DNA from: Bryum argenteum
Taxonomy: Eukaryota > Streptophyta > Bryopsida > Bryales > Bryaceae
Reading direction: 5' to 3'
Length of the DNA: 64,000 bases
Assembly (NCBI GenBank): GCA_037043015.1
Contig: CM073321.1
Span: forward strand, 28,075,010 to 28,139,009
Shown here piece after piece: positions 1 to 64,000 of this stretch (positions are counted from its first letter, which is position 1; each line of letters opens with the position of its first letter). Position numbers and translations under genes: made by a program. The notes beneath the pieces were generated by a model. That model saw nothing but the letters and a program-made list of their open reading frames with translations. It was not told where the DNA came from and made no database searches.

Positions 1-118
1 CTAATATGTTTTGTGCATATTTACTGTACTATAGGTACTGTTTGACTATCTTAGGTACACATGAGGGTGATTTGATTACAGAAGTTCTTAAGCCAAATTT
101 GCTTTCTTGTATGAGCAG

Positions 119-1053
119 GGCCACCTACATTGTCATGTGCTTTGAAGAAGGTGGCAACCCCAGCAGCATTACTCCCCCGCAAGCAATCACAGAACCAGCT
201 TGTAGTAGAGAAGCCAACACAATTTGCAATACCACAGCCACAACCACCTCAAGCAATCCAAAATTCCCCTCAGCCCCAAGGCATGTATAAGCCAGTTGTG
301 ATAAGAAGAACCCCCTCACTCACTCATGGTAGGATACGATGGAGAATTAATTTAGCTCTCGTTAAACTCTTACATGTTTTATAAGCCTTGTCTCTTTCAA
401 TTGATGCCATGTTTACTAATATGGATGACTGGTGTGTGGAGTTTTAGATCTTCTCAAAGGTATCGGACCCAACGACAGCCCAAATGGTTTCAATGGGGTG
501 GCTATGGCATCTTCTGAAGAGCACAAGGATTCTGAAGGCAAAGATCCTGAAGATGGAGGACAAGGGTCTCCCTCGTTGTTGGATGCGGTTGATCAGGGAA
601 AGCTAACGGTGAAGGTAGTGTGAAAGTTGAAGTTCCGCATATACAACTAACACCGGTTTCGAATTGTGGCTTTGTTACACCCGCCAAAATTCATGTTTCT
701 TCAGAAGACGTCGATGCTACCCTCTCACCTGCCACATACTTGACACCAGTATCAGTTTCAACCGTTGTCTTTCTTATGTGCTCAGAACATGTATCAGGGT
801 CGCCAACTATTTTATTTTAGAGCGCCAGACGGATCAAATGTCTCCACATTGTGTAGAAGACATGGACGTGAGTGAAGATTGCGATAGACGTCTCAATGGC
901 GTAAGGCAATCACTACCGGAGGATGTACCTCAGGTTGGTATCATGCACGTCGACAACACAGGGCCAGAAGGCCCCAGAAAGAAGATCAAAAAGATGGAAT
1001 CATTAGCACCTGCATCAAAGGCAATGGGCAAAAAGAAACTGGTAAAACGGTGA
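119..1053 (+). CDS. possible N-terminal exons of the SUVR-like gene
   Basis: Several exon-like stretches lie directly upstream of the SET gene on the same strand. One runs from an acceptor near 118 to a donor at about 328 and reads as a Pro/Gln-rich segment (KKVATPAALLPRKQ, then QPQPPQ repeats). Another, from about 450 to 616, is acidic (SSEEHKDSEGKDPEDGG). A third, from about 819 to 1051 after an ATTTTAG acceptor, is acidic then basic and ends in a lysine-rich stretch with KKIKK and GKKKLVKR, which would suit a nuclear localisation signal. They are low-complexity, as expected for the variable N-terminus of SUVR proteins, but I see no WIYLD or SRA domain. Joining them to the SET exons is inference from position and strand; exact exon borders are uncertain, and the middle stretch changes frame near 620. 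Confidence 0.35.
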
Positions 1054-1266
1054 CTTAGCCCCCTTTAGTGATTTGTATGTGATCCTTTAGCCTAGCTTCA
1101 TTTCAAGACATGTATTAGCGTAGCCATTTAAGATGTGACATGCATGCTAAGATTTGGGAGGAGTGTCATGTAAGATAACATCTTTCTTATCTTTTTGAGT
1201 TTATGAATATAGCATGTTCTCGACTTGTAACTTGTGTGTTTATAACCTTCTTTTCTATTTTGGCAG

Positions 1267-2462
1267 ATTCCTATGTTAAATGTGCATGATATATCTAATG
1301 GAACAGAACTTCATCCGATTCTACTATTTCGCCCCGTGGGTGGCCCATGCCCCATGCCGGCTTTCACATATGTAACCAAGAACATTATATCCCCACGGGT
1401 AATAATAAACCATGCCTTGGGAAGGAGTTGTACTTGTAGTGGACGAAATTGCTTGGATTTGCGAGGAGTTTGTGAGTGTGCAGCGAAGAATGGTGGCCAG
1501 TTTGCATATAGACGGGATGGACGATTGGCTCCTTTCATATTACAGCGAGTAAGTTGGCTTACTAATATTCCTTATGTTTGTTATCCATTTAAAATTTTAT
1601 TTCCAATTGGTAGTTCATATCGGCATGTTAGTGCCTTGCAGGTGGAACCTCAGATGGTATTCTGTGACCAAAGGCAGGGGTGTTACCTAACTGGGCTACT
1701 AGGACGCGGGAGAGCAGGTCATCAGAAGGAGTGCTACGGGCATATCCCCCGGGTTTTCATCTCTGAATGCAACTTCATTTGCCCTTGTGGCATTGACTGT
1801 GGGCATAGGGTTGTCCAACGCGGGATGAAGGTGAAACTGGGCGTGTTTTGGACCGGACTAAAGGGATGGGAGGACTTTTGAAGCATTTCCAAGTGGGACT
1901 TATCTATTTGAATATGTGGGTGAGGTGTGTAATAACGCAGAGCTGATCACAAGGGACAACCAACCACCCTTCCACGGAATATATACACTTGATACGAATG
2001 CTGACTGGAGGACCGTGACCGACACAGAGGCCTTGTGCATTGAAGGTATGTCTTACGGGAATGTGACAAGGTTTGTCAATCATAGATGTGAAGATGCCAA
2101 CTTGATCGACTTTCCTATCCGGATAGAGTCTGCCGACCCTCACATTTATCATGTTGCATTCTTCTTCAAGCGACCAATCTACGCTCCGGAAGAGCTTACA
2201 TGGGTAATAACACTTCTTTTCCATCCTATTTGTGTATTTCATGATCAGTTCTTGTATGTCAGCCTTTGAAACATATTGTGGGATGTTATGTTGAACCTTG
2301 CAGGACTATGGAAGTGCATTTTGGGAAGCAAAGGGTGGCCCTAGAACTTGTTCTTGTGGGAGCGCAAGATGTCGAGGTCGTGGAGTGGCTGCCAGCGCGT
2401 CACTGCGAAAGACGGCAAACATAAAACTAAGTCAAGGGATGACTTGTTGCAATGCAGCGTAG
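1267..2462 (+). CDS. SUVR-type SET-domain histone H3K9 methyltransferase, frame-broken
   Basis: Three exons (1267-1548, 1642-2203, 2304-2462) with GT-AG introns of 93 and 100 bp. Exon 1 carries a pre-SET region: a DIS.G.E start, then a cysteine cluster (SCTCSGRNC ... CECAAKNGG) and FAYRRDG. Exon 2 has the second Cys cluster (CPCGIDCGHRVVQRG), KGWE, then the SET core FEYVGEV, FVNHRCEDANL (the NH.C substrate/cofactor motif) and ELTW. Exon 3 completes ELTWDYG and gives the post-SET zinc triad CSCGSARCRGRG. 'GNVTRFVNHRCEDANLID' is the form typical of plant SUVR1/2/4 rather than SUVH proteins, and no SRA domain is seen. Such proteins methylate H3K9 in the nucleus. An indel near 1868-1876, between KGW and the next conserved block, shifts the frame, so as read the gene would be truncated just inside SET; an assembly error or a recent pseudogene are both possible. 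The first exon starts at a splice acceptor, so the true N-terminus is upstream. Confidence 0.8.
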
Positions 2463-3013
2463 GTATAGCCCTTGAGTTTGAAGTCTTGATGTATAGTATG
2501 CGGGGAGATATTCGCAAAGCTCCTGCCTTGTAGCATAAGTTAAGTCGATTGTAGCCTAAGTTAAGTCAAATGAGGATATGTGATACAATTACACTTCTGC
2601 GTGTATAGTTTTGTACTTAAGACGGGACGGGGTTACAACATGTACATTGTGGAGCAACTATGTGTATTAAACATTATAAGAATTTTGCTTGTACAACTTC
2701 CCAATTCTTGGTTTGCATTCCAGTAATGCTGCTCTTGGAATGGATATTTTTGAGAAAAGTCTACTTTCATATTTCCCTTGTACTGGCAGTGTACTAGTGT
2801 TACATTCAGCCTTAAGTAAACTTAATATTTTTGAGCAGCCCTTGGTATGATTTTGCGACCCCAAACTTAGCACTTTAACCTCGTTTCTCTTATCAGACTG
2901 GGTCTACAATCAAGAACGGAAGTGATTTTGTTTTTGATGCTACTGAAAATTACCTCTATAATTTCAAAAATGAACTTACAACTATGGAACCTCCAACTGA
3001 ACTCCTCCATAGC
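2463..3013. other. intergenic, no gene seen
   Basis: AT-rich spacer between the SET gene and the convergent minus-strand transposase-like remnant. No conserved frame or structured repeat was recognised. Confidence 0.5.
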
Positions 3014-3634
3014 TCAAGAATGGAAGTCCGATGACCACCACTGTAAGAGAGCCTCCTTCAGAACCTCTTCGGTCTCAGGCCGTAGCTTATATACAGGAGT
3101 GTCACTACTAACTGTGTGATCAGCCAATACTAAGGGGAATTTATAAGCACGCACTAAATGAGCATCCACATGTGCTATCTTAGACCTATCTAAAAACACA
3201 CATGTGTTGTGTCCCGTCCCATTCTTCTGATAGTAAGTGCCACAAAGCACATACTCCCTCCTTTGAAAATCTCCACCCCATGGACAAAGAAAACCTTTTT
3301 CAACTTGGAACTTAGCCTTCAGACATTGAAGGATATCGAAATCCACTCCTTCATCATTCCCCTCCTCAGCAGGTATCATGAAATTGTCCCCCACTTGGAC
3401 CAAATCACCATGTCTTTAACCAAGCCCACCATGAGACCAATTTGCTGGATCATCATTTGCTTCTATCTGTTGATGCACCGCTTTAGTATCGTTTGGCCTC
3501 AACCGTACAGGTCGCCATTGCCCCACATGGGAATGCTGCTCGCAATTGCTCCAATCCTGGTCTATGCAAGTAGCACAAAAACATGACAATTCTGGAACTA
3601 TTCGTAAAGTAGGGTCAGTCTGAGATGCTCCCAT
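3014..3634 (-). pseudogene. C-terminal part of transposase-like gene (minus)
   Basis: Two minus-strand frames, 3416-3634 and 3014-3403, follow the DDE-like fragment at 4.2-4.9 kb in order. The first is Cys/His-rich (FCATCIDQDWSNCEQ, then HVGQWRPVRL). The second (YVLCGTYYQKNGTGHN, then VDAHLVRAYKFPLVLADHTV) looks like the C-terminal domain of the same protein. I recognise the overall order from a widespread, poorly named family of repetitive eukaryotic proteins, not from a catalogued domain, and I assign no separate function. A frame change separates the two pieces. Confidence 0.4.
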
Positions 3635-4228
3635 TATAGAGTGAAGTTGCCTTCAGCAAGATATCAACTTACAACCCCAATCTGCACACCTATCCACATC
3701 AGCAATATCAATATGCCAAAATTCACGAGAAATGGGCACCACTTTGGATTGTTCATAAGAACTTAAGACACGATGTGAAAATCTTGATTTTAAGAAATCA
3801 ACACAATATTATGCATTTGATAACTCCTCCTCAGGGTGTTGAATTTGGTGCGTCCTAAGGGCCCTCTTCACCACAACCCCCGCTCCATTTCACTCACCTG
3901 AGCCAAGTTACAGTCAAGCCACACTTCAAGAAAATATTACATGGCAAAAATGCAAGATCTTCTAAAATAGGTACAAATGCATGTACATGAGCCTACCAAG
4001 AGTACCAGACTTTGTACTCATTCGTCGCCTTATCATTGTATAACACCCTTACCTATGTACGCAGCGTACCAAACTTTATACTCAAGGTAATATACAATTG
4101 TATAAGACACCCTATCACTTTTACACTGCGTACTAAGAAAGAACTCCAATAACAGCTGATAAGTACTACACCGTATATTTAGAGTATTAAAATGCCACAT
4201 ATTGTACAATTTCACTACTAACCCAGTC

Positions 4229-4920
4229 TTACACTGCCTTCAACAAATAGAATAAGCTAAACAACCACAAAATCATGAAAGAAAATATAATAAGGTGCTC
4301 ACCTTTGCCATGTCCAGTACCAAAATAGTTCCACCTCGTCGTGCAGCCAGTCAACTTCGGGTACCTAGCAACATAATACATAGCTTTTGCACCCTTGAAC
4401 TGGGCGGGGCAGCCATCGCTGTAGACCCAATGTTCAGAGGGTCTTAAACCTAATGCAAGCAACCAATTCCAATGCAAATACAAACAATGTTGCACAAACA
4501 AACTATAGTGTTTTTTATCATCGCTGGTATAGTAATGTGTGTGCTTAAGAATCCCACCGTCCTCACCATCTATCCCTAGAGGTATTCTATATTTCTATAC
4601 AAAGTAATATGAACAAGTATTGTAATACTTGTACTAAACCAATGCATAGACTGGACTTCATTTTGAATGGCAAACAAGTAATATTCCGCAAAGTCAATAT
4701 GCGAGATCAACACACCACAAGGAAGGTTATCCATCATCCTCCTACACTCAAAATCCTGCCAATTCGCCACAAAGTTGTGTGTGACCAAAGCACCTACCTT
4801 AGTCTTTAAGTATGCAACGAACTCACCCAATGAGGTTTCTTTAAAGACCTCTTGAATCCTTTTTTTTTCTTGCCCAGACTCCTTATCAACTCCAGATGTT
4901 AGTTTCTCAAACATTTCCAC
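4229..4920 (-). pseudogene. transposase-like catalytic-core fragment (minus)
   Basis: The minus frame from 4920 contains THNFVANWQDFECRR and then SHIDFAEYYLFAIQNEVQS followed by HW. After a frame change near 4585 it continues as YYTSDDKKHYSLFVQHCLYLHW, then WVYSDGCPAQFKGAK and FGTGHGKGEH. The order 'IDFAE.Y ... E.QS.HW ... SDD ... SDGC.AQFK ... GHGKGE' matches a repetitive protein family found in many eukaryotes that looks like an RNase H-fold transposase: acidic residues in IDFAE and SDGC, and a GHGKG block. Assignment of catalytic residues is inference. Frameshifts mean this copy is not functional as read. Confidence 0.5.
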
Positions 4921-4987
4921 TTCAATTTTTGGTCATCACACATGGACAACTCGTATGGACAAAAGTCCAATTTGGTGACCCCACAAT

Positions 4988-5392
4988 TCAAGCAACGACC
5001 ATCAAACAATCTAGGCGGTGCCACTTATCTAGATCTCTTTTTGCACACATACAAGCATTCCACATATCAGTTAAACTTTCATATACATGGGAAGGAGCTC
5101 CACATTTCTCACTATCTGGACCACATACTTGACAAGTACAATTACACTGCAATGAAGAATGTAACACCCTTTGGAGGTCTCTCAATGCATATAAGGCCTG
5201 TTTCATCATTCCCATCTCAACATGATAGATGCAGCAACATGTATTTTGGTCCTTCAAAGTTTTTACATACCAAGACTTTAAGCCTTCAAAAGCCCTTTGT
5301 TTGATTCTGCACTTAGGATGGGCATCTCTCAACCCCATAAAAAACCGAGTCAAAGGACAACAAGACCAATGAATTAGTACACAGTTGTACAT
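4988..5392 (-). pseudogene. cysteine-rich middle part of transposase-like gene (minus)
   Basis: A 134-residue minus frame between the N-terminal and catalytic parts of the same broken gene. It carries a Cys/His cluster (CCCIYHVEMGMM, then CNCTCQVCGPDSEKCG) and ends near a D-K-W-H-R-LDC segment, which could be a zinc-binding module. Neighbouring fragments on the same strand, in collinear order, suggest one gene of about 4 kb running from 7059 down to 3014. No function beyond membership of that gene is claimed. Confidence 0.4.
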
Positions 5393-6193
5393 AGATTTGG
5401 GTACCGAAGTTCAAAGTGAGGTACATATCGGGGAAGTAGACAGAATTGGTACAATTAAAGCAGAAAATTGTATACCGAAAGTTACTCAATTCGCATTGTT
5501 GAACTCATAGTACCTCCGGCGTACACATAACCCTGGAATTACAAAATATTGTACCTAGAGTAACTCAAAACGTACCATAAATCTCATAGTAACTACAATG
5601 TTTACAATACTTACAAATGAGGTATTCAATAATACTCTAGGTGCAATTTATAACTACCAATACAAACACAATATGTACCTAAGTGGCCCAGATTACTAAA
5701 ATAAAGTACAAGGCTAATTGAAAGGGACTTTTTAGTACACAATAGAGAGAGAAAATGTACAGTAGACATTCTAAACCTATAAGTTTGGATCCAAAACACA
5801 ATATTCTACTCATAGTGCACCTAAACACACTCCGGGTCTTTCAGCTACAAAATCAAAGTCCTCTGTTTATCTACTTAACAAAAAACAATAAAAATAGTAG
5901 CTTTTGTGCCTAATAGGCAGACCCTGAGCCCTACTTTGTACCGTAAACAAAGTCAACTTCCTACAAACACAACCAGTATACTTACAATTGCACTAGGTAA
6001 TCAGATAATGCTAAAATTATTTAAGAGTAGTACAATCCTCTATACAGAAAAATCCAACTTAGATGCTGCAGAGTCCTCTAAACACGTGATGCAATTGTAA
6101 GGTCCAAATGGCCAAAGCAGGACAGTTTTGAAACCCTACGATGAAACTCTACACCAAATTACTCCTTATCTACAACAACTGCAGAATCTTAAA
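5393..6193. repeat. GTAC-rich non-coding stretch (probable intron)
   Basis: Between two exon blocks of the minus-strand gene, the tetranucleotide palindrome GTAC occurs about a dozen times in 800 bp (roughly three expected by chance), for example as AGTACC, GTACCT and TGTACA. The same enrichment is seen at 3960-4230 and 7400-7800 and is low inside the coding blocks. Confidence 0.5.
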
Positions 6194-7059
6194 TTAAACC
6201 CTAGGCCAAGCAATCACAGAACTATAGTCCTCATTCACTGAATAGAACAGAAGCATTGGAATGTAGAAAGCCAGAAGGATGGGCACCTGAGTGTCTGTGA
6301 GGTAATGCGTCGCATGCATGACGTATTCACTTCTCTCAATCGGCTTTCGAGTGACATCTTTCTTGTTTGGACTAACTCGACTTCGTTGAGTCCACCACAA
6401 CTGCGCCTTCTCCTTTACGTAATTGGAAACTCCCCCACGTTTAACCATCTCCAGAAGTTGAAATCGGTTTGCGAGGTCTAACCCGATCCTCCTACCTACA
6501 GCTGCATAGATGTTCCGAGGATGCACTTGCAACACCCTCAAGAGTGCCCTCAACCCCGCACACCCTTCGCTAACGGCAGCATCAAGCAACGCCCCCTTCC
6601 TTGCCAAAAACACCTTCAAATTTGCGTTCTTAACAGATTGCAACTCAGTACAAAAACTCTCAATGAACACAAATGTGGATTTGGCTTCCTGGGGTCTTGG
6701 ATAATACTCGGGCAACATCGGCCAGACGGTGTTGTAATTGAGAAGCTTCTCAACTATCAGGCGCCTTGCATCTAGTGTAGGACACCTCTTAAATTTGTTA
6801 TTGATGTCACCTGCAAGTTTATTTGATATGCAAGAACATGACCGCTCCGTCATTCCCGTGGCGGCGTGGCCTCAAGACCTTCAGGCGTCTCCAACAGCAG
6901 CCGTGCAGCCTCCGCCTCTTCTGCCAACCTCGCACGCCTCCTCGCTTGGCGGATACGCGCTGCCTCATTTTGAAACACTCGCATCGCTTCAGCCTCTGCT
7001 GCAGCTACATCCCTAACTTGGGGTCCAGGCCGCAAATTACCTAGACGACGTTCTGCCAA
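6194..7059 (-). pseudogene. N-terminal part of transposase-like gene (minus)
   Basis: Two overlapping minus frames. From 7059 an Ala/Arg/Glu-rich helix-forming stretch (AAAEAEAMRVFQNEAARIRQ) ends at an ATGA overlap near 6850. The second frame (6853-6194) then gives a 219-residue segment with WPMLPEYYPRP, FLARKGALLDAAVS and a conserved block KAQLWWTQRSRVSPNKKDV followed by YVMHATHYLTDTQ. The 'W....SR.SPN.KDV' block sits N-terminal to the SDGC.QFK core in the same family, supporting a single gene on the minus strand running to 3014. The frame break at the ATGA overlap is probably a 1-nt indel. Confidence 0.45.
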
Positions 7060-8120
7060 TCAAGCGTTCCCCATCTTGTGATCTTCTAAAATTGTGCAGT
7101 AAACAGCTTCTCTCTGAAATCCACCGCAACATGTAGTAGTCGGGCAACAAAAATGATCAAGAGTAGCTCAAGTCACTACAAAGTACTAGCATTCACAGGA
7201 AGTCCCAAAATTTCTGTTGCAAATTTAGATCACCATCACGAAGCGGGGGAAGACTATGCGCTGCCAAATTGTTATGAAGATTGTGAAAATTGGCAGAATC
7301 CTAGGACGGTGGCTTGGAAAGCGACGGGAATTAACTAACTGCAGAGGCTACCAGAGACGCCTCTCAGTCGCCTTGATTAGAGTAAACAATTATTCTAAGG
7401 TTCGAAATGGTACTATGGGTACCAAATTGTACTAGTCAGGAGAATAGGAGATGTAACCAAAAGGATAAAATTACCGTGATTTCCAAATAATTGACTCTAT
7501 ATCCACATGCGGCAAGCCATTCGGAGAGGGGCTGGGAAAAAAAAAAATTAGGTTTGGGTCATTTTTCACTGAATTCCACCCTAAACCAATTTTAGCCCTT
7601 TGACCGTAAATATCACCTTGAGGGAAACAATTCTACCAACATGTTTAGTGTGCATTTGAAGACTTAATACATGTATTTACATAATTCATGTGCAAATTTG
7701 TACTACCCCCCTTTATGAAAGGTAAACTTTGTACTTTTATGTTTTTTTTGCAGACAGTAGTGTACTCTAAAAAAGGTGTAAAAGTACAAATATATAAGTG
7801 TTGCAATCATTTTCTATGGTGAAGTACAATGAATTCATAATATTCACAAGTAATGTTAATATTGCCGGTAATAAGATTAGTAATTTAGGGTTGGGGTCTA
7901 CTCTAAATAAGCCCCTAAAGTTGGCTACTCCCTGCAGAATGACACTGGGACATACTAAGTGTTCCACCCTAGCATGCTTTCGCCCTTCTAAAGTCACTCA
8001 TCCCACTTGCAGGAGGAAGCCACAATTTACTTAAGAAGCTACCTAAACAAGCTATGTAGTTGAACACTATGGAGGTCCATTCAGAAGTTAGTTTCGGGAC
8101 AAATGTGGCTATCGCAGGGG
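7060..8120. other. intergenic, GTAC-rich in part, no gene seen
   Basis: No coding frame with recognisable content. 7400-7440 contains three GTAC sites within about 30 bp, and 7700-7830 contains several more, continuing the pattern of the neighbouring minus-strand gene. Confidence 0.4.
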
Positions 8121-9840
8121 TGTCAAACCCTGTTTTTCCTGCACTTAGTTAACTTAGATCAGAATAATAGTTAGAAGTAGGAATGCGTAAGGAATAAAGG
8201 CCTATACATCAGCCTATCCGGGTAAAGACAGGATGAAGATGAGTTAGCTAGGAACCGACCTATCCAGGTACATGCTTGAGTCTAGAAGGCAGGATAAATA
8301 TAGGTGAATTTTTGAAACTTTTTTTTGCTTTTCCCGGATAAATTTAGCAGCTAGGGTCTAGTCAGGCCGGCCCGCACTCAGGCTGCTCAAGACCTGGACC
8401 AGGCCTAGTCCGGGGACGCTCAGCCCCAGACACAAATCCGGTCTAGACACCGCTTGGGCCGAGTAAGGACTTACCCGGGCACGGAAGCTTGGGTCGAGCC
8501 GCGTACGGAAACGCTGGCGGCGGCGCCGTCAGGCCCGGGCCTAACACGCTCGTGATAATGGCGCGTCGCCAAATGATGGTCCGTACCATTCCCTTCCTTA
8601 TCCACTTTAGCGCGGTAACGGCCATCTTACCGCCCTCTTTTTATCTCCCTCGTTTCCGTGCTCGCCGACTTCGTCACATCTAGCTGCTTGCACGCGCGAT
8701 CGGGCATTTCCACGCGTTTGTCCAGAACACCATAGCCAGGAGACAAGGTCCCTGAAGCAGCGCCCGTCGACAAAATGGCGCGCACGAGGAGCAAGATCAT
8801 CCAGATCAGCATTCTAGCACAAGTAGATGCTCGGGCACAGTTGGTCAAAAACCTCACGAGGTTGGAATGCGTGGGACTGTATTGGGTGGCCTAGGACATA
8901 GACGGCGCAAGGATTATTGAGGAGGGTGTCGCGAGACAAGACCCGCCACACTTTGCGGACAACCTAGTCCGATCAAAGCCGGAGTTCGGGGAGGAGAGCT
9001 ACTTGAGAGCTACCTACAACTTCCTGGATTTGCCCACGGGGTACCTCCAGGTGCGGAACGATGCGGTCCTAAGCGACATGTTCTACAATCCAGCCCACAA
9101 GCGCGATGGGTAGCGGATAGAGGACTGCAAAGGTGCCGGGAGACGCCGCCAGCAGAGGTTCCTGGCACCGATTCTCAACCCAGAGAAGCCGGCGTTTCTC
9201 ACCAATCAACTCCTGAAGGCAATCATGGAGTCTTACCAAGGCAGTAAAAGGATAGGATGGGGAATCATCTCGAGAAGGTGATTAACCGAGTTGTGCACAA
9301 GACCACGAGCAAGAAGGGTTGTTTCCTAACGCCTTTCTTGTACCACATGTACGCTCACTTTGAATGCCTCAATCTAGGGGAATTAACTCACCTTTGGTTG
9401 GCCAAGGAGAAGAGACGAGACCTCTTTCTGGGGGAAGCGATCCTGGTTGTTGGAGTTCTCGTAGTTGCCAGTATTCTCAACCCAGCATCGGCCCCAAAGC
9501 CGGAGCACGACTACCACCACCAAGGCCACCAGGACCGCCACTAGGATAGCAGGGATCTCGGAGGCTGGGCCGAGGAGCACGAGGGCTCGGAGCGCTACGA
9601 CCCGGTGCCGGAGCAATAGCCATCCCGAGGCTTAGGGAAGCAGCTCCAACACCGATGGCGGGAGAGATTACCCCACCCAGGGCGCCTTGGACTCAGAGGA
9701 TGGCGACCCGGAAGACGCCAGTACCAAGATCAACCTCCCGGAGTCTGGCCATATAGTCGGCAAAGGAGGATTCTCCAGGGACGTTACTTGGGCGTGAGCG
9801 TAGAGCGTAGAGCAAAGAATTTCAGATTGGAGAGCGGTGG
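8121..9840 (+). mobile_element. degenerate LTR-element fragment, copy 1
   Basis: The segment begins TGTCAAACCC, as does the well-bounded LTR element at 40736, and the first 400 bp share 'TAACT..', 'CCGGGTAA.GAC.GG' and GTC.GGCCGGCCCGC-like stretches with it. It contains the gag-like remnant at 8775. Near 9791 it carries a 23-nt motif starting GGCGTGAGCGTAG that recurs inverted at 46.46 kb. The right boundary is unclear and no target duplication was found. Confidence 0.5.
8775..9543 (+). pseudogene. gag-like / plant mobile protein remnant
   Basis: From ATG 8775 (MARTRSKIIQISI) one frame runs to about 9281 with internal stops at about 8893 and 9112, then shifts frame at about 9257 into EKVINRVVHKTTSKKGCFLT followed by PFLYHMYAHFECLNLGE. 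The second half resembles the domain that precedes polymerase-less regions in non-autonomous plant LTR elements (an 'IT..L...A.....' type block), but I cannot name the family firmly. It is surrounded by LTR-element sequence. Confidence 0.4.
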
Positions 9841-10177
9841 TTAGAACATTTTTTTAGAAAATTTTACTAAAAATATAAAAATTCTAAATTTATACCGAAT
9901 AATCCAAAGAATATTCGAATATTCTTGACTTATTACCGTGGATTTGGAACCCAAATCCGTGGAAATGAGGGAAAAAAATCCAAAATTTGGCAAACTTCAA
10001 CAACATCCGAAAGACATGGAGACACTTATGGTGTGATATGAGTCAAACAATTTTGTGGACATAGATACTAATATATTTTTTATAATGCTCAATTGCAAAA
10101 TATTGTCAAAAAACGTGTTAACTACTCAGTCTAGGGTTCAGGGCGAATAGGGAATATAGTGTGGAAAATCATGACAT
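9841..10177. other. AT-rich spacer with perfect 20-bp palindrome
   Basis: No gene seen. At 9907-9926 lies AAGAATATTCGAATATTCTT, a perfect palindrome, followed at about 9935-9962 by a GGATTTGG / CCAAATCC inverted repeat with a short loop. Confidence 0.5.
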
Positions 10178-13100
10178 CTATACTATGGCGTGCTCAAAAA
10201 TGCCTCTCTCCATGATCCTCTTCACCTCGTTGAAACTTAGGGTAGGCGCATGGATGAAGATGTCTACATCTGGTTCAAACTTGCACACCAATACAAAGAC
10301 ATAGTATAGGTGCTTGCAAGGTCTATACGGTTCTCTTCTCCGCCCTAATTTTGCAATTGTGCTTCTTAACACCGGACAAGTGCAATCTGGTAATGCACCT
10401 ATTGATAGTTGATAAATTGATTGCGAATCTGACTCCATGGAAATAATGCATCCAATTCCTGGCGATGGGACCATAGTGACCTTTAGTATCTTCGCCTGCA
10501 TCGCACGGGCGGAATCAATATTCCGTGTGTGCTTGGGAGTTACGTTGGAGATGCGCCGGAGGTTCTTTGACTTCTTTGATTTTGGGAGGACATCTGCATT
10601 CTCTGGCACTGGAATATGTGACGGGTCCCGTGGCGCAGAGGCAGTGTTGAAAGTGCGGTTGACTGGAAGTCTCTCCTTCTGAGGGAGTCGGAAACCAGCA
10701 TTCTCCAACGCCTCCGTCTCCGAACGTGTCAGATTTGTCCCTAACTTCACGGGCCAGATTGTTGGGATTGGGGGTTCATCTTGAGTTTGAGAGAACGGCT
10801 CCACCCACTTCCAACAAGTGCCCTTCACACACCTTTGAATATCGTCGGGGCTGAAATAAAACTTTTCCACCTTCTTGCGGTGACCATTTTTAGGAGGCAT
10901 ACATATTCCAGTATACGTTGGTGCAGGTGTGGACATCCCGTTCTGCACTATGCGAGACTCGCATTTCTTCTTGGTCATTGCATGCTATGCCCACCACGAC
11001 TTGGCTGAGGACTCCTTCAATCGAGCAATATGCCATAAGTTCTCGTTCACTTTTGTCTCTTGTACAGCTGTCACACGATTAATAGAGGCACTAGCGGATG
11101 TGGAAGGTCCGATTGGGCGTTCTCGTCTTCATTGTCCTCGTGAATAGTTGTCAGACTCTCACCACAACCCCTGGTAACCCTTCTGCCGATTCGGGGACGC
11201 GAGTAATTCACTGTGTCAGGCCTATGGGTTTCCTATTCCGCTCCAATTGGAACATCACGCTTACGTTTCTTCGAACCAAAAATCTTGGAACCCTCCAAGT
11301 GAGCATGGCGAGTATAAAATATATCAACCTCCGAGACCTCTATTACTGCCTTATTGAGAGCCGATAAATCTCGGGTTCTATGAGCCTTACGCTGTCCAGT
11401 GCAAAGTCGGAGTTCCTCCCTAAACGGACCATGTCCACCCGCTCCACCTTTGGTGTATTGATAGTAACCCACAACTTGAAGGAAAGCACAAACGTAATCA
11501 TCAACAACTGCCATATAGAGATCACCACCCTTATTTCCCGAAGCTTGCAACCATTTGTTATGAATGGATTCTGCAAGGTTGCAGGATGGCATCTCAGCTA
11601 CCTCTTCTGCAGATAATTTTTGTTCCTGTCAGGTACATAAGTATTGATGTCAAGCTCAAGGTGTAGGAAGAGGCAATTTTGTTGACGAAACTGCCTCTTA
11701 AAAATAGATTTTTAATTTATTTTTTAAAAAAATTCATCAGTAGAAAATTTACTTTAAACCCGAATTAATTGTAAAATTAAAGTTACTAGAACTTGAAAAT
11801 TACCGTAGTAAGCATTTACTTACCAGTTCCATGAATCCACCCCACTGTCTGTAGTGGTGATGCCAATACAAAAGCCATAGGCCTAGGTGGTAGAGGCCAT
11901 TCTCGGAGGTGGCGTTTGAGGATGACCACCATGCTCTGATTGCCAAATATCGGGTCTCAGCTCCATCAGATGAACGAGCATCCTTGTATTGCTTATGGAG
12001 GACCCTATGTTGATCCTGCAATTCGTAGACGATGTACTTCTTGGTATGAGTCTCTAATGATTGCGTCCAATGAAAGTAACAAGTACGTTCTTGGTCTTCC
12101 ATGGGAACTGAAGGATCTCCAGAGCCGTAAACGATGCGCACTGTGTTCCAGTTGGCTTGAGCACTGTCAGCCATAAATCCTTGGAACTTAGGCTTCGGTA
12201 TTTCGTGCCTAGCCATGACGTGGTTGAGATTCCTCCAGAAGACAAATTGAGCTTGAGTATCTTCAGATTGAAAATCTGAACATGCAATGGTTAGAATGCG
12301 CTGGTAATTGGGGTCGTACACATGGCACGCCATGACAGTCTATGGCTTGACCCGTTTGACATGGTCAAACATCATCCACGCATTGGAGAGGTTGCCTCTA
12401 GGCTGCATCCGGCGGACAAGGTCAACACCACCTTCTGACATCTTAAAAATGAAGACTTTGTCAGAATCGTCTCTTTGGCCCGGGAACATGTTGCGTTGCA
12501 CATACGCCCAATTGCTGAGTCCTCTAAGCTTCGTGATGCCATCAATGATGTCAAATTTGCGCATGTACTTGAAAGAGTAGATACAATTCCGCAAGCTTGG
12601 AGAGTTCAAGAGTTTACATCGATCAAAGACTGGCTCAAGTTCTTCAAGAGTTAGGTGGCCGGATTTGGGGTCATCTTTGTCACGTAGAAGAATGATACCT
12701 ACTATGTCCTTGCTAGTCTCCAAGACAATTTTGGAAATTGTTGCTTGGGGGTTGCGGTCAACATGCTGTTCGATTAACTCATCTATCATTTGACGTGCGC
12801 ATCTATAGTCTCCGACTTTGACAGGGTGCTCGTGGGTACCAATATGCACACAAGCACACTCTTGAATATCATCTCAAAAGACGTAGAAGATTTTGGCAGG
12901 ACACAAAGCAACGCAGACTGGGGGTTCTCTGCAAATCTTACAGACTAGGGTGGACGATGAGGGAGGCGGTTTGCTTACTGAAAAAGGTTCTTTGGTGATA
13001 CCTTCAAACTCCACCTCATTGACTCTCGTCGCACGATTCGGGCATGCCAAGAAAGGACACTTGTCATTGTGGCATTGGAGATGACCTACGCAATTTGAAT

Positions 13101-13941
13101 ACCGAAATGACAAGCCCAGGGTGTTGCTGATGTTAGTTGTCATCGTCCTAGTCCAGACATGTCCGTCATACCGTTTGTCCATCTCTTCCATTGATCTTGC
13201 ATTCTTGAGTACAGCGGAAGAAAGGAAGTGTCGGGGGGAGGACATATAGGGCAACTCCGTTGAAGATGGAGGCAGAAAGGATACTTTGTGAGTAGGGATG
13301 GAATTGAAGTCTAGTTTATTGAGTATATTCTTGCTACTGGACATGCTACCAAGTTTGCGTAGACATGGAAGAATGTTTTTGGGTTTTCTAGTTTGAGAAG
13401 ATAGTGAGGGAGAGGCTAAGGAAGAGGGCGTTGATAGAGAAGAGTTCTGAGAATTAGAGGAGATGGATGGAAGCTTCGCAGAATAACGTCGGGGTGGAAC
13501 GAATGGCTTTCGTTCGACATAGGATGAATCTGATATATCGATACTAACACGCTTGTTCAATCTTGACACGAGCAAAGAGGGGACCAATGTTAGAGATCGT
13601 GGAGGAGCTACGAGGTGTCAGAAGTTGAGTGGAGGCGTTCATAACTGACTCTGTCAAACCGTATAGGCGATACTTTCCTGACTTCAGCTTCCACATGGTA
13701 GTGTTATTATCTAAGACGACATGTTCTACAACCGTGGAGTACTTGACATGATAAGTATGTGGATCAAGAACGTCAATTTCTAACCACAATGTGGAGACAT
13801 CATAGCCAAAGCGGATTGCAAGCCAAGAAGAGGTGACTTCGCCACACCATTAGGGCCAGGAGGAAGACAGACAGGGACATCAGAGGCAACTGACTTAGTC
13901 TCGATCAAATCCGGACAAGGTCGCTCAAAGGAGGAAGCCAT
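10178..13941 (-). pseudogene. MULE-like transposase-derived gene with SWIM zinc finger
   Basis: Read on the minus strand from ATG 13941 (MASSFERPCPDL). An N-terminal region with a Ser-rich linker is followed by a Cys-rich module (CHNDKCPFLACPNRA; CKICREPPVCVALCPAKI), then ACVHIGTHEHPVKVGD. The core has YDPNYQRILTIACSDFQSED, FMADSAQANWNTVRIVYGSG, RTCYFHW and GLWLLYWHHHYRQWGGFM. After an intron (about 11820 to 11616) comes NLAESIHNKWLQASGNKGGD, and the C-terminus has a SWIM-type finger (CTCPVLR...PCKHLYYVF). Order and motifs fit the MULE/FAR1-like group, which bind DNA and, if intact, transpose. Defects: in-frame TGA near 12872, TAG near 12336 and 11240, and frame changes near 13800, 13570 and 11110. 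Long stretches remain readable, so decay is moderate. Confidence 0.6.
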
Positions 13942-14590
13942 AATAGAAGCTAGTACAAGAGAATGGACATACGAGTTGTACAAAAGAGATAATGAGTTCC
14001 TGTGGCGATGTTTATGTACTGAAATAATGTACTATTGAAATTAGTAAATGTAAAAAAGAGTTGCAAATTTACTTAGTGGAAGATATTGGAACAGGGTGAG
14101 TGTAGGGGTAAAATTGGACTCATAAACTCCTCGATGTATACGTATTTAGAACATATTATGTAACCACATTGTTTAAATATTGAACACATGCAATTATTAA
14201 GCACAAATGTAAAGATGGAGCAACTAATTAAGAAATTGAGATTCGAATTTGTGACGGCGGCCGCCTCTGTCAGAGAATTTGAGGGCCAGAAAGGGTGCTT
14301 GAAAATAGATTAGTATATATTGCCAGACACGGAATCACAGTAATTGACTTTGTACTGTATCGGGATGGTGAAGTGTCTAAGAGTGTTATTGGGATACACG
14401 TTTCGAGTAGTTAGGGTTTGAAGAACGCCGCATGCAAAGATTATAAAGTCATCCGGTTAGAAGAGATAATCCTCTTTGTTTCTGCAGACGTTAGTGTCTT
14501 GAGTCTGGGTTGTATGATCACGTTGTATTGTCAGAGTCACGCATTTCTGAATATCGTGTCTTAAGGGGTAGGAGTTTGTAGTTGTTCGCA
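13942..14590. promoter_or_regulatory. divergent intergenic region
   Basis: Spacer of 649 bp between the start of the minus-strand MULE-like gene (13941) and the plus-strand gene (14591). Such head-to-head spacing suggests a shared promoter region. TATA-like ATATATTG lies near 14315; no motif was strong enough to call. Confidence 0.3.
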
Positions 14591-15393
14591 ATGGATGGTG
14601 ACATTAGTGAAGTAGAGAGAGGGAAGGATGGAGGACGCGAGAAGAAGAAGAGAAGAGGTGGCATAAAGTTTTCTGGATCAAAAGCTTTGCGACGGAGTGC
14701 GATGCAGAAGAAAGATGCGCCGGATGTGTCTAATGACGATCTAATGCAAGATATAGAAGAAATAATTGATGAGTTTCTCCCAGGGAGGTTAAGAAAGAAT
14801 GTAAAGATGCGAATGTTGAACTTGGACGCCATTCCTGAGAATACTGGCTGTGAAGACGAAGGAGAACGGCTTGATTCGAACGAAGGAGGGGAGGAGCTAG
14901 AGTCTAGGAAGCAATCGCAGAGCAGGAGTGGATCACAAGAATTTGAAGGTGAGATCGCGGATAAAGAGATCGAAAGAGTAGTAACTTTAAGTGGGAGTCT
15001 GGGATTGCACTATATGGTAAACTTGATGTGATATACAGTCTTAAAAGTTTTGATGGGTTTGTTTAGTAGGATGATATAGAGACATTCGTTGATGACATCT
15101 TTGGTGTTCGTTCTCAGCGATTTGAAGCACAAGCACATATAGCAACCGAAGATCGTCAATCGGAAGAACAAAATGCAATGGATGGCGATCAAGAAAAAGA
15201 TGAAGTGGAATTAGACTCGGAACGATCACCGGTACAAATCCCAAACCGTAGACAGGAGGTTGATCCAGGATATCGTCCTGAGTTTATGATTTATAAACAC
15301 CCTAATGGTTTCATTCAATGCTGGTTGGTAGATAATAATGAGTTCCCATGGGCTGACAGTGAGGACGTGAACGAAGCAGATGCAGATAGTTAA
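14591..15393 (+). CDS. small two-exon gene, acidic/basic protein of unknown function
   Basis: Exon 1 runs 14591-15016 from ATG (MDGDISEVERGKDGG), then a 53-bp intron (GTAAAC ... TTAGTAG) and exon 2 15070-15393 ending TAA; the frame is open throughout, about 249 residues. The N-terminus is very basic (REKKKRRGGIKFSGSKALRR), followed by an acidic helix (DDLMQDIEEIIDEFLPGRLR). The second exon is acidic with a short conserved-looking core (RPEFMIYKHPNGFIQCWLVD) before an acidic tail. I do not recognise the family. It diverges from the MULE-like gene and may be a second gene of the same element or an unrelated host gene; intactness is notable given the damaged neighbours. Confidence 0.55.
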
Positions 15394-16539
15394 CGTGCTA
15401 CTAGTGAGAAGACCCATTGAAGCCTTTTTTTCTACGTGTATTAAAACAAAAATCTGATGTAGTGTTGGAAATGTCCAAATTTATGTGAGATGGTCGCCAA
15501 TAAATAAAGATCAAAGCCAAATATTTCTTAGTAGATATTGAGTAGCATGTCCTTGTGTTCTTGATTCTAACAGACAAACATTTCTTTCTCTCTCAACTTC
15601 ATTATATTATTTTTATATCATGCGTGATTTTTATTTGTAGACGAAACGGACGTTGCTTGAGCTCTTATGCATGGTTTTTCTTTGTACAAAAATGTATTAA
15701 AATTTGTGAAAATTAGGGGATTTAATGAATGTTAATACAGAGGTATGTAGTATCGAATGTTCGGTGATGGCTGTTGCCTGATGTGCCGCCCCAGCCGAAC
15801 TCTCCACCTGGCTGCTGGACGCACTAGGGTCGCACTAGGGACGCACTGGAGACGCACTGGAACTCCCCACGATTAATAAAGGCACCGAAGCGGGATTTAT
15901 TCTACACAAGCAGGGTGCTCGACGAGCGCTGGTTTATTTTGCCCCTTCCCCTAACAGTGCCCCCCCCCTGACAGTATCCTCTACATGGGTCGGCGCACCT
16001 TAGCGTAACTTCTGCCGCGTAAGCAGGGTCATCTACGACGGGCACTGGTTAGTTTTGCCGAGTTTAGCAAGGATTTCGTTCTAGGGACTGATTCTAGTTT
16101 GGAGCTGTTGCAAGGGCAGATTGTCATTACCGATGGTCACATTAGCACCACCCGATTATCGTTACCGATGGTCCCAATGGTCCCATACGGGAGCTGATTC
16201 CTATTGGAGAGAGGAGCAAGAGTCTTGTTGTGAGGACGGGGTCAAAATCGGCTCTGTTTGGAGGGCGGATTACTGTTGGAAAGGGGGGCGAGGGTCTCGC
16301 TGTGAGGACGGGCTCCAATTAGGCGCTGTTGGAAGGGAGGATTTTTGTTAATAGCTTAGAGCTACACTTTGTGCTTGGGAGAATTCTTCGGTCTGATAGG
16401 AAGACCAGCTCTAGTGTCCACGGTGACAAAAATAGGTCTGGCTATAAGGATTGTTGTGTTTAGGGTGGGAGAGCTAGCTTTACAAATTGACACCAGTAAC
16501 AGGAAGAGAGTCCTTTGATTTTTGTTTTTTTAGTTGCAG
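15394..16539. other. non-coding, short tandem repeats
   Basis: No gene recognised. 15810-15870 has four tandem 10-12-bp units (ACGCACTAGGG variants). Two related blocks of about 100 bp start near 15908 and 16020 (AAGCAGGGT...CTGGTT.(A)GTTTTGCC), and 16195-16340 holds two degenerate copies of a roughly 75-bp unit ending in GAGGACGGG. It may be the 5' region of the gene whose exon starts at 16540. Confidence 0.45.
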
Positions 16540-16734
16540 GAAGTAGCAGATATGGCGAGGCGCGGAGGGGAGGTAACGACACTACACGAGTCAAGCGTCG
16601 ATGTAAGCATTGAGTCTATCCCCTCCACCTTCCTGATCTCTGGGTCGAGAAAGATGCATTTGAAATCGAAAGGCAATTTCGAGGTGACCAAGGAGGAGAT
16701 TAACGCTAGGAAGGACTTTCGCTATCTTGAGCAG
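16540..16734 (+). CDS. internal exon of the hAT-host gene
   Basis: A 65-codon open exon bounded by a TTGCAG acceptor and a canonical GTACGT donor, phase 0 at both ends. It encodes IESIPSTFLISGSRKMHLKS and FEVTKEEINARKDFRYLEQ. The following intron starts the TTTCGTCGACGAAA-type repeat field that resumes at 35160 beyond the giant insertion. The next recognisable exon in phase is at 37860. Function unknown. Confidence 0.5.
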
Positions 16735-17059
16735 GTACGTTCATGTTCCACAATGCCTTCTGGTTAGTGCCTTCGGCTAGTGCCTTTGTGGATTGTGATG
16801 ATGGACCGTCCCCGTTATTAATCCTCGATCGTGGTAGAGAGAATTGTTGGGAGAGAATGCACACACTGCTGCATTTCTGGTATGTGCCGAATTGCCCCTG
16901 GTCTGTTTGAGTTTGGAATCGTCGTTCTGGAGTGCCGATTTTTCTTTTTTCGTCCACGAAACTGTGAATTACAAAGCCTGAAGAGAATGTGATCTTTTTG
17001 GCTAGTACCTTCTGGTAAGTGCCTTCGGCTAGTGCTTTCTGGTTAGTGCCTTCGGCTAG
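16735..17059. repeat. left part of intron repeat field
   Basis: Contains copies of the unit 'CTTCGGCTAGTGCCT.TGTGGATTGTGATG' plus 'GATGGACCGTCCCCG' and a TTTCGTCCACGAAA element at 16949. The same units recur at 35160-37620, showing that the two stretches were once contiguous and were split by the 18-kb insertion. Confidence 0.75.
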
Positions 17060-17067
17060 GGCCTATG
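17060..17067. repeat. 8-bp target site duplication, left (GGCCTATG)
   Basis: Matches GGCCTGTG at 35152-35159 in 7 of 8 bases. An unoccupied equivalent of the site (GGCTAGTGCCTTTGTGGATT) is present in another copy of the host repeat near 16775. Confidence 0.8.
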
Positions 17068-17249
17068 CACGGATGTCAATCCGGACGTCTTTTGGGTTTT
17101 CTTGGTCGGACGGACGTCCGTCCGTCCGGACATCTCTCCAGGACCATCCGGACGTCCGTCCGGGGGGTAAATCGGAATTACTATGCATGTAGTAAATTTT
17201 TTAACCGTCAGATCGTATTGAAAGTCGCATCGTAGCCGTTCAAATAGTG

Positions 17250-17665
17250 TTGTGAGTGTAGGTGATTACCATTGGATTGAATCGAGCGGCCCAGGACCGT
17301 CCGATTGGCCTTGCCGACCGACCGGTCGACGGCGTTGGATCGGTCGCAGCCGACGGATCGGTCGCTTCATCGGCCCCAGGCCGTCCGATCGGTCGCGATT
17401 TCGGTCGGCCGTCGGATGGGGCGCAGTCGGCGTCGGCCGTCTGATTGGTCGCGGTCTCCGTCGGCCGTCCGATCGGTCGGATCGGCCGTCCGATCGGTCG
17501 GATCGGCCGCCGGTGATCGGTCGGGTCGGCCGGGCCGATCGGTCGGGCCGGTCGGCGCCGGCCGTCCGATCGGTTGGCGGATCGGTCGGGTCGGCCGCGG
17601 CTGATCGGTCGAGCCGGTCGGCCATCGGCCGTCCGATTTAGGTCGCCGGTCGGCCATGCGACCGC
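17250..17665 (+). repeat. GC-rich palindromic array upstream of kinase gene
   Basis: Dense runs of CCGATCGGTCGG, GGTCGGCCG and CGACCGGTCG; many units are self-complementary. It ends at the TATA box of the downstream gene. Apparent long ORFs on both strands here are artefacts of the repeat. Confidence 0.85.
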
Positions 17666-17668
17666 GGC

Positions 17669-17679
17669 CTATATAAGGC
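17669..17679 (+). promoter_or_regulatory. TATA box of kinase gene
   Basis: CTATATAAGG at the 3' edge of the GC array, about 165 bp upstream of ATG 17843, with C/T-rich sequence (CCTCCACTCTCCTCACTTC) where transcription would start. Confidence 0.65.
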
Positions 17680-17842
17680 CGACCGGTCCTCCACTCTCCT
17701 CACTTCTTTCCTTCTTTTTTAGGGTGCGGAGTGGCTGTAGATTGGAAATTTTTTTAATTTTCATCCACTGGCTCCTTATCCTGGGGAGGAAAGAAGTCTT
17801 TCCGTTTGTAAGGGGGGAGCTTTTGCTTTTTTTTTCACAAAG

Positions 17843-20066
17843 ATGCCCAAACATGGGGCTGGGGGCAGTGGGGGGAATCGAGGCCAGAGACCAAGGCCTG
17901 TTAGACATCTTGAGAAGTGGGAGCACCCATCCAATAAGTGCAAGAACTTTCTTTGGGAGAATGTAATCGTGCGATTTTATGAGGCTAACAGTCTTTCACG
18001 TTTGTTCAACAAATACGTGAGATACAAAGAGGAAGCTCAGGCCAAATTCAAGGACGACATGATGGACCTCATGATGGAAGCGCTCCAAGATCCGGTGTGG
18101 AGACCGGAGACCGATAAGCGTGGATTTACGGATTGGATGGAGGATACATTAATTGATGCTCTCTGGAACGCTGTCGACATATTGAAGAGGTACGAGAGAA
18201 CGATTCGAGCGGGTGATGAGGAGTTTAGGGATGTGGTATTGAGGGCGGAGGCTTTTCAACAAGCGATGAGGCCGTATTCCAAGAATCAAAACCGGTGCGG
18301 CTCCATAGGATGGTGGCACACGGATCAAGGAAGGTTAATGGAGCTGGGTCGCATGAATAATTTGATAGTAATTCCTGTCACGGCCCGTATCATCGAGCTT
18401 GAGAAGAGGACTCTTAGGGGAGGATACGTCACAATTTCCAAAGTTCACATAAGAGGGGTTGTGGCTATTGAAGAGTTTTGGGAATTTGCTGCCAAGACTC
18501 CCATCCATGTTGTGACACGACCAGACTTGGCTAAGATGGAGCATCAGAATGAGGCGTTTGCTGTGAGTATACAACATTCAAGTGTTATTTGTTTTATAGC
18601 CATTCATGCAAATAAATTCCAAGGCTATACGTATTGGTGGAATGGCGGCATGATTCGATCGATGTTGGCCCTTGATGCAAGATATGGAGATGATGTTCAT
18701 GGAGAGATCGGACTCTCACCTCATTCTGATGATGAGCTTATTCGAGCTTGGCAGTTGGTCCGGTTTCGCAAAAAACAAACAGAGCTTGCTTGAGCTTTAG
18801 TGCATATCATGTGTGAAGTCCACCGGTTGAACTACCTCCACAACGATGTGTCTCCAGATGTTGTCCTGGGTTAACGAGGGATGGAATGCTTTACGAGCTC
18901 AAGACACCGAAGATAACTTTTCTGTGATTTTTAGGCAATCGGTAAGAGGGCTGAGCGGTGCTCAGTTTAAGCCAGGGGGCAGGAGTTGACTTCGGTGGTA
19001 CCGGCTGAGATTCGTGGAATACAGAGACCACGGTTAATACTGATACCGTGGAGGTGAGGTGTAGGCACAGTGTCCTGCAGTCTGTATGTAGAAGTCCCGA
19101 AGCTCAGGCTGCCGAGTTCTACCGAGGCTATATCCCTAGCTCAGTGATTCTACAATGCAAACGAGGAAAACCGCGGAGACCCAGCAAAGCCAGAGACACC
19201 AGGGACATACAATCAAGGAGGGGTGTTAGGGTTTATCCGAGGCTGACTATGCAATCCTCAGCAGCAGTCGGAGTGAATGAGAGAGAGAGTTTCAGAATAC
19301 AGACATGGGAGAGGAAAGCGTCGGCTCTTGGCCTTCGTATTCAAAACATCAGATCCAAAATACATGTGAGTGTGTGTGCTCAGTGTATGACGAAACTATG
19401 CTTCTACGGTGACTACCCCAAGAAGGAGTCTCTCTCCTATTTTCTACTTCCTCTTATACTACGGCTGCCGCGGATATCCTTGAAACCGAACGGTGCCCTT
19501 ATCGTCTGCCGAGGCATCTGCAGTTAACTGCTGGTGCCTCCGCCAAAATTGCTGAGCTATCCCTGTTGCCGCTGTTGCTTCCGCTCTGGCCGCCGTGGTT
19601 ACCCGATGACGTCAGTCGGGTAACACCAGACAACATACTTCTTCACATCCCTCAAGATGAATCACGGGTGTATATTGGAGTATGTGATTGGGGGCTAACC
19701 ACGAGCATGGATGATAAAATGAGGTCCTTGTATACGTTCACAAAACCCCAAGAGAGAATTGATACTCTACAAGCACGATATTGGGTAGATCCTCGGGTGG
19801 CGTACTTGTACAAACGGAGTGATGACATTCACGTTATTCCCCTTCTTGATTGCGCTTCGAAGGAGTTTGCTACCCCACTAATAGCACAACGCATCCTCAA
19901 GAAGAGCATGTCGAAGGCCTACGAGAATTGCCAAAGTACAACGGGGCCTGACCGGTGGTGCAATCAAGACTTGGCAAATGCTTTTGACCAATACTTGGAG
20001 ATGGTCGCTGATGCAAAGTATACGCTGACCCACATTGTCAACCGCTTCATGGAATCATTCCACTGA
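17843..20066 (+). pseudogene. atypical protein kinase gene, interrupted by a solo LTR
   Basis: From ATG 17843 (MPKHGAGGSGG) a helical N-terminal region of about 160 residues precedes a kinase-like fold. It has a glycine-rich loop equivalent (RGGYVTISKVHIRG), FAAKT for the ATP-anchoring lysine, EHQNEAFA for helix C, and YWWNGG near the hinge. At 18836-18858 comes the catalytic loop start YLHNDVSPD; it is broken by a 767-bp insertion and resumes at 19626 as PDNILLH. The next block, VYIGVCDWG, stands for DFG. The C-lobe ends RFMESFH at 20066. An in-frame TGA at 18791 and the insertion make it a pseudogene as read. If intact it would be a Ser/Thr-type kinase with a DWG variant; substrate unknown. 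It is cargo of the hAT element. Confidence 0.65.
18859..19625. mobile_element. solo LTR (767 bp) with CCAGA duplication
   Basis: Begins TGTTGTCCTGGG and ends GTCGGGTAACA (TG...CA, with TGTT/AACA inverted ends). CCAGA at 18854-18858 is repeated at 19626-19630. Removing the insert and one CCAGA restores the kinase catalytic-loop reading frame exactly, which confirms both borders. A 480-bp frame inside (19048-19527) has no recognisable content. Confidence 0.85.
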
Positions 20067-20821
20067 CCGGTGCCAAATGATCATTATCGCACCAAGTATG
20101 ATTAGCAAATTAGTTATGCGCATTTCTTTTAGTACTTGCGGCTTTATTAGATTTTTAGATTCTTCATTGAAGTTCTCATGTAGATGTAGGCAAATTTTTT
20201 GTAGTCAAATGTATTACATGCCTTCTATATGTAGCGGCTTCAATTACATTCTTGTTTATATATACCTTGCAATGATTCTAATGAATGACTTCTTCTCCAT
20301 TGCTTGTTATTTTATTTTATTACTTCTTACCTTCAATAGAAATATCTCCAAATCTTCATAAACAATATTTGAGAATATATAATGAATTGTGGAACTTCTT
20401 CATTACGTCAACCTTGCGTAGTTGCGATATTAATGGTTTGTCCGAAGTCAAGTCAAGCATAATATGACTTTTCTTACATATGCCTTTTTTTGTATGAATT
20501 GATGAACATATTATATGTTAGGTGAGAGTGTGAGACTGTGAAAAAAGGCTTAAAGCCAAACAGAAGAAATTATTACCACCAAGTGAACTCATAGTAAAAA
20601 TACAAGACATTGCGATAAAATCCTTGAAATAACAAATTGCATAGTATATTAATGTATAATAATATAGTCCGATATTCGGATAATCCATTCGTAAACAAAA
20701 TATGGATTTCATTATCCTCAAAATTGGCCCCTAGCAAGGCGATAATAGTGTAGACATTATCCGTTGCAAAAAACAACATAACCTTCACTATAATGACACT
20801 ATGTATGATGATTTGTCATTC
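20067..20821. other. AT-rich spacer between convergent genes
   Basis: 3' flanks of the plus-strand kinase and minus-strand Tyr/Gly-rich gene. No gene seen. Confidence 0.5.
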
Positions 20822-21969
20822 TTAATCCGATTCTTCATCATCATGTTTACGACTTGGCGCAGCGCCGTAAGAAGGTGGTCCTCGAGAAGATTCTCCAAAC
20901 AAGTACGTTTGCCTAGTGTTTCTTTCGGCTTCAAGCTGTTCAATGTATTCCTGCTGACTTAGAAGTGTGGCTTGTTGCAGATCTCGTTGGTACCTCGCCT
21001 CTCGTCCTCAAGAGATAGTAAAGGTGCTGAAGGCAGGTCGTTACTTCCGTATGCATTCTGACCATATCCATAATTTGTGTAGCCAACAATGTCTGATCTT
21101 CTATTATATTGACCTCCATACTCGTATATTTCCTTCGGGTGTGATGGCCTACGGTACTCGGGACTTCCGAATGTTGTACCGTATTGGTTCCCACGATTGT
21201 ATGGGTTTATAGGATGAGTTGGGCTTGAGTTGCATTGAGCATTGGATCCGCTACCCTGCTCACCTCCTAAACCATGTGTACCTCCTGTATACATTGGAGA
21301 TGGGTAGTTCGAACTAGATCCACCTCTACCGTACTCGTGTTCGGCTCCGTACGTGTTTTGCTGATGAGGTGGCATATAACTCACCAGAGTACTGAATTGG
21401 TGGTTTTCATGGTAATACCCCTCACTTCCTGTGCCAAAGGATACTGGTGCTTGACGATCGTCATGGTTTGAATCTTGGTGAGTGCCCCCATATGCCCTTG
21501 GAGTTCCATGTTGTTGAAGTTGGGCATCCATATCAGCTGAACGTTCTGAATAAGTAGTATAGCAATCGCTTGGTCCCATCCAATTTGTGGGAATGAATCG
21601 GTTGCTGCGATCCAATAAATGCACGTTCAAACCTATCACAGTGGTCCAGTCAATGTCCTTGTGAAGGACTATTTCAGCCCACACCATGGCCATGGTAGAA
21701 TACAACATCAATTCTGGCCTTGTTTTCTTGATTCCAACCGCAATTGTGACTTCATGATATCTGTGCGCAAAATGGTCGCTCTTGCAACTCTTCACTGAGC
21801 CTTCGCGACGAGGACCATATTTCTCTGCTTCGTGCCGCGGCCATAACTTCATGATGTGGTACATCTTCACATACTTCTTGCACATGTTGCAATTCCAAAT
21901 GTTTGCCCTCTCCTCTCGCCAACCCGGCTCTGCAACACAGTTTGGGTCACTCCATGCTTCCCAATCCAT
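20822..21969 (-). CDS. protein with CKKYVKMYH domain and prion-like Tyr/Gly/Ser/Gln-rich tail
   Basis: The first ATG downstream of the minus-strand TATA box is at 21969 (MDWEAWSDPNC). Residues 1-140 contain WNCNMCKKYVKMYHIMKLWP, SDHFAHRYHEV and a helical MLYSTMAMVWAEIVLHKDID stretch; the same domain occurs in the gene at 27764. From about residue 150 the protein is low-complexity and rich in Tyr, Gly, Ser, Asn and Gln (YGGTHQDSNHDD, QNTYGAEHEYGRGGSSSNY, YGYGQNAYGSND), a prion-like composition. Near 20990 the frame shifts by two bases; the other frame continues RYQRDLQQATLLSQQEYIEQ to a TAA at 20822, so the C-terminus is a short coiled-coil-like helix and acidic end. The domain family is not one I can name; a transposon accessory protein or captured host gene are both possible. 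Confidence 0.5.
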
Positions 21970-22175
21970 TTTTGGAGGGTTGCCCTTTGGTCGTGGAGAC
22001 TTGGCCTCGCTCCTCGAACGTGAAAACTTCGGCGTAATTCCCAGCAGCGGCAAGTATGCACAGTGTGGGCGTGGGTGACCCACGCGGACTCTGAGTAACG
22101 CAGTCAATGCAGCTTTATCAAAAGCCGCAACGTACAGCCCGTTCACCAGAGTGAGGGACAATGAGCCCCTCCCCT

Positions 22176-22187
22176 CCTATTTATGCC
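22176..22187 (-). promoter_or_regulatory. TATA box of Tyr/Gly-rich gene
   Basis: On the minus strand GGCATAAATAGG, directly at the edge of the GC array and about 210 bp upstream of ATG 21969. Confidence 0.6.
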
Positions 22188-22495
22188 GACCGGGATCGGA
22201 CGCCATTGGCCAGTTGGCACTGGCCCTCCGATCCCGGCCGGCAGCCGTCAAATCGGCCATCCGGCGGCAGGCGACCGGCCAGTACGACCGATCGGGGCCG
22301 CCCGATGGCACGGCCGATCGGTCGATCGGGGCCGCCGATCTTGGCCGACCGGCGACCGGTCTGCCGACCGGCGACGGGTCCGCCGACCGACCTGGCGACC
22401 GGCGACCGGTTGGTCGACCGGCCTCGCGACTGGCGACCGGTCATGCGACCGGGCCGGCGACCGACCACGTCCCCCGGGCGACCGGTTGGTCGCTC
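22185..22495 (-). repeat. GC-rich palindromic array upstream of Tyr/Gly-rich gene
   Basis: CGACCGGCGACCGGT and CCGATCGGGGCCG-type units over about 300 bp, abutting the minus-strand TATA box. Same arrangement as at 17250, 27215 and 34815. Confidence 0.85.
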
Positions 22496-23220
22496 CTTCC
22501 GCGTCCCCCTTCCCCCTCCTCCTCTTGCCTCTCCCCAAAACTCCCCATTTGCACAACTTCGATGTCTACCCCGCGTTGCATACCTGCATTTTCAAAACTA
22601 CTATATTCAGCCTGTTTGGTCCACGTGGCGTCTAAATATGGACAGGGAATGTTCTGACAAGAGAATGTCGGGAATATCTTTTCGTCATAAACGGGAATGT
22701 TTTATGACAAAGATACTATTGGCTTTAAATAAATCTATAATAAGGGACTCTTTGCAAGAGGAGTGAAGGCCAACAAATCTCCAAGCCAATTCAGTCACTT
22801 TTTGAGTTATGTTGCCCAATTAGCTTTAATTGAACAATACATTTAACAATCAATTTAGTGGGGCCAATTTTCCGAGTCGTGAAGTCCTTTGGAGTTGAAG
22901 CCCATGAATGAAGGAGAGCCAAGGCCATGGGGCCAATTCTTATTATTAACTAGAGTCCATGTTTTTTATTTGTACACATTTATTTTTTATTTTTTATTTT
23001 TTTGAATTATTCTTCCCTAACACCTTAACAACCATGGCCACCATTTCGTCTTTTATTGTCACGGCCAAAAAATGTTTCATATTCAATTTCAAATGTTATG
23101 ATCTCGCATCTATTGATGATCCAACGGTTGAAGATTTCACACTACTACATATGGTAGTCTACTCAAGATCCTATGGTTGAAATTATAAACTATATCCAAA
23201 AATATTGGACATAGCCCCTT

Positions 23221-23507
23221 TGTAGTGAAACCACCTATTCTCGTACACTTAAGGAAAATTGAGGGAATCTATATACTTGGTGTGAGAAAGGAGTGGGTTA
23301 CTATTTTTCACGGATAGGAAATAGAAAAAGACAAGCTAACCCTATTTATGTGCTTTTTTAAAGCACACACATAAAGAAATACAAATTTTAGAAGGAGAAG
23401 CCTAAAGGCGGGCACCCTAAATATGTACGCATGAGGTACATGCAAGGGAGGTGAGATCTTTATAAAGGCAAGAATCTTTGCCTCCCGCCTTTAGGTGGTT
23501 TCACCAT
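23221..23507. mobile_element. possible MITE / foldback insert in copy A
   Basis: TAGTGAAACCACCTA at 23222 is mirrored by TAGGTGGTTTCACCATA near 23492, and CCTAAAGGCGGG at 23400 by CCCGCCTTTAGG near 23485. The stretch belongs to the extra sequence of copy A. No target duplication verified. Confidence 0.4.
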
Positions 23508-24454
23508 AGTTCATAGTGGTAAGTGCTAGTATTGCAAGCTCCCATGGATTCACATTCATTTCTTCTATCTCCCAACTTTTGTCAAAATTTATCCATTCTC
23601 ACTAGGAGATTTTGCCATGTTTTGGCCCCCATTCATGACTTGCCCCCTACTGTGTACCCTGAGGTGGCCCTAAATCCTCTCTGATTACATTCCATAAATT
23701 TAACCTATTCCTTGGTGAGAGTATATTGATGTCTAACATTGGAGAGATCCAAGTATATATGAAATGTAGGTGAGCATGTGTGAGCATTTACTTTTCATAA
23801 TTTTGGTCTTACTGAGTTTGTCAATATTTAGACTTTCTATTTGGGCCTTAACTTTTCCACATTGTATGGTCTATATTAATTGATGGGTATTTGGAAATTA
23901 CTCCATCGTTGTGTATCTAAATTAGTAGTACTTATTATAATAAACATTGTGCATAAACAATTAATTCTATTATTCGCTATTTTTTGTCTGACAACCTTCA
24001 ACTAACCTAGGAGTATATATATAATCTAGTACATATAATTAATTGTAGCATTATTCTTATTGTATGGATTTGAATAGTTACTTATTTCCCTCTTACAAAG
24101 GTAATCGAAATAAGTTTTCATTGTTACTATTTTGGCAATCATAAAATAAGAGAAATAAATAGGGAGACTAATAAATTTTAAAAAATATCCCGACCTATAA
24201 GTGTTTAACATATGGCAATAATGGCATCAACTTCTAAATTTTTAAGCATATTTGATATTGTACACGTATAGTACATTAGTACTAAGATTAGATGTTATAT
24301 AAAATTGATTATTCGTATATTATGATTGATTGATTTGAGAATAGAATATTTTGAAGAGCCATCACTTCTTCATTTACAGTATGTAATGGATACATTCTCT
24401 TGTGGATAAAATTTAAGTTCTTGGTTTTAGATGTATGAATTACTATGTAGGCCT

Positions 24455-24515
24455 CTAGGGTATAGGGTTTAGGGTATAGGGTTTAGAGTTTAGGGTTTAG
24501 GGTTTATGGTCTTGA
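24455..24515 (+). repeat. interstitial telomere-like repeats (TTTAGGG)
   Basis: About seven degenerate TTTAGGG / TATAGGG units. Copy B has a more diverged equivalent near 26325-26370, so the array predates the duplication or was seeded before it. Confidence 0.7.
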
Positions 24516-25217
24516 GGATTTGGGGTGGATTTCATTTTAATCCTAGTTTTTGTGTTCAAAGCTTTGCAAACACAATTGTATGTGGATGTAAAATAATGGA
24601 TTAATGTATGTATGGTTTAGTTCTCAATTATATTTTACATGGATACAAGTTGCACTTCTCTACATCGCATAGTTAATGTGTGCAAAATAATCTATTTTGT
24701 ATTTATCATTTTTGATTGAGGATGTTATTGACATGGAATAAATCACACATTTATTGCAAAGAATATATAGGTACAATATTCAACATCAACATACGAATTA
24801 TGATTCCAGAGTCTTCAATCTCATAGCCTATTTTTAACCAATATTGGAATAGAGTTACTATTGTAGGTCATGTGGCTCAGAGTTTAATTCATAGAGCCTC
24901 ATAGATTATAACGTATGAGTACCGAAGTAGTATTTGTACGAAACATCTTTGAATTCGTGAAGATCTATACTTTTATGGAGTCCACTCGAAATAGTTATGA
25001 ACTTAGAATTTAAAGTTCAGATGTATCCGTGAAAAAAGAATACTTAGCATTTCAGAAATCAACATAGGATTCCTTTTTTCATTGTGTAGTAATTACTGAA
25101 AATCGAGTAACAGAAATCTTTGAGGAATAAAAAAAGGATCCTATGCAATTTTATTAGATTTTAGTTATATATTTAAGAAAAGAAAAGTTTTAAAAAAAAA
25201 ATTAAAAAAGAACTGTA

Positions 25218-25290
25218 CAGCGGCCGCCCATATCGGTCGGCCGCCATCGGGCGGGCGTGCGACCGGCCCGGCGACCGGCGACCGGTCGGT
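25218..25290. repeat. short GC-rich palindromic array between duplication copies
   Basis: GCGGCCGCCC followed by CGGTCGGCCGCC and GCGACCGGCGACCGG units. Same kind as the promoter arrays but shorter and with no TATA box or gene attached; probably a by-product of the tandem duplication. Confidence 0.7.
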
Positions 25291-27215
25291 CGCTCCTTCC
25301 GCGTCCCCCCTTCCCCCTCCTCCTCTTACCTCTCCCCAACACTCCCCGTTTGCACAAGTTCGATCACTTCTCCGCGTTGCATACCTGCATTTTCAAAACT
25401 ACTATATTTAGCCTGTATGATCCACGTGGCGTCTAAATATGGACAGGGAATGTTCTGACAAGAGAATGTCGGGAATATCTCTTTGTCCCAAACGAGAATG
25501 TTTTATGACAAAGATACTCTCGGCTTTAAATAAATCCATAATAAGGGACTCTCTTCAAGGGGAGTTAAGGCGAGCAAATCTCCAAGCCAATACACTCACT
25601 TTTTGAGTTGTTGTGCCCAATTTGCTTGAATCGGAGTAAACATTTAACAATCAATATAGTGTGGTCAATTTTCTCATTTGTGAAGGCATTGGGAGTTGAT
25701 GCCCTTGTCTATAAGGAAAGAAAAGGCCATGGGGCCAATTCTTATTATAAGTTAGAGACCATGCTTTTGATTGTACACCTTAATTTATTTTTGTTAAAAT
25801 ATTCCTTCTTAACCCCTAAAGATCTATGGACACCAGTGTAGAGGTTTCCTATTTCGGGCAGCTTATATGAAGAGGTCAAAAGTAATAATTTTTTATTAAA
25901 TTTTTTCTAGGTGCTCCTTACACCGCAAAGTGCATGTGGTAAAATTTGCATATCCAAATTCCAACTTTACAACCTACATCTAGAATATTTAGGTCTGAAG
26001 TCCATTAGGGGAGTTAAATTTAGTCTTTGTTTGAAATTCTTTTTTGGAAATATGTTCATGAACAATTTACTACTTGAGTTCCAATGTGACCCAAGTCAAA
26101 ATGTTTGTCAATTTCACAAGGGTAGCCTTGAGAGATTACAAAAATAATCTTCACAATTTCTAGTAATTTCCGAATTAACTCTTCCTTCGATTGATTGTTT
26201 TGAAAATATAATATTTTAAATAGGCATCTCTTCTTCATTTAGAGTATCTAGTGGATAAAATCACTTGTCGACAGGATTTGTGGTTTATGGTTTAGGATGT
26301 ATGAATAACTCTTTAGGCCTCTATGGTACACGGTTTACGGATTACGGTTTAGGGTCTTAGGATTTTGGGATAGATTTCATTTTAATTCTAGTTTTGGTGA
26401 AGCAAAGCTTTGCAAACACCATTGTGTGTGGAAGGGAAATATTGGACTCGTGTATGTATGGTGTAGTTCTAAGTTATATATTAAATGGATAACAATTGTA
26501 GTACTGTACATCGCATACTTAATATGTGCAAAATAATCTATTTTGTATTTATCATTTTTGATGAAGATGTTATTGACATGGAATAAATCACACATTTATT
26601 GTAATAAATATACTTGTACAATATTGAACATTGAACATTCAACATAGGATTTAGGATGATAAAATCTTCAATCTCATAGCCTATTTTTCACCAAATGACG
26701 CTGTTCCAAAATAAGTGTCCTACATTAAAATGAGGATACTCCAATTGACATTCTCAACCATGCAATATTGGAATAGAGTTACTGTTGTAGGTCATGTGGT
26801 TCAAAGTTTGATTCACGAAGCCAATGGTCAATTAATTTACAAAAGGAAAATAGAGAAGAAAGATATTGATTCGAAACCAAATGAATGCCTTATGTTTGAA
26901 ACATCTATGAATTTGTGAAGATTTACACTTTAAAGAGTCCACTCAAAATAGTTATGAACTTAAAATTTAGAGTTAAGATGTATCCGTGAAAAAATAATAT
27001 ATTGCATTTCAGAAATCAACATAGGATTCCTTTTTTCAGTGTGTAATAATCACTGAGAATCAAATAACCAAAATCTTTGCGAAATAAAAAAGGATCCTAT
27101 GCAATTTTGTAAGATCTCTGAACTCTATATATATATATATATATATTATTATTATTATTATTATTTTTTTATTATTTTTTAAAAAAATTGAAAAAAAAAT
27201 TTAAAAAAAAACCCC
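25290..27215 (+). repeat. tandem segmental duplication, copy B
   Basis: Starts CGCTCCTTCCGCGTCCCC and ends at GCGGCCGCCCAGATCGG, parallel to copy A. It finishes with (TA)n and (ATT)n runs at 27127-27180. No gene. Confidence 0.8.
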
Positions 27216-27540
27216 AGCGGCCGCCCAGATCGGTTGGCCGCCTTGGTCGACTGGCATCGGTTGGTCGACATCGAGCGGCCACGATCGGCCGGCCACATCG
27301 GTCGGCCGATCGTGGCCGGTTGGCGGCGACCGGTTGGCAGCGACCGGCCGGCGCGAACGACCGGCCACGATTGGCTGGCCCCGATCGGTTGACCGGATCG
27401 ACCGGCGCGAACGACCGGCCACGATTGGCTAGCCCCGATCGGTCGACCGGATCGACCGGCCAAGATCAGTCGGCCAGACCGGCCGGCCAGCATCGGTCGC
27501 GGCCGTGATTGGCCGAGCGACCGGTCCGTGCGGCCGGTCT
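27215..27540 (+). repeat. GC-rich palindromic array upstream of RING gene
   Basis: CGATCGGTTGGCCG, CGACCGGCCACGAT and related units; a unit of about 54 bp (GCGCGAACGACCGGCCACGA start) is tandemly repeated around 27350-27460. Abuts the TATA box at 27561. Confidence 0.85.
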
Positions 27541-27560
27541 CTAGGGTTGAGAAGGAGGGG

Positions 27561-27571
27561 GGATAAAAGGC
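27561..27571 (+). promoter_or_regulatory. TATA box of RING gene
   Basis: GGATAAAAGGC followed by a C/T-rich initiator-like stretch (TTTTCCCTCACTTCTCC), as at the kinase gene. ATG 27764 is about 190 bp downstream. Confidence 0.6.
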
Positions 27572-27763
27572 CTTTGGGGCCTCATTTTCCCTCACTTCTC
27601 CTTGTATTCATCCATCTCAACTAAGCTGCAACCGGGGGCATTAGCTTCTTGTGTGCTGCATTTGTGGTGGCGGGGGGAAGTCAGCGTGATACTTGCGGCT
27701 GCTGCATCGAATTTTTGCATACTTGGGATATCTTCGGGGTATTTTAAATACTCCCTATTCTTC

Positions 27764-29386
27764 ATGGCGACGGATATCGATAACACGAACATGGAAGCTG
27801 ATTCTGAACAGACCTTGAGGTCACCTGCGATAGAAAACACAAACGCAGGATTGGTGGGGACCGAGTTGGTTTTACATGAGACACCGTTAAAGAGAGTGAA
27901 ACCAAAAGGAGCGAGACATGAGTTGCACTATGAGATCTTGGATAATGAGGCCATCAAAGCTGAGAGCGGTTGGGCCAATGAAACGGAGGAATACTGGAGA
28001 ATGGCGACGTGCAAGAAATATGTGAAGATGTATCACATTGGGAAACTTTGGCCTCGAGAATGTCACAAAGTTAATACCAATAATTTTACTTGCAACCCTC
28101 AAACATGCAAGGATGATCACTTCCTTCATCGTGCTGAAGAAGTGTGGGTGGCATTGTTTGGAACTCGTCCCAAGAGCAAGGGTTATTTTTCCTATACGTT
28201 CTTGAGCATGGTGTATGCTGAGCTTATATTGAAGCGCAAGGTGAACTGGAGCACATTCACGGCGAGTAGTGCATATCCTCTTCGAATCGGGAGAAATCAG
28301 AAGGATATCCCTGATATGTTTGATCCAGAATCAAACTCTACAAAGGCCTTATTGCAGCACTTGAGGAAGAAAACTCATGAGACGGCGGTGAAGGAATCTC
28401 CTCCAACAACCACGACACATCAGGAGGATGGAAGGAATATGGTTGCCACGGATGCCCCAATCGTAGAACCGACTATAACTGATAGGCTTGAAGGTGCAAA
28501 CGTAGTTGAAGAACCTCATGTAACCTCGGTACCAACATCAGAGGAGGTAGGGCCAAGTGAACCATGGGAAACCAGAGCACCAACTTATGCCATGGATGAC
28601 ATGGATCTCGATTCGGGTGCGGCGCCAAAGTTCGAGAGGTATATGCGTTATCAAGTACCGGATAACACATTGGATGAGTAGATGAAAATAGCAAAAAGTT
28701 TGGCAGATTGGTGCAATGAGGTAGATAAAGAGGAGGGTTTGCCAGGGAATCATTGGGGAGATACTACGGGTGAAGGGATACTTAATCTAGGGTTCAACTT
28801 GAAGATGGGGTCAGAAATACTTGCGGATATGGCTCCTCGTTTTGTGGAGATGGCTCATAGTTTTGCAGGTGTCATGCCCAACATTCTACTAGCTGCCACA
28901 AATTTTGAGGCACTCGTAGATCGGTTTGATCCTCTACTGAAGGACCGAGTGAAGACTGAGCTAATCATTGTGAAACTGGAGAAACAACAGCAAATTACCC
29001 AACGTCTCCTTGACGAGTTTTATAGGGAATTGCGGTTGTTTGGCCAAGGTTCTGCTAGCGAGTATGTGGCAAAGTACCAAGAAGCAATGCGCCAAAGGGA
29101 TGCGGTAGAAGACTTAGAAGATAACCGATTCAACTTTGTTCCATCACAGAATGACACTCAGGGGGCTTCATGTAGTCATGTTGTTCCAGAATGTGATGCG
29201 GGTAGTAAAAATGATGGTAAAGAGGATGGTGAAAAGGATGGTAATAAAGATAAGGGGAAGACCATTATCGGGACTTCTGATAGTCTTTTTCTTTCACAAA
29301 TTGATGCGGGTGGTAAAGAGGATGGTGAAGAAGATAATGGACAAGCCTATATCAGAGGTTTATCTCCTCTTAGAGAGGTTGTGTAG
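27764..29386 (+). pseudogene. N-terminal half of RING-H2 gene with CKKYVKMYH domain
   Basis: ATG 27764 (MATDIDNTNMEAD). Residues about 65-190 carry the domain shared with the minus-strand gene at 20822: WANETEEYWRMATCKKYVKM, YHIGKLWPRE, CKDDHFLHRAEEVWVAL and FLSMVYAELILKRKVNW. The 'AELILKRKVNW' helix recalls a segment of plant transposon-associated proteins, but I cannot name the family. A disordered acidic linker leads to an in-frame TAG at 28681, immediately followed by ATG in the same frame (MKIAKSLADWCNEVDKEE). A helical region and low-complexity repeats (KNDGKEDGEKDGNKDKG) then end at 29386, where the frame shifts. Read with the following features this is one long gene, now broken. Confidence 0.55.
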
Positions 29387-29451
29387 AGGATGGTAAAGAA
29401 GATAAGAGAAAAACCATTATCGAAATAGACGATGATGACGATGATGGAATT

Positions 29452-31104
29452 CCGGGGGAATTGAAGTTAATATCAGAAAAGGAGATAGATCAGGTACAGA
29501 TTGAGCGACAACGAGCATGGGCGATGAAGTTCGCGGCAGTGAAGAAGGAGAGAGATGTTACAGCTGCGAAATTGGAGGAGGAAGCAAAAGCATGCTCAAT
29601 GAAGTTGGAGGCTACAAGTAAAGAGAGAGATGAGGCAGTCGCTGAATCGGAGGCATTACGGAAAACCTTCAAAACAGTAGATTCTACAGAGGCAACAATC
29701 CACCTACGCATACTACCATGGTTGATGTGTTCATCGACTTCAAGATAGGAGGAGCTTGGTTTCGAGGGCAAAAGAAGATCTGAAATCTATTGCTTTTACA
29801 TCAAAAGAATCACGTGAAGTTGTAGATGCTTCATTGGAGAAGTTCTGTACGAACAGATCGAAAAACGATATGACCCCGTAGAGGTCACTTTTTGGGGGGA
29901 TATTGAAGAGATGATGGAGCGTACAAACTACTCTAAGATGGGACGAAACAATGATGTTGATTGGACTATAGAGATAGAGGAAGGATGAGCTCCGTATAGT
30001 AGATTCTCATCGCACCTACAAGAGTCAGCTCGCATTGTAATCAGCACATGCGACCCTCCTTCCGCAATACTTAAAGACAAATGTGCGGTGTGCCTACATA
30101 ATTTTGGTCCAGAGGGCGCATACACGTTGGACCAATGTGGCCATACCTTCCATGTTACTTGCATATGCCGATATGCGATGACAAAATCGGTATGTCTGGT
30201 ATGTCGCCCCCCATTTAGCACGAGATTCTACGAGATGATGGGCATACGAGATCTTATGCCACCAGGGCACGAGTTCAACCGATGGAATCTTCCATTGGAT
30301 CAATACGCAAAGAAATTTCTAAACTACTCTGATTGGGGAAATGCACTTAACTAGAGTACGTCCGAATCAAAACACCAACTAGCCATTCAATTTGGTGGGG
30401 ATCATGATCAGTTATTTTGAATGACACGAGATTACGAAATAGAGATAAGGGCGAGGAATATTGAAGGTGATGAGCAACGAGAGTTGTTTTGTCGTAATTT
30501 TGGAGGGCATTGGAGCGTCGAACACAACCGTTTCTTTCGATTTCCTCCGAAGAGAGTGGAAAAGAGAGAAGATGGTTCGTGGCACGAAATAACCGATTCA
30601 ACCAGCTTTGGTGAGGAGTACAAGAAGTACGATCATACTCCAATTGGAAGAGCTGTGGTACTTGCGAAATTGGAGGAGGCCGCAATATACCGGACTTCGA
30701 TACCGGAAAATTCTTTTGAAGATGTGGAGGTCTCTTATTGGGATGCGGTGAAGAAGTTTGATGTGCGTATCGATGACGCCATTTCATTCTGGAGAGAATG
30801 TCTTTTAAACCCAAATGACACACAACTTCTATTATTGGATGAGTTCGAAGGTGTTGTACAGGATGTCGTTCCAAAGATCCAGAATGCCATGGAAATCATA
30901 CGTAACAAACAAGTGGATCCTAGCAAAAAGTGGAAGAGACAATTGGGCGAAGATGGGGAGGATAGTTGGCAGGCGGAGATGAGAGGCGAAATCGCAGCCG
31001 TGGATCGAGAGTATGAAGAGGGCAGTCGAATTGCCCGTCCAAGTCAAAGACCGCGTACTCGTAGTGTAGCTCAGATTGGCCAATCGGATGGATCTTCAGT
31101 TTGA
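29452..31104 (+). pseudogene. C-terminal half of RING-H2 gene
   Basis: A coiled coil at 29461-29690 (IERQRAWAMKFAAVKKERDV ... KLEEEAKAC ... SKERDEAVAESEALRK) leads, through frame changes near 29740-29850, to a RING-H2 finger at 30082-30204: CAVC, CGHTFHVTC, CLVC, spacing C-x2-C-x13/14-C-x-H-x2-H-x2-C-x11-C-x2-C. This predicts an E3 ubiquitin ligase that recruits an E2. The same frame runs through an in-frame TAG (about 30352) and TGA (about 30418) into a 220-residue C-terminal region (CRNFGGHWSVEHNRFFRFPP, AISFWRECLLNP) ending TGA 31104. No further known domain. It lies in the hAT element, downstream of the CKKYVKMYH-domain half. Confidence 0.55.
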
Positions 31105-31140
31105 AGTTAGAACGGATGTTGGACCTTGATTGCACGTATA

Positions 31141-31313
<173 letters not shown>

Positions 31314-31637
31314 TTTTTTTAGGTTGTATGGCTGTTGTTTTAAAAATGATGAAAATGCCACCATTGTTCCATGGGGCCTTATTTTTGAAGTAAAGGGTTA
31401 CAATCTTTTTGATTTAATGTGCATTTCTTCTGTATGCTTGAGAGTGAAGACTATCGTACGACAAGTATGTAAAAATATATGTAATATTTTTCAACACATT
31501 AAATGTAGTCATGTAGACAATAGATCTCCAAATGCATTTGGAGTATAACAATAAAGTACTACAGTAAACTATAGCTACAATTTCTATAATAAGTATAAGT
31601 CCTATAAACCTATACTACATAAAGATGCCAAATTCAA

Positions 31638-34540
31638 CTACTCATCAGGACCAGAGGATTGCTCATAATCGCTATCTCCCTTCACTTCAGCTCCACTAGA
31701 CCCCGTAGGATCATATTCATAATCGCTTGGAACCTCCTCTTTGATCTTGGGTTTATTCTCTGGACATTGTATAATCCCATACTTATGCCAAGTATCAAAT
31801 TCGGGGAGATCAACAGGGATCTTCGGTTTTTTAGGCGGAACAATTGGAACCGTTGCAGATTTTCGTTTATGCGACTTGGAAGTGCCAAGCATGTGCTGTA
31901 ACCCCGTGGCAGTACGAGGAACATTGGCATTCTTTAAATACCTGCCCAACGGTACATCAGAGTCACTAGAGATGCTCCCATATTTGGCTCTTGAAAGGGA
32001 TACTAAACCCTTAGACGATTTCTCCAAGGTTGTCGTAACCCTTGTAGTAGAGGGTTGAAATAAAGCGCGGGGAGTAGCACATTGTAAAGATACTTGATCC
32101 TTACTACCGGATGCGATATTCTCCGCGACCGGATCAGAGCTCATAGTGTCCGCAGTAGTATTGCACGCAGTGGTCTTCACATCTATCGCCTCCTTTTCCA
32201 ACCGTAAACGAGTAGCGATAACAAGTAGGACGTTATTCGATTTGTCCATGCCGCCTTGTGTCATTAACCGTGCAAACGGCTGCTCATCATCTAGATCATC
32301 CGCTGAAAGACCATGAGCGATAAAATCACCATTAGCATCATGAACATTTGGAGCATCTTCATCATTTGAAGCGGGGAAGAAAGTCATATCATCGTCTTCA
32401 TCACCAAATTCAAAAACATCATTGTCATCAGACTCTGATTTGTCCTCGACAGCTTCCACATCATTCTCATGTACTTGGTCTTCCTCTAAATCCAAGTTCT
32501 CTCTATACCACCGCCCATCATCACTCAACTTATCATTCGCGAGCAATTTCGAGTTGGAATATATGTAGACCAAGTCATCAGCTCTGCCCGATAGTAACCA
32601 ATTCCGTTTCTTGTCGTGAACATAAGAGTAGCTACTCCAGTTGCGTTCGCAAGCCGACGAGGACACGGTCTGTGCTAGTATTTGCTTTGCAATTGGAGAG
32701 AGGAGCTTAGCACAAGCACCTTCAAACTCCCACCATGCATGTGGAGCTAGTTTTTGAGTATTAGGCTCCAGCATGTCATGGAATGGTGGACCCCTCACTC
32801 AAAACGCAAGAAATTCACTCACCACGTCTGCGTAATCCTCCGCGGGACATAATTTTTGTAAAACACGCTTGCAAGCTATTGTAAGATCGGGATCGTCAGC
32901 TAACTCTTGGTCGTGTAGTAAATAAGGATTTAAAAGTGCAGCCGCGCCATGTAAATCCGTTGTCATGAGCCGTTTCCGATGGTAAAACTCCTCTTTTGCG
33001 GTGGCCACCTCAAGTGGTTCCAATGAGATGGGCGGTGCGTGCAAAGTATGGACATGTCTCTCAAGATCACGCATGATATGCCAAGCCTTGCCCGTACTAG
33101 GAGCCTTGCCGTCGAATTCTCTCAGAGCGTACACTACGGGGGCAACCATATCCCGTAGTCTTTTGCATTGCTCCCAAAAGTCATCGCTCAACACCACCTT
33201 CTTGACCTTACAGGAGAATATAAGCTTATCTCTAGCAGATACCGTCTTCTTCGAGGCATAGGCTGTGAACATAGGGTCGACAACAACTTGCTCCAATGAT
33301 TCCTTGACCTCCAACAAGCAATCTATCATTATGAATTGACTAGCAAATCTTGTTTTCCCGGGCATCAGTAGGCTGAATTTCGCCTTGTGTTTACGAAACA
33401 CAGCTAGGGGCATTTGTCGCCTCTTGATAAACTTGACCATTCTCTTCGCCATGACCAAAGTATTCGCCATCCATCCAGCCTTTCCCCAATCCTCCAACAA
33501 CAAGTCCATTGCATGTGTCGCACACCCTTGCATGAAAATGTGCGGATATTTCTCAAGGATTATTCTTGAGGCATTGAGCATTACAGAAGCATTGTCTGTG
33601 CATACTTGAACAATGTTCTCTGATCCAACTTGTTCTATGTACTTCAACATGAGAGTTGACATGTACATCACTGTTTTTTCTATGCCAGTAGTATCCACAG
33701 CACCAAGAAAAAGCTCTCCAGCTTGAGTCACAAGCATCGCATTCACCAAAGGGCGACTAGTCACAGATGACCATCCATCCATAGTCAAAGTTCCTCCAAA
33801 CTTCCGAAGGCTCTCCGAGAGTCTACTATCTAGTTTCTTTTGTAACTTCGTCTTTACTTCTCCTAACAACCTTGTCCGAATTTCATGGTAAGATGGTGGA
33901 ACATAGGATTTTTGAAATCCCGCAGTCTTCATCACGGCAGCTTTGAACGCATCATTCCGGGCTACTGAGAATGGTATATTTGCTTCATAAAAAATTTCGC
34001 CCAGAGTTTATCCAACTCCCGCCTATCCGCTTCTGCAAAAGTAGCTTCAATTGAAGATTGCTTCGTTTGCTTCATAGATCCAAACAACGGGCGAGTATCC
34101 CTTATTCCCCTCATAAGCATGGAAGAAGCAGAGGTTGACCCTACCAAAAGATTTGCTGAATTCATGGGGGTGCCTTGCGAGGACCCTACACAAGAGTCAC
34201 TCCTAGGGGTTTCAGGAATGTCATGTTTTGAAGCACTTGGAACGTCCGTGGATGGAGTGAGAGAACATTCACCGAGAAATAGTTCCAATTTTCCGTTATA
34301 TGGAGGGAACTCCCCACCACATCTTAAAAATAATTGCCTAATTTCCCTAGGCAGCTTTGGGCAAAGGGCAGAACTCGAATCCCTATGTCCAGGAATCTTC
34401 TCGTACCCATAATGACTCAAATTCCGACTCTTCTTCTTAGAAACAATTACATGACATAGTGAGCACTGTAGGAAGGACCCAGACGCTTTGCCTTCCTTCT
34501 CGATGTCTCTAAACCAAGGCTCATATGGAGCAGGGCCCAT
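31638..34540 (-). pseudogene. hAT transposase (BED-like, DUF659, hAT C-terminal domain), damaged
   Basis: Minus strand from ATG 34540. Residues 1-60 hold a zinc-finger-like module (FLQCSLCHVIVSKKKSRNLS, then H), then a disordered stretch. The central region has TLTMDGWSSVTSRP (first Asp), IVQVCTDNASVMLNA (second Asp) and HAMDLLLEDWG, typical of DUF659/hAT. The C-terminal part has TVSSSACERNWSSYS (the Glu plus dimerisation helix) and an acidic tail. Defects: a 1-nt change in a T-run near 33965 shifts the frame before the conserved FYEANIPF block, and an in-frame TGA lies at about 32799. The gene reads inward from the right TIR and probably mobilised this element. Downstream of a GC array and minus-strand TATA box like the cargo genes. 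Confidence 0.85.
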
Positions 34541-34740
34541 TTTGATAAATAGGACGCCTCAAAGTCATAAACAGTGGTGGGACCGTGACGGGGAAAAAAA
34601 TGGCAAGAGTTCCTTATGGAAATCCTCACTTCTGAACTCAATACCTACCAAGCAATGTACATATAAAATGAATTATGCAGCTCAAAGCCCTTGGAGAGTG
34701 TTCAAAATTCGGAAGTGAAATGAGACTCAATGTCTCTTCT

Positions 34741-34750
34741 CTTATATACC
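34741..34750 (-). promoter_or_regulatory. TATA box of hAT transposase gene
   Basis: Minus strand GGTATATAAG, about 190 bp upstream of ATG 34540 and about 70 bp from the GC array. Confidence 0.6.
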
Positions 34751-34814
34751 ATCCAACTCTGAATATGATCGTTGCAATTTGAAATTGAAATGCTCCTAAA
34801 CCGTTGGATGCTCA

Positions 34815-35035
34815 AAGGGGCCATCTGGCCATAGGCGGTCGCCGGATGCGAGGGCCGGTCGCAATGGCCGACGGCCGGTTGCCCGGGCCGACGGCCGGTT
34901 GCCCGGGCCGACGGCCGGTCGCCTAGGCTGACGGCCGGACCGACGGCCGGTCGCCCGCGGTCGACGGCCGGTCGCCCTGGCCAGCCGACCGGTCGGTCGG
35001 GCCGACGACGAGCTCGGGGACTGGTCGACGGGGTG
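34815..35035 (-). repeat. GC-rich palindromic array upstream of hAT transposase
   Basis: Tandem units of about 20 bp (GCCGACGGCCGGTTGCCCGG and variants) repeated about six times, then CGACCGGTCGGTCGGG. Lies between the right TIR and the transposase TATA box, so it doubles as subterminal repeat and upstream promoter element. Confidence 0.85.
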
Positions 35036-35151
35036 GTTCGACCAATGAACGCACCCCGTTGGTCATTTACCCTTAGTAAAACGACCAGAATCTCTAAGTC
35101 ACGGACTGTCCCCGGACCCCTGCCGGATGTCCGGACGCTGTGACATCCCTG

Positions 35152-35159
35152 GGCCTGTG
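35152..35159. repeat. 8-bp target site duplication, right (GGCCTGTG)
   Basis: Pairs with 17060-17067; one mismatch. The host repeat continues immediately with TGGATTGTGATGATGGACCG. Confidence 0.8.
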
Positions 35160-37640
35160 TGGATTGTGATGATGGACCGTCCCCATTTTTAATCTTTGAT
35201 CATGCTTGGGAGAATTGTTGGGACAGAATGCACTCACTCCTACATTTATGGTCTGCGCCAAATTGCCGATGGTCTGTCTCGCGGTTTTGGAGTGCCGATT
35301 TTTCTTCTTTCGTCTACGAAACCGTCAATTTTTAAGTACGAAGAGAATGAGATTTCTTTGGCTAGTGTCTTCTGGTTAGTGCCTTCGGCTAGTGCGTGTG
35401 TGGATTGTGATGATGGACCATCCCCGTTTTTTAATCCTTGATCGTGCTTGAGAGAATTGTTGGGATGGAATGCACACACTGTTGCATTTCTGGTTTGTGC
35501 CGAATTGCCGGTAGTCTGTCTAAGGTAATAGAGCTGCTCTTGAATCTAGAATTGGAGAGTCTTCAGAACAATCCGATCCATGACAATATCACTACAAGCT
35601 ACATACAGTGTGATCGATTGGAGGAAAAACAGGAGGCAGACTCTGCCACTTTCGCTGTTATTCTCTGAATAATTAGCTAATTAAGATGCTAGCTAGCTGA
35701 TGAGAAGCAGAGAAGTTGGATCGGCACGAGTTCGAAACGAGAAGGTCACGTACATATTGAGCGAGGACGCTTGTATTGATCGAATCTTTTGAGTCAGAAG
35801 TTGCACTGTAGGTGGGGCCTCATTAAGTTTAAGCTTCGAAGGATCGGACCGCGACTATCACGTCATCAGAAGTGGGCACCGTCTTGATCGAAGAACTAAC
35901 TTGCTGTATCGAACTTCTTCATCATCTTCGCTCGGCTAATGATACGATAGTTCGAAAGAATTGTGAATTTTGCTGCTGTACTATTTGCTCTCGGAATCAG
36001 CTTTTTGAGTGCCGTCTAAGCCACTTTCGTCAACGAAACCATCGTTTCTTGGCCTCCGACATGCTCGAATCCGGTACTGACCCTACTACTGGCCTTGGAT
36101 TATCGTTCTGCTAAGGATTTGGAGCAGGCCCTTCGGGTCCTCAACAACACATGCTGCTGCCTCTGCCTCTTTTGACTGTGCTAATGGACCGAATTCTGTT
36201 TTTGAGTGTAGTTTACGACGGTTTCGTCGACGAATCTGTCCTTTCTTGAGCTCTGCATTTCTTTGCCTGCTATCTAAATGGATTGTGCTATGGACAGTCA
36301 TTGTGTGGGATCGTCGTTTTCGACTGATCCTACCTAGAGTCTCAAGTTTTTTTTCTGCTGCTGTCTCTGTGGATTGTGATGATGGACCGTCCCCGAATTG
36401 AAAACTCGCTCGTGCTACTCAACTGCTTGTTGGGTCTATCATTTTGTGAGCTTCGAGCATGGCATTTCTGTGGATGCTTCCTTACTCAATTGTGCAGATT
36501 GACTTTCCGCGTTTGAATCCTCGTTTATGAGTGTCGTCTTCTCTACGTTCGTCAACGAAACTGACAATTTCTAAGCACAACAAGAATGGGTTTTCTGTGG
36601 CTAGTGCCTTTTTGGATTGTGTTGATGGAGTGTCCACGTTTGGAATCCTCTTTTTTGAGGGCAGTCTATGCCACTTTCGGCGACGAAACTGTCAGGTGTG
36701 AAGCTCCGACAGGCACGAATCCAATACTGACCCTAATACTGGCCCTGGAATATCGATCTGGTTTGGACTTGTAGTAGGCCCATTCGGTTCTTCATCACCC
36801 GTTGCTGATGCCTCCGTAGATTGTGAGGATGGACCGTCCCCGATGTGAATACTCGTTCGTGCTTGAGAGAATTGTTGGTTCAACAGCAGATGCTGCTGCC
36901 TCTGCCATGGCGGATTGTGCTGATGGACCGAACCCCGTTTTTGAGTGTGGTCTATGACTGTTTTGTCGACGAAACTGTCATTTCTCGAGCTCTGCACTTC
37001 TTTGTCTGCTGCATAGGTGGATTGTGCTGATGAACTGTCATCGTGAGGGGTCATGAATCTCGTGAATCTCGTGAATCATCTTGTGTCGCTGCATTTGTGA
37101 CAAGCTCACGAATCGATATGCCATATGCTGCTGTCTGTTTGGATTGTGCTGCTCGATTGTCCTCTTTTAGAATCCTTGTTTTTAAGTGTGAAATGCAGAA
37201 TGCAGAACTGATCAACAAGTAGACATTAGATACATTTGTTGACAAATTTGCTCAGACCGTGGAAGATATAGAATTTAGAGAATCTCAAGTTGTGGCAAAT
37301 AAAAAATTAAGCCAAAGTAATTCATGGAATTTGCTTTGCTAAGATGTAAATTTCGTAGACGAAATTGTTCTTTCCTAGCCTTGACTTGGACTTTGCAGGT
37401 TGTCAATTCCATTGCTATGCTCTGTTTGCTCACAGTAGGACGTTGAGGGGTCCGTATTGTTTTTAAATGGGGTTTCACACTAGGTCCAGAGTTGATATTT
37501 TGTTTTGCAACTTTATCACTAAAGTGATGACTCTTATTTATTTTTGGTGTTTTACGTGGAATGAAGTGTGATAGAGAAGAGTTAAAATTTGTTTAGGTCT
37601 TTGACACATTCGTTAACGAAAGTGCTACCCCAAGACTTTG
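35160..37640 (+). repeat. intron repeat field with TTTCGTCGACGAAA palindromes
   Basis: About ten degenerate copies of a unit containing GGATTGTGATGATGGACCG, a variable spacer and TTTCGTCGACGAAACTGTCA. The palindrome core occurs near 35309, 36025, 36222, 36548, 36674, 36961, 37351 and 37609 (plus 16949 to the left of the insertion), with central dinucleotide variation. No coding sequence. It is the right part of the intron that starts at 16735. Confidence 0.75.
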
Positions 37641-37859
37641 AAATTGAATTGTTAACTCGTATGTGAATTTGGTAATTGCTGTTATGGGGATCTCATACAT
37701 TTGGTGGGATATTGATATCAAAGACGTTATGTAGGAAACCATGAGTTGTTCTAAATCTATACGTTTTGTCATCAAAATATTAACACCAATATTTCTTCTC
37801 TTATCTTATTGAGAATATTTTGCTGACGCCCACAATTTTTGTTGTGTTTTATGTTGTAG

Positions 37860-38174
37860 GAATCGATTGACTTCGAGCCAGAGGACTCCTATCTGGAGTT
37901 TGAGAGCGATGGCGATTTATCTAGAATGCGATCTATAGTCTTAGACGTAGCGGATAAACGCACTTTGGTTCGGGCACTTCCAGCTGCTACTTCAGATACT
38001 AACACTGACTGTATTCAATCAACATTGACGGCGCCAAGGACCATTGTTGAAGAACAACAACCTACTTATATGCGAGGTTGGAGGACACGTACTAAGCCAT
38101 TGCGCTTGGAAGCTCTAGCACGAGCCAGACTTGGCCCGCGACGTTCTAATAGGATTGCTGCGAAGTCTAGCTAG
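37860..38174 (+). CDS. exon of the hAT-host gene (basic C-terminus)
   Basis: Opens after a TTGTAG acceptor at 37859, in phase with the exon ending at 16734. Encodes ESIDFEPEDSYLEFESDGDL, then a neutral stretch, then a basic end WRTRTKPLRL and GPRRSNRIAAKSS before TAG. The RRSNRIA type of motif is common in nuclear or DNA-binding tails. Either this is the last exon, or the stop is a decay mutation and the gene continues into the ParB-like exon at 38334, which starts at a splice acceptor and has no obvious promoter of its own. Confidence 0.5.
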   Translation, partial: ESIDFEPEDSYLEFESDGDLSRMRSIVLDVADKRTLVRALPAATSDTNTDCIQSTLTAPRTIVEEQQPTYMRGWRTRTKPLRLEALARARLGPRRSNRIAAKSS

Positions 38175-38333
38175 AATGATATTTTCCATCTTCATGACAA
38201 TGTTCTGACATGATACATTACGAAGGGCTCATGACACAGTTCATGTGGTTTTCATTTACATTTTTTTGTACAACCCTACTTCTATATGATTTATCATTGT
38301 TGATTACTAAATTTCATTGGTTCTCTTAAGCAG

Positions 38334-40735
38334 ACCCCACTATCGAATGCCACGCTGTCATCTGAGAGTGATCCTAACGACATGACAACAACTCAAGGAC
38401 GTAATGGGGGACAGCAGTCAGGTCCGCCATCGACTACCGCTCAGACTCATACCGCACAACGCCCACAACTCACCTCACAATCACCCATTGTCGAAGATGA
38501 AGATGACGATATTCAAGAAATCATTCCGGATACATAGCCTTCGCGCGATAATGATAATGTCGACGAAGGGAATACATTTTTGGTAGCAGCGGCTTCAATT
38601 GTTAGATCTGCCGGGGAACCTCCTTCACCCCCAAATATTGTGGAGGTTGGGGATGTTGAAATGCCAAGCCATTTGGCTGAGATGGATCCTTTGTGGAGCG
38701 CCAACCATTTACGAGCACAACAGAAGGAAAACTCTATCAACACCATATCTAGGTTGAGAATAAAACCTGACGAGAAATCTTGTCTTTGTATTCCCCTTTG
38801 TCGCCTCTCCTGATACCCCAAGGTCCGTCCCATTATAGAAACAAATGTTTGCAAGTTGGCAAACGAGTTCGTCAAAGGTCACTGAGAGGGCGATCGCGTT
38901 CTATATGTTTCTCCCTTCAGCAAGAACGAGAAGCAGTAGTTTGTGAAGGACGATGATGCGCTCTGGAATAACCCTCATTGGAAAGCGGCAAATGTTTGGT
39001 TCGAAATCTCATTGCAAGCCGATTCGGACCTTTGCCAATTCAGTGGCAAATACTTCTACGTCTATGAGAGGAGTCATCGCGTCACTGCTTGGATGCGGTA
39101 CATTGAGCAAACGCACAGAGATAATCCGGATTGGTATTTCTTTGTCGGCTACATTGTCATTGACGGACGTGCAGAATACAAAGTACTGATCGATGAAATG
39201 AATGACATCAACTGGTGAGTTTGATTTTGTATAATATTCTTTGACTGTAGTGTATTATATACACACTATATATATTTATAAACTCACCTCATGAACAGGT
39301 CCACAAAGCATGATCATGTCAAAGATAGCCTGCCATCGAGGTTGCAACGTATGCGCAAGTTTGGGAAGATGCCACTTGAAGAATGGAAACCCCTGATCTC
39401 TGCTGAGGACTGGAAGTACTGTTACACTGCAAAAGATAATCTCAGGCAAACTTGGTACTTTGTGACTAAAGACGTCTTCATCAAGTTCCTATACGCGGTG
39501 CGTCATTATTCATATCTTTTGTATGAATTCATTTTCAACTAGGCTTTTTACTTTGTCTAACATGCGTTTCTTGATCGTATAGAGTCAATGTGCTAAGGTC
39601 GCCGACAAAACCCAAGCCCAGTACTACAAGGACACTCCCGTAAATGAGAGGACAGCGTAAGGATTTTGGACGGCCATGGACGAGGCTCTCAAGGCTGAGA
39701 TTAAACAATTCCAACAAAAGGATTTCGACAAAATGCTTGCCATTGCTAATCCAGAGTTAGGAAAAGCATTTAAGCAAGAGGTATGTATTATGTCGACCAA
39801 ACTCAGTGTTTTCTCTCGATCCCTTGTCCACACTCCTCTATAAAATTTTAAAATCTCTTTGTTGTATTTCGATGTAGATCAATCTTCATTATAGTTGTCA
39901 AAAGGATCCCGAGATGTCTCAGGAGCGCCTCCAGAAAGTCGCCACCACCAACGTTTCGAAAGAAGTCAAAACCATGTGGCTTCATTGGTGGAACACTCCA
40001 GCATTCCGATGTAGTGTTCGCTTTCCGGACCTGGTCGAGATGAAAGACAGGGTGTTGGAGGCATGGCTTGCTCGTGCAGCACTACGGTCGCAGGTACTTA
40101 ATATCCACTCAATCACATTTGTTACACCATTATGTCTATACTATTTATACTGTATTTTACTAAGTTCAGTTGTTGACCACAGTTAGCGACGTATCTTAAG
40201 GAGGAGGGGGACAAGTTCTTCAAACAAGAGAATCCCCACATCTCGAACCTTGACGCGATTTTGATGCCCGTAGAGTACGTCAAATAATGGCGTCTTCTTT
40301 TATGGAATAAGGCTTTTGATGCTTACGTAGGGCCCAAAGCCAGCCCTAAGTTCATTAAAGGCTCCTACATCAACAAGATTGGCGGAGGTACTCAAACTAA
40401 GAAGCGATTGATGTTCAGGTTCGAGCACGCCGTTTTGTATTGTCTATTTTCTTATCATCAAATTCTTCGAAGTATTTCTAATTGATTATACTCATTGTAG
40501 GTATATCAAACAAGAGCTCGTTGCTAAGGGTGGTCTCGCAACATTGGGCATTCCATCTGAGTTCCAAGTCCCGTACTTGAAGAAGAAACCGATGTTGATT
40601 TTTTCCAATGATCGGAGGCAGCGGTTCAAGATGGCTTAACTCTTGACTGGTGGTTAGTTTCTAGAGTCTCAAACCCACCATGTTCACAAGGAAGAGAAGC
40701 ATCTTGTACAGATAGTGGAATCGGTCGATGCCGCT
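38334..40735 (+). pseudogene. ParB-like domain part of ParB-methyltransferase gene
   Basis: Exons 38334-39214, 39299-39497, 39583-39780, 39878-40093, 40183-40418 and 40501-40735, all with GT-AG introns of about 80-100 bp in consistent phase. A disordered N-terminus with an acidic run (IVEDEDDDIQEI) leads to a region like the ParB/sulfiredoxin fold: ISRLRIKPDEK, LANEFVKG, then FSGKYFYVYERSHRVTAWMR, where 'Y.V....HRV.A' matches the GxHR..A signature of ParB N-terminal domains. FFVGYIVIDGRAEYKVLIDE completes it. Following exons are helical with conserved Trp (LHWWNTPAFRCSVRFPDLV, VLEAWLARAALRSQ). There are eight in-frame stops (TAG, TGA and TAA) but the frame and splice sites are otherwise preserved. 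Bacterial ParB-family domains bind palindromic sites or act as nucleases; role here unknown. Confidence 0.55.
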
Positions 40736-43331
40736 TGTCAAACCTCATTTTTTCGTTTTTGCCCCACGTAAGTCCGGATAGCGGTTAGTCATAGCTAATT
40801 AGGAGAAATAAACGCCCATATCCTGGCCTACCCGGGTAATGACCGGGTAAGGTTAGCTCGGCCAGGAACACCGCCCACCGGGGAGCATCCTTAGGCTTAG
40901 TGGACGGGGTAGGGTAGCACTACCTTTTTGAATTTTCTTTTGCTTTGTATCTGTTCTCGAGCCAGGATCCCGCCTAGTCGTATCGGGTCGGCCCGCTGCA
41001 GACCCGGATAACGCGTAGCGGCTCTTGTGGGTTGACTCCTACCAAGGAAAAGGCGCCCTCAACCGGGTATACCTCAACCGGGAAGGCGGCGGCCGGGTCG
41101 GTAGCCACGAACGGGTCGGGCGGGGACAACCACGGCGGCGTACATGAAGAAGGGCCAGAGAGAGGATGGAGGAGCCCTCCGAGAGATGAGGACCCTCATT
41201 GGGGAAATGGCTAAGGCTTTTCCCGGAGGAGCACCCCACCGGAGGCGGTTGAAAACCCTCCTACCCGGGGGCATCCGAGTCTGTGGAGGCCGTCCGAGCA
41301 GAGGAAGAGGGTCTGACGACCCGCGACTATGGAGGAGCCCATTCCTCCGCCCGTCCGCAGCCCGGAGAAGGTTCCGGCCGGGGCAAGCGCACTGCCACTC
41401 CTCCCCGAGGATAATCCCATCCAGGGCGACCCCGAAGTGATCGAGGATGTCAGGGCCGAGGAGGAGGAGCCCACCGCACCCGCGGTAATGGAGGAACCGG
41501 TTCCGCCCACGAGCCTGAGCCCGGAGAAGACCCCGAAGGAGACAGGGACTTCACATCCCCTCAGCAGCGACTTACCGGAGAGCACCGAGGTAGAGGCTCC
41601 CCGGGTAGTCGAGGTAGAGGCTCCCCGGGTAGTCGAGGCAGAGGCTTCCCGGGTAGTCGAGGCAGTTCCCCGGGCAGGGGAGGAGGTCTCCCGAACAGCA
41701 GAGGAGGATACCAGGGTAAGAAATCCCTCTCCCATTTCCCCGGACCGGACCGTGGACCCCGACAGCAGGAGTCCTAACCCTGCTGCGGAGGCCACGATCC
41801 AACCAGGACCGGAAAGGGAAGCCGGCACCCGGCAACCCGGACTGGGCATAGAGATGCTGCAGGCACCCCGCCGGATCCGGTCGTCCCATTGGAGCCATCG
41901 ATCTCGGGGCCCTCCCGAGAAGGCACGCCGCGGAGATCATCCCCTCATCCACGAGGACTTGATCGAGGTCCCGGAGATCGGGGAGGCCCTCCGGGACACC
42001 TCAGCCCCGATGCCTTCTGGAGACACTGAGATCCTTGGGAGTGAGGATACTGCTCCAGCGCTCCAGAAGACGGGGAACGAGGAGGAGGAGGTCACTTCCC
42101 AACCCGGGTTGGGAGCACGAGAAGGTCGCGACTACCGAGATCGCCGAGGCTTCCGAGGTGCAAGTAGGATGGGCGGGACAGGGGAAGAACCAAGGCCGAG
42201 TCGATTGAGGCGGATGCGGTGGGCGAAGATAGGGTTGGATTTTGGTGCCTTTATGGCGTAGGAGAATGACGGCGCTAGAGTGTCGAGGCTAGATTTAGAA
42301 AGATTCCCTGGCACGGGGTTTTGTCCTCTCTCGGGATGCCGGGGAGGATCCGCTACTTAGCCGAGGGGAGGATACTCCTCGGGGTCTTTGTGATTCTCGC
42401 AATACCCTAATCCGGTGCAAGCACGCCTCTTTCTCATCTCCCTCGTGTGTGTGCGTGTGTGTACGATTGTGTGTCCTTCTCCTTTTCCCTGTCTTGTCTT
42501 TGGGTGGGGTGTTTGCGAGTCAGAGGACCCTTGCTATCCGGGCAAGAGAGAGAGCGGTTCCGTCCTTGAACGGAGAGTAGTACGGGAGGTAGAGAAGCTG
42601 ACAGGGGAGGAGTGCGGCTAGCGAACGGCACTTGCCACTTAGGGTTTGGTCCGGTCTGTCCGTGTAGCGTCTGGGATTACAGCGGCCAGGAAGGGATTCC
42701 GGCCGCTCAACCGACTCCCGAGAACACCATCGGTTGAGTCCCCCTAGATCGCTGAAGTCCGGGTAGGCAGGTTTGTCTGTAGGTGATAGCGGTGAACTCC
42801 GGGCCAGTCGCACCATCCCCCAGTCCAGTAACCCGGGATCTACTAACCCGGGTAGTAAGTTGTGATAACCGGACCATAGGAGAACCGGATACCAACCTTT
42901 GTGACATGCGTGTGGATTTAGAGTCCAGGCGTAGAGGGAGGTATAAGGGAAGTTCCTAACAGGGTAAGGAGAGAGAGAGTCTCGGTGACCTTTCCGGTCA
43001 CGTTAATCAACGGGAGAAGTGGCCTAATCCCCCCACTTATCTAAGTCCGGGAAAATCCCTCTGAGGTGAATACAGAGGCTAAATTAAACCACAAAGACTA
43101 AACACCCTCTCCTCTCCTGTCCGGGCAGCTCTTCCAGGACAGGATATAGGGCACAGAGGGGATAGGATAGAACCCGGATAGCACAAATCCGGGTTAGCTA
43201 ACTGGTGGAAACTATTGCGTTTGCACTTCACAGGATCTCCGTGGAACGAATACTCGGGTTCTTGTTTAGGAAACCTCTTTTACCGTGAAAAAGGGTTATC
43301 CGGGCACGAATCGGGAAAGCACGTTACGACA
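40736..43331. mobile_element. LTR-type insertion (2.6 kb) with CCGCT duplication
   Basis: Starts TGTCAAACCTC and ends CACGTTACGACA (TG...CA). CCGCT at 40731-40735 recurs at 43332-43336. Fragments of the same family lie at 8121 (5' part) and 46.5-51.7 kb (gag-like part and 3' part ending GCGTTACGACA). I find no second copy of the end sequences inside, so this is either a 2.6-kb solo LTR that contains an ORF, or a rearranged non-autonomous element. It interrupts the ParB-methyltransferase gene in an exon. Confidence 0.8.
41329..42261 (+). CDS. Pro/Glu-rich ORF within the LTR element
   Basis: 310 residues, low complexity, rich in Pro, Glu and Arg (MEEPIPPPVRSPEKVP start). At about 41585-41675 a 24-bp unit encoding VEAPRVVE is tandemly repeated three to four times. 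Just upstream (41144) is GALREMRTLIGEMAKAF, matched by GALQEMRTLIEEMAKNF at 47.7 kb in the related element, so a coding past is likely. No polymerase, protease or zinc knuckle is seen. Probably a gag-like or accessory protein of a non-autonomous element. Confidence 0.45.
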   Translation: MEEPIPPPVRSPEKVPAGASALPLLPEDNPIQGDPEVIEDVRAEEEEPTAPAVMEEPVPPTSLSPEKTPKETGTSHPLSSDLPESTEVEAPRVVEVEAPRVVEAEASRVVEAVPRAGEEVSRTAEEDTRVRNPSPISPDRTVDPDSRSPNPAAEATIQPGPEREAGTRQPGLGIEMLQAPRRIRSSHWSHRSRGPPEKARRGDHPLIHEDLIEVPEIGEALRDTSAPMPSGDTEILGSEDTAPALQKTGNEEEEVTSQPGLGAREGRDYRDRRGFRGASRMGGTGEEPRPSRLRRMRWAKIGLDFGAFMA

Positions 43332-43336
43332 CCGCT

Positions 43337-45140
43337 CCTGTGGCACTACAGGTTGATGATGATGACGACAACTTTTGCATGCTTCCAGGGGCTCCACCAC
43401 CACCCCCTCCCCGGTTGCAGCGAAAAGTAGAGGTAATGCAGGTGGCAGCCGCAAACATTGCAAAATAGAGCCTACCCCTGAGTCAGAGGAGGAGGACCAA
43501 AAAGAGGAGGTGGAGGAGCACAAAGAGAATGCCGAAGACGAGGAGGGAGAGCATGGACATGTTCTCATTCCCAATGAGCTTCCAGGTGGTGCAGATTGAA
43601 ATGTATGTAAGTTACCTTTTCCTAGTGTACTTTGTTATTTATCTAACATGTGCGCTTGTGTATACATTGTAGTTCAAAGAGAAGTTGATATGACACAAAC
43701 TTCCCAAGGGACGGTTGTCAACAACGGTCGGCGTGGTGTTAGAGTAGCACCCTGAAAGAGGCAGGCAGTTCTACCACAAAGGCATGCTCGAAGGTGGACA
43801 CAAGCATCTGAGGGTGGGGTTTCAAATGTGGGATCTACTCGTCCATCGTCGTCAACCCCTCGTGAATCTCCTCTGTCACATAGACCGACGCAATCTAATG
43901 GACCCATGCGTCCCATAATTATTCCCAAAAATGTGGGTAGTACTTCCTCTTCTCCTTCAACTGTGACGCTCCCTATGTTCCTCGAGAAAGGAGACACGGC
44001 CGTCTTGGTTGAATAGTCTACAAAGGGTGCAGACTGGGTAGACGCTATTCAGGCTATGGTTCAACACATCAAGAAGGTAAATCCCTCTCTAACAATGGAT
44101 TGCTTTCTTTCTAAAGTTACTCTATTATGTTTATTGGTTTCTAATTACTTTGTGTCTAATCCACAGATTGGAAAGGGTAGGGACTACCCTTACAAGAAGA
44201 TGGAGTAAAAGCCCAAACACCCCGGCATTGACCTTATCGTTGCAAACGTTCCTGAGAACTTGCCCGTGCTTGGTGTCTCGCCAGACGCAGTTCCCGTCTG
44301 GAACAAACGTGCTTCGTATTACTTCGAGTCTGTGTTGGTCTTCGCCTCATACCATTTGACTGACCTTGGGACTATCCTTATTATGCACCCCAAGGACGTC
44401 AAAATTGACCGCATCCTACACGATCGTGCTAGTACTTACAATTTCCGGCTTGTGCGAGAGTGGTAAGCCTAATAACTTCCTTCCTTTGGTTAAACCTGGC
44501 GCTACCGCAAGAGAGGTATACTTTGAATATTGCACTTGGTTTAATCTCTCATTTCAACATTACGTTTTTTTATTTCAAATTGCTTATTGCAGACCCATAA
44601 CTTTACCATCAACGTCTATGCTCGTAAGGACTTCGTGAAAATGTTCAATATACGACAGGTGGCGCAAGCATACGCAGGAGTGGCGATCATACCTGACGAG
44701 GATGACATGGTCAGTAACTTTGCTGACGCGAGTTCCATTACCTACCGCACTAACGGGAAGTCGTGGCGCGGCTCACGTGAGAAGGATCTATCGTTTTTGC
44801 AGTGCTTTGTGGATTGCCTCACGGACGATGGGGGAATCGTGTTTGACTTTAGCGCTAGTACCGGTAAAACTTCAAGTTCCCATTTATAAGCAGTTTGCGA
44901 ATTTCAAATTCGGTACTCATGTGGATTTCCTAATCTGCAGGTGCTTCAATCATCGCATGTACACGCTCCAATCGTCACCTCATTGCTTTTGAGGCAGATA
45001 AGGAAATTTTTGATGGGCTCTTGGCCACCTTCAAATACCCTAAACCGTTGGAAGAAGAAAGTGGGGAATCAGCCTCTGGTGACGATTACGACTCCGATGA
45101 ATTGTATCTAAAGAAGCCTCGCACTTATATTGGTGTGTAG
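43337..45140 (+). pseudogene. beta-class DNA amino-methyltransferase-like part of ParB-methyltransferase gene
   Basis: Exons 43337-43606, 43673-44076, 44167-44515, 44593-44863 and 44941-45140. An acidic linker (EPTPESEEEDQKEEVEEHKE) precedes the fold. HPGIDLIVANVPENLPVLG occupies the place of motif IV (normally DPPY-type); it is followed by LTDLGTILIMHPKD, an amphipathic helix, FRLVREW and a strand (NFTINVYARKDF). FLQCFVDCLTDDGGIVFDFS, then ASTGASIIAC and HLIAFEADKEIFDGLL, match the motif I region (LDPFaGSGTT ... R..iG.E....). The order IV before I is that of beta-class N6/N4 methyltransferases. The catalytic block is degenerate (NVPE), and there are in-frame stops at about 43597, 43755, 44014 and 44203 and a 1-nt shift at 44464. 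Continuous phase across the LTR insertion joins it to the ParB-like part. Confidence 0.55.
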
Positions 45141-45218
45141 TCAATTCAATTCAATGACTTTTTGTGATTTCAAAGTCCGTACTACATTCAGAGTATTGAC
45201 TTGTTATGATTATTTAGA

Positions 45219-45540
45219 TATGCAAGCATCTCAAGACACTTGACCCGAAATGCTCATCTCTTCAATAGCCCACCTCCCACACTTGTTCTACCCTCTTATG
45301 CGGAGCATGTTGCTCGAGCCTTCCTGGCGGCTCCAACTCCTCTTGTACCAAATTCTTCACGCCGACGCTTTAGAGCTGGTGTGCTTAGGTACATTTACTT
45401 AGAGGCAGATCAGTGTGACCATCAATATAATAGTGCTTCACCTTCATTGTAGTGTGTTTATTTTTTTTACTATTTCAGGAATGACTATGTAGGGCCAACT
45501 CTCATGAGTTGCCTTACCCTACAAGTCATTACTTTCATAT
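45219..45540 (+). CDS. possible C-terminal exons of ParB-methyltransferase gene
   Basis: After a TATTTAG acceptor, a Pro-rich stretch (NSPPPTLVLPSYAEHVARAF) ends at RRRFRAGVLR with a GTACAT donor near 45390. It resumes after a TTTCAG acceptor near 45479 as NDYVGPTLMS and stops near 45540. Frames fit but no domain is recognised; the gene may instead end at TAG 45140. Confidence 0.3.
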
Positions 45541-46440
45541 GATTTACATTATTTTACATATATGTGTGTTTGCCAGTATGGAAACCTTCCATCGTATTGA
45601 ACAATTTCAATGTCCAATTCTGTACTCAATCTATATGTTGGGTTCACTTGTCACACCCCACTATTTCAAATGACATTTAAAATTCTATAACGTATACAAG
45701 TTCTTATAGGTCATTGCTACTCTATATTTGTCAGTGTCTATAGGAGCTTCTACTTTTTCCCTATTAGCTTAGGATAGCTGCCTTGTGCGCAACTCGATGC
45801 TCAAACGAGTCCGATGGGGATCGAACTCGGACCTCCGCTATGCCATCGTTATGTCTAAACCGTCCACTACATTAGATTAAACGATGAGACAGTTTCTATT
45901 ACTGAAAATTGAATTATATAACCTTTTGCCATTTATTTTTTTTCTTTAATCAGTATTGTGTCACAGCATGCGCAGTATTCCTCGCCAGGCTCCTGTGAGC
46001 AGCGTGTTACGTAAGAGGCAACTATCCAAGGATGTAGTATAGATCTCTAGGGTTCTTTACTTTCATTGAATTTTTGTTGTATTTTCATAATGATGTCAGC
46101 CTTAAGTTATCCCTAAACCATAAACCCAAAAACAATTTTTAGAATTACCTGAAACATATGTTCAACTTAACCTTTAAATAGTCATGCCTCCAATTCACAC
46201 GTTCATCAATATGATGACATCAGCCCTACTTTCAATATATTCACATAAAATCTTCAAGACAATACAAATGTAATATTCTTGCGAGGTGGGACCCACATTA
46301 AAAGAAGACCCAACACCACGGAATTAGGGACCCGAAACTCTAAAAATAGACATTTAAAAATAGTACAGTACAAAATTAAGTGGTAATAGGGTACTTTACT
46401 TTGAAAAAAAAATGTTATAAAATAGTCAAAATTGTCCTGT
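45541..46440. other. intergenic, no gene seen apart from SINE-like segment
   Basis: AT-rich, with the tRNA-derived segment described separately. No other structure recognised. Confidence 0.4.
45780..45895 (-). repeat. tRNA-derived SINE or tRNA pseudogene
   Basis: On the minus strand, AATGTAGTGGACGGTT (A-box-like) lies about 35 bp before GAGTTCGATCCCC (good B box), the spacing of an internal RNA polymerase III promoter. Clover-leaf stems do not pair well, so a functional tRNA is unlikely. Confidence 0.4.
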
Positions 46441-48440
46441 CACCGCTCTACGCTCACTGCTCACCGCTCTACGCTCTACGCTCACGCCTCTACGTTCCCC
46501 GATTCTCCAGCACCCATGTCTACTCCTCAAATCCCCATTGAGCTGAAAACGACGCCGAAAGGTACTCCTATACCTCCTCTGCATGCTGTACAGGAAAGTG
46601 GCAACAAATGAGAGGAGTTTCCTTGCCTACGCCGGAGGGCAAGAGTGCGGGCCCTCCAGTTCAAGGAGGTTGACAATTCTCCCCTACAGAAGAATCCAAA
46701 GAAAGCAGCCTTGCCACACGGAAGGGACAAGAAGCCGGGAAGCCCCACGTCCAGCCAGTCCTGTCCGGGCTTAGTCACCCCAACAGGAGGAGGCCCGAGT
46801 CGGAAATACCTCTCAAACAGAACTTCCTCTGGTCGACATACCTGCCGATGGTCAAAGACAAGACGAGACCAGGAGGAGGGCATGTGGGGAGAGCCTAAGC
46901 CGGCACCTAAGCCGAGGAAAAAGAAGGGACACCCACAGTTTGAGAGTCCACGACCTCAGAGTCGGAGGAAATTGACCAAGCCCAGACTAGACAATGAGCC
47001 AAGAGAGAACCCCCCAAACCAGTCGCGAGGTCGAGTCCACGAGAGCAACAGACTGCATCGTCCAAGGATTAAGCTACCAGAAGGAAGGGAAAGAAGCCAA
47101 TCGAGGATTGCTCGGATTCAGAGAAAGAAGCTGCGGCCCTAGCGTCTTTGGCATATCCTACCCAGAGACAGGACGCCGCCGCTCCATCCTCCGCACCAAG
47201 ACTGTGAGGACATGACGAGTTCATGCCACGGAGGAGGCCGGAGTACAATCCTAACCAGATACTACCTCTGTCCATGATTACTGAAGAGGATCCACTGCAA
47301 TCCATTGCCCTGGCCTTGCATATGTGCGTGCGCGAACACGTTGAGATGTACAAGTCCATGCGAGGGGTAGCGGTGGCACTCCGGACCAACCACATCGACC
47401 GACACCTGGATATGATCCGAGCGCTAGCCCGAGAAGCCGAGACACTCCATGCCTCCGTCAACAACAGTTGTCTTATTATCCTGAGGCAAAGGAGAGACAT
47501 CGATCGCCTGGAAGCTAAGCTATCCAAGCAGTAAGGGTACGCTCGAGCACACCTGTTCGGGCTACAGAAGTTCTTGTACGCACCCGGAGAGGCTTAGCTC
47601 AAGACGCAGCTCTTTGATGCACAATTTCACTCCTCCGACTCGGATGTGCCAACCAGCATGGCCGCTTTCATGAAGAAGGCCACAGAGCGGATGGAGGGAG
47701 CACTCCAGGAGATGCGGACGCTCATCGAGGAGATGGCCAAGAATTTTCTAGAAGAGGCACCCCAAGCTGAGGTCCCGGTGCTTCCACCTCCGCAGACCGA
47801 TTACAAAGTACCAGAGGCAGCTCGGGAAGAGGAGGACGAATTATTCGATCCGGTGTTCATGGAGATTATTGCCACAGGAGGACTCTCGAATCCAGAGATG
47901 GCGGGGCCCAAACCGGATCCTTGCAACCCATGGCAGGTTGAGGCCAGGCTAAAGTGGGAGATGTTGGGGATGATATTACTCCCCAAGGAGTTATCTTGAC
48001 TGCACCCGAATCTCCTTTGGAGAGAGGGGCTACCAGTATCCTGGAGGAAAGAGGTCCCGCAGTGTCTCCCTTGCCCAACCTTCCGGATAGGGTTGTGGTC
48101 TACATGGATGAGAACCCTGCTCCCACTCCTGAGGCCACGGTCCAACTAGAGGGCGGCATGGAACTCGTAGTCCAGGACCCCGGACAAGAGCAAGTTGTTC
48201 TCGAACAACAGCAGGGTCGGTGGTTGATTTTGTTGTCTGACTCTCCTGACACGAAGGCATTTACTGTGATGACTCGACACCCCTGACCTCCCATCGTCAT
48301 CCTTGAGGAAGTAGTAGATATTCCTGAGCTTCGGGAGGCACAGCCGAACACCCTAGCTCCAGTCCTCTCCGGGGAGACTGTAATCCTGGAGGAAGAGGCA
48401 TCCCAACCCGTGATCGAAAGACCTGAGCGATGAGGAGGTC
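46441..48440 (+). mobile_element. non-autonomous LTR-element coding remnants, copy 3
   Basis: Three adjoining frames: 46645-47142 (Lys/Arg/Pro-rich, PKPAPKPRKKKGHPQ), 47223-47534 (coiled coil, SIALALHMCVREHVEMYKSM to DIDRLEAKLSKQ) and 47646-48286 (MPTSMAAFMKKATERMEGAL, then EMRTLIEEMAKNF and acidic Pro-rich sequence, with a frame change near 47970). The EMRTLI.EMAK.F stretch ties it to the LTR element at 40736. A nucleic-acid-binding basic N-terminus plus coiled coil fits a gag-like protein. No pol domain. The left edge carries a repeated CGCTCTACGCTCAC motif. Confidence 0.5.
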
Positions 48441-48544
48441 ACTTTTCATCCCGTATCAAAGACGGAGGGTACTAGCGTTCCAAAACCTCCCGTTGTGGGC
48501 ATTAATTCCGGTGATCCGGTTTTAAAGCCACAAGTAGAGCCGTG

Positions 48545-50565
48545 TAGATGGGGTGCAATACTAACCAACCTTCCAAGCAATGTTCTTTTGATTTTTCTTT
48601 ACAATTTCAGCGCATCATTCAAATTCATACCTAGATCTAACTCATGTTGAAATCCTTTCTTCTTAGTTTCCATGCAACCCAATTATCACATAAAGGATAA
48701 CGACTAATTAAACATGCAATTCATAGCTTGGACACAAATTAGGTTTGATTGGAAACTTTTTGGGCAGCCCTTCCGCGAGATTTCCACCACCGTTCCGATT
48801 TCAACACTACAGAATCAACTTCAGCATGACAACAAAGAGCAACACCCTCTTTCAATCACAAATACCATTCCACATGCAAATTACCATTAACTATACTATT
48901 AAACACGATCACACAACAATCAACTACATGTTTTTTGAATTTGACAAACCAGGTAGACAAACCACTGGTTCATACTTCAAATGTCACCTCAATACAACAC
49001 TAGCGTAATGCAAGGAAGGATTCGGAAGTGAGAGGAAAGAGCTACCTTGGTACTAGCATTTTAGTGTCGTTGTTGTCACCGGCGGTCCTCTTCTCCGATC
49101 TGGCTCTCCACCACCGAGGTCGTTGGTTCTTCCGAACAGTTGCTCTTGAAATGTTGGCTAGTCTCACGGCGAGCCTTGATCCTAGAAAGAAACTCGGACA
49201 TGAAGAGAAAATTGGAGGTGACCGAACAAAGTCCCAAACGGCGCCGTCAGACCATTCCACAGACTCCAAGTGAATAGGGCCACACCGACATTGAGTGAGC
49301 AATATCCACACACAGTTGATGCTAATAAGAATCAGGTGTTCAAGGATCTGATCCATCACGTGCTCATAACTCGGTCTCCTGACTCACAATGTGCGTTTGT
49401 CACAGGGCTGTAAAGGTAGAAAGGGGGCTCACGGAGCAACAAGACGGCAGCGTAGTACACAACGGGGGTTGTAATGAAAACAAAGTGAGCAAGTTTGGAC
49501 TGTTGCTCGAAATCAAACATGAAGCGAGAAAAGAAGAGCCACAGGAAGAAATCAAGGAGAAGAAGATCAAGTTCTTTGATCACCTTGAGCACAAGCTTCG
49601 ACTCCTCACCTAATACGAGTACACAAGTAGGTATACGGACGAGGAAAAGTGCAGAGCATGCACAAAATTTTCCGTGTGAGATAGGTGTTCGCATGCACCG
49701 AGAGCAGATGCTATTACGGCGCCGTGCACTCTGCTTGTGGGTAGCAAGCAACTACGATCTGACACCCGAGCCACCCCAAACACGCACCAAAGCTCTCCTT
49801 GATCAAGCGTCAGTGGTATACGTCATGCAATGTGTGTAAGACCAACCTTGAATGCGGTCTGTACTACAACTGTGCTGAAGCAGTTTGGAACTGTGCTGCA
49901 ATCCTTGATAAGAGTGACAAAATTAGCGACGATCGCAGGTAGCTGCTATTGTCCCGATGCAAACCGCGTCTCCCATCGCCGTCTCTTCGTTTGTCTCGCT
50001 TGTCGTCACTGCTCCGATGGCGCTGCTGTCTCCACGTTGCTGCTCGTATCGTCGTTGAGGTCTTCACCGATGCCCTTCAATCTGGTGTTGGCCTCCGCCG
50101 TCGCTCCCTCGATCCAAATCTCATATCCCAAAAAACCTAACTATCCCTGATCCAAGTCGACTTGGTTGGAGCAAATGCTTCACCCGCTCTAACGAATGAA
50201 TCTGCGTTCATCCAACTAATTCATCCACAGGGTCTAACTTAATTCTTTGATTATTTAGATAGAAGGAAACTAAGCAATCACAATGTAAATGCGCTAAACT
50301 ATGAATATCAGTGGAAGCATAAAAAAATATCCATAGCATGCCATAAGTATATTGATACCAATCGAGAATACCAAATTAGAATAAAGTATATCAAAGTCGA
50401 GGCATTTAGGCAAACTCCACCCAAAATCATGGATTTTTTGGGAATCAAAATATTTGGCCTAAAAATTTCCCAATTAGGAAATTAGAATAAGAATAAACTA
50501 AACTAAATCTTATGGAAAGCAACTTCCGCAAGCGTGAACCGTTTTGGCAGTTCACACGTGGCGGT
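48545..50565. other. anonymous 2-kb insertion in copy 3
   Basis: Compared with the 40736 element, where the coding part is followed at once by the 3' part, copy 3 has about 2 kb of unrelated sequence here. It contains no convincing gene; 49040-49280 and 49940-50140 are less AT-rich and hold short frames without recognisable content. Ends and target duplication not resolved. Confidence 0.35.
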
Positions 50566-51713
50566 TCGAGACCTTCAAAAAGGAAGAGGGACGATTAGAC
50601 CCGCGTAACTTTCAGTAGGTAATTCTGGCCAAGCGTAGTACAAACTTAGATAAGGATGATAGACTATAATGCGAGTAAGAGAATGGCTGCGCATTCCTGA
50701 CAGGGATAGATCTTTAAGAAACCCAGGATTCGCGGGTTTGTCCTCTTCCAAGTATGTCCAACGAGGATCTACTACTTTGCAGGGGGAGTTCGCCTTTCTT
50801 TGGCTCTTTTTGTGCATCCATCTTCTCTAATTCAATTTGGAAGTATGTTTCTCCCTCACTCCCTTGTTGTGCTCGTCTCCTTGTTTCATGTCTTGCATGC
50901 TGGGTCGGGATAGGGCAGATAGTGCAAAAGTCCCTTGCTGTCCGGACAAGCATAGTATCGGTTTCGTGGTGAAGGGGAGAGGAGAGAGGAGAAGAGAAGC
51001 CGAGTGAGTGGAGTGTGGCTGGTGAATGGCACCTTGCGCCTGAGAGGGAGTCTTGTCCGCCCTCAGTAGCTTTCCGGGATAACAGCAACCAAGAAGGGAT
51101 TTCCGTCGCCTAACCAACTCCCCGGACCAGCCCGGTTGATTTCCCCCGGACTGCTGACAACCAGGGTAGGAGGCCGCTTGGTAAGCACTAGGGGTGAACC
51201 CCGGACTAACTGCACCACCTCCACGTCCGGTAACCCTGTACCTGTTGTCTTGGACAGTGAGTTGTTGTAAGCTGGGTAGTAGGAGAACCGGACACCCCTT
51301 AGTGACATGTTCACGGACGTGACGGCCCGGACGTAGAAGGTAGTGTAAGGAAAGTATCTAGACAGAAGAGAGAAGAGTAATGAAGGGCCTCATGACATTT
51401 CCGGTCACAATAATCAACCGGAAGGGGTGGTCTAATCCCCCACCTAATCAAATCCGGGAAAACCCCTCACGTGTATACAGAGGTTAGTTTAAACCAAACC
51501 CATCCCGTGCCCGGGTATAAAGAACCCAGACAGGAATAGGAGCAGATAATAGGACCGGATAGACCAGGAGAGGGTAAATGTGGGTTCACTAACCGATTGG
51601 TATTGTTGTCCTTGTACTTCACAGGATCTCCATGGAATGAGTATCTAGGAATACACATTTTACCGTAAGAAAAGGGTATCCGGGTAAAAACTAGGAAAAC
51701 GCGTTACGACAAG
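50566..51713 (+). mobile_element. 3' portion of LTR element, copy 3
   Basis: Aligns by eye with 42310-43331: GTTTGTCCTCT..., GTGACATG, TTTCCGGTCAC, 'AATCCGGGAAAA.CCCTC' and the terminal GCGTTACGACA at 51713. Diverged from the 40736 copy. Confidence 0.65.
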
Positions 51714-53280
51714 GGGTACCTCCAAAGAACCTGAAGATGGAGGCTAGAAGAGAAGAGGAGATGGTAACCTCAACACTCCTGATGTGGGAGTTCAAGGAAG
51801 AAGGAGAAATTGTAAAGACTCAATTGAAGCAAGACTGGAGATCCTTCTACCACGGTGTGATACAGACGACAAACCTCTTCTACGTTGCAAGGTGAAGTTT
51901 GAAGGCTAAGCGCGACCCCAGGTAAGGCCAAAGATCCAGACCAAAAGAGAGGAACTACCCCGAGCAGTATGAGGATAGACAATGGGGCAGATCGGGGCTA
52001 CTCTTCAATCAGAGAAGGACCATCCCGAATACGCCCTACCTGCATGCCCAAGGTGAAGGCTAAGAAGGACACCTCTACACCAACATCTACTTAAGGCCGC
52101 AACTCCGTTTAGATTCGCAGGATAGGAAGTTTAGTATATTTAGATTTTAGGGTTCTAGTAAACAGAGCTGCTAGCAATAGAGCGGTTAGGTTCGGCCGCT
52201 CACCAACCTCAATAGAATCAAGCATTCCCGGATCCCAAGAAATCCGGGTGGGCGGAAATACGGCTACTTATCAAAGAAACCACGAATTCCTTTGGGTCCT
52301 CTTGTACTTTCAATTTACACTTGATAGACGGTAGCGCTCACATTTCACTACCTCTCTTACATTTTATTGTTTTTCTCTTTGTTTGTGTTTTTGCAATTCC
52401 TAGAATAGTTGTTTGTTGTAGTGCTAGGGTGTGAGCCAACAAATGTGCAACATTCATTTGTTTGGCTCAATGTTAATGTTTTGTCAAGTGTTAGTTGAAT
52501 ATTGTGATATAAGTATGAGGAGTTAAGGGTTTTGAATGAAAACCCTTAAATCTTATTTGGAAGGTTAGAAAGTATTAACTTTTTGAGAAGAATTTTTAGA
52601 GGAAGTGGAGTCAATTTGAAGATTGGAGTAGGGTAAGAAGAAAAGGGGTAGTTGGTAGAGTAGGACCAACATACAAACGTACTTACCTACTCACCTACTT
52701 TTTATGCTTTTTGGATAACATAAAAACAAAAATGTCAACGAAGCAAAAATAACAAACCAAAAAGAACAAAAAAAGAAAAAAAAAACCAACAAGACAATAA
52801 ACACGCACGGATAAAAATAATGAGCATGACAACATATTAGAAATTGGTAGAGAGGCGATAATGTATTAGCTTCCTTCTCCAGTCAACGATGACCTTATTG
52901 GTTTAGAGAACGTTAACTAATGGGTAGTGGGATATGAGCATTATCAAAGTTGAATTAGTCCTTGGGTGTTGACAATCAAATAATGTATTTTTTTTCTTGT
53001 TTGTATCTTATTTCAATATATAACTACACACAACTTTTTGGTAATTAATACATGGTATTTTCGCTGACACGTTTTATCTAATACTACACGTACTATTGTA
53101 AAGTGTTGTGGAGCCTAAATTTTTACATACAGTGATACAATACATATAGTGTTAGAATAGGCATTTACTGAACTAATCTTCTTTTCAAAAAAATAAACTA
53201 GAAAAAATAGTTAGAAATTAGTGAAAACTATTATGGAATTTAGTGTAGTGTAGAGACGGGCAGACATGAAAAGGGAAAGA
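51714..53280. other. element-derived then AT-rich spacer, no gene seen
   Basis: 51714-52330 is moderately GC-rich and may be internal LTR-element sequence (GCATTCCCGGATCCC-type stretches). From 52340 the sequence is AT-rich without recognisable frames. Confidence 0.4.
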
Positions 53281-53380
53281 AATTGCTGCCCGGGGCAATA
53301 TTCGGCGGAAGCAGTGCAAAAGGCGGCCCGGGCAAGATTAGGGGCAGCCAGGAACGGAGAGTGGGGGGGCTAGGGTTTAG

Positions 53381-53532
53381 CATGGTTGTCATATCAGACA
53401 AATTACTATTGATTTCATGTCCTACAGGACGAGTTACTATTCATCACATGTACTTGAAAGGTTCATTTGATAAATGGTAACTTGTCCTGTAGGACATGAA
53501 ATCAATAGTAATTTGTCCATTATGACAACCAT
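53381..53532. repeat. near-perfect hairpin, MITE or miRNA-precursor candidate
   Basis: Arms 53381-53437 and 53476-53532 are complementary at 53 of 57 positions, with a 38-nt loop. Outer ends CATGGTTGTCATA / TATGACAACCATG; the core CAAATTACTATTGATTTCAT and its complement pair without a gap. Flanks GGGTTTAG and GGGTTTGG might be a target duplication remnant. Confidence 0.8.
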
Positions 53533-53789
53533 GGGGTTTGGCCTCCTTTGTATTCCTCGTCTTCCTCGCTTCTGCGCTCGGCATGCTTGTTTTTGTCTGT
53601 CTGCGAATTAGTTTGTGATTTCTTGAATTCTCGCTATCGCTACCTTCTGGCCTCGAAAGTCGCTAGCTCCTAGCCTTAAAAGTAGCTATCTCTTGGCCTC
53701 GAAGGTCGTGTTCATTCATGTTTATATAGTCTCTATTGTTATCTACTCGCTCTTTTGTACATTCTCGTAGACGCTTCTTGCTCTGCTCC

Positions 53790-54604
53790 CCGACGCTTTT
53801 TGCTTTTCTTAGCTCTGCGCCTCGACCCTCTTAACCTAGTGTCTGCTTTTCGAGATTTTCGCGGCATCAAGTGGGTGGCTAGTTTCGATGACGCTTTTGC
53901 AGATTTGGCAGCGCTCACCGAAGTTTCTGGACTTCACAACCTTGTCTGTAAGTTAATTGCCACTGTTTGTAACTTTTTGTTTGCAATTTCATTCTGTAGT
54001 GTTTGCTTAATTTGTTCATTTCTGTCAGTTTTCGAGACTTTGGGAGTTGAATTTGACTAGCTTTCAGGAATTTTTTTTGAAATTTGAGTGACCACTTTGG
54101 AAAAGATGAGAAGGAACTTTGAGTGTAGATGTCTGATTTAGGAAAAAAAGAGGAAACTAGCTTGCTGGAGCTAGTTCATAAAATTTCTGAACCCTAATTT
54201 TTAAGAGCAGATATAGAATTTGAATGTTGAAACAAAAAGGGTGGATTTTTTTGAGCTGTTTAGGGTTGATTCGGAGCAGTTCACAAATCTGTTCAATTGC
54301 CAATTGGTGAGAGTTGTCAATGAGGTTGTACTCAGTGATTTTAGATGATTAAAATGCGTATGTTCACTTCCAGATCATTGATTTGTGAATCAATTGAATT
54401 GGTCTACTATGTGATTCTTACATACTTGAATCTGCTTTACAGTTGAGAAATTTGTTATGAATCAGTCATTGTAAATTTTCTTGTTCTAATCATTCATTGT
54501 TTACAATCATTTATTATTTGCTTCAGGATTAGGACAAAGCCGAGGGTTGTCCAATTAATTTCGGTATCCACAGTCGAAAAGGAAAGCAGACAAAACAAGA
54601 ATGG
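53790..54604 (+). CDS. possible 5' exons of ParB-HAD gene
   Basis: An exon-like frame to 53947 (DPLNLVSAFRDFRGIKWVAS, DDAFADLAALTEVSGLHNL) ends at a GTAAGT donor; it has no ATG of its own. A second short exon, 54527-54604 (TTCAG acceptor, GTGAGT donor), encodes GCPINFGIHSRKGKQTKQE. Assigned to the downstream gene by strand and splice signals only. Confidence 0.3.
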
Positions 54605-55714
54605 GTGAGTAATCACTACTTTAATCTCGCTAAATGTGACTAAGTTGTGTTGATGTTCAAAAGAAGCAATAAAGATCAGCAGTTCAACTCGACCGGAGTT
54701 GAATTGGAAACACATTTTATTACCTGTGCATACCACTGCCAGTATAGACTACATTCAGATTCAACTCGAGCCGAGCTGAATTCTCCATTCAATTCGTTTT
54801 TGCGAGTCAAAACACGAGTTCATAGACCAGAGAGAATTCAACTCGACCTGAGTTGAATCTCTGACCTAGAATCCTCTTAACGGTCAATGTCAAAATAGAC
54901 TTGAACAATTCAACTCGATTCGAGTTGAATCAAGAAAACACAAGATATGAGGGTGCTGCAATGCTTCCGCTATGCCATTCAGTCTCCTCAGCCCGAACAA
55001 TTTAACTCGACTCGAGTTGAATCAATAAATTACTAGCTATAGATCACTGTACATATTCAACTCGATACGAGTTGAATTAGAGATGCGCATGTGAGCAACT
55101 AGAAAATTATTCAACTCGACTCGAGTTGAATCGATAAATTACTAGCAATGGTATCGTGGTACATATTCAACTCGATTCGAATTGAATATTTGAAGCACAT
55201 GTGAAACTAAAAAATAATCCAACTCGACTCGAGTTGAAATAGAAAGGTTCTGTACATTTTTCAAGCAATCAAAGAAGCACCATAATATTCAACTCGACTC
55301 AAGTTGGATTAATTAAGCATAGGAATCACTAAATGCAGACATGGTATCCATATAGTTGAAACATGACATGATAAACTCAACCAAAGTATAGCACAAATCC
55401 TCTGACTAAATAAGACAGGAACATGAGTCTATACAATCAACTCAATTTGAGTTGAAATGAAGAAGATTTATCTTCAAGTTTAATTCAACTCGACTCGAGT
55501 TGAAAGTATTCAAGCACTGTATGAGGAGATCACAACACTCCTCGAAAGATACATTCAACTCAAATCAAGTTGAATTTAACTTCCGTGGACAATTGCTAAC
55601 GATATTTGTAATGTAGTAGAGACGAATAGAATGCTATTTTAACTCGACTCGAGTTGAATACTAATCCTTGCAATATGTTTAGATAAATACTCATTTGGCC
55701 CTGTGTCTCATAAG
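54605..55714 (+). repeat. intron with 14 copies of a 23-nt palindrome
   Basis: Consensus arms ATTCAACTCGA and TCGAGTTGAAT separated by one base. Copies start near 54683, 54760, 54836, 54908, 55000, 55055, 55109, 55165, 55217, 55288, 55437, 55483, 55553 and 55637. Spacing is mostly 50-80 bp; spacers are unrelated. Three more copies lie in the next introns (57138, 57213, 58649); none lies in the exon-like blocks. Confidence 0.9.
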
Positions 55715-56151
55715 GAGAAACCATTCCGAAGGAAAGGCTCTCAGCATTCTTCAAGCCCTATGTTCCTGATGACGACAGCGAAGTCGCAGACCCAGAAATA
55801 TTTGGCGACATGCGGGTACTCACAGAGCCTTCGGATGTTGAATGGTGGAGTATGCTAGACACACCGCACACAGACAAGCTGGCTGTCGTCACCAAGTACA
55901 GGGGAGCAACCTTCTTGTCAATTTGGAGGAGAACATCATCGATGTCGTCGTCCACAACACGCACTGGATCTGCGTGACGTGCATCGTGGACGACCCCACT
56001 CAAGACACGACTCTGGACCAAGACTACAGGTTCACTTACATGATCGACACTATGAAGATTGATTTCAACATTTGGGCTCATGTCGAGAGTATAAGAAATT
56101 CTCAGTACGATCGTTTGGCAAAGAATGTCGACCAACACATTTGCGAGTTTT
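55715..56151 (+). pseudogene. exon block upstream of ParB-like domain, function unclear
   Basis: Two frames joined by a shift near 55906. First IPKERLSAFFKPYVPDDDSE, then EPSDVEWWSMLDTPHTDKLA and VVTKYRG; second NLLVNLEENIIDVVVHNTHW, then ICVTCIVDD and FTYMIDTMKIDFNIWAHVE. The 'HW ... IDT' pattern is faintly like the His/Asp part of C48 (Ulp1) peptidases, but the catalytic Cys region is not seen and I do not call it. Stop near 56151. Confidence 0.35.
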
Positions 56152-56225
56152 GATTCACAACCGATCTTGGTAACCAGCAGCCGCCAGGTAATCTTGTCCC
56201 TCGTCTCCGATCTCTGTTCACTGCC

Positions 56226-57122
56226 ATGGTGAACTTTAAGGCAAAGCTGCAACGCAAGAAGATGCAAATGCAGCCCCTTCGTCTTACGCAGGAAGTAAGC
56301 ATGCACAGTGGCAGCCACGAGTCGATCCTATATCAGACTCCTGAGGCGACAGGATCAAAAGAGGCGCAAGGCGAATCCGTCCCAAATACAACGGGGGCCG
56401 ACATCAAAGAAGTTCAAATCAGTCACGACGAAGCAGTCGACCCTGGCCGATCCCACGGAGATTGATCAGGCGAGCTTAGTGTCGGCTTTGACAGACGTCC
56501 CAATCGACAGCGTAGAGAAAGTTGTCGATTACAAGGAGTCCATGAATGTCTTCAAGAACTACTAGGCTCTTTGCCAGGACTCTTAGATCTTTGGCTAAGA
56601 TGTCACTTTCGAGATTTCGATCGAGCGTCTCTATACCCCCCCCCGCACACTTGAACATCCAGAACCTCGAGTAGGAAAAAGTCAAGCACATGATGCATTT
56701 CTTGATTGAAATGTGCGATAAGGAGAAGAAGAACACCCTCCGCGTCTTCCCGAAGAATAAGCTTGTAAAACCCCAATCTTGGGAGGAGTTACAGGACGGG
56801 GAGTTCTACATGGTCAATGGACAACACTGTATCGAGGCCTCCAAGCAATTGCAAAACATGCTAGATGTAGATGTGAAGATTAGGGACGCTTTTAAGGCCT
56901 TGGACTGCTTTGTAGTATGGAATGAAGATAAGTCCATCATTCGGCGAATCTCCGCGTTCTACAACAGGGTCAACCACTTCGTGGGCGACAAACATCATCG
57001 GGGCTCGGGAGCTGTGGAAAAGCCTTGTTAGACCGGAGAATCCAAAGGAGGCTACTAAGATTGGCAAGACCGTCACACAGAAGGCCTCGAAGGGCAAGAA
57101 ACCAGCTAAGGACGCGTTCAAC
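56226..57122 (+). pseudogene. second ParB-like domain
   Basis: VSALTDVPIDSVEKVVDYKE and MNVFKNY precede several in-frame stops (TAG, TAG, TAA, TAG between 56563 and 56673). ISIERLYTPP, then VKHMMHFLIEMCDKEKKNTL and DGEFYMVNGQHCIEASKQLQ follow; 'F..V.GQH..EA...L' matches the ParB-fold signature with Cys in place of the usual Arg. CFVVWNEDKSIIRRISAFYN and a frame change near 56990 give ATNIIGARELWKSLVRPENP and a Lys-rich end at a GTATGT donor (57123). This parallels the ParB-like part at 38334 and has been degraded more. No methyltransferase follows here; a phosphatase-like exon does. Confidence 0.5.
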
Positions 57123-57325
57123 GTATGTCCAACTCCATTCAACTCGATTCGAGTTGAATTGTGTCCTACAATTCTAACAATGATATTTCGATTCCATTCC
57201 AGCTGTAACCTATTTCAACTCAACTCGAGTTGAATATCAAACTCAATATCGTACTTGGTTGATACATGAGTTCATGGAAGCTGTCAAGCTTAGATTTGCT
57301 GTCAAGTGTTCCGAATGTATATTAG

Positions 57326-57517
57326 TCCCATGAGGTCTCCCCTATGGAAGACACTAGTCCAATGAGTCCTTTTCATCATGAGCCAAGTAACACGGCGCAA
57401 AATGATCACAATAAAGGTCACATTCCGGATTCAATCTTGCTCAAGGTTCACATTCCTCTTCCATCCTCGACCGCTGTATGAGATTCACAAACAGCTGAAA
57501 CTCAGTCAGAGACGCCG
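57326..57517 (+). CDS. linker exon of ParB-HAD gene
   Basis: Between an ATTAG acceptor and a GTAAGC donor; encodes a disordered SHEVSPMEDTSPMSPFHHEP segment with one in-frame TGA near 57478. Links the ParB-like and HAD-like exons. Confidence 0.4.
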
Positions 57518-57690
57518 GTAAGCTGTTCCTATACCAAAATCTCATTTTCATTCAATCCTTTCTTTATAAGTTCGGTGTGAATGCATTGTTAGGATTTGGG
57601 ATTTCTTAGTGTTATAGCGATGGTCAGTCTCAAAATGTGGCAGTACAGTACTTAACTGTCTACACATTTGTCTGCCCCCCTTCTGAACAG

Positions 57691-58476
57691 GGGATGAGTC
57701 ATTTGCACAGTCCGGTAGTTGCAGCCGTGGAGGATGTCCCTTGTTCTAATCCTTCAAAGGTGCCATGCAAGTGGCTCAATGTCATCCTGGACTTGAACGG
57801 TATTCTCTGTGTCTGCAACGAGAAGAGATTTATGCCAAAGAACCAAGTTAACTACATGGTCGCGAGTGCACATTCTTCTGTTCTACCCGCTCCGATTGGT
57901 CCCAAGGCTGTTTTCGTTCGGCCCTTCTGCCTTGATTTCCTTCTTGAGTTGAGTGAAGTTGCATACGTCTCCGTATGGAGTTCGATGGTTTATACGGCCA
58001 CAAAGTCCATATGTGACTACTTGTTCCGGGGTGTGCCATCCTCGTGCCTTGTTTGGGGGCAGAACTCATGTGAGGTTGTCAAGGTTCGTGGACCGCAGAA
58101 TAAGTTGTCCAACTTCAAGGATCTCTTCCTCAAACCACTGGATATGCTTTTCAATGGTCTAAACTCAAAGTTTAATGAGCATAACACGATCATCATCGAC
58201 AATAGCCGTGAGAAGCACGTCGTGAATGAACCAGAGAATGTCGTACTGCCAGTCTCGAGGTCAGAGCATGATTTATCTGACAGATTCTTGGTGGACAAGC
58301 TCCTCCCTTGGAGTCAACGACTACATTGAAGCCGCGGTCAGGGCTTGTTGTCTTTCCGTAGAGAAGACAACATTGGGCATAGAATGCTCTCTGAAGAGCT
58401 CGATACTTCAGAATACGATGAGCTTATTAACGCCGTAGAGGCTTCTAGGAAGCTAGTGCTTGATTTGGCTAGTTAA
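57691..58476 (+). pseudogene. FCP1/NLI-type HAD phosphatase-like domain
   Basis: The exon opens after a GAACAG acceptor. It encodes CKWLNVILDLNGILCVCNEK (HAD motif 1 with DLNG instead of DxDxT), FVRPFCLDFLLELSEVAYVS followed by VWSSMVY (motif 2 region, usually V.tas...Y), CLVWGQNSCEVVKVRGPQNK, LFLKPLDML, NEHNTIIIDNSREKHV (motif 4, IDDSP-like) and a C-terminal helix. This is the FCP1-homology fold, which in functional members dephosphorylates proteins such as the RNA polymerase II CTD. The missing second Asp suggests weak or no catalysis, although a DLNG form occurs in a set of plant proteins. An in-frame TGA at 58327 is followed in the same frame by SEELDTSEYDELINAVEASR to TAA 58476. Confidence 0.65.
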
Positions 58477-58734
58477 CCATGATTGGTCTCACCAGACATG
58501 ATTCAAATTTGCCATGTATATTGTGTAGATTATAATACATGATTTTAATAATATTGTTTCCTCTCGAACTGATTTTGTTTTAGAGCGGGCTTGTGTCCGA
58601 CCTTTTATTTTATCGTAGTATTTGATGGTGCTAGTTCTCTCAGTATTGATTTAACTCAAGTTGAGCTGATTTGGCTATATCATATTGCATATCATCCTAG
58701 TTGATGATTCCTCTAAAATGAATTCGTATCCAGG

Positions 58735-59495
58735 TGTCCAATTCCGTCTCGATTTCGGACAATGATTTTGATTTCCGTTGCGCTGCTTCTGCTGATTCGA
58801 TTTTGGACTACGGACAATACACAATTTCGCAGAGTCGAATGGGCCATATAATGTACTCAGCAGCTACTGCACAATCAACTATGGACTACTCAACAATGGC
58901 AATCGATGATGGTGTTGTGGATAGTCCTCCTTATGGCGGTAAACGACCACACTCTGCTTGTTCACCTTCCCCGCTGAAGAACCGTACCATGATATAAAAA
59001 ATCAAGTCGAGGTGGCGCTCCGCAAAGAAAGCTTTATGATGATTTTGAGTTAGTTGAGGATGCACTTCCGCTTCAGGTATGTAATACGTGAAGCAGTTCA
59101 TCTATGAATTTTTCTGTGGCTGTTAACTTCAATCGTAGTTTGATTTACTTACATTTCTCTATCTCTTTTCATGCACTTAGGCGACAACTGCAGCAGTCGT
59201 GCCCATACCGGTCATTTTTGAGTCCCCGGCTCTTCGTGTATCACCTCATAAGGCATCGTCGCTGAAAATATCTCGTGCTGCGTCGACACATTCTCTCTTA
59301 CGCCTTGTCCATTGAAGTTTTTGGAGCCGGCAGCAGAACTTGGAGACTGCGGGACTGAACTAATGGGGCCACCTAATCCGTATGTTGCCCACGCTGTTGA
59401 TACCTCGCGTTTGCGCTTACGTACTATGCGCCCGCCATTATACGAGGGTCACCGCCTGACTCAGTCACACGATGGATTTCAGTCCAAAGTTAGTT
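58735..59495 (+). CDS. downstream exons of ParB-HAD locus, unknown
   Basis: After a TATCCAG acceptor: VSNSVSISDNDFDFRCAASA, then SPPYGGKRPHSACSPSPLKN; after one stop (TAA near 58995) QRKLYDDFELVEDALPLQ ends at a GTATGT donor (about 59077). After a CACTTAG acceptor (about 59180) a Pro/Ser-rich stretch (VPIPVIFESPALRVSPHKAS) runs to a stop and a further short frame. Disordered-looking; may be the C-terminus of the same gene. Confidence 0.35.
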
Positions 59496-59499
59496 GACC

Positions 59500-60635
59500 T
59501 CCAGTTCGCGATGCATTGGAGCAACGGATTTTGAAGCTTCAAAGACGTGAAAATTCAAGTTCGCGTTTGTCACCATACACAGGCTACAGTTGTGGATTAG
59601 AAGTGTAGAAGGCACTAGCTGAAACTCGAAGCCATTCGCACTTGTGATACGGCAACAGTCTTGATATGATTTTGAGTACATTGATCGGTATGGTTCTTCA
59701 TGGATAGCCCACATTCAACACGATATTGTATTGTTCTATTCGTATAGAAACATCGTATTTACCATCGTACATTCGGATCATTCATATGTAACTAGAGCTC
59801 ACATATATATCTGGATGAGCATATTTCCTTTGACGTTGTCAATTCGTGTATACAATGTCTATAAATAAACATACATTCATGTATATTCCATTCTAGCATA
59901 CAATTATTCATCCATCTATATCTACTTTATACCATTTTTAACAGACTATTTGTATTTTTATCATTACTTCTGGAACTCAACAATACTCTCATTATTGAGG
60001 GATACTCTCAAAATAATGAATATGGTGTTCTTTCATAAAATCCGCTCACAATTCTCGGACTCGGCCTAGAAAAGATAAGAATAATGTCCGGAATCATGAC
60101 CTCAAGTCATCATTCATTCTAGTAACACTACCTGATAATGAGTTACTAGCTAAAAATTCATTCTAGAAGTTGCAAATCTTTTGCACCATACGATCATGTT
60201 GTTGCCTTTCACAAAATTTGCCGACAACACTTGGAATCGGCATAGAAAATATAAGAATATTGTTGTATAGTGATAAGACTATTATGCCATATATTAATAC
60301 ATGCACAAGTGTGAAGAGGATAAGTATCGTACTCATGTACTAGGAACATCTATAATTCCAATGTATCAAATGCGTGTGTTAGTTTATATAATTAATGGAA
60401 GTAGTTCAATTTTGGTAGTTCTTGAAAAGTTGATATTACAATGACAAGAAAATTCTGCAATGTGTATGTTGTTATTTGTTAGTTTCATTCAAATGTGAAT
60501 CAAAAATCCTCCAAACTTACTTTAAATTTGATTGCAGCAAATAGAACATGGGTATTGGTAATCTCAAAATTATGTATAAGTGACTTAAATTCCCAAGAAA
60601 ATGACAATTTTATATGAGCTTACCAAACACATGTT

Positions 60636-60674
<39 letters not shown>

Positions 60675-61650
60675 TAGAACATAGAAAAATACATGATTTG
60701 ATTTCAAATAACACTTTTTAAATTGTAATTGATGATCAACTTCGTAAACAAATTCAATTATAGTTAATTTACAAATATTGAATAATTAAAGCCTTTAGGT
60801 GTTTGCGACACTTCATGTCTTTAGAACCTCTTCATGTCTTTAGAACGTCACCATGATGCAATTCACAAAGACTTCCAATCATTTAATAAGCAATTGCAGT
60901 GAGTTTGTAGAGCTTTCCATTAGGTTCATATGATCATATCTACTCATAATCATAAAAAGAACATGAAAATGAATTGAATTAGCATAGAAGACATTAATTT
61001 TGTAGAAACCAATTCTTTTTAAAGAAATTAATTATTGCTTTGCAAATAAATTAAAGGAGAAATTTACGTCAAATGGATCTTGAAGATAATCTGAATGAAT
61101 CAACCTCAGATTGATCTCAAACATACTAGTGTGTAGCTTGTGACATCTAAATTTTAAAAGAATAAAAATCGTAGCCTTGTAAGTTTCAACTTATAAATTT
61201 ACTTTGGAGAACTCATAGTTTCAAAAATCAACTCAAAATTGGCAAGTGAACCTAGTCATTGTAAGTTGTAATAATATGTTTTGTAAGAATTTTATCTGGT
61301 AATACACAATGAGGTACATTAAAATCACCGCATTATTGATTCATTTCTACTTCATCATCCCACGATACAATTACATATTTACATGTGAAATATTTCAAAA
61401 ATTTAGATTTCTATGCAACCCTTTCATAAAGATCATAAAGATCAGCCAAATGCGCATACGTGATATTCCTCATAGTCTGTGAATAAAAACATTATTAACT
61501 TCATTTTCACTTCGAAGATGAATTTATACAAATATCAAGAATAATTATATGTTTCCGAGTTGATTATAAAATAATTTTGTTTTATTATCGAGTGCAAATA
61601 ACAAGTATTTCATTTACATATGCATTCATATTGAATACGTATTTTCTTGA
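59500..61650. other. AT-rich intergenic, no gene seen
   Basis: No coding frame with recognisable content. Includes a 35-nt poly(A) run at 60638-60672, which could mark an old retroposed 3' end, though no body is recognisable upstream. Confidence 0.5.
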
Positions 61651-61654
61651 AGCC

Positions 61655-62010
61655 AAGGTAAGGGTATAAATATCAGCGAAGGTATTAATATTAGCCAAGG
61701 TAAGGGTATAAATATTAGCCGAGGTATTAATATTAGCCAAGGTATTAATATTAGCCAAGGTAAGGGTATAAATATTAGCCGAGGTATTAATATTAGCCAA
61801 GGTAAGGGTATAAATATTAGCCAAGGTATTCATATTAGCCAAGGTAAGGGTATAAATATTAGCCAAGGTAAGGGTATAAATATTAGCCAAGGTATTCATA
61901 TTAGCCAAGGTAAGGGTATAAATATTAGCCAAGTCATAAATATTAGCCAATGTAAGGGTATAAATATTAGCCAAGGTATTATTATTAGCGACAATATAAT
62001 TGTTAGCCAA
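61655..62010. repeat. minisatellite with two alternating unit lengths
   Basis: About 16 tandem units of two kinds: an 18-bp unit (AAGGTATTAATATTAGCC) and a 24-bp unit made of AAGGTAAGGGTATAAATATT plus AGCC, interspersed. On the minus strand it gives a repetitive ORF (NIYTLTLAN) that is an artefact. Confidence 0.9.
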
Positions 62011-62139
62011 GGTAAGTTAGGGTATGAATATATTGTATTTTGTACGTATAAATATATGACAACGAAGTGATAGAGGACAGTGAAAGTATGATTGTGCAGG
62101 GTCATCATGACTGAAGGTGGCGGTGTAATGAGTAGATTT

Positions 62140-62175
62140 GGCGGCGTGACGTCACAAAGTCATTTCCCGCGCTTG
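62140..62175 (+). promoter_or_regulatory. promoter-like segment with bZIP and E2F motifs
   Basis: A perfect palindrome GTGACGTCAC (62146-62155; TGACGTCA core, plant TGA/bZIP site) lies 8 bp from TTTCCCGC (62163-62170; E2F consensus). The combination is typical of S-phase and chromatin genes. GC-rich sequence follows, and the exon with the histone-like peptide is 0.7 kb downstream. Confidence 0.5.
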
Positions 62176-62844
62176 CTGTTGTGAGCTGTGAGCGCGCGTT
62201 GCGTTCATTTGTTATTTTCGCTTCGATTCTGCTTCTGCTGCGTGCGTGCCATTGCGTGATTTTTGCTTCGATTCTAAAACCGCTGCGTGAGTGCCATTGC
62301 GTGCGTGCCAATGCGCATGAGTTCTTGAACCCCTCCCCGTGTACTCGTCGGATTTGAAGAGCGCCGTGAAGTGAAGCTTCGAAGCAGCTGCTTCGAATCG
62401 GAGGTTTGAATCTCCCAATGCTTTGCCGATTGCTCATTGTTCACTTAAGTTTGATTGTCTTCGTTGTGTTTAGGGGTATTATGATTCTTCACTTGCATTA
62501 CAATTGCGTTTTCAGAGTCTTAGCGATTCCAGAATTGAGTTGTTTTTTAGGTTATTCTTTGGAGTGGGTTCAAGAAGTTGATCTGTGGATGATTTTGTTT
62601 GTGTTCCATCAAACAAAATGCTTCATTGCCTTCGGATTCATGTTTTAGACGTATGTTAGCTACTTCCGGTTGTATTTCAAAGTTCGAGAGGTGCGACAGC
62701 TTGCCTCCTAATTTTTTTACGTTGCTTCCTTCGTTGATTGAAGAACTCTGATCTTTAAAAGTCAAACCCTAAATCTCGCGTTTTCAGACTCATTTTGAAA
62801 TAGAATAAAGTACTGATGAAGCAGTTTTTTTTCCTTGAATGCAG

Positions 62845-63024
62845 ATTGTGTAGACGGTTCGGCCTCAGATTTGTTAAAGTTCTGGCGCGTACAAAGCAAA
62901 CTGCTCGGATTCGTGGCCGTGGTCCTCATCTAGTTCAAAAAGTGTTCGAGAAGCAAAAGAAGGAATTACTGGGCGAAGAAGCAATGACTGAAGAAGCAAA
63001 TCCCGACTGTACGGATCCTCCGAA
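62845..63024 (+). CDS. exon encoding a histone H3 N-terminal tail match (ARTKQTAR)
   Basis: Bounded by a TGAATGCAG acceptor and a GTAAGT donor. The reading frame is open through the exon and encodes RRFGLRFVKVLARTKQTARI, then RGRGPHLVQKVFEKQKKELL and an acidic end. Residues at 62885-62908 are identical to residues 1-8 of mature histone H3, including K4; the next residue is Ile, not K9. It is not a histone gene: the rest of the H3 sequence is absent. The segment is basic, then predicted helical and charged. The partner exons are unknown (upstream exon unclear; the downstream one lies beyond the window). The match could serve as a substrate or decoy for H3K4 readers and writers; that is inference. 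Confidence 0.5.
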
Positions 63025-64000
63025 GTAAGTTCACTTCGTGCTCTTGTGTCTATCTGAGAATGAATGTCATTAGGATTTTGGGGTTCAGTTGCGGATCAAC
63101 CGATGCAGCGAATTTCCTGTGTTTTCTAGCGCAGTAACTGTCCGTACGATGAACTGTGTACAATACGCTCAGTCTCTGAGCACTGATCTCAGCATATGGG
63201 TCGATTGCCCGATGGAGGACGACTATTAGGACGTAGTTGTTATCTCGGATATTGCTTTTGTAAATTTTTTGGTCAGTGTATTGGGCGGCCGACCGATGCA
63301 CAGATAGTTAAGCAGTCCTATACATCGGTCGATCGCCCGATGTCAGACCTCTAGTTCTATACATCGCTCGATCGCCCGTCGATGCCATACAGCCAGTCCC
63401 TCTCTATTACCAGGTACTGCTGTATTGTTCTACAAATTCTCACTGGACATAGGGCGATCGACCTATGCACTGAACAGCTAACCAGTCCTATGCATCGGTC
63501 GATCGCCCGATGCCAGACCTCCAGTTCTGTTCATCGGTTGATCGCCCGATGCCGGACAGCCATTCCATCTCTATCCCCAGATACTCCTGTTTTGTAATAC
63601 CAATTCTCACTGGACATGGGGCGATCGACCAATGCACTGAACAGCTAACCAGTCCTATGCATCGGTTGATCGCCCGATGCCAGACAACCAGTTCTATTCA
63701 TCGGTCTACCGCCCGATGATAGACAACTTCTCAATCTCTATTTTGTGATTCTGCTGTTCTCTTATAGTAAATGTCAGCGGACATGGGGCGATCGACCGAT
63801 GCAATACGTTTGTGCACATGATGGAACTGAGACTCAGAAGCAGGTTTTAATCCACAAGTGCGTAGCCTCTAGAATCCGGATGATGACCAGCCTGATTCAT
63901 CGGTTGATCGCCCAATGCAAGAAAACCAGTGTTTCTAAGTATTGAATCGATGAATTGTTTTAATCGTGTTCGCACTGTCCATCGGGCGGTCGACCGATGA
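63025..64000 (+). repeat. intron with 13 copies of CATCGGGCGATCGACCGATG
   Basis: The 20-nt near-palindrome appears in both orientations, starting near 63196, 63282, 63326, 63364, 63450, 63498, 63532, 63616, 63660, 63699, 63784, 63898 and 63981. From 63400 to 63800 the copies are part of a tandem unit of about 167 bp (CTCACTGGACAT start) carrying three palindromes each. The window ends inside the field. Confidence 0.85.

Follow-up and report, generated by a model that had tools for sequence, protein, structure and literature searches.

A probable giant hAT transposon family with three accessory genes in Bryum argenteum

The segment studied here is very probably one decayed member of a family of giant hAT transposons, about 17-18 kb in size and mobilised whole by cut and paste, in which three genes besides that of the transposase, D, E and F, would serve as helpers of the element. 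It lies in the window, by which we mean the whole 64,000-nt stretch of Bryum argenteum DNA that was analysed. The element belongs to the hAT superfamily on the grounds of its 8-bp target duplication, short CA.GG-type ends, dimerisation domain and end-proximal motifs, and a hAT family of 17–18 kb with four genes is outside the canonical compact single-gene form (about 4-5 kb, one transposase gene). An earlier note, made from the letters of this DNA, had proposed a cargo-bearing hAT at this place. The genes it named are present (kinase-like, RING-H2 and a gene for a protein with an N/Q/Y/G-rich tail) and would have moved as part of a giant hAT; they are not, however, recently transported host genes, since a diverged sister family shares all three, and for that reason 'resident accessory genes' is a better name than 'cargo'.

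Borders, target sites and family copies

The borders of the element are as follows.

17068–35151 of the 64,000-nt window: whole element, read as one decayed copy of a multi-copy hAT family
17060..17067, no strand: left target-site copy GGCCTATG, sequence flank
17068..17078, plus strand: left terminal inverted repeat CACGGATGTCA, of which the family form is CAGGGATGTCA
35141..35151, minus strand: right terminal inverted repeat CAGGGATGTCA, the family form
35152..35159, no strand: right target-site copy GGCCTGTG, sequence flank

The inverted ends and the 8-bp duplication, both described in the earlier note, were confirmed, the two flanks of the window copy being identical at 7/8 positions. Two relatives, one 17.0 kb and the other 17.1 kb long, share these ends, are collinear with the window copy in their interiors and are flanked by perfect 8-bp target duplications (8/8); a third, of 19.5 kb with extra insertions, has a duplication of 7/8. 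Both ends could be placed in eight copies (the window, six other main-family copies and one sister); in the seven of these that were checkable, the target duplication was 8/8 in four and 7/8 in three, the window being among the three. When the segment was removed in silico, the flanks with one target copy could be aligned over the junction with host repeats nearby, at 80.5% over 236 columns with the repeat copy from about 16754 and at 85.7% over 161 columns with that from 35360, which bears out the continuity of the host repeat that had been claimed. The terminal repeats begin with CA.GG, the hAT end consensus.

Taken by itself the 11-mer end is weak evidence, with 109 matches in the genome where the reversed control has 58, but the matches of the whole ends are strong, and ends arising by chance were ruled out. 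With the left whole-end probe the match started no more than 4 bases from the edge of the inverted repeat in 37/39 non-self scored places, and with the right probe in 25/39, the remaining right-end places starting up to about 45 bases further inside. Of 40 loci scored at each end, counting the window's own, 30 left and 30 right ones were examined: 29/30 on either side have a terminal repeat with two mismatches or fewer at the edge, and 25/30 and 23/30, respectively, have exact CAGGGATGTCA. As the exact form is dominant at family edges, the left end of the window copy has one changed base. CCGGAC repeats occur near the ends (within 400 bp; 6/7 in the window, 7/10 in copy A, 4/7 in copy E and 9/10 in copy K).

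End probes and interior probes each gave about 40 scored loci. The search for other genomic copies with the same ends, which the earlier note had suggested together with a comparison of their gene content, showed that these copies bear the two ends on a single unit of about 17 kb whose interior is the same and whose gene order is fixed. Counting one match per scored locus among the matches listed (106 for D, 104 for E, 56 for F and 98 for the transposase, second fragments omitted), kinase gene D was followed by prion-like gene E at 54/106 D loci (opposite-orientation control 0), F by the transposase gene at 32/56 F loci (control 0) and D by the transposase gene at 31/106 D loci (control 1). 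Most scored copies have stops or truncations. One pair of family ends was also observed about 51.7 kb apart.

Genes of the element and their upstream arrays

Four genes, one insertion and four arrays were placed in the window copy.

17843..20105, plus strand: gene D, kinase-like, its 3' end placed approximately after copy E; intact relatives encode about 490 aa
18859..19625, no strand: 767-bp insertion in gene D, with TG...CA ends and the 5-bp repeat CCAGA on either side
20959..22161, minus strand: gene E, Cys/His domain and N/Q/Y/G-rich (prion-like) tail
27764..31104, plus strand: gene F, N-terminal domain shared with E, RING-H2 finger and C-terminal region
31638..34540, minus strand: hAT transposase gene T (DUF659, Dimer_Tnp_hAT), split into three frames in the window copy
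17338..17637, no strand: CGGTCG/CGACCG-rich array upstream of gene D
22344..22466, no strand: CGGTCG/CGACCG-rich array upstream of gene E
27255..27499, no strand: CGGTCG/CGACCG-rich array upstream of gene F
34849..35007, no strand: CGGTCG/CGACCG-rich array upstream of the transposase gene

The transposase gene reads inward from the right end, and its product matched both PF05699 (hAT C-terminal dimerisation; 1.5e-10 in the window, 1e-6 in the sister) and PF04937, DUF659 (1.1e-35 and 1.1e-36, respectively) above cut-off. The stretches MDGWSS, CTDNAS and CERNWSS, candidates for the RNase-H-like DDE catalytic motifs, were seen by eye. An N-terminal BED zinc finger is common, not universal, in hAT transposases; no Pfam match to one was obtained at 0.1 in window 33962-34540 or in the N-terminus of the 972-aa sister protein. 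A CxxC...H pattern was noted by eye in the transposase N-terminus.

In the window copy of gene D, an in-frame stop closes the first frame at 18793 and the 767-bp insertion splits the gene. This insertion is absent in copies A, E and K, is solo-LTR-like and is younger than the element. Gene D reached 24.1 bits (2.8e-5) with Pfam Pkinase, under the cut-off of 31.7, and its sister 24.9 bits, while NCBIfam gave just two kinase matches, both far under cut-off. The PDB search returned phosphorylase kinase (2.7e-5), with whose catalytic loop that of gene D aligns. The catalytic-loop Asp/Asn and the Asp-x-Gly are found in HNDVSPENILLH and CDWG in the main family and in HNDISPDNILLH and CDWG in the sister, and the product is a predicted kinase.

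Genes E and F are related through a common domain, for which the best E-value in the PDB search was 0.76; a predicted model of it, built on the window sequences only, had a mean pLDDT of 34.9, too poor for a fold assignment. The N/Q/Y/G-rich low-complexity tail of gene E was noted by eye in main and sister families, and the best PDB match of this gene had an E-value of 0.92. In the window copy at least one in-frame stop (28679-28681) breaks gene F, whose RING-H2 finger falls within an open stretch spanning about 29989-30351. The finger matched zf-RING_2 (PF13639; 6.7e-9) above the cut-off of 27.3, with 36.3 bits in copy A and 30.1 in copy E, and RNF24 in the PDB search (1.6e-6); gene F encodes a RING-H2 protein, a putative ubiquitin ligase. 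NCBIfam gave no match for the E, F or transposase proteins. A similar array stands above every one of the four gene starts, and of the 60 CGGTCG/CGACCG hexamers in the element, 53 fall in the 600 bp upstream of these starts.

Sister family and selection

The transposase of the sister family is about 55% identical to that of the main family. A sister element of 18.3 kb, the one copy read (in two parts, minus its middle 5.8 kb), has an exact target duplication and carries all four genes in the order of the main family. The sister kinase lies 12-25 kb upstream of the sister transposase at 28/37 loci and never in the opposite orientation (0). The 37 transposases are those used out of 47 scored loci, ten at 54–61% being left out; with the best 53 of 150 scored kinase loci the count is 25/37, and the figure of 28/37 adds nine later matches at 75% identity or more. 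By identity, 81 of the 98 main-search transposase loci are at 73% or above and the other 17 at 65–67%. It had been considered that sister transposases lack the extra genes (0/17 with D, E or F in order among the matches listed; opposite orientation 2/106 D and 2/104 E among the matches listed), which was refuted by reading the one sister copy.

Between main and sister families, dN/dS was 0.22 for D, 0.34 for F and 0.16 for T, all lower than any value reached in 200 neutral simulations per gene (minima 0.46, 0.51 and 0.50), on tblastn alignments that are biased toward similar residues. Gene E, at 0.45, fell within its simulated range of 0.41-0.89 and is not clearly constrained at the amino-acid level, as far as such alignments indicate. 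Within the family, changes common to at least two loci were depleted in amino-acid changes (40 nonsynonymous to 34 synonymous for D, 19:22 for T), and singleton changes were near neutral (116:55 and 93:38), the shared-versus-singleton contrast for gene D reaching only p=0.044, with 3 stops among the D changes shared by two. Older changes in gene D therefore look constrained and younger ones neutral, the same pattern as in the transposase. Within-family tblastn dN/dS on single decayed copies (0.29–0.77) was discarded because frameshifts inflate the values. The extra genes common to the sister family, the constraint on D and F and the transposase-like pattern in D together argue for resident genes of the element and not recent passengers.

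Possible roles, known systems and rival readings

The transposase would bind both ends, excise the whole unit and reinsert it, and D, E and F would be helpers retained by the element and expressed together with the transposase via the similar upstream arrays. The helpers would most likely tune the transposase, D by phosphorylation, E through assembly or DNA binding and F by ubiquitin tagging, or they could instead weaken host silencing. That kinase, prion-like Cys/His protein and RING-H2 protein form a long-standing, co-expressed post-translational module of this hAT class, regulating the transposase or disarming host silencing, is a serious but tentative possibility.

En/Spm, MuDR and PIF/Harbinger are two-gene plant DNA transposons, with transposase and helper in one inverted-repeat unit, of superfamilies and target-duplication lengths other than those of hAT. 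They are not known to carry a kinase or RING gene, and we know of no kinase/prion-like/RING-H2 control module in a cut-and-paste DNA transposon. A search of the open-access literature found no giant multi-gene hAT. A multi-copy hAT family 17–18 kb in length, whose three accessory genes are conserved and shared by two diverged families, would show that the hAT machinery can sustain large multi-gene units. Which helper proteins a DNA transposon can use would also become directly testable, as each of the kinase, prion-like and RING proteins can be separated from the others and assayed singly. In excerpts of PMC3260210, Ac of maize is 4.6 kb with one 807-aa transposase, and gene-fragment capture is termed rare for hAT; the Bryum argenteum element resembles Ac/Ds as described there in its 8-bp target duplication, 11-bp inverted ends, hAT transposase and end-proximal repeated motifs, but is 17-18 kb long with three further conserved genes. 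Excerpts of PMC10175614 call Tol1 and Tol2 of medaka (4.4 and 4.7 kb) the conventional form; these share hAT cut-and-paste, transposase and inverted ends, and are far smaller. Teratorn (piggyBac plus herpesvirus, medaka) and the Starships of fungi, from the same excerpts, are likewise giant with extra genes, but differ in their enzymes (piggyBac-like and tyrosine-recombinase-like DUF3435), sizes and gene sets.

A real giant hAT of 17-18 kb could also have captured D, E and F as passive passengers that give no service to the element. The roles proposed above are inference, gene E is not clearly constrained and most scored copies are broken, all of which would suit such passengers; however, the recurrence of all three genes in the sister family, dN/dS of D and F under the neutral simulations and the old-constrained, young-neutral pattern that D shares with the transposase make this unlikely. 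It is far less probable that the segment is a nest or composite, either a short hAT invaded by gene-bearing elements or two hAT ends around host DNA, even though the window copy has its nested 767-bp insertion, copy K has insertions, one end pair is widely spaced and Ac/Ds-ended macrotransposons are known (excerpts of PMC3260210). The earlier note had held that a nest would be indicated by ends belonging to different short elements or by interior genes with end pairs of their own. The ends do not come from separate short elements, and the six internal inverted-repeat/target-like pairs in two full copies, over 5-, 8- and 9-bp settings, lie within CCGACC-rich arrays and differ between the two copies (single shuffles gave none); no consistent internal pair was found at these settings. 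Copies that differ in their flanks and target duplications agree in interior and gene order, the sister family has the matching layout, and the target duplications of full copies match. All of this contradicts a nest for the whole unit, and the single unit proposed in the earlier note stands.

Segmental duplication of a host locus, instead of transposition, has next to no probability. Many scored copies do lie on one contig, C1, which holds 71/106 D loci and is 17% of the assembly, but homology mostly ends at the inverted repeats, and the flanking 8-mers match within a copy and differ among copies, contradicting this reading.

Copies of the element across the genome

The inverted ends and 8-bp flanks claimed in the earlier note are present as stated in the window sequence, and the element, which has four genes, is arranged as follows.

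Terminal inverted repeats: 17068–17078 and 35141–35151
8-bp flanks outside the inverted repeats: GGCCTATG (left) and GGCCTGTG (right)
Genes, left to right: D (+), kinase-like; E (−), prion-like; F (+), RING-H2; T (−), hAT transposase

The interruption of a host repeat, also claimed, was borne out, as the rejoined flanks with one target copy align across the junction to neighbouring repeats (80.5% over 236 columns; 85.7% over 161 columns). This host repeat has several related copies (16193-16349, 16754-17035, 35153-35519 and 35993-37052). Elsewhere in the window, minus-strand frames at 10178-13587 resemble, by eye, a MULE-type transposase or FAR1-like protein.

The 258.8-Mb genome was searched with end probes (the first 253 bp of the element plus 7 flanking bases; the last 611 bp plus 8 flanking bases) and two interior-gene probes. 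The left-end probe matched at least 40 loci including the window (the best 40 of 277 first-look candidates), as did the right-end probe (the best 40 of 350), and each interior probe matched at least 40 loci (the best 40 of 309 candidates each). Full interior matches outside the window, among those listed, had identities of 91–97% and 93–97%. Other copies with the same ends, which the earlier note had proposed to look for, were found.

Copies elsewhere in the assembly (C1 is the window's contig; C2, C4 and C11 are others)
Copy A, C4: 17,033 bp, perfect target duplication GTAAGGGG
Copy E (distinct from gene E), C1: 17,088 bp, perfect target duplication GTCCACAC
Copy K, C11: 19,465 bp, flanks AAAAATGG/AAAAATGC, additional sequence within the transposase region
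C2: 27.2 kb, GTTTCGAG at both flanks; judged from ends and flanks
C4: ends ~51.7 kb apart, flanks GGTGTGCT/GGTGTGGT; judged from ends and flanks

Copies A and E are collinear with the window element, their main blocks being 85–95% identical. In a nest of shorter elements, as the earlier note pointed out, the interior genes would be flanked by their own end and target pairs. Six internal inverted-repeat/target-like pairs were detected in copies E and A over 5-, 8- and 9-bp settings, and none in one shuffle of each; all six are inside CCGACC-rich arrays and they differ between the two copies. The 8-mer GGTGTGCT lies beside both a right end (locus L052, ~20.33 Mb) and a left end (L010, ~5.26 Mb) on C4, some 15 Mb from each other, which could be explained by either chance among many pairs or rearrangement.

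Its target duplication, ends and transposase place the element in hAT; its size and number of genes are not those of the canonical form. It is larger and carries more genes than maize Ac, described in PMC3260210 as 4.6 kb with a single 807-aa transposase; the same paper terms gene-fragment capture rare in hAT. A term search of PMC6431247, which reviews giant transposons of eukaryotes, gave no mention of hAT. Searches of the open-access literature found no giant multi-gene hAT; subscription papers or repeat databases may hold an earlier description.

Gene content and decay of the window copy

The claimed kinase gene, D, is kinase-like: the protein of the C2 copy matched phosphorylase kinase in PDB (2.7e-5) and the Pfam family Pkinase (2.8e-5), the latter short of the cut-off. 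E encodes a Cys/His domain followed by an N/Q/Y/G-rich tail, while F encodes a long protein with the RING-H2 finger that had been claimed, scoring above cut-off. T, which runs from the right end into the element, contains DUF659 and hAT dimerisation domains.

Because E and the N-terminus of F have a domain in common (35% identity; invariants among three sequences compared include C35, H43, C67, H71 and H74), these two extra genes, of the three, are paralogues. No family was found for this domain in Pfam, NCBIfam or PDB, and a two-sequence structure model was unusable. The region between E and F (22450-27242) holds two duplicated blocks, which may be left over from the duplication that gave rise to both genes.

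22450-23043 with 25252-25835: duplicated block, 84%
24324-25245 with 26189-27242: duplicated block, 77-83%

About eight copies of TAGGGTT, the plant-type telomere repeat, are also located between E and F (24456-24510). Between F and T there is a TA dinucleotide run of ~87 units (31137-31311), which interrupts the alignments of both copy A and copy E.

In the window copy, D is interrupted by an in-frame stop and by an insertion of 767 bp (18859-19625; TG…CA) between 5-bp CCAGA repeats, probably a solo LTR; F has one or more in-frame stops, and T is split into three separate frames. Open frames for these genes are present in other copies, and among the matches listed 18 of 106 kinase loci aligned over 379 or more of the 389 residues, free of in-frame stops.

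Gene order and the sister family

Gene order was counted from the best protein matches (106 of 1052 candidates for D, 104 of 1477 for E and 56 of 1869 for F) and, for T, from 81 main-family loci out of 98 scored. In the expected orientation, E was downstream of D at 54/106 D loci (opposite-orientation control, 0), T was with F at 32/56 F loci (control, 0) and T was with D at 31/106 D loci (control, 1); these counts are among the matches listed, where a missing partner does not mean an absent one. C1 is 17% of the assembly, yet among the matches listed it has 71/106 D loci (p ~6e-30), together with 81/104 for E, 57/81 for main-family T and 20/37 for sister T. This contig may represent a chromosome that is rich in repeats or does not recombine.

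Among the matches listed, 17 of the 98 T loci had no more than 65–67% identity to the 430-aa query. At one of these, on C1, the transposase frame is intact and encodes 972 aa; for most of its length this protein is 54–56% identical to those of the main family, and F adjoins it in the same orientation. The right end of this sister copy points to the target copy GTCCACGT, and a pattern search for GTCCACGT plus the inverted repeat gave one exact genome match, 18.3 kb upstream in the correct orientation, and three further places with one mismatch. D (main pieces 42–64% identical) and E (31–49%) were found in the 5 kb inside the upstream end; the copy was read in two end parts, on either side of a middle 5.8 kb. 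Among the loci scored, 28 of 37 sister transposases had a sister kinase of the same orientation 12–25 kb upstream, and 0/37 had one in the opposite orientation. Since the sister family has all four genes in this layout, the layout predates the divergence of the two families.

Selection and possible roles of the extra genes

Between the main and sister families, dN/dS was 0.22 for D, 0.45 for E, 0.34 for F and 0.16 for T, in alignments that are biased to similar residues. The lowest values in 200 unconstrained simulations each, at the same divergence, were 0.46, 0.41, 0.51 and 0.50, respectively; D, F and T are therefore below the simulations and E is not. Within the family, nucleotide alignments of 30 loci for each end (28 left and 27 right loci gave data) showed near-neutral single-locus changes (nonsynonymous to synonymous, D 116:55; T 93:38), and changes in at least two loci were short of amino-acid changes relative to expectation (D 40:34, p=0.0008; T 19:22, p=0.0006; shared versus singleton contrast, p=0.044 and p=0.005). 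Stops in D comprised 8 singletons, 3 common to two loci and 0 in three or more; those in T were 5, 0 and 0. This pattern is expected if copies decay after insertion, while still-moving lineages keep D as they keep T.

hAT enzymes catalyse excision followed by insertion with 8-bp staggered cuts. The transposase would bind both ends and excise the whole unit, which would then be reinserted via such cuts. The most economical reading is that D, E and F could help the element to spread, either by modification of the transposase or by weakening host silencing. The conservation of D and F makes it less likely that the three genes are passive passengers, and this weighs least for E.

A common regulatory role for the arrays upstream of the four genes can also be suggested. 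There are 60 CGGTCG/CGACCG hexamers in the element; the 600 bp upstream of each gene hold 18 (D), 15 (E), 11 (F) and 9 (T) of them, and the rest of the window (45.9 kb) has 13. Copies A, E and K have clusters at equivalent places, as does the sister upstream of D and T and, weakly, of F, the upstream region of which was partly covered. A fifth cluster (~25168–25467) adjoins a duplicated block.
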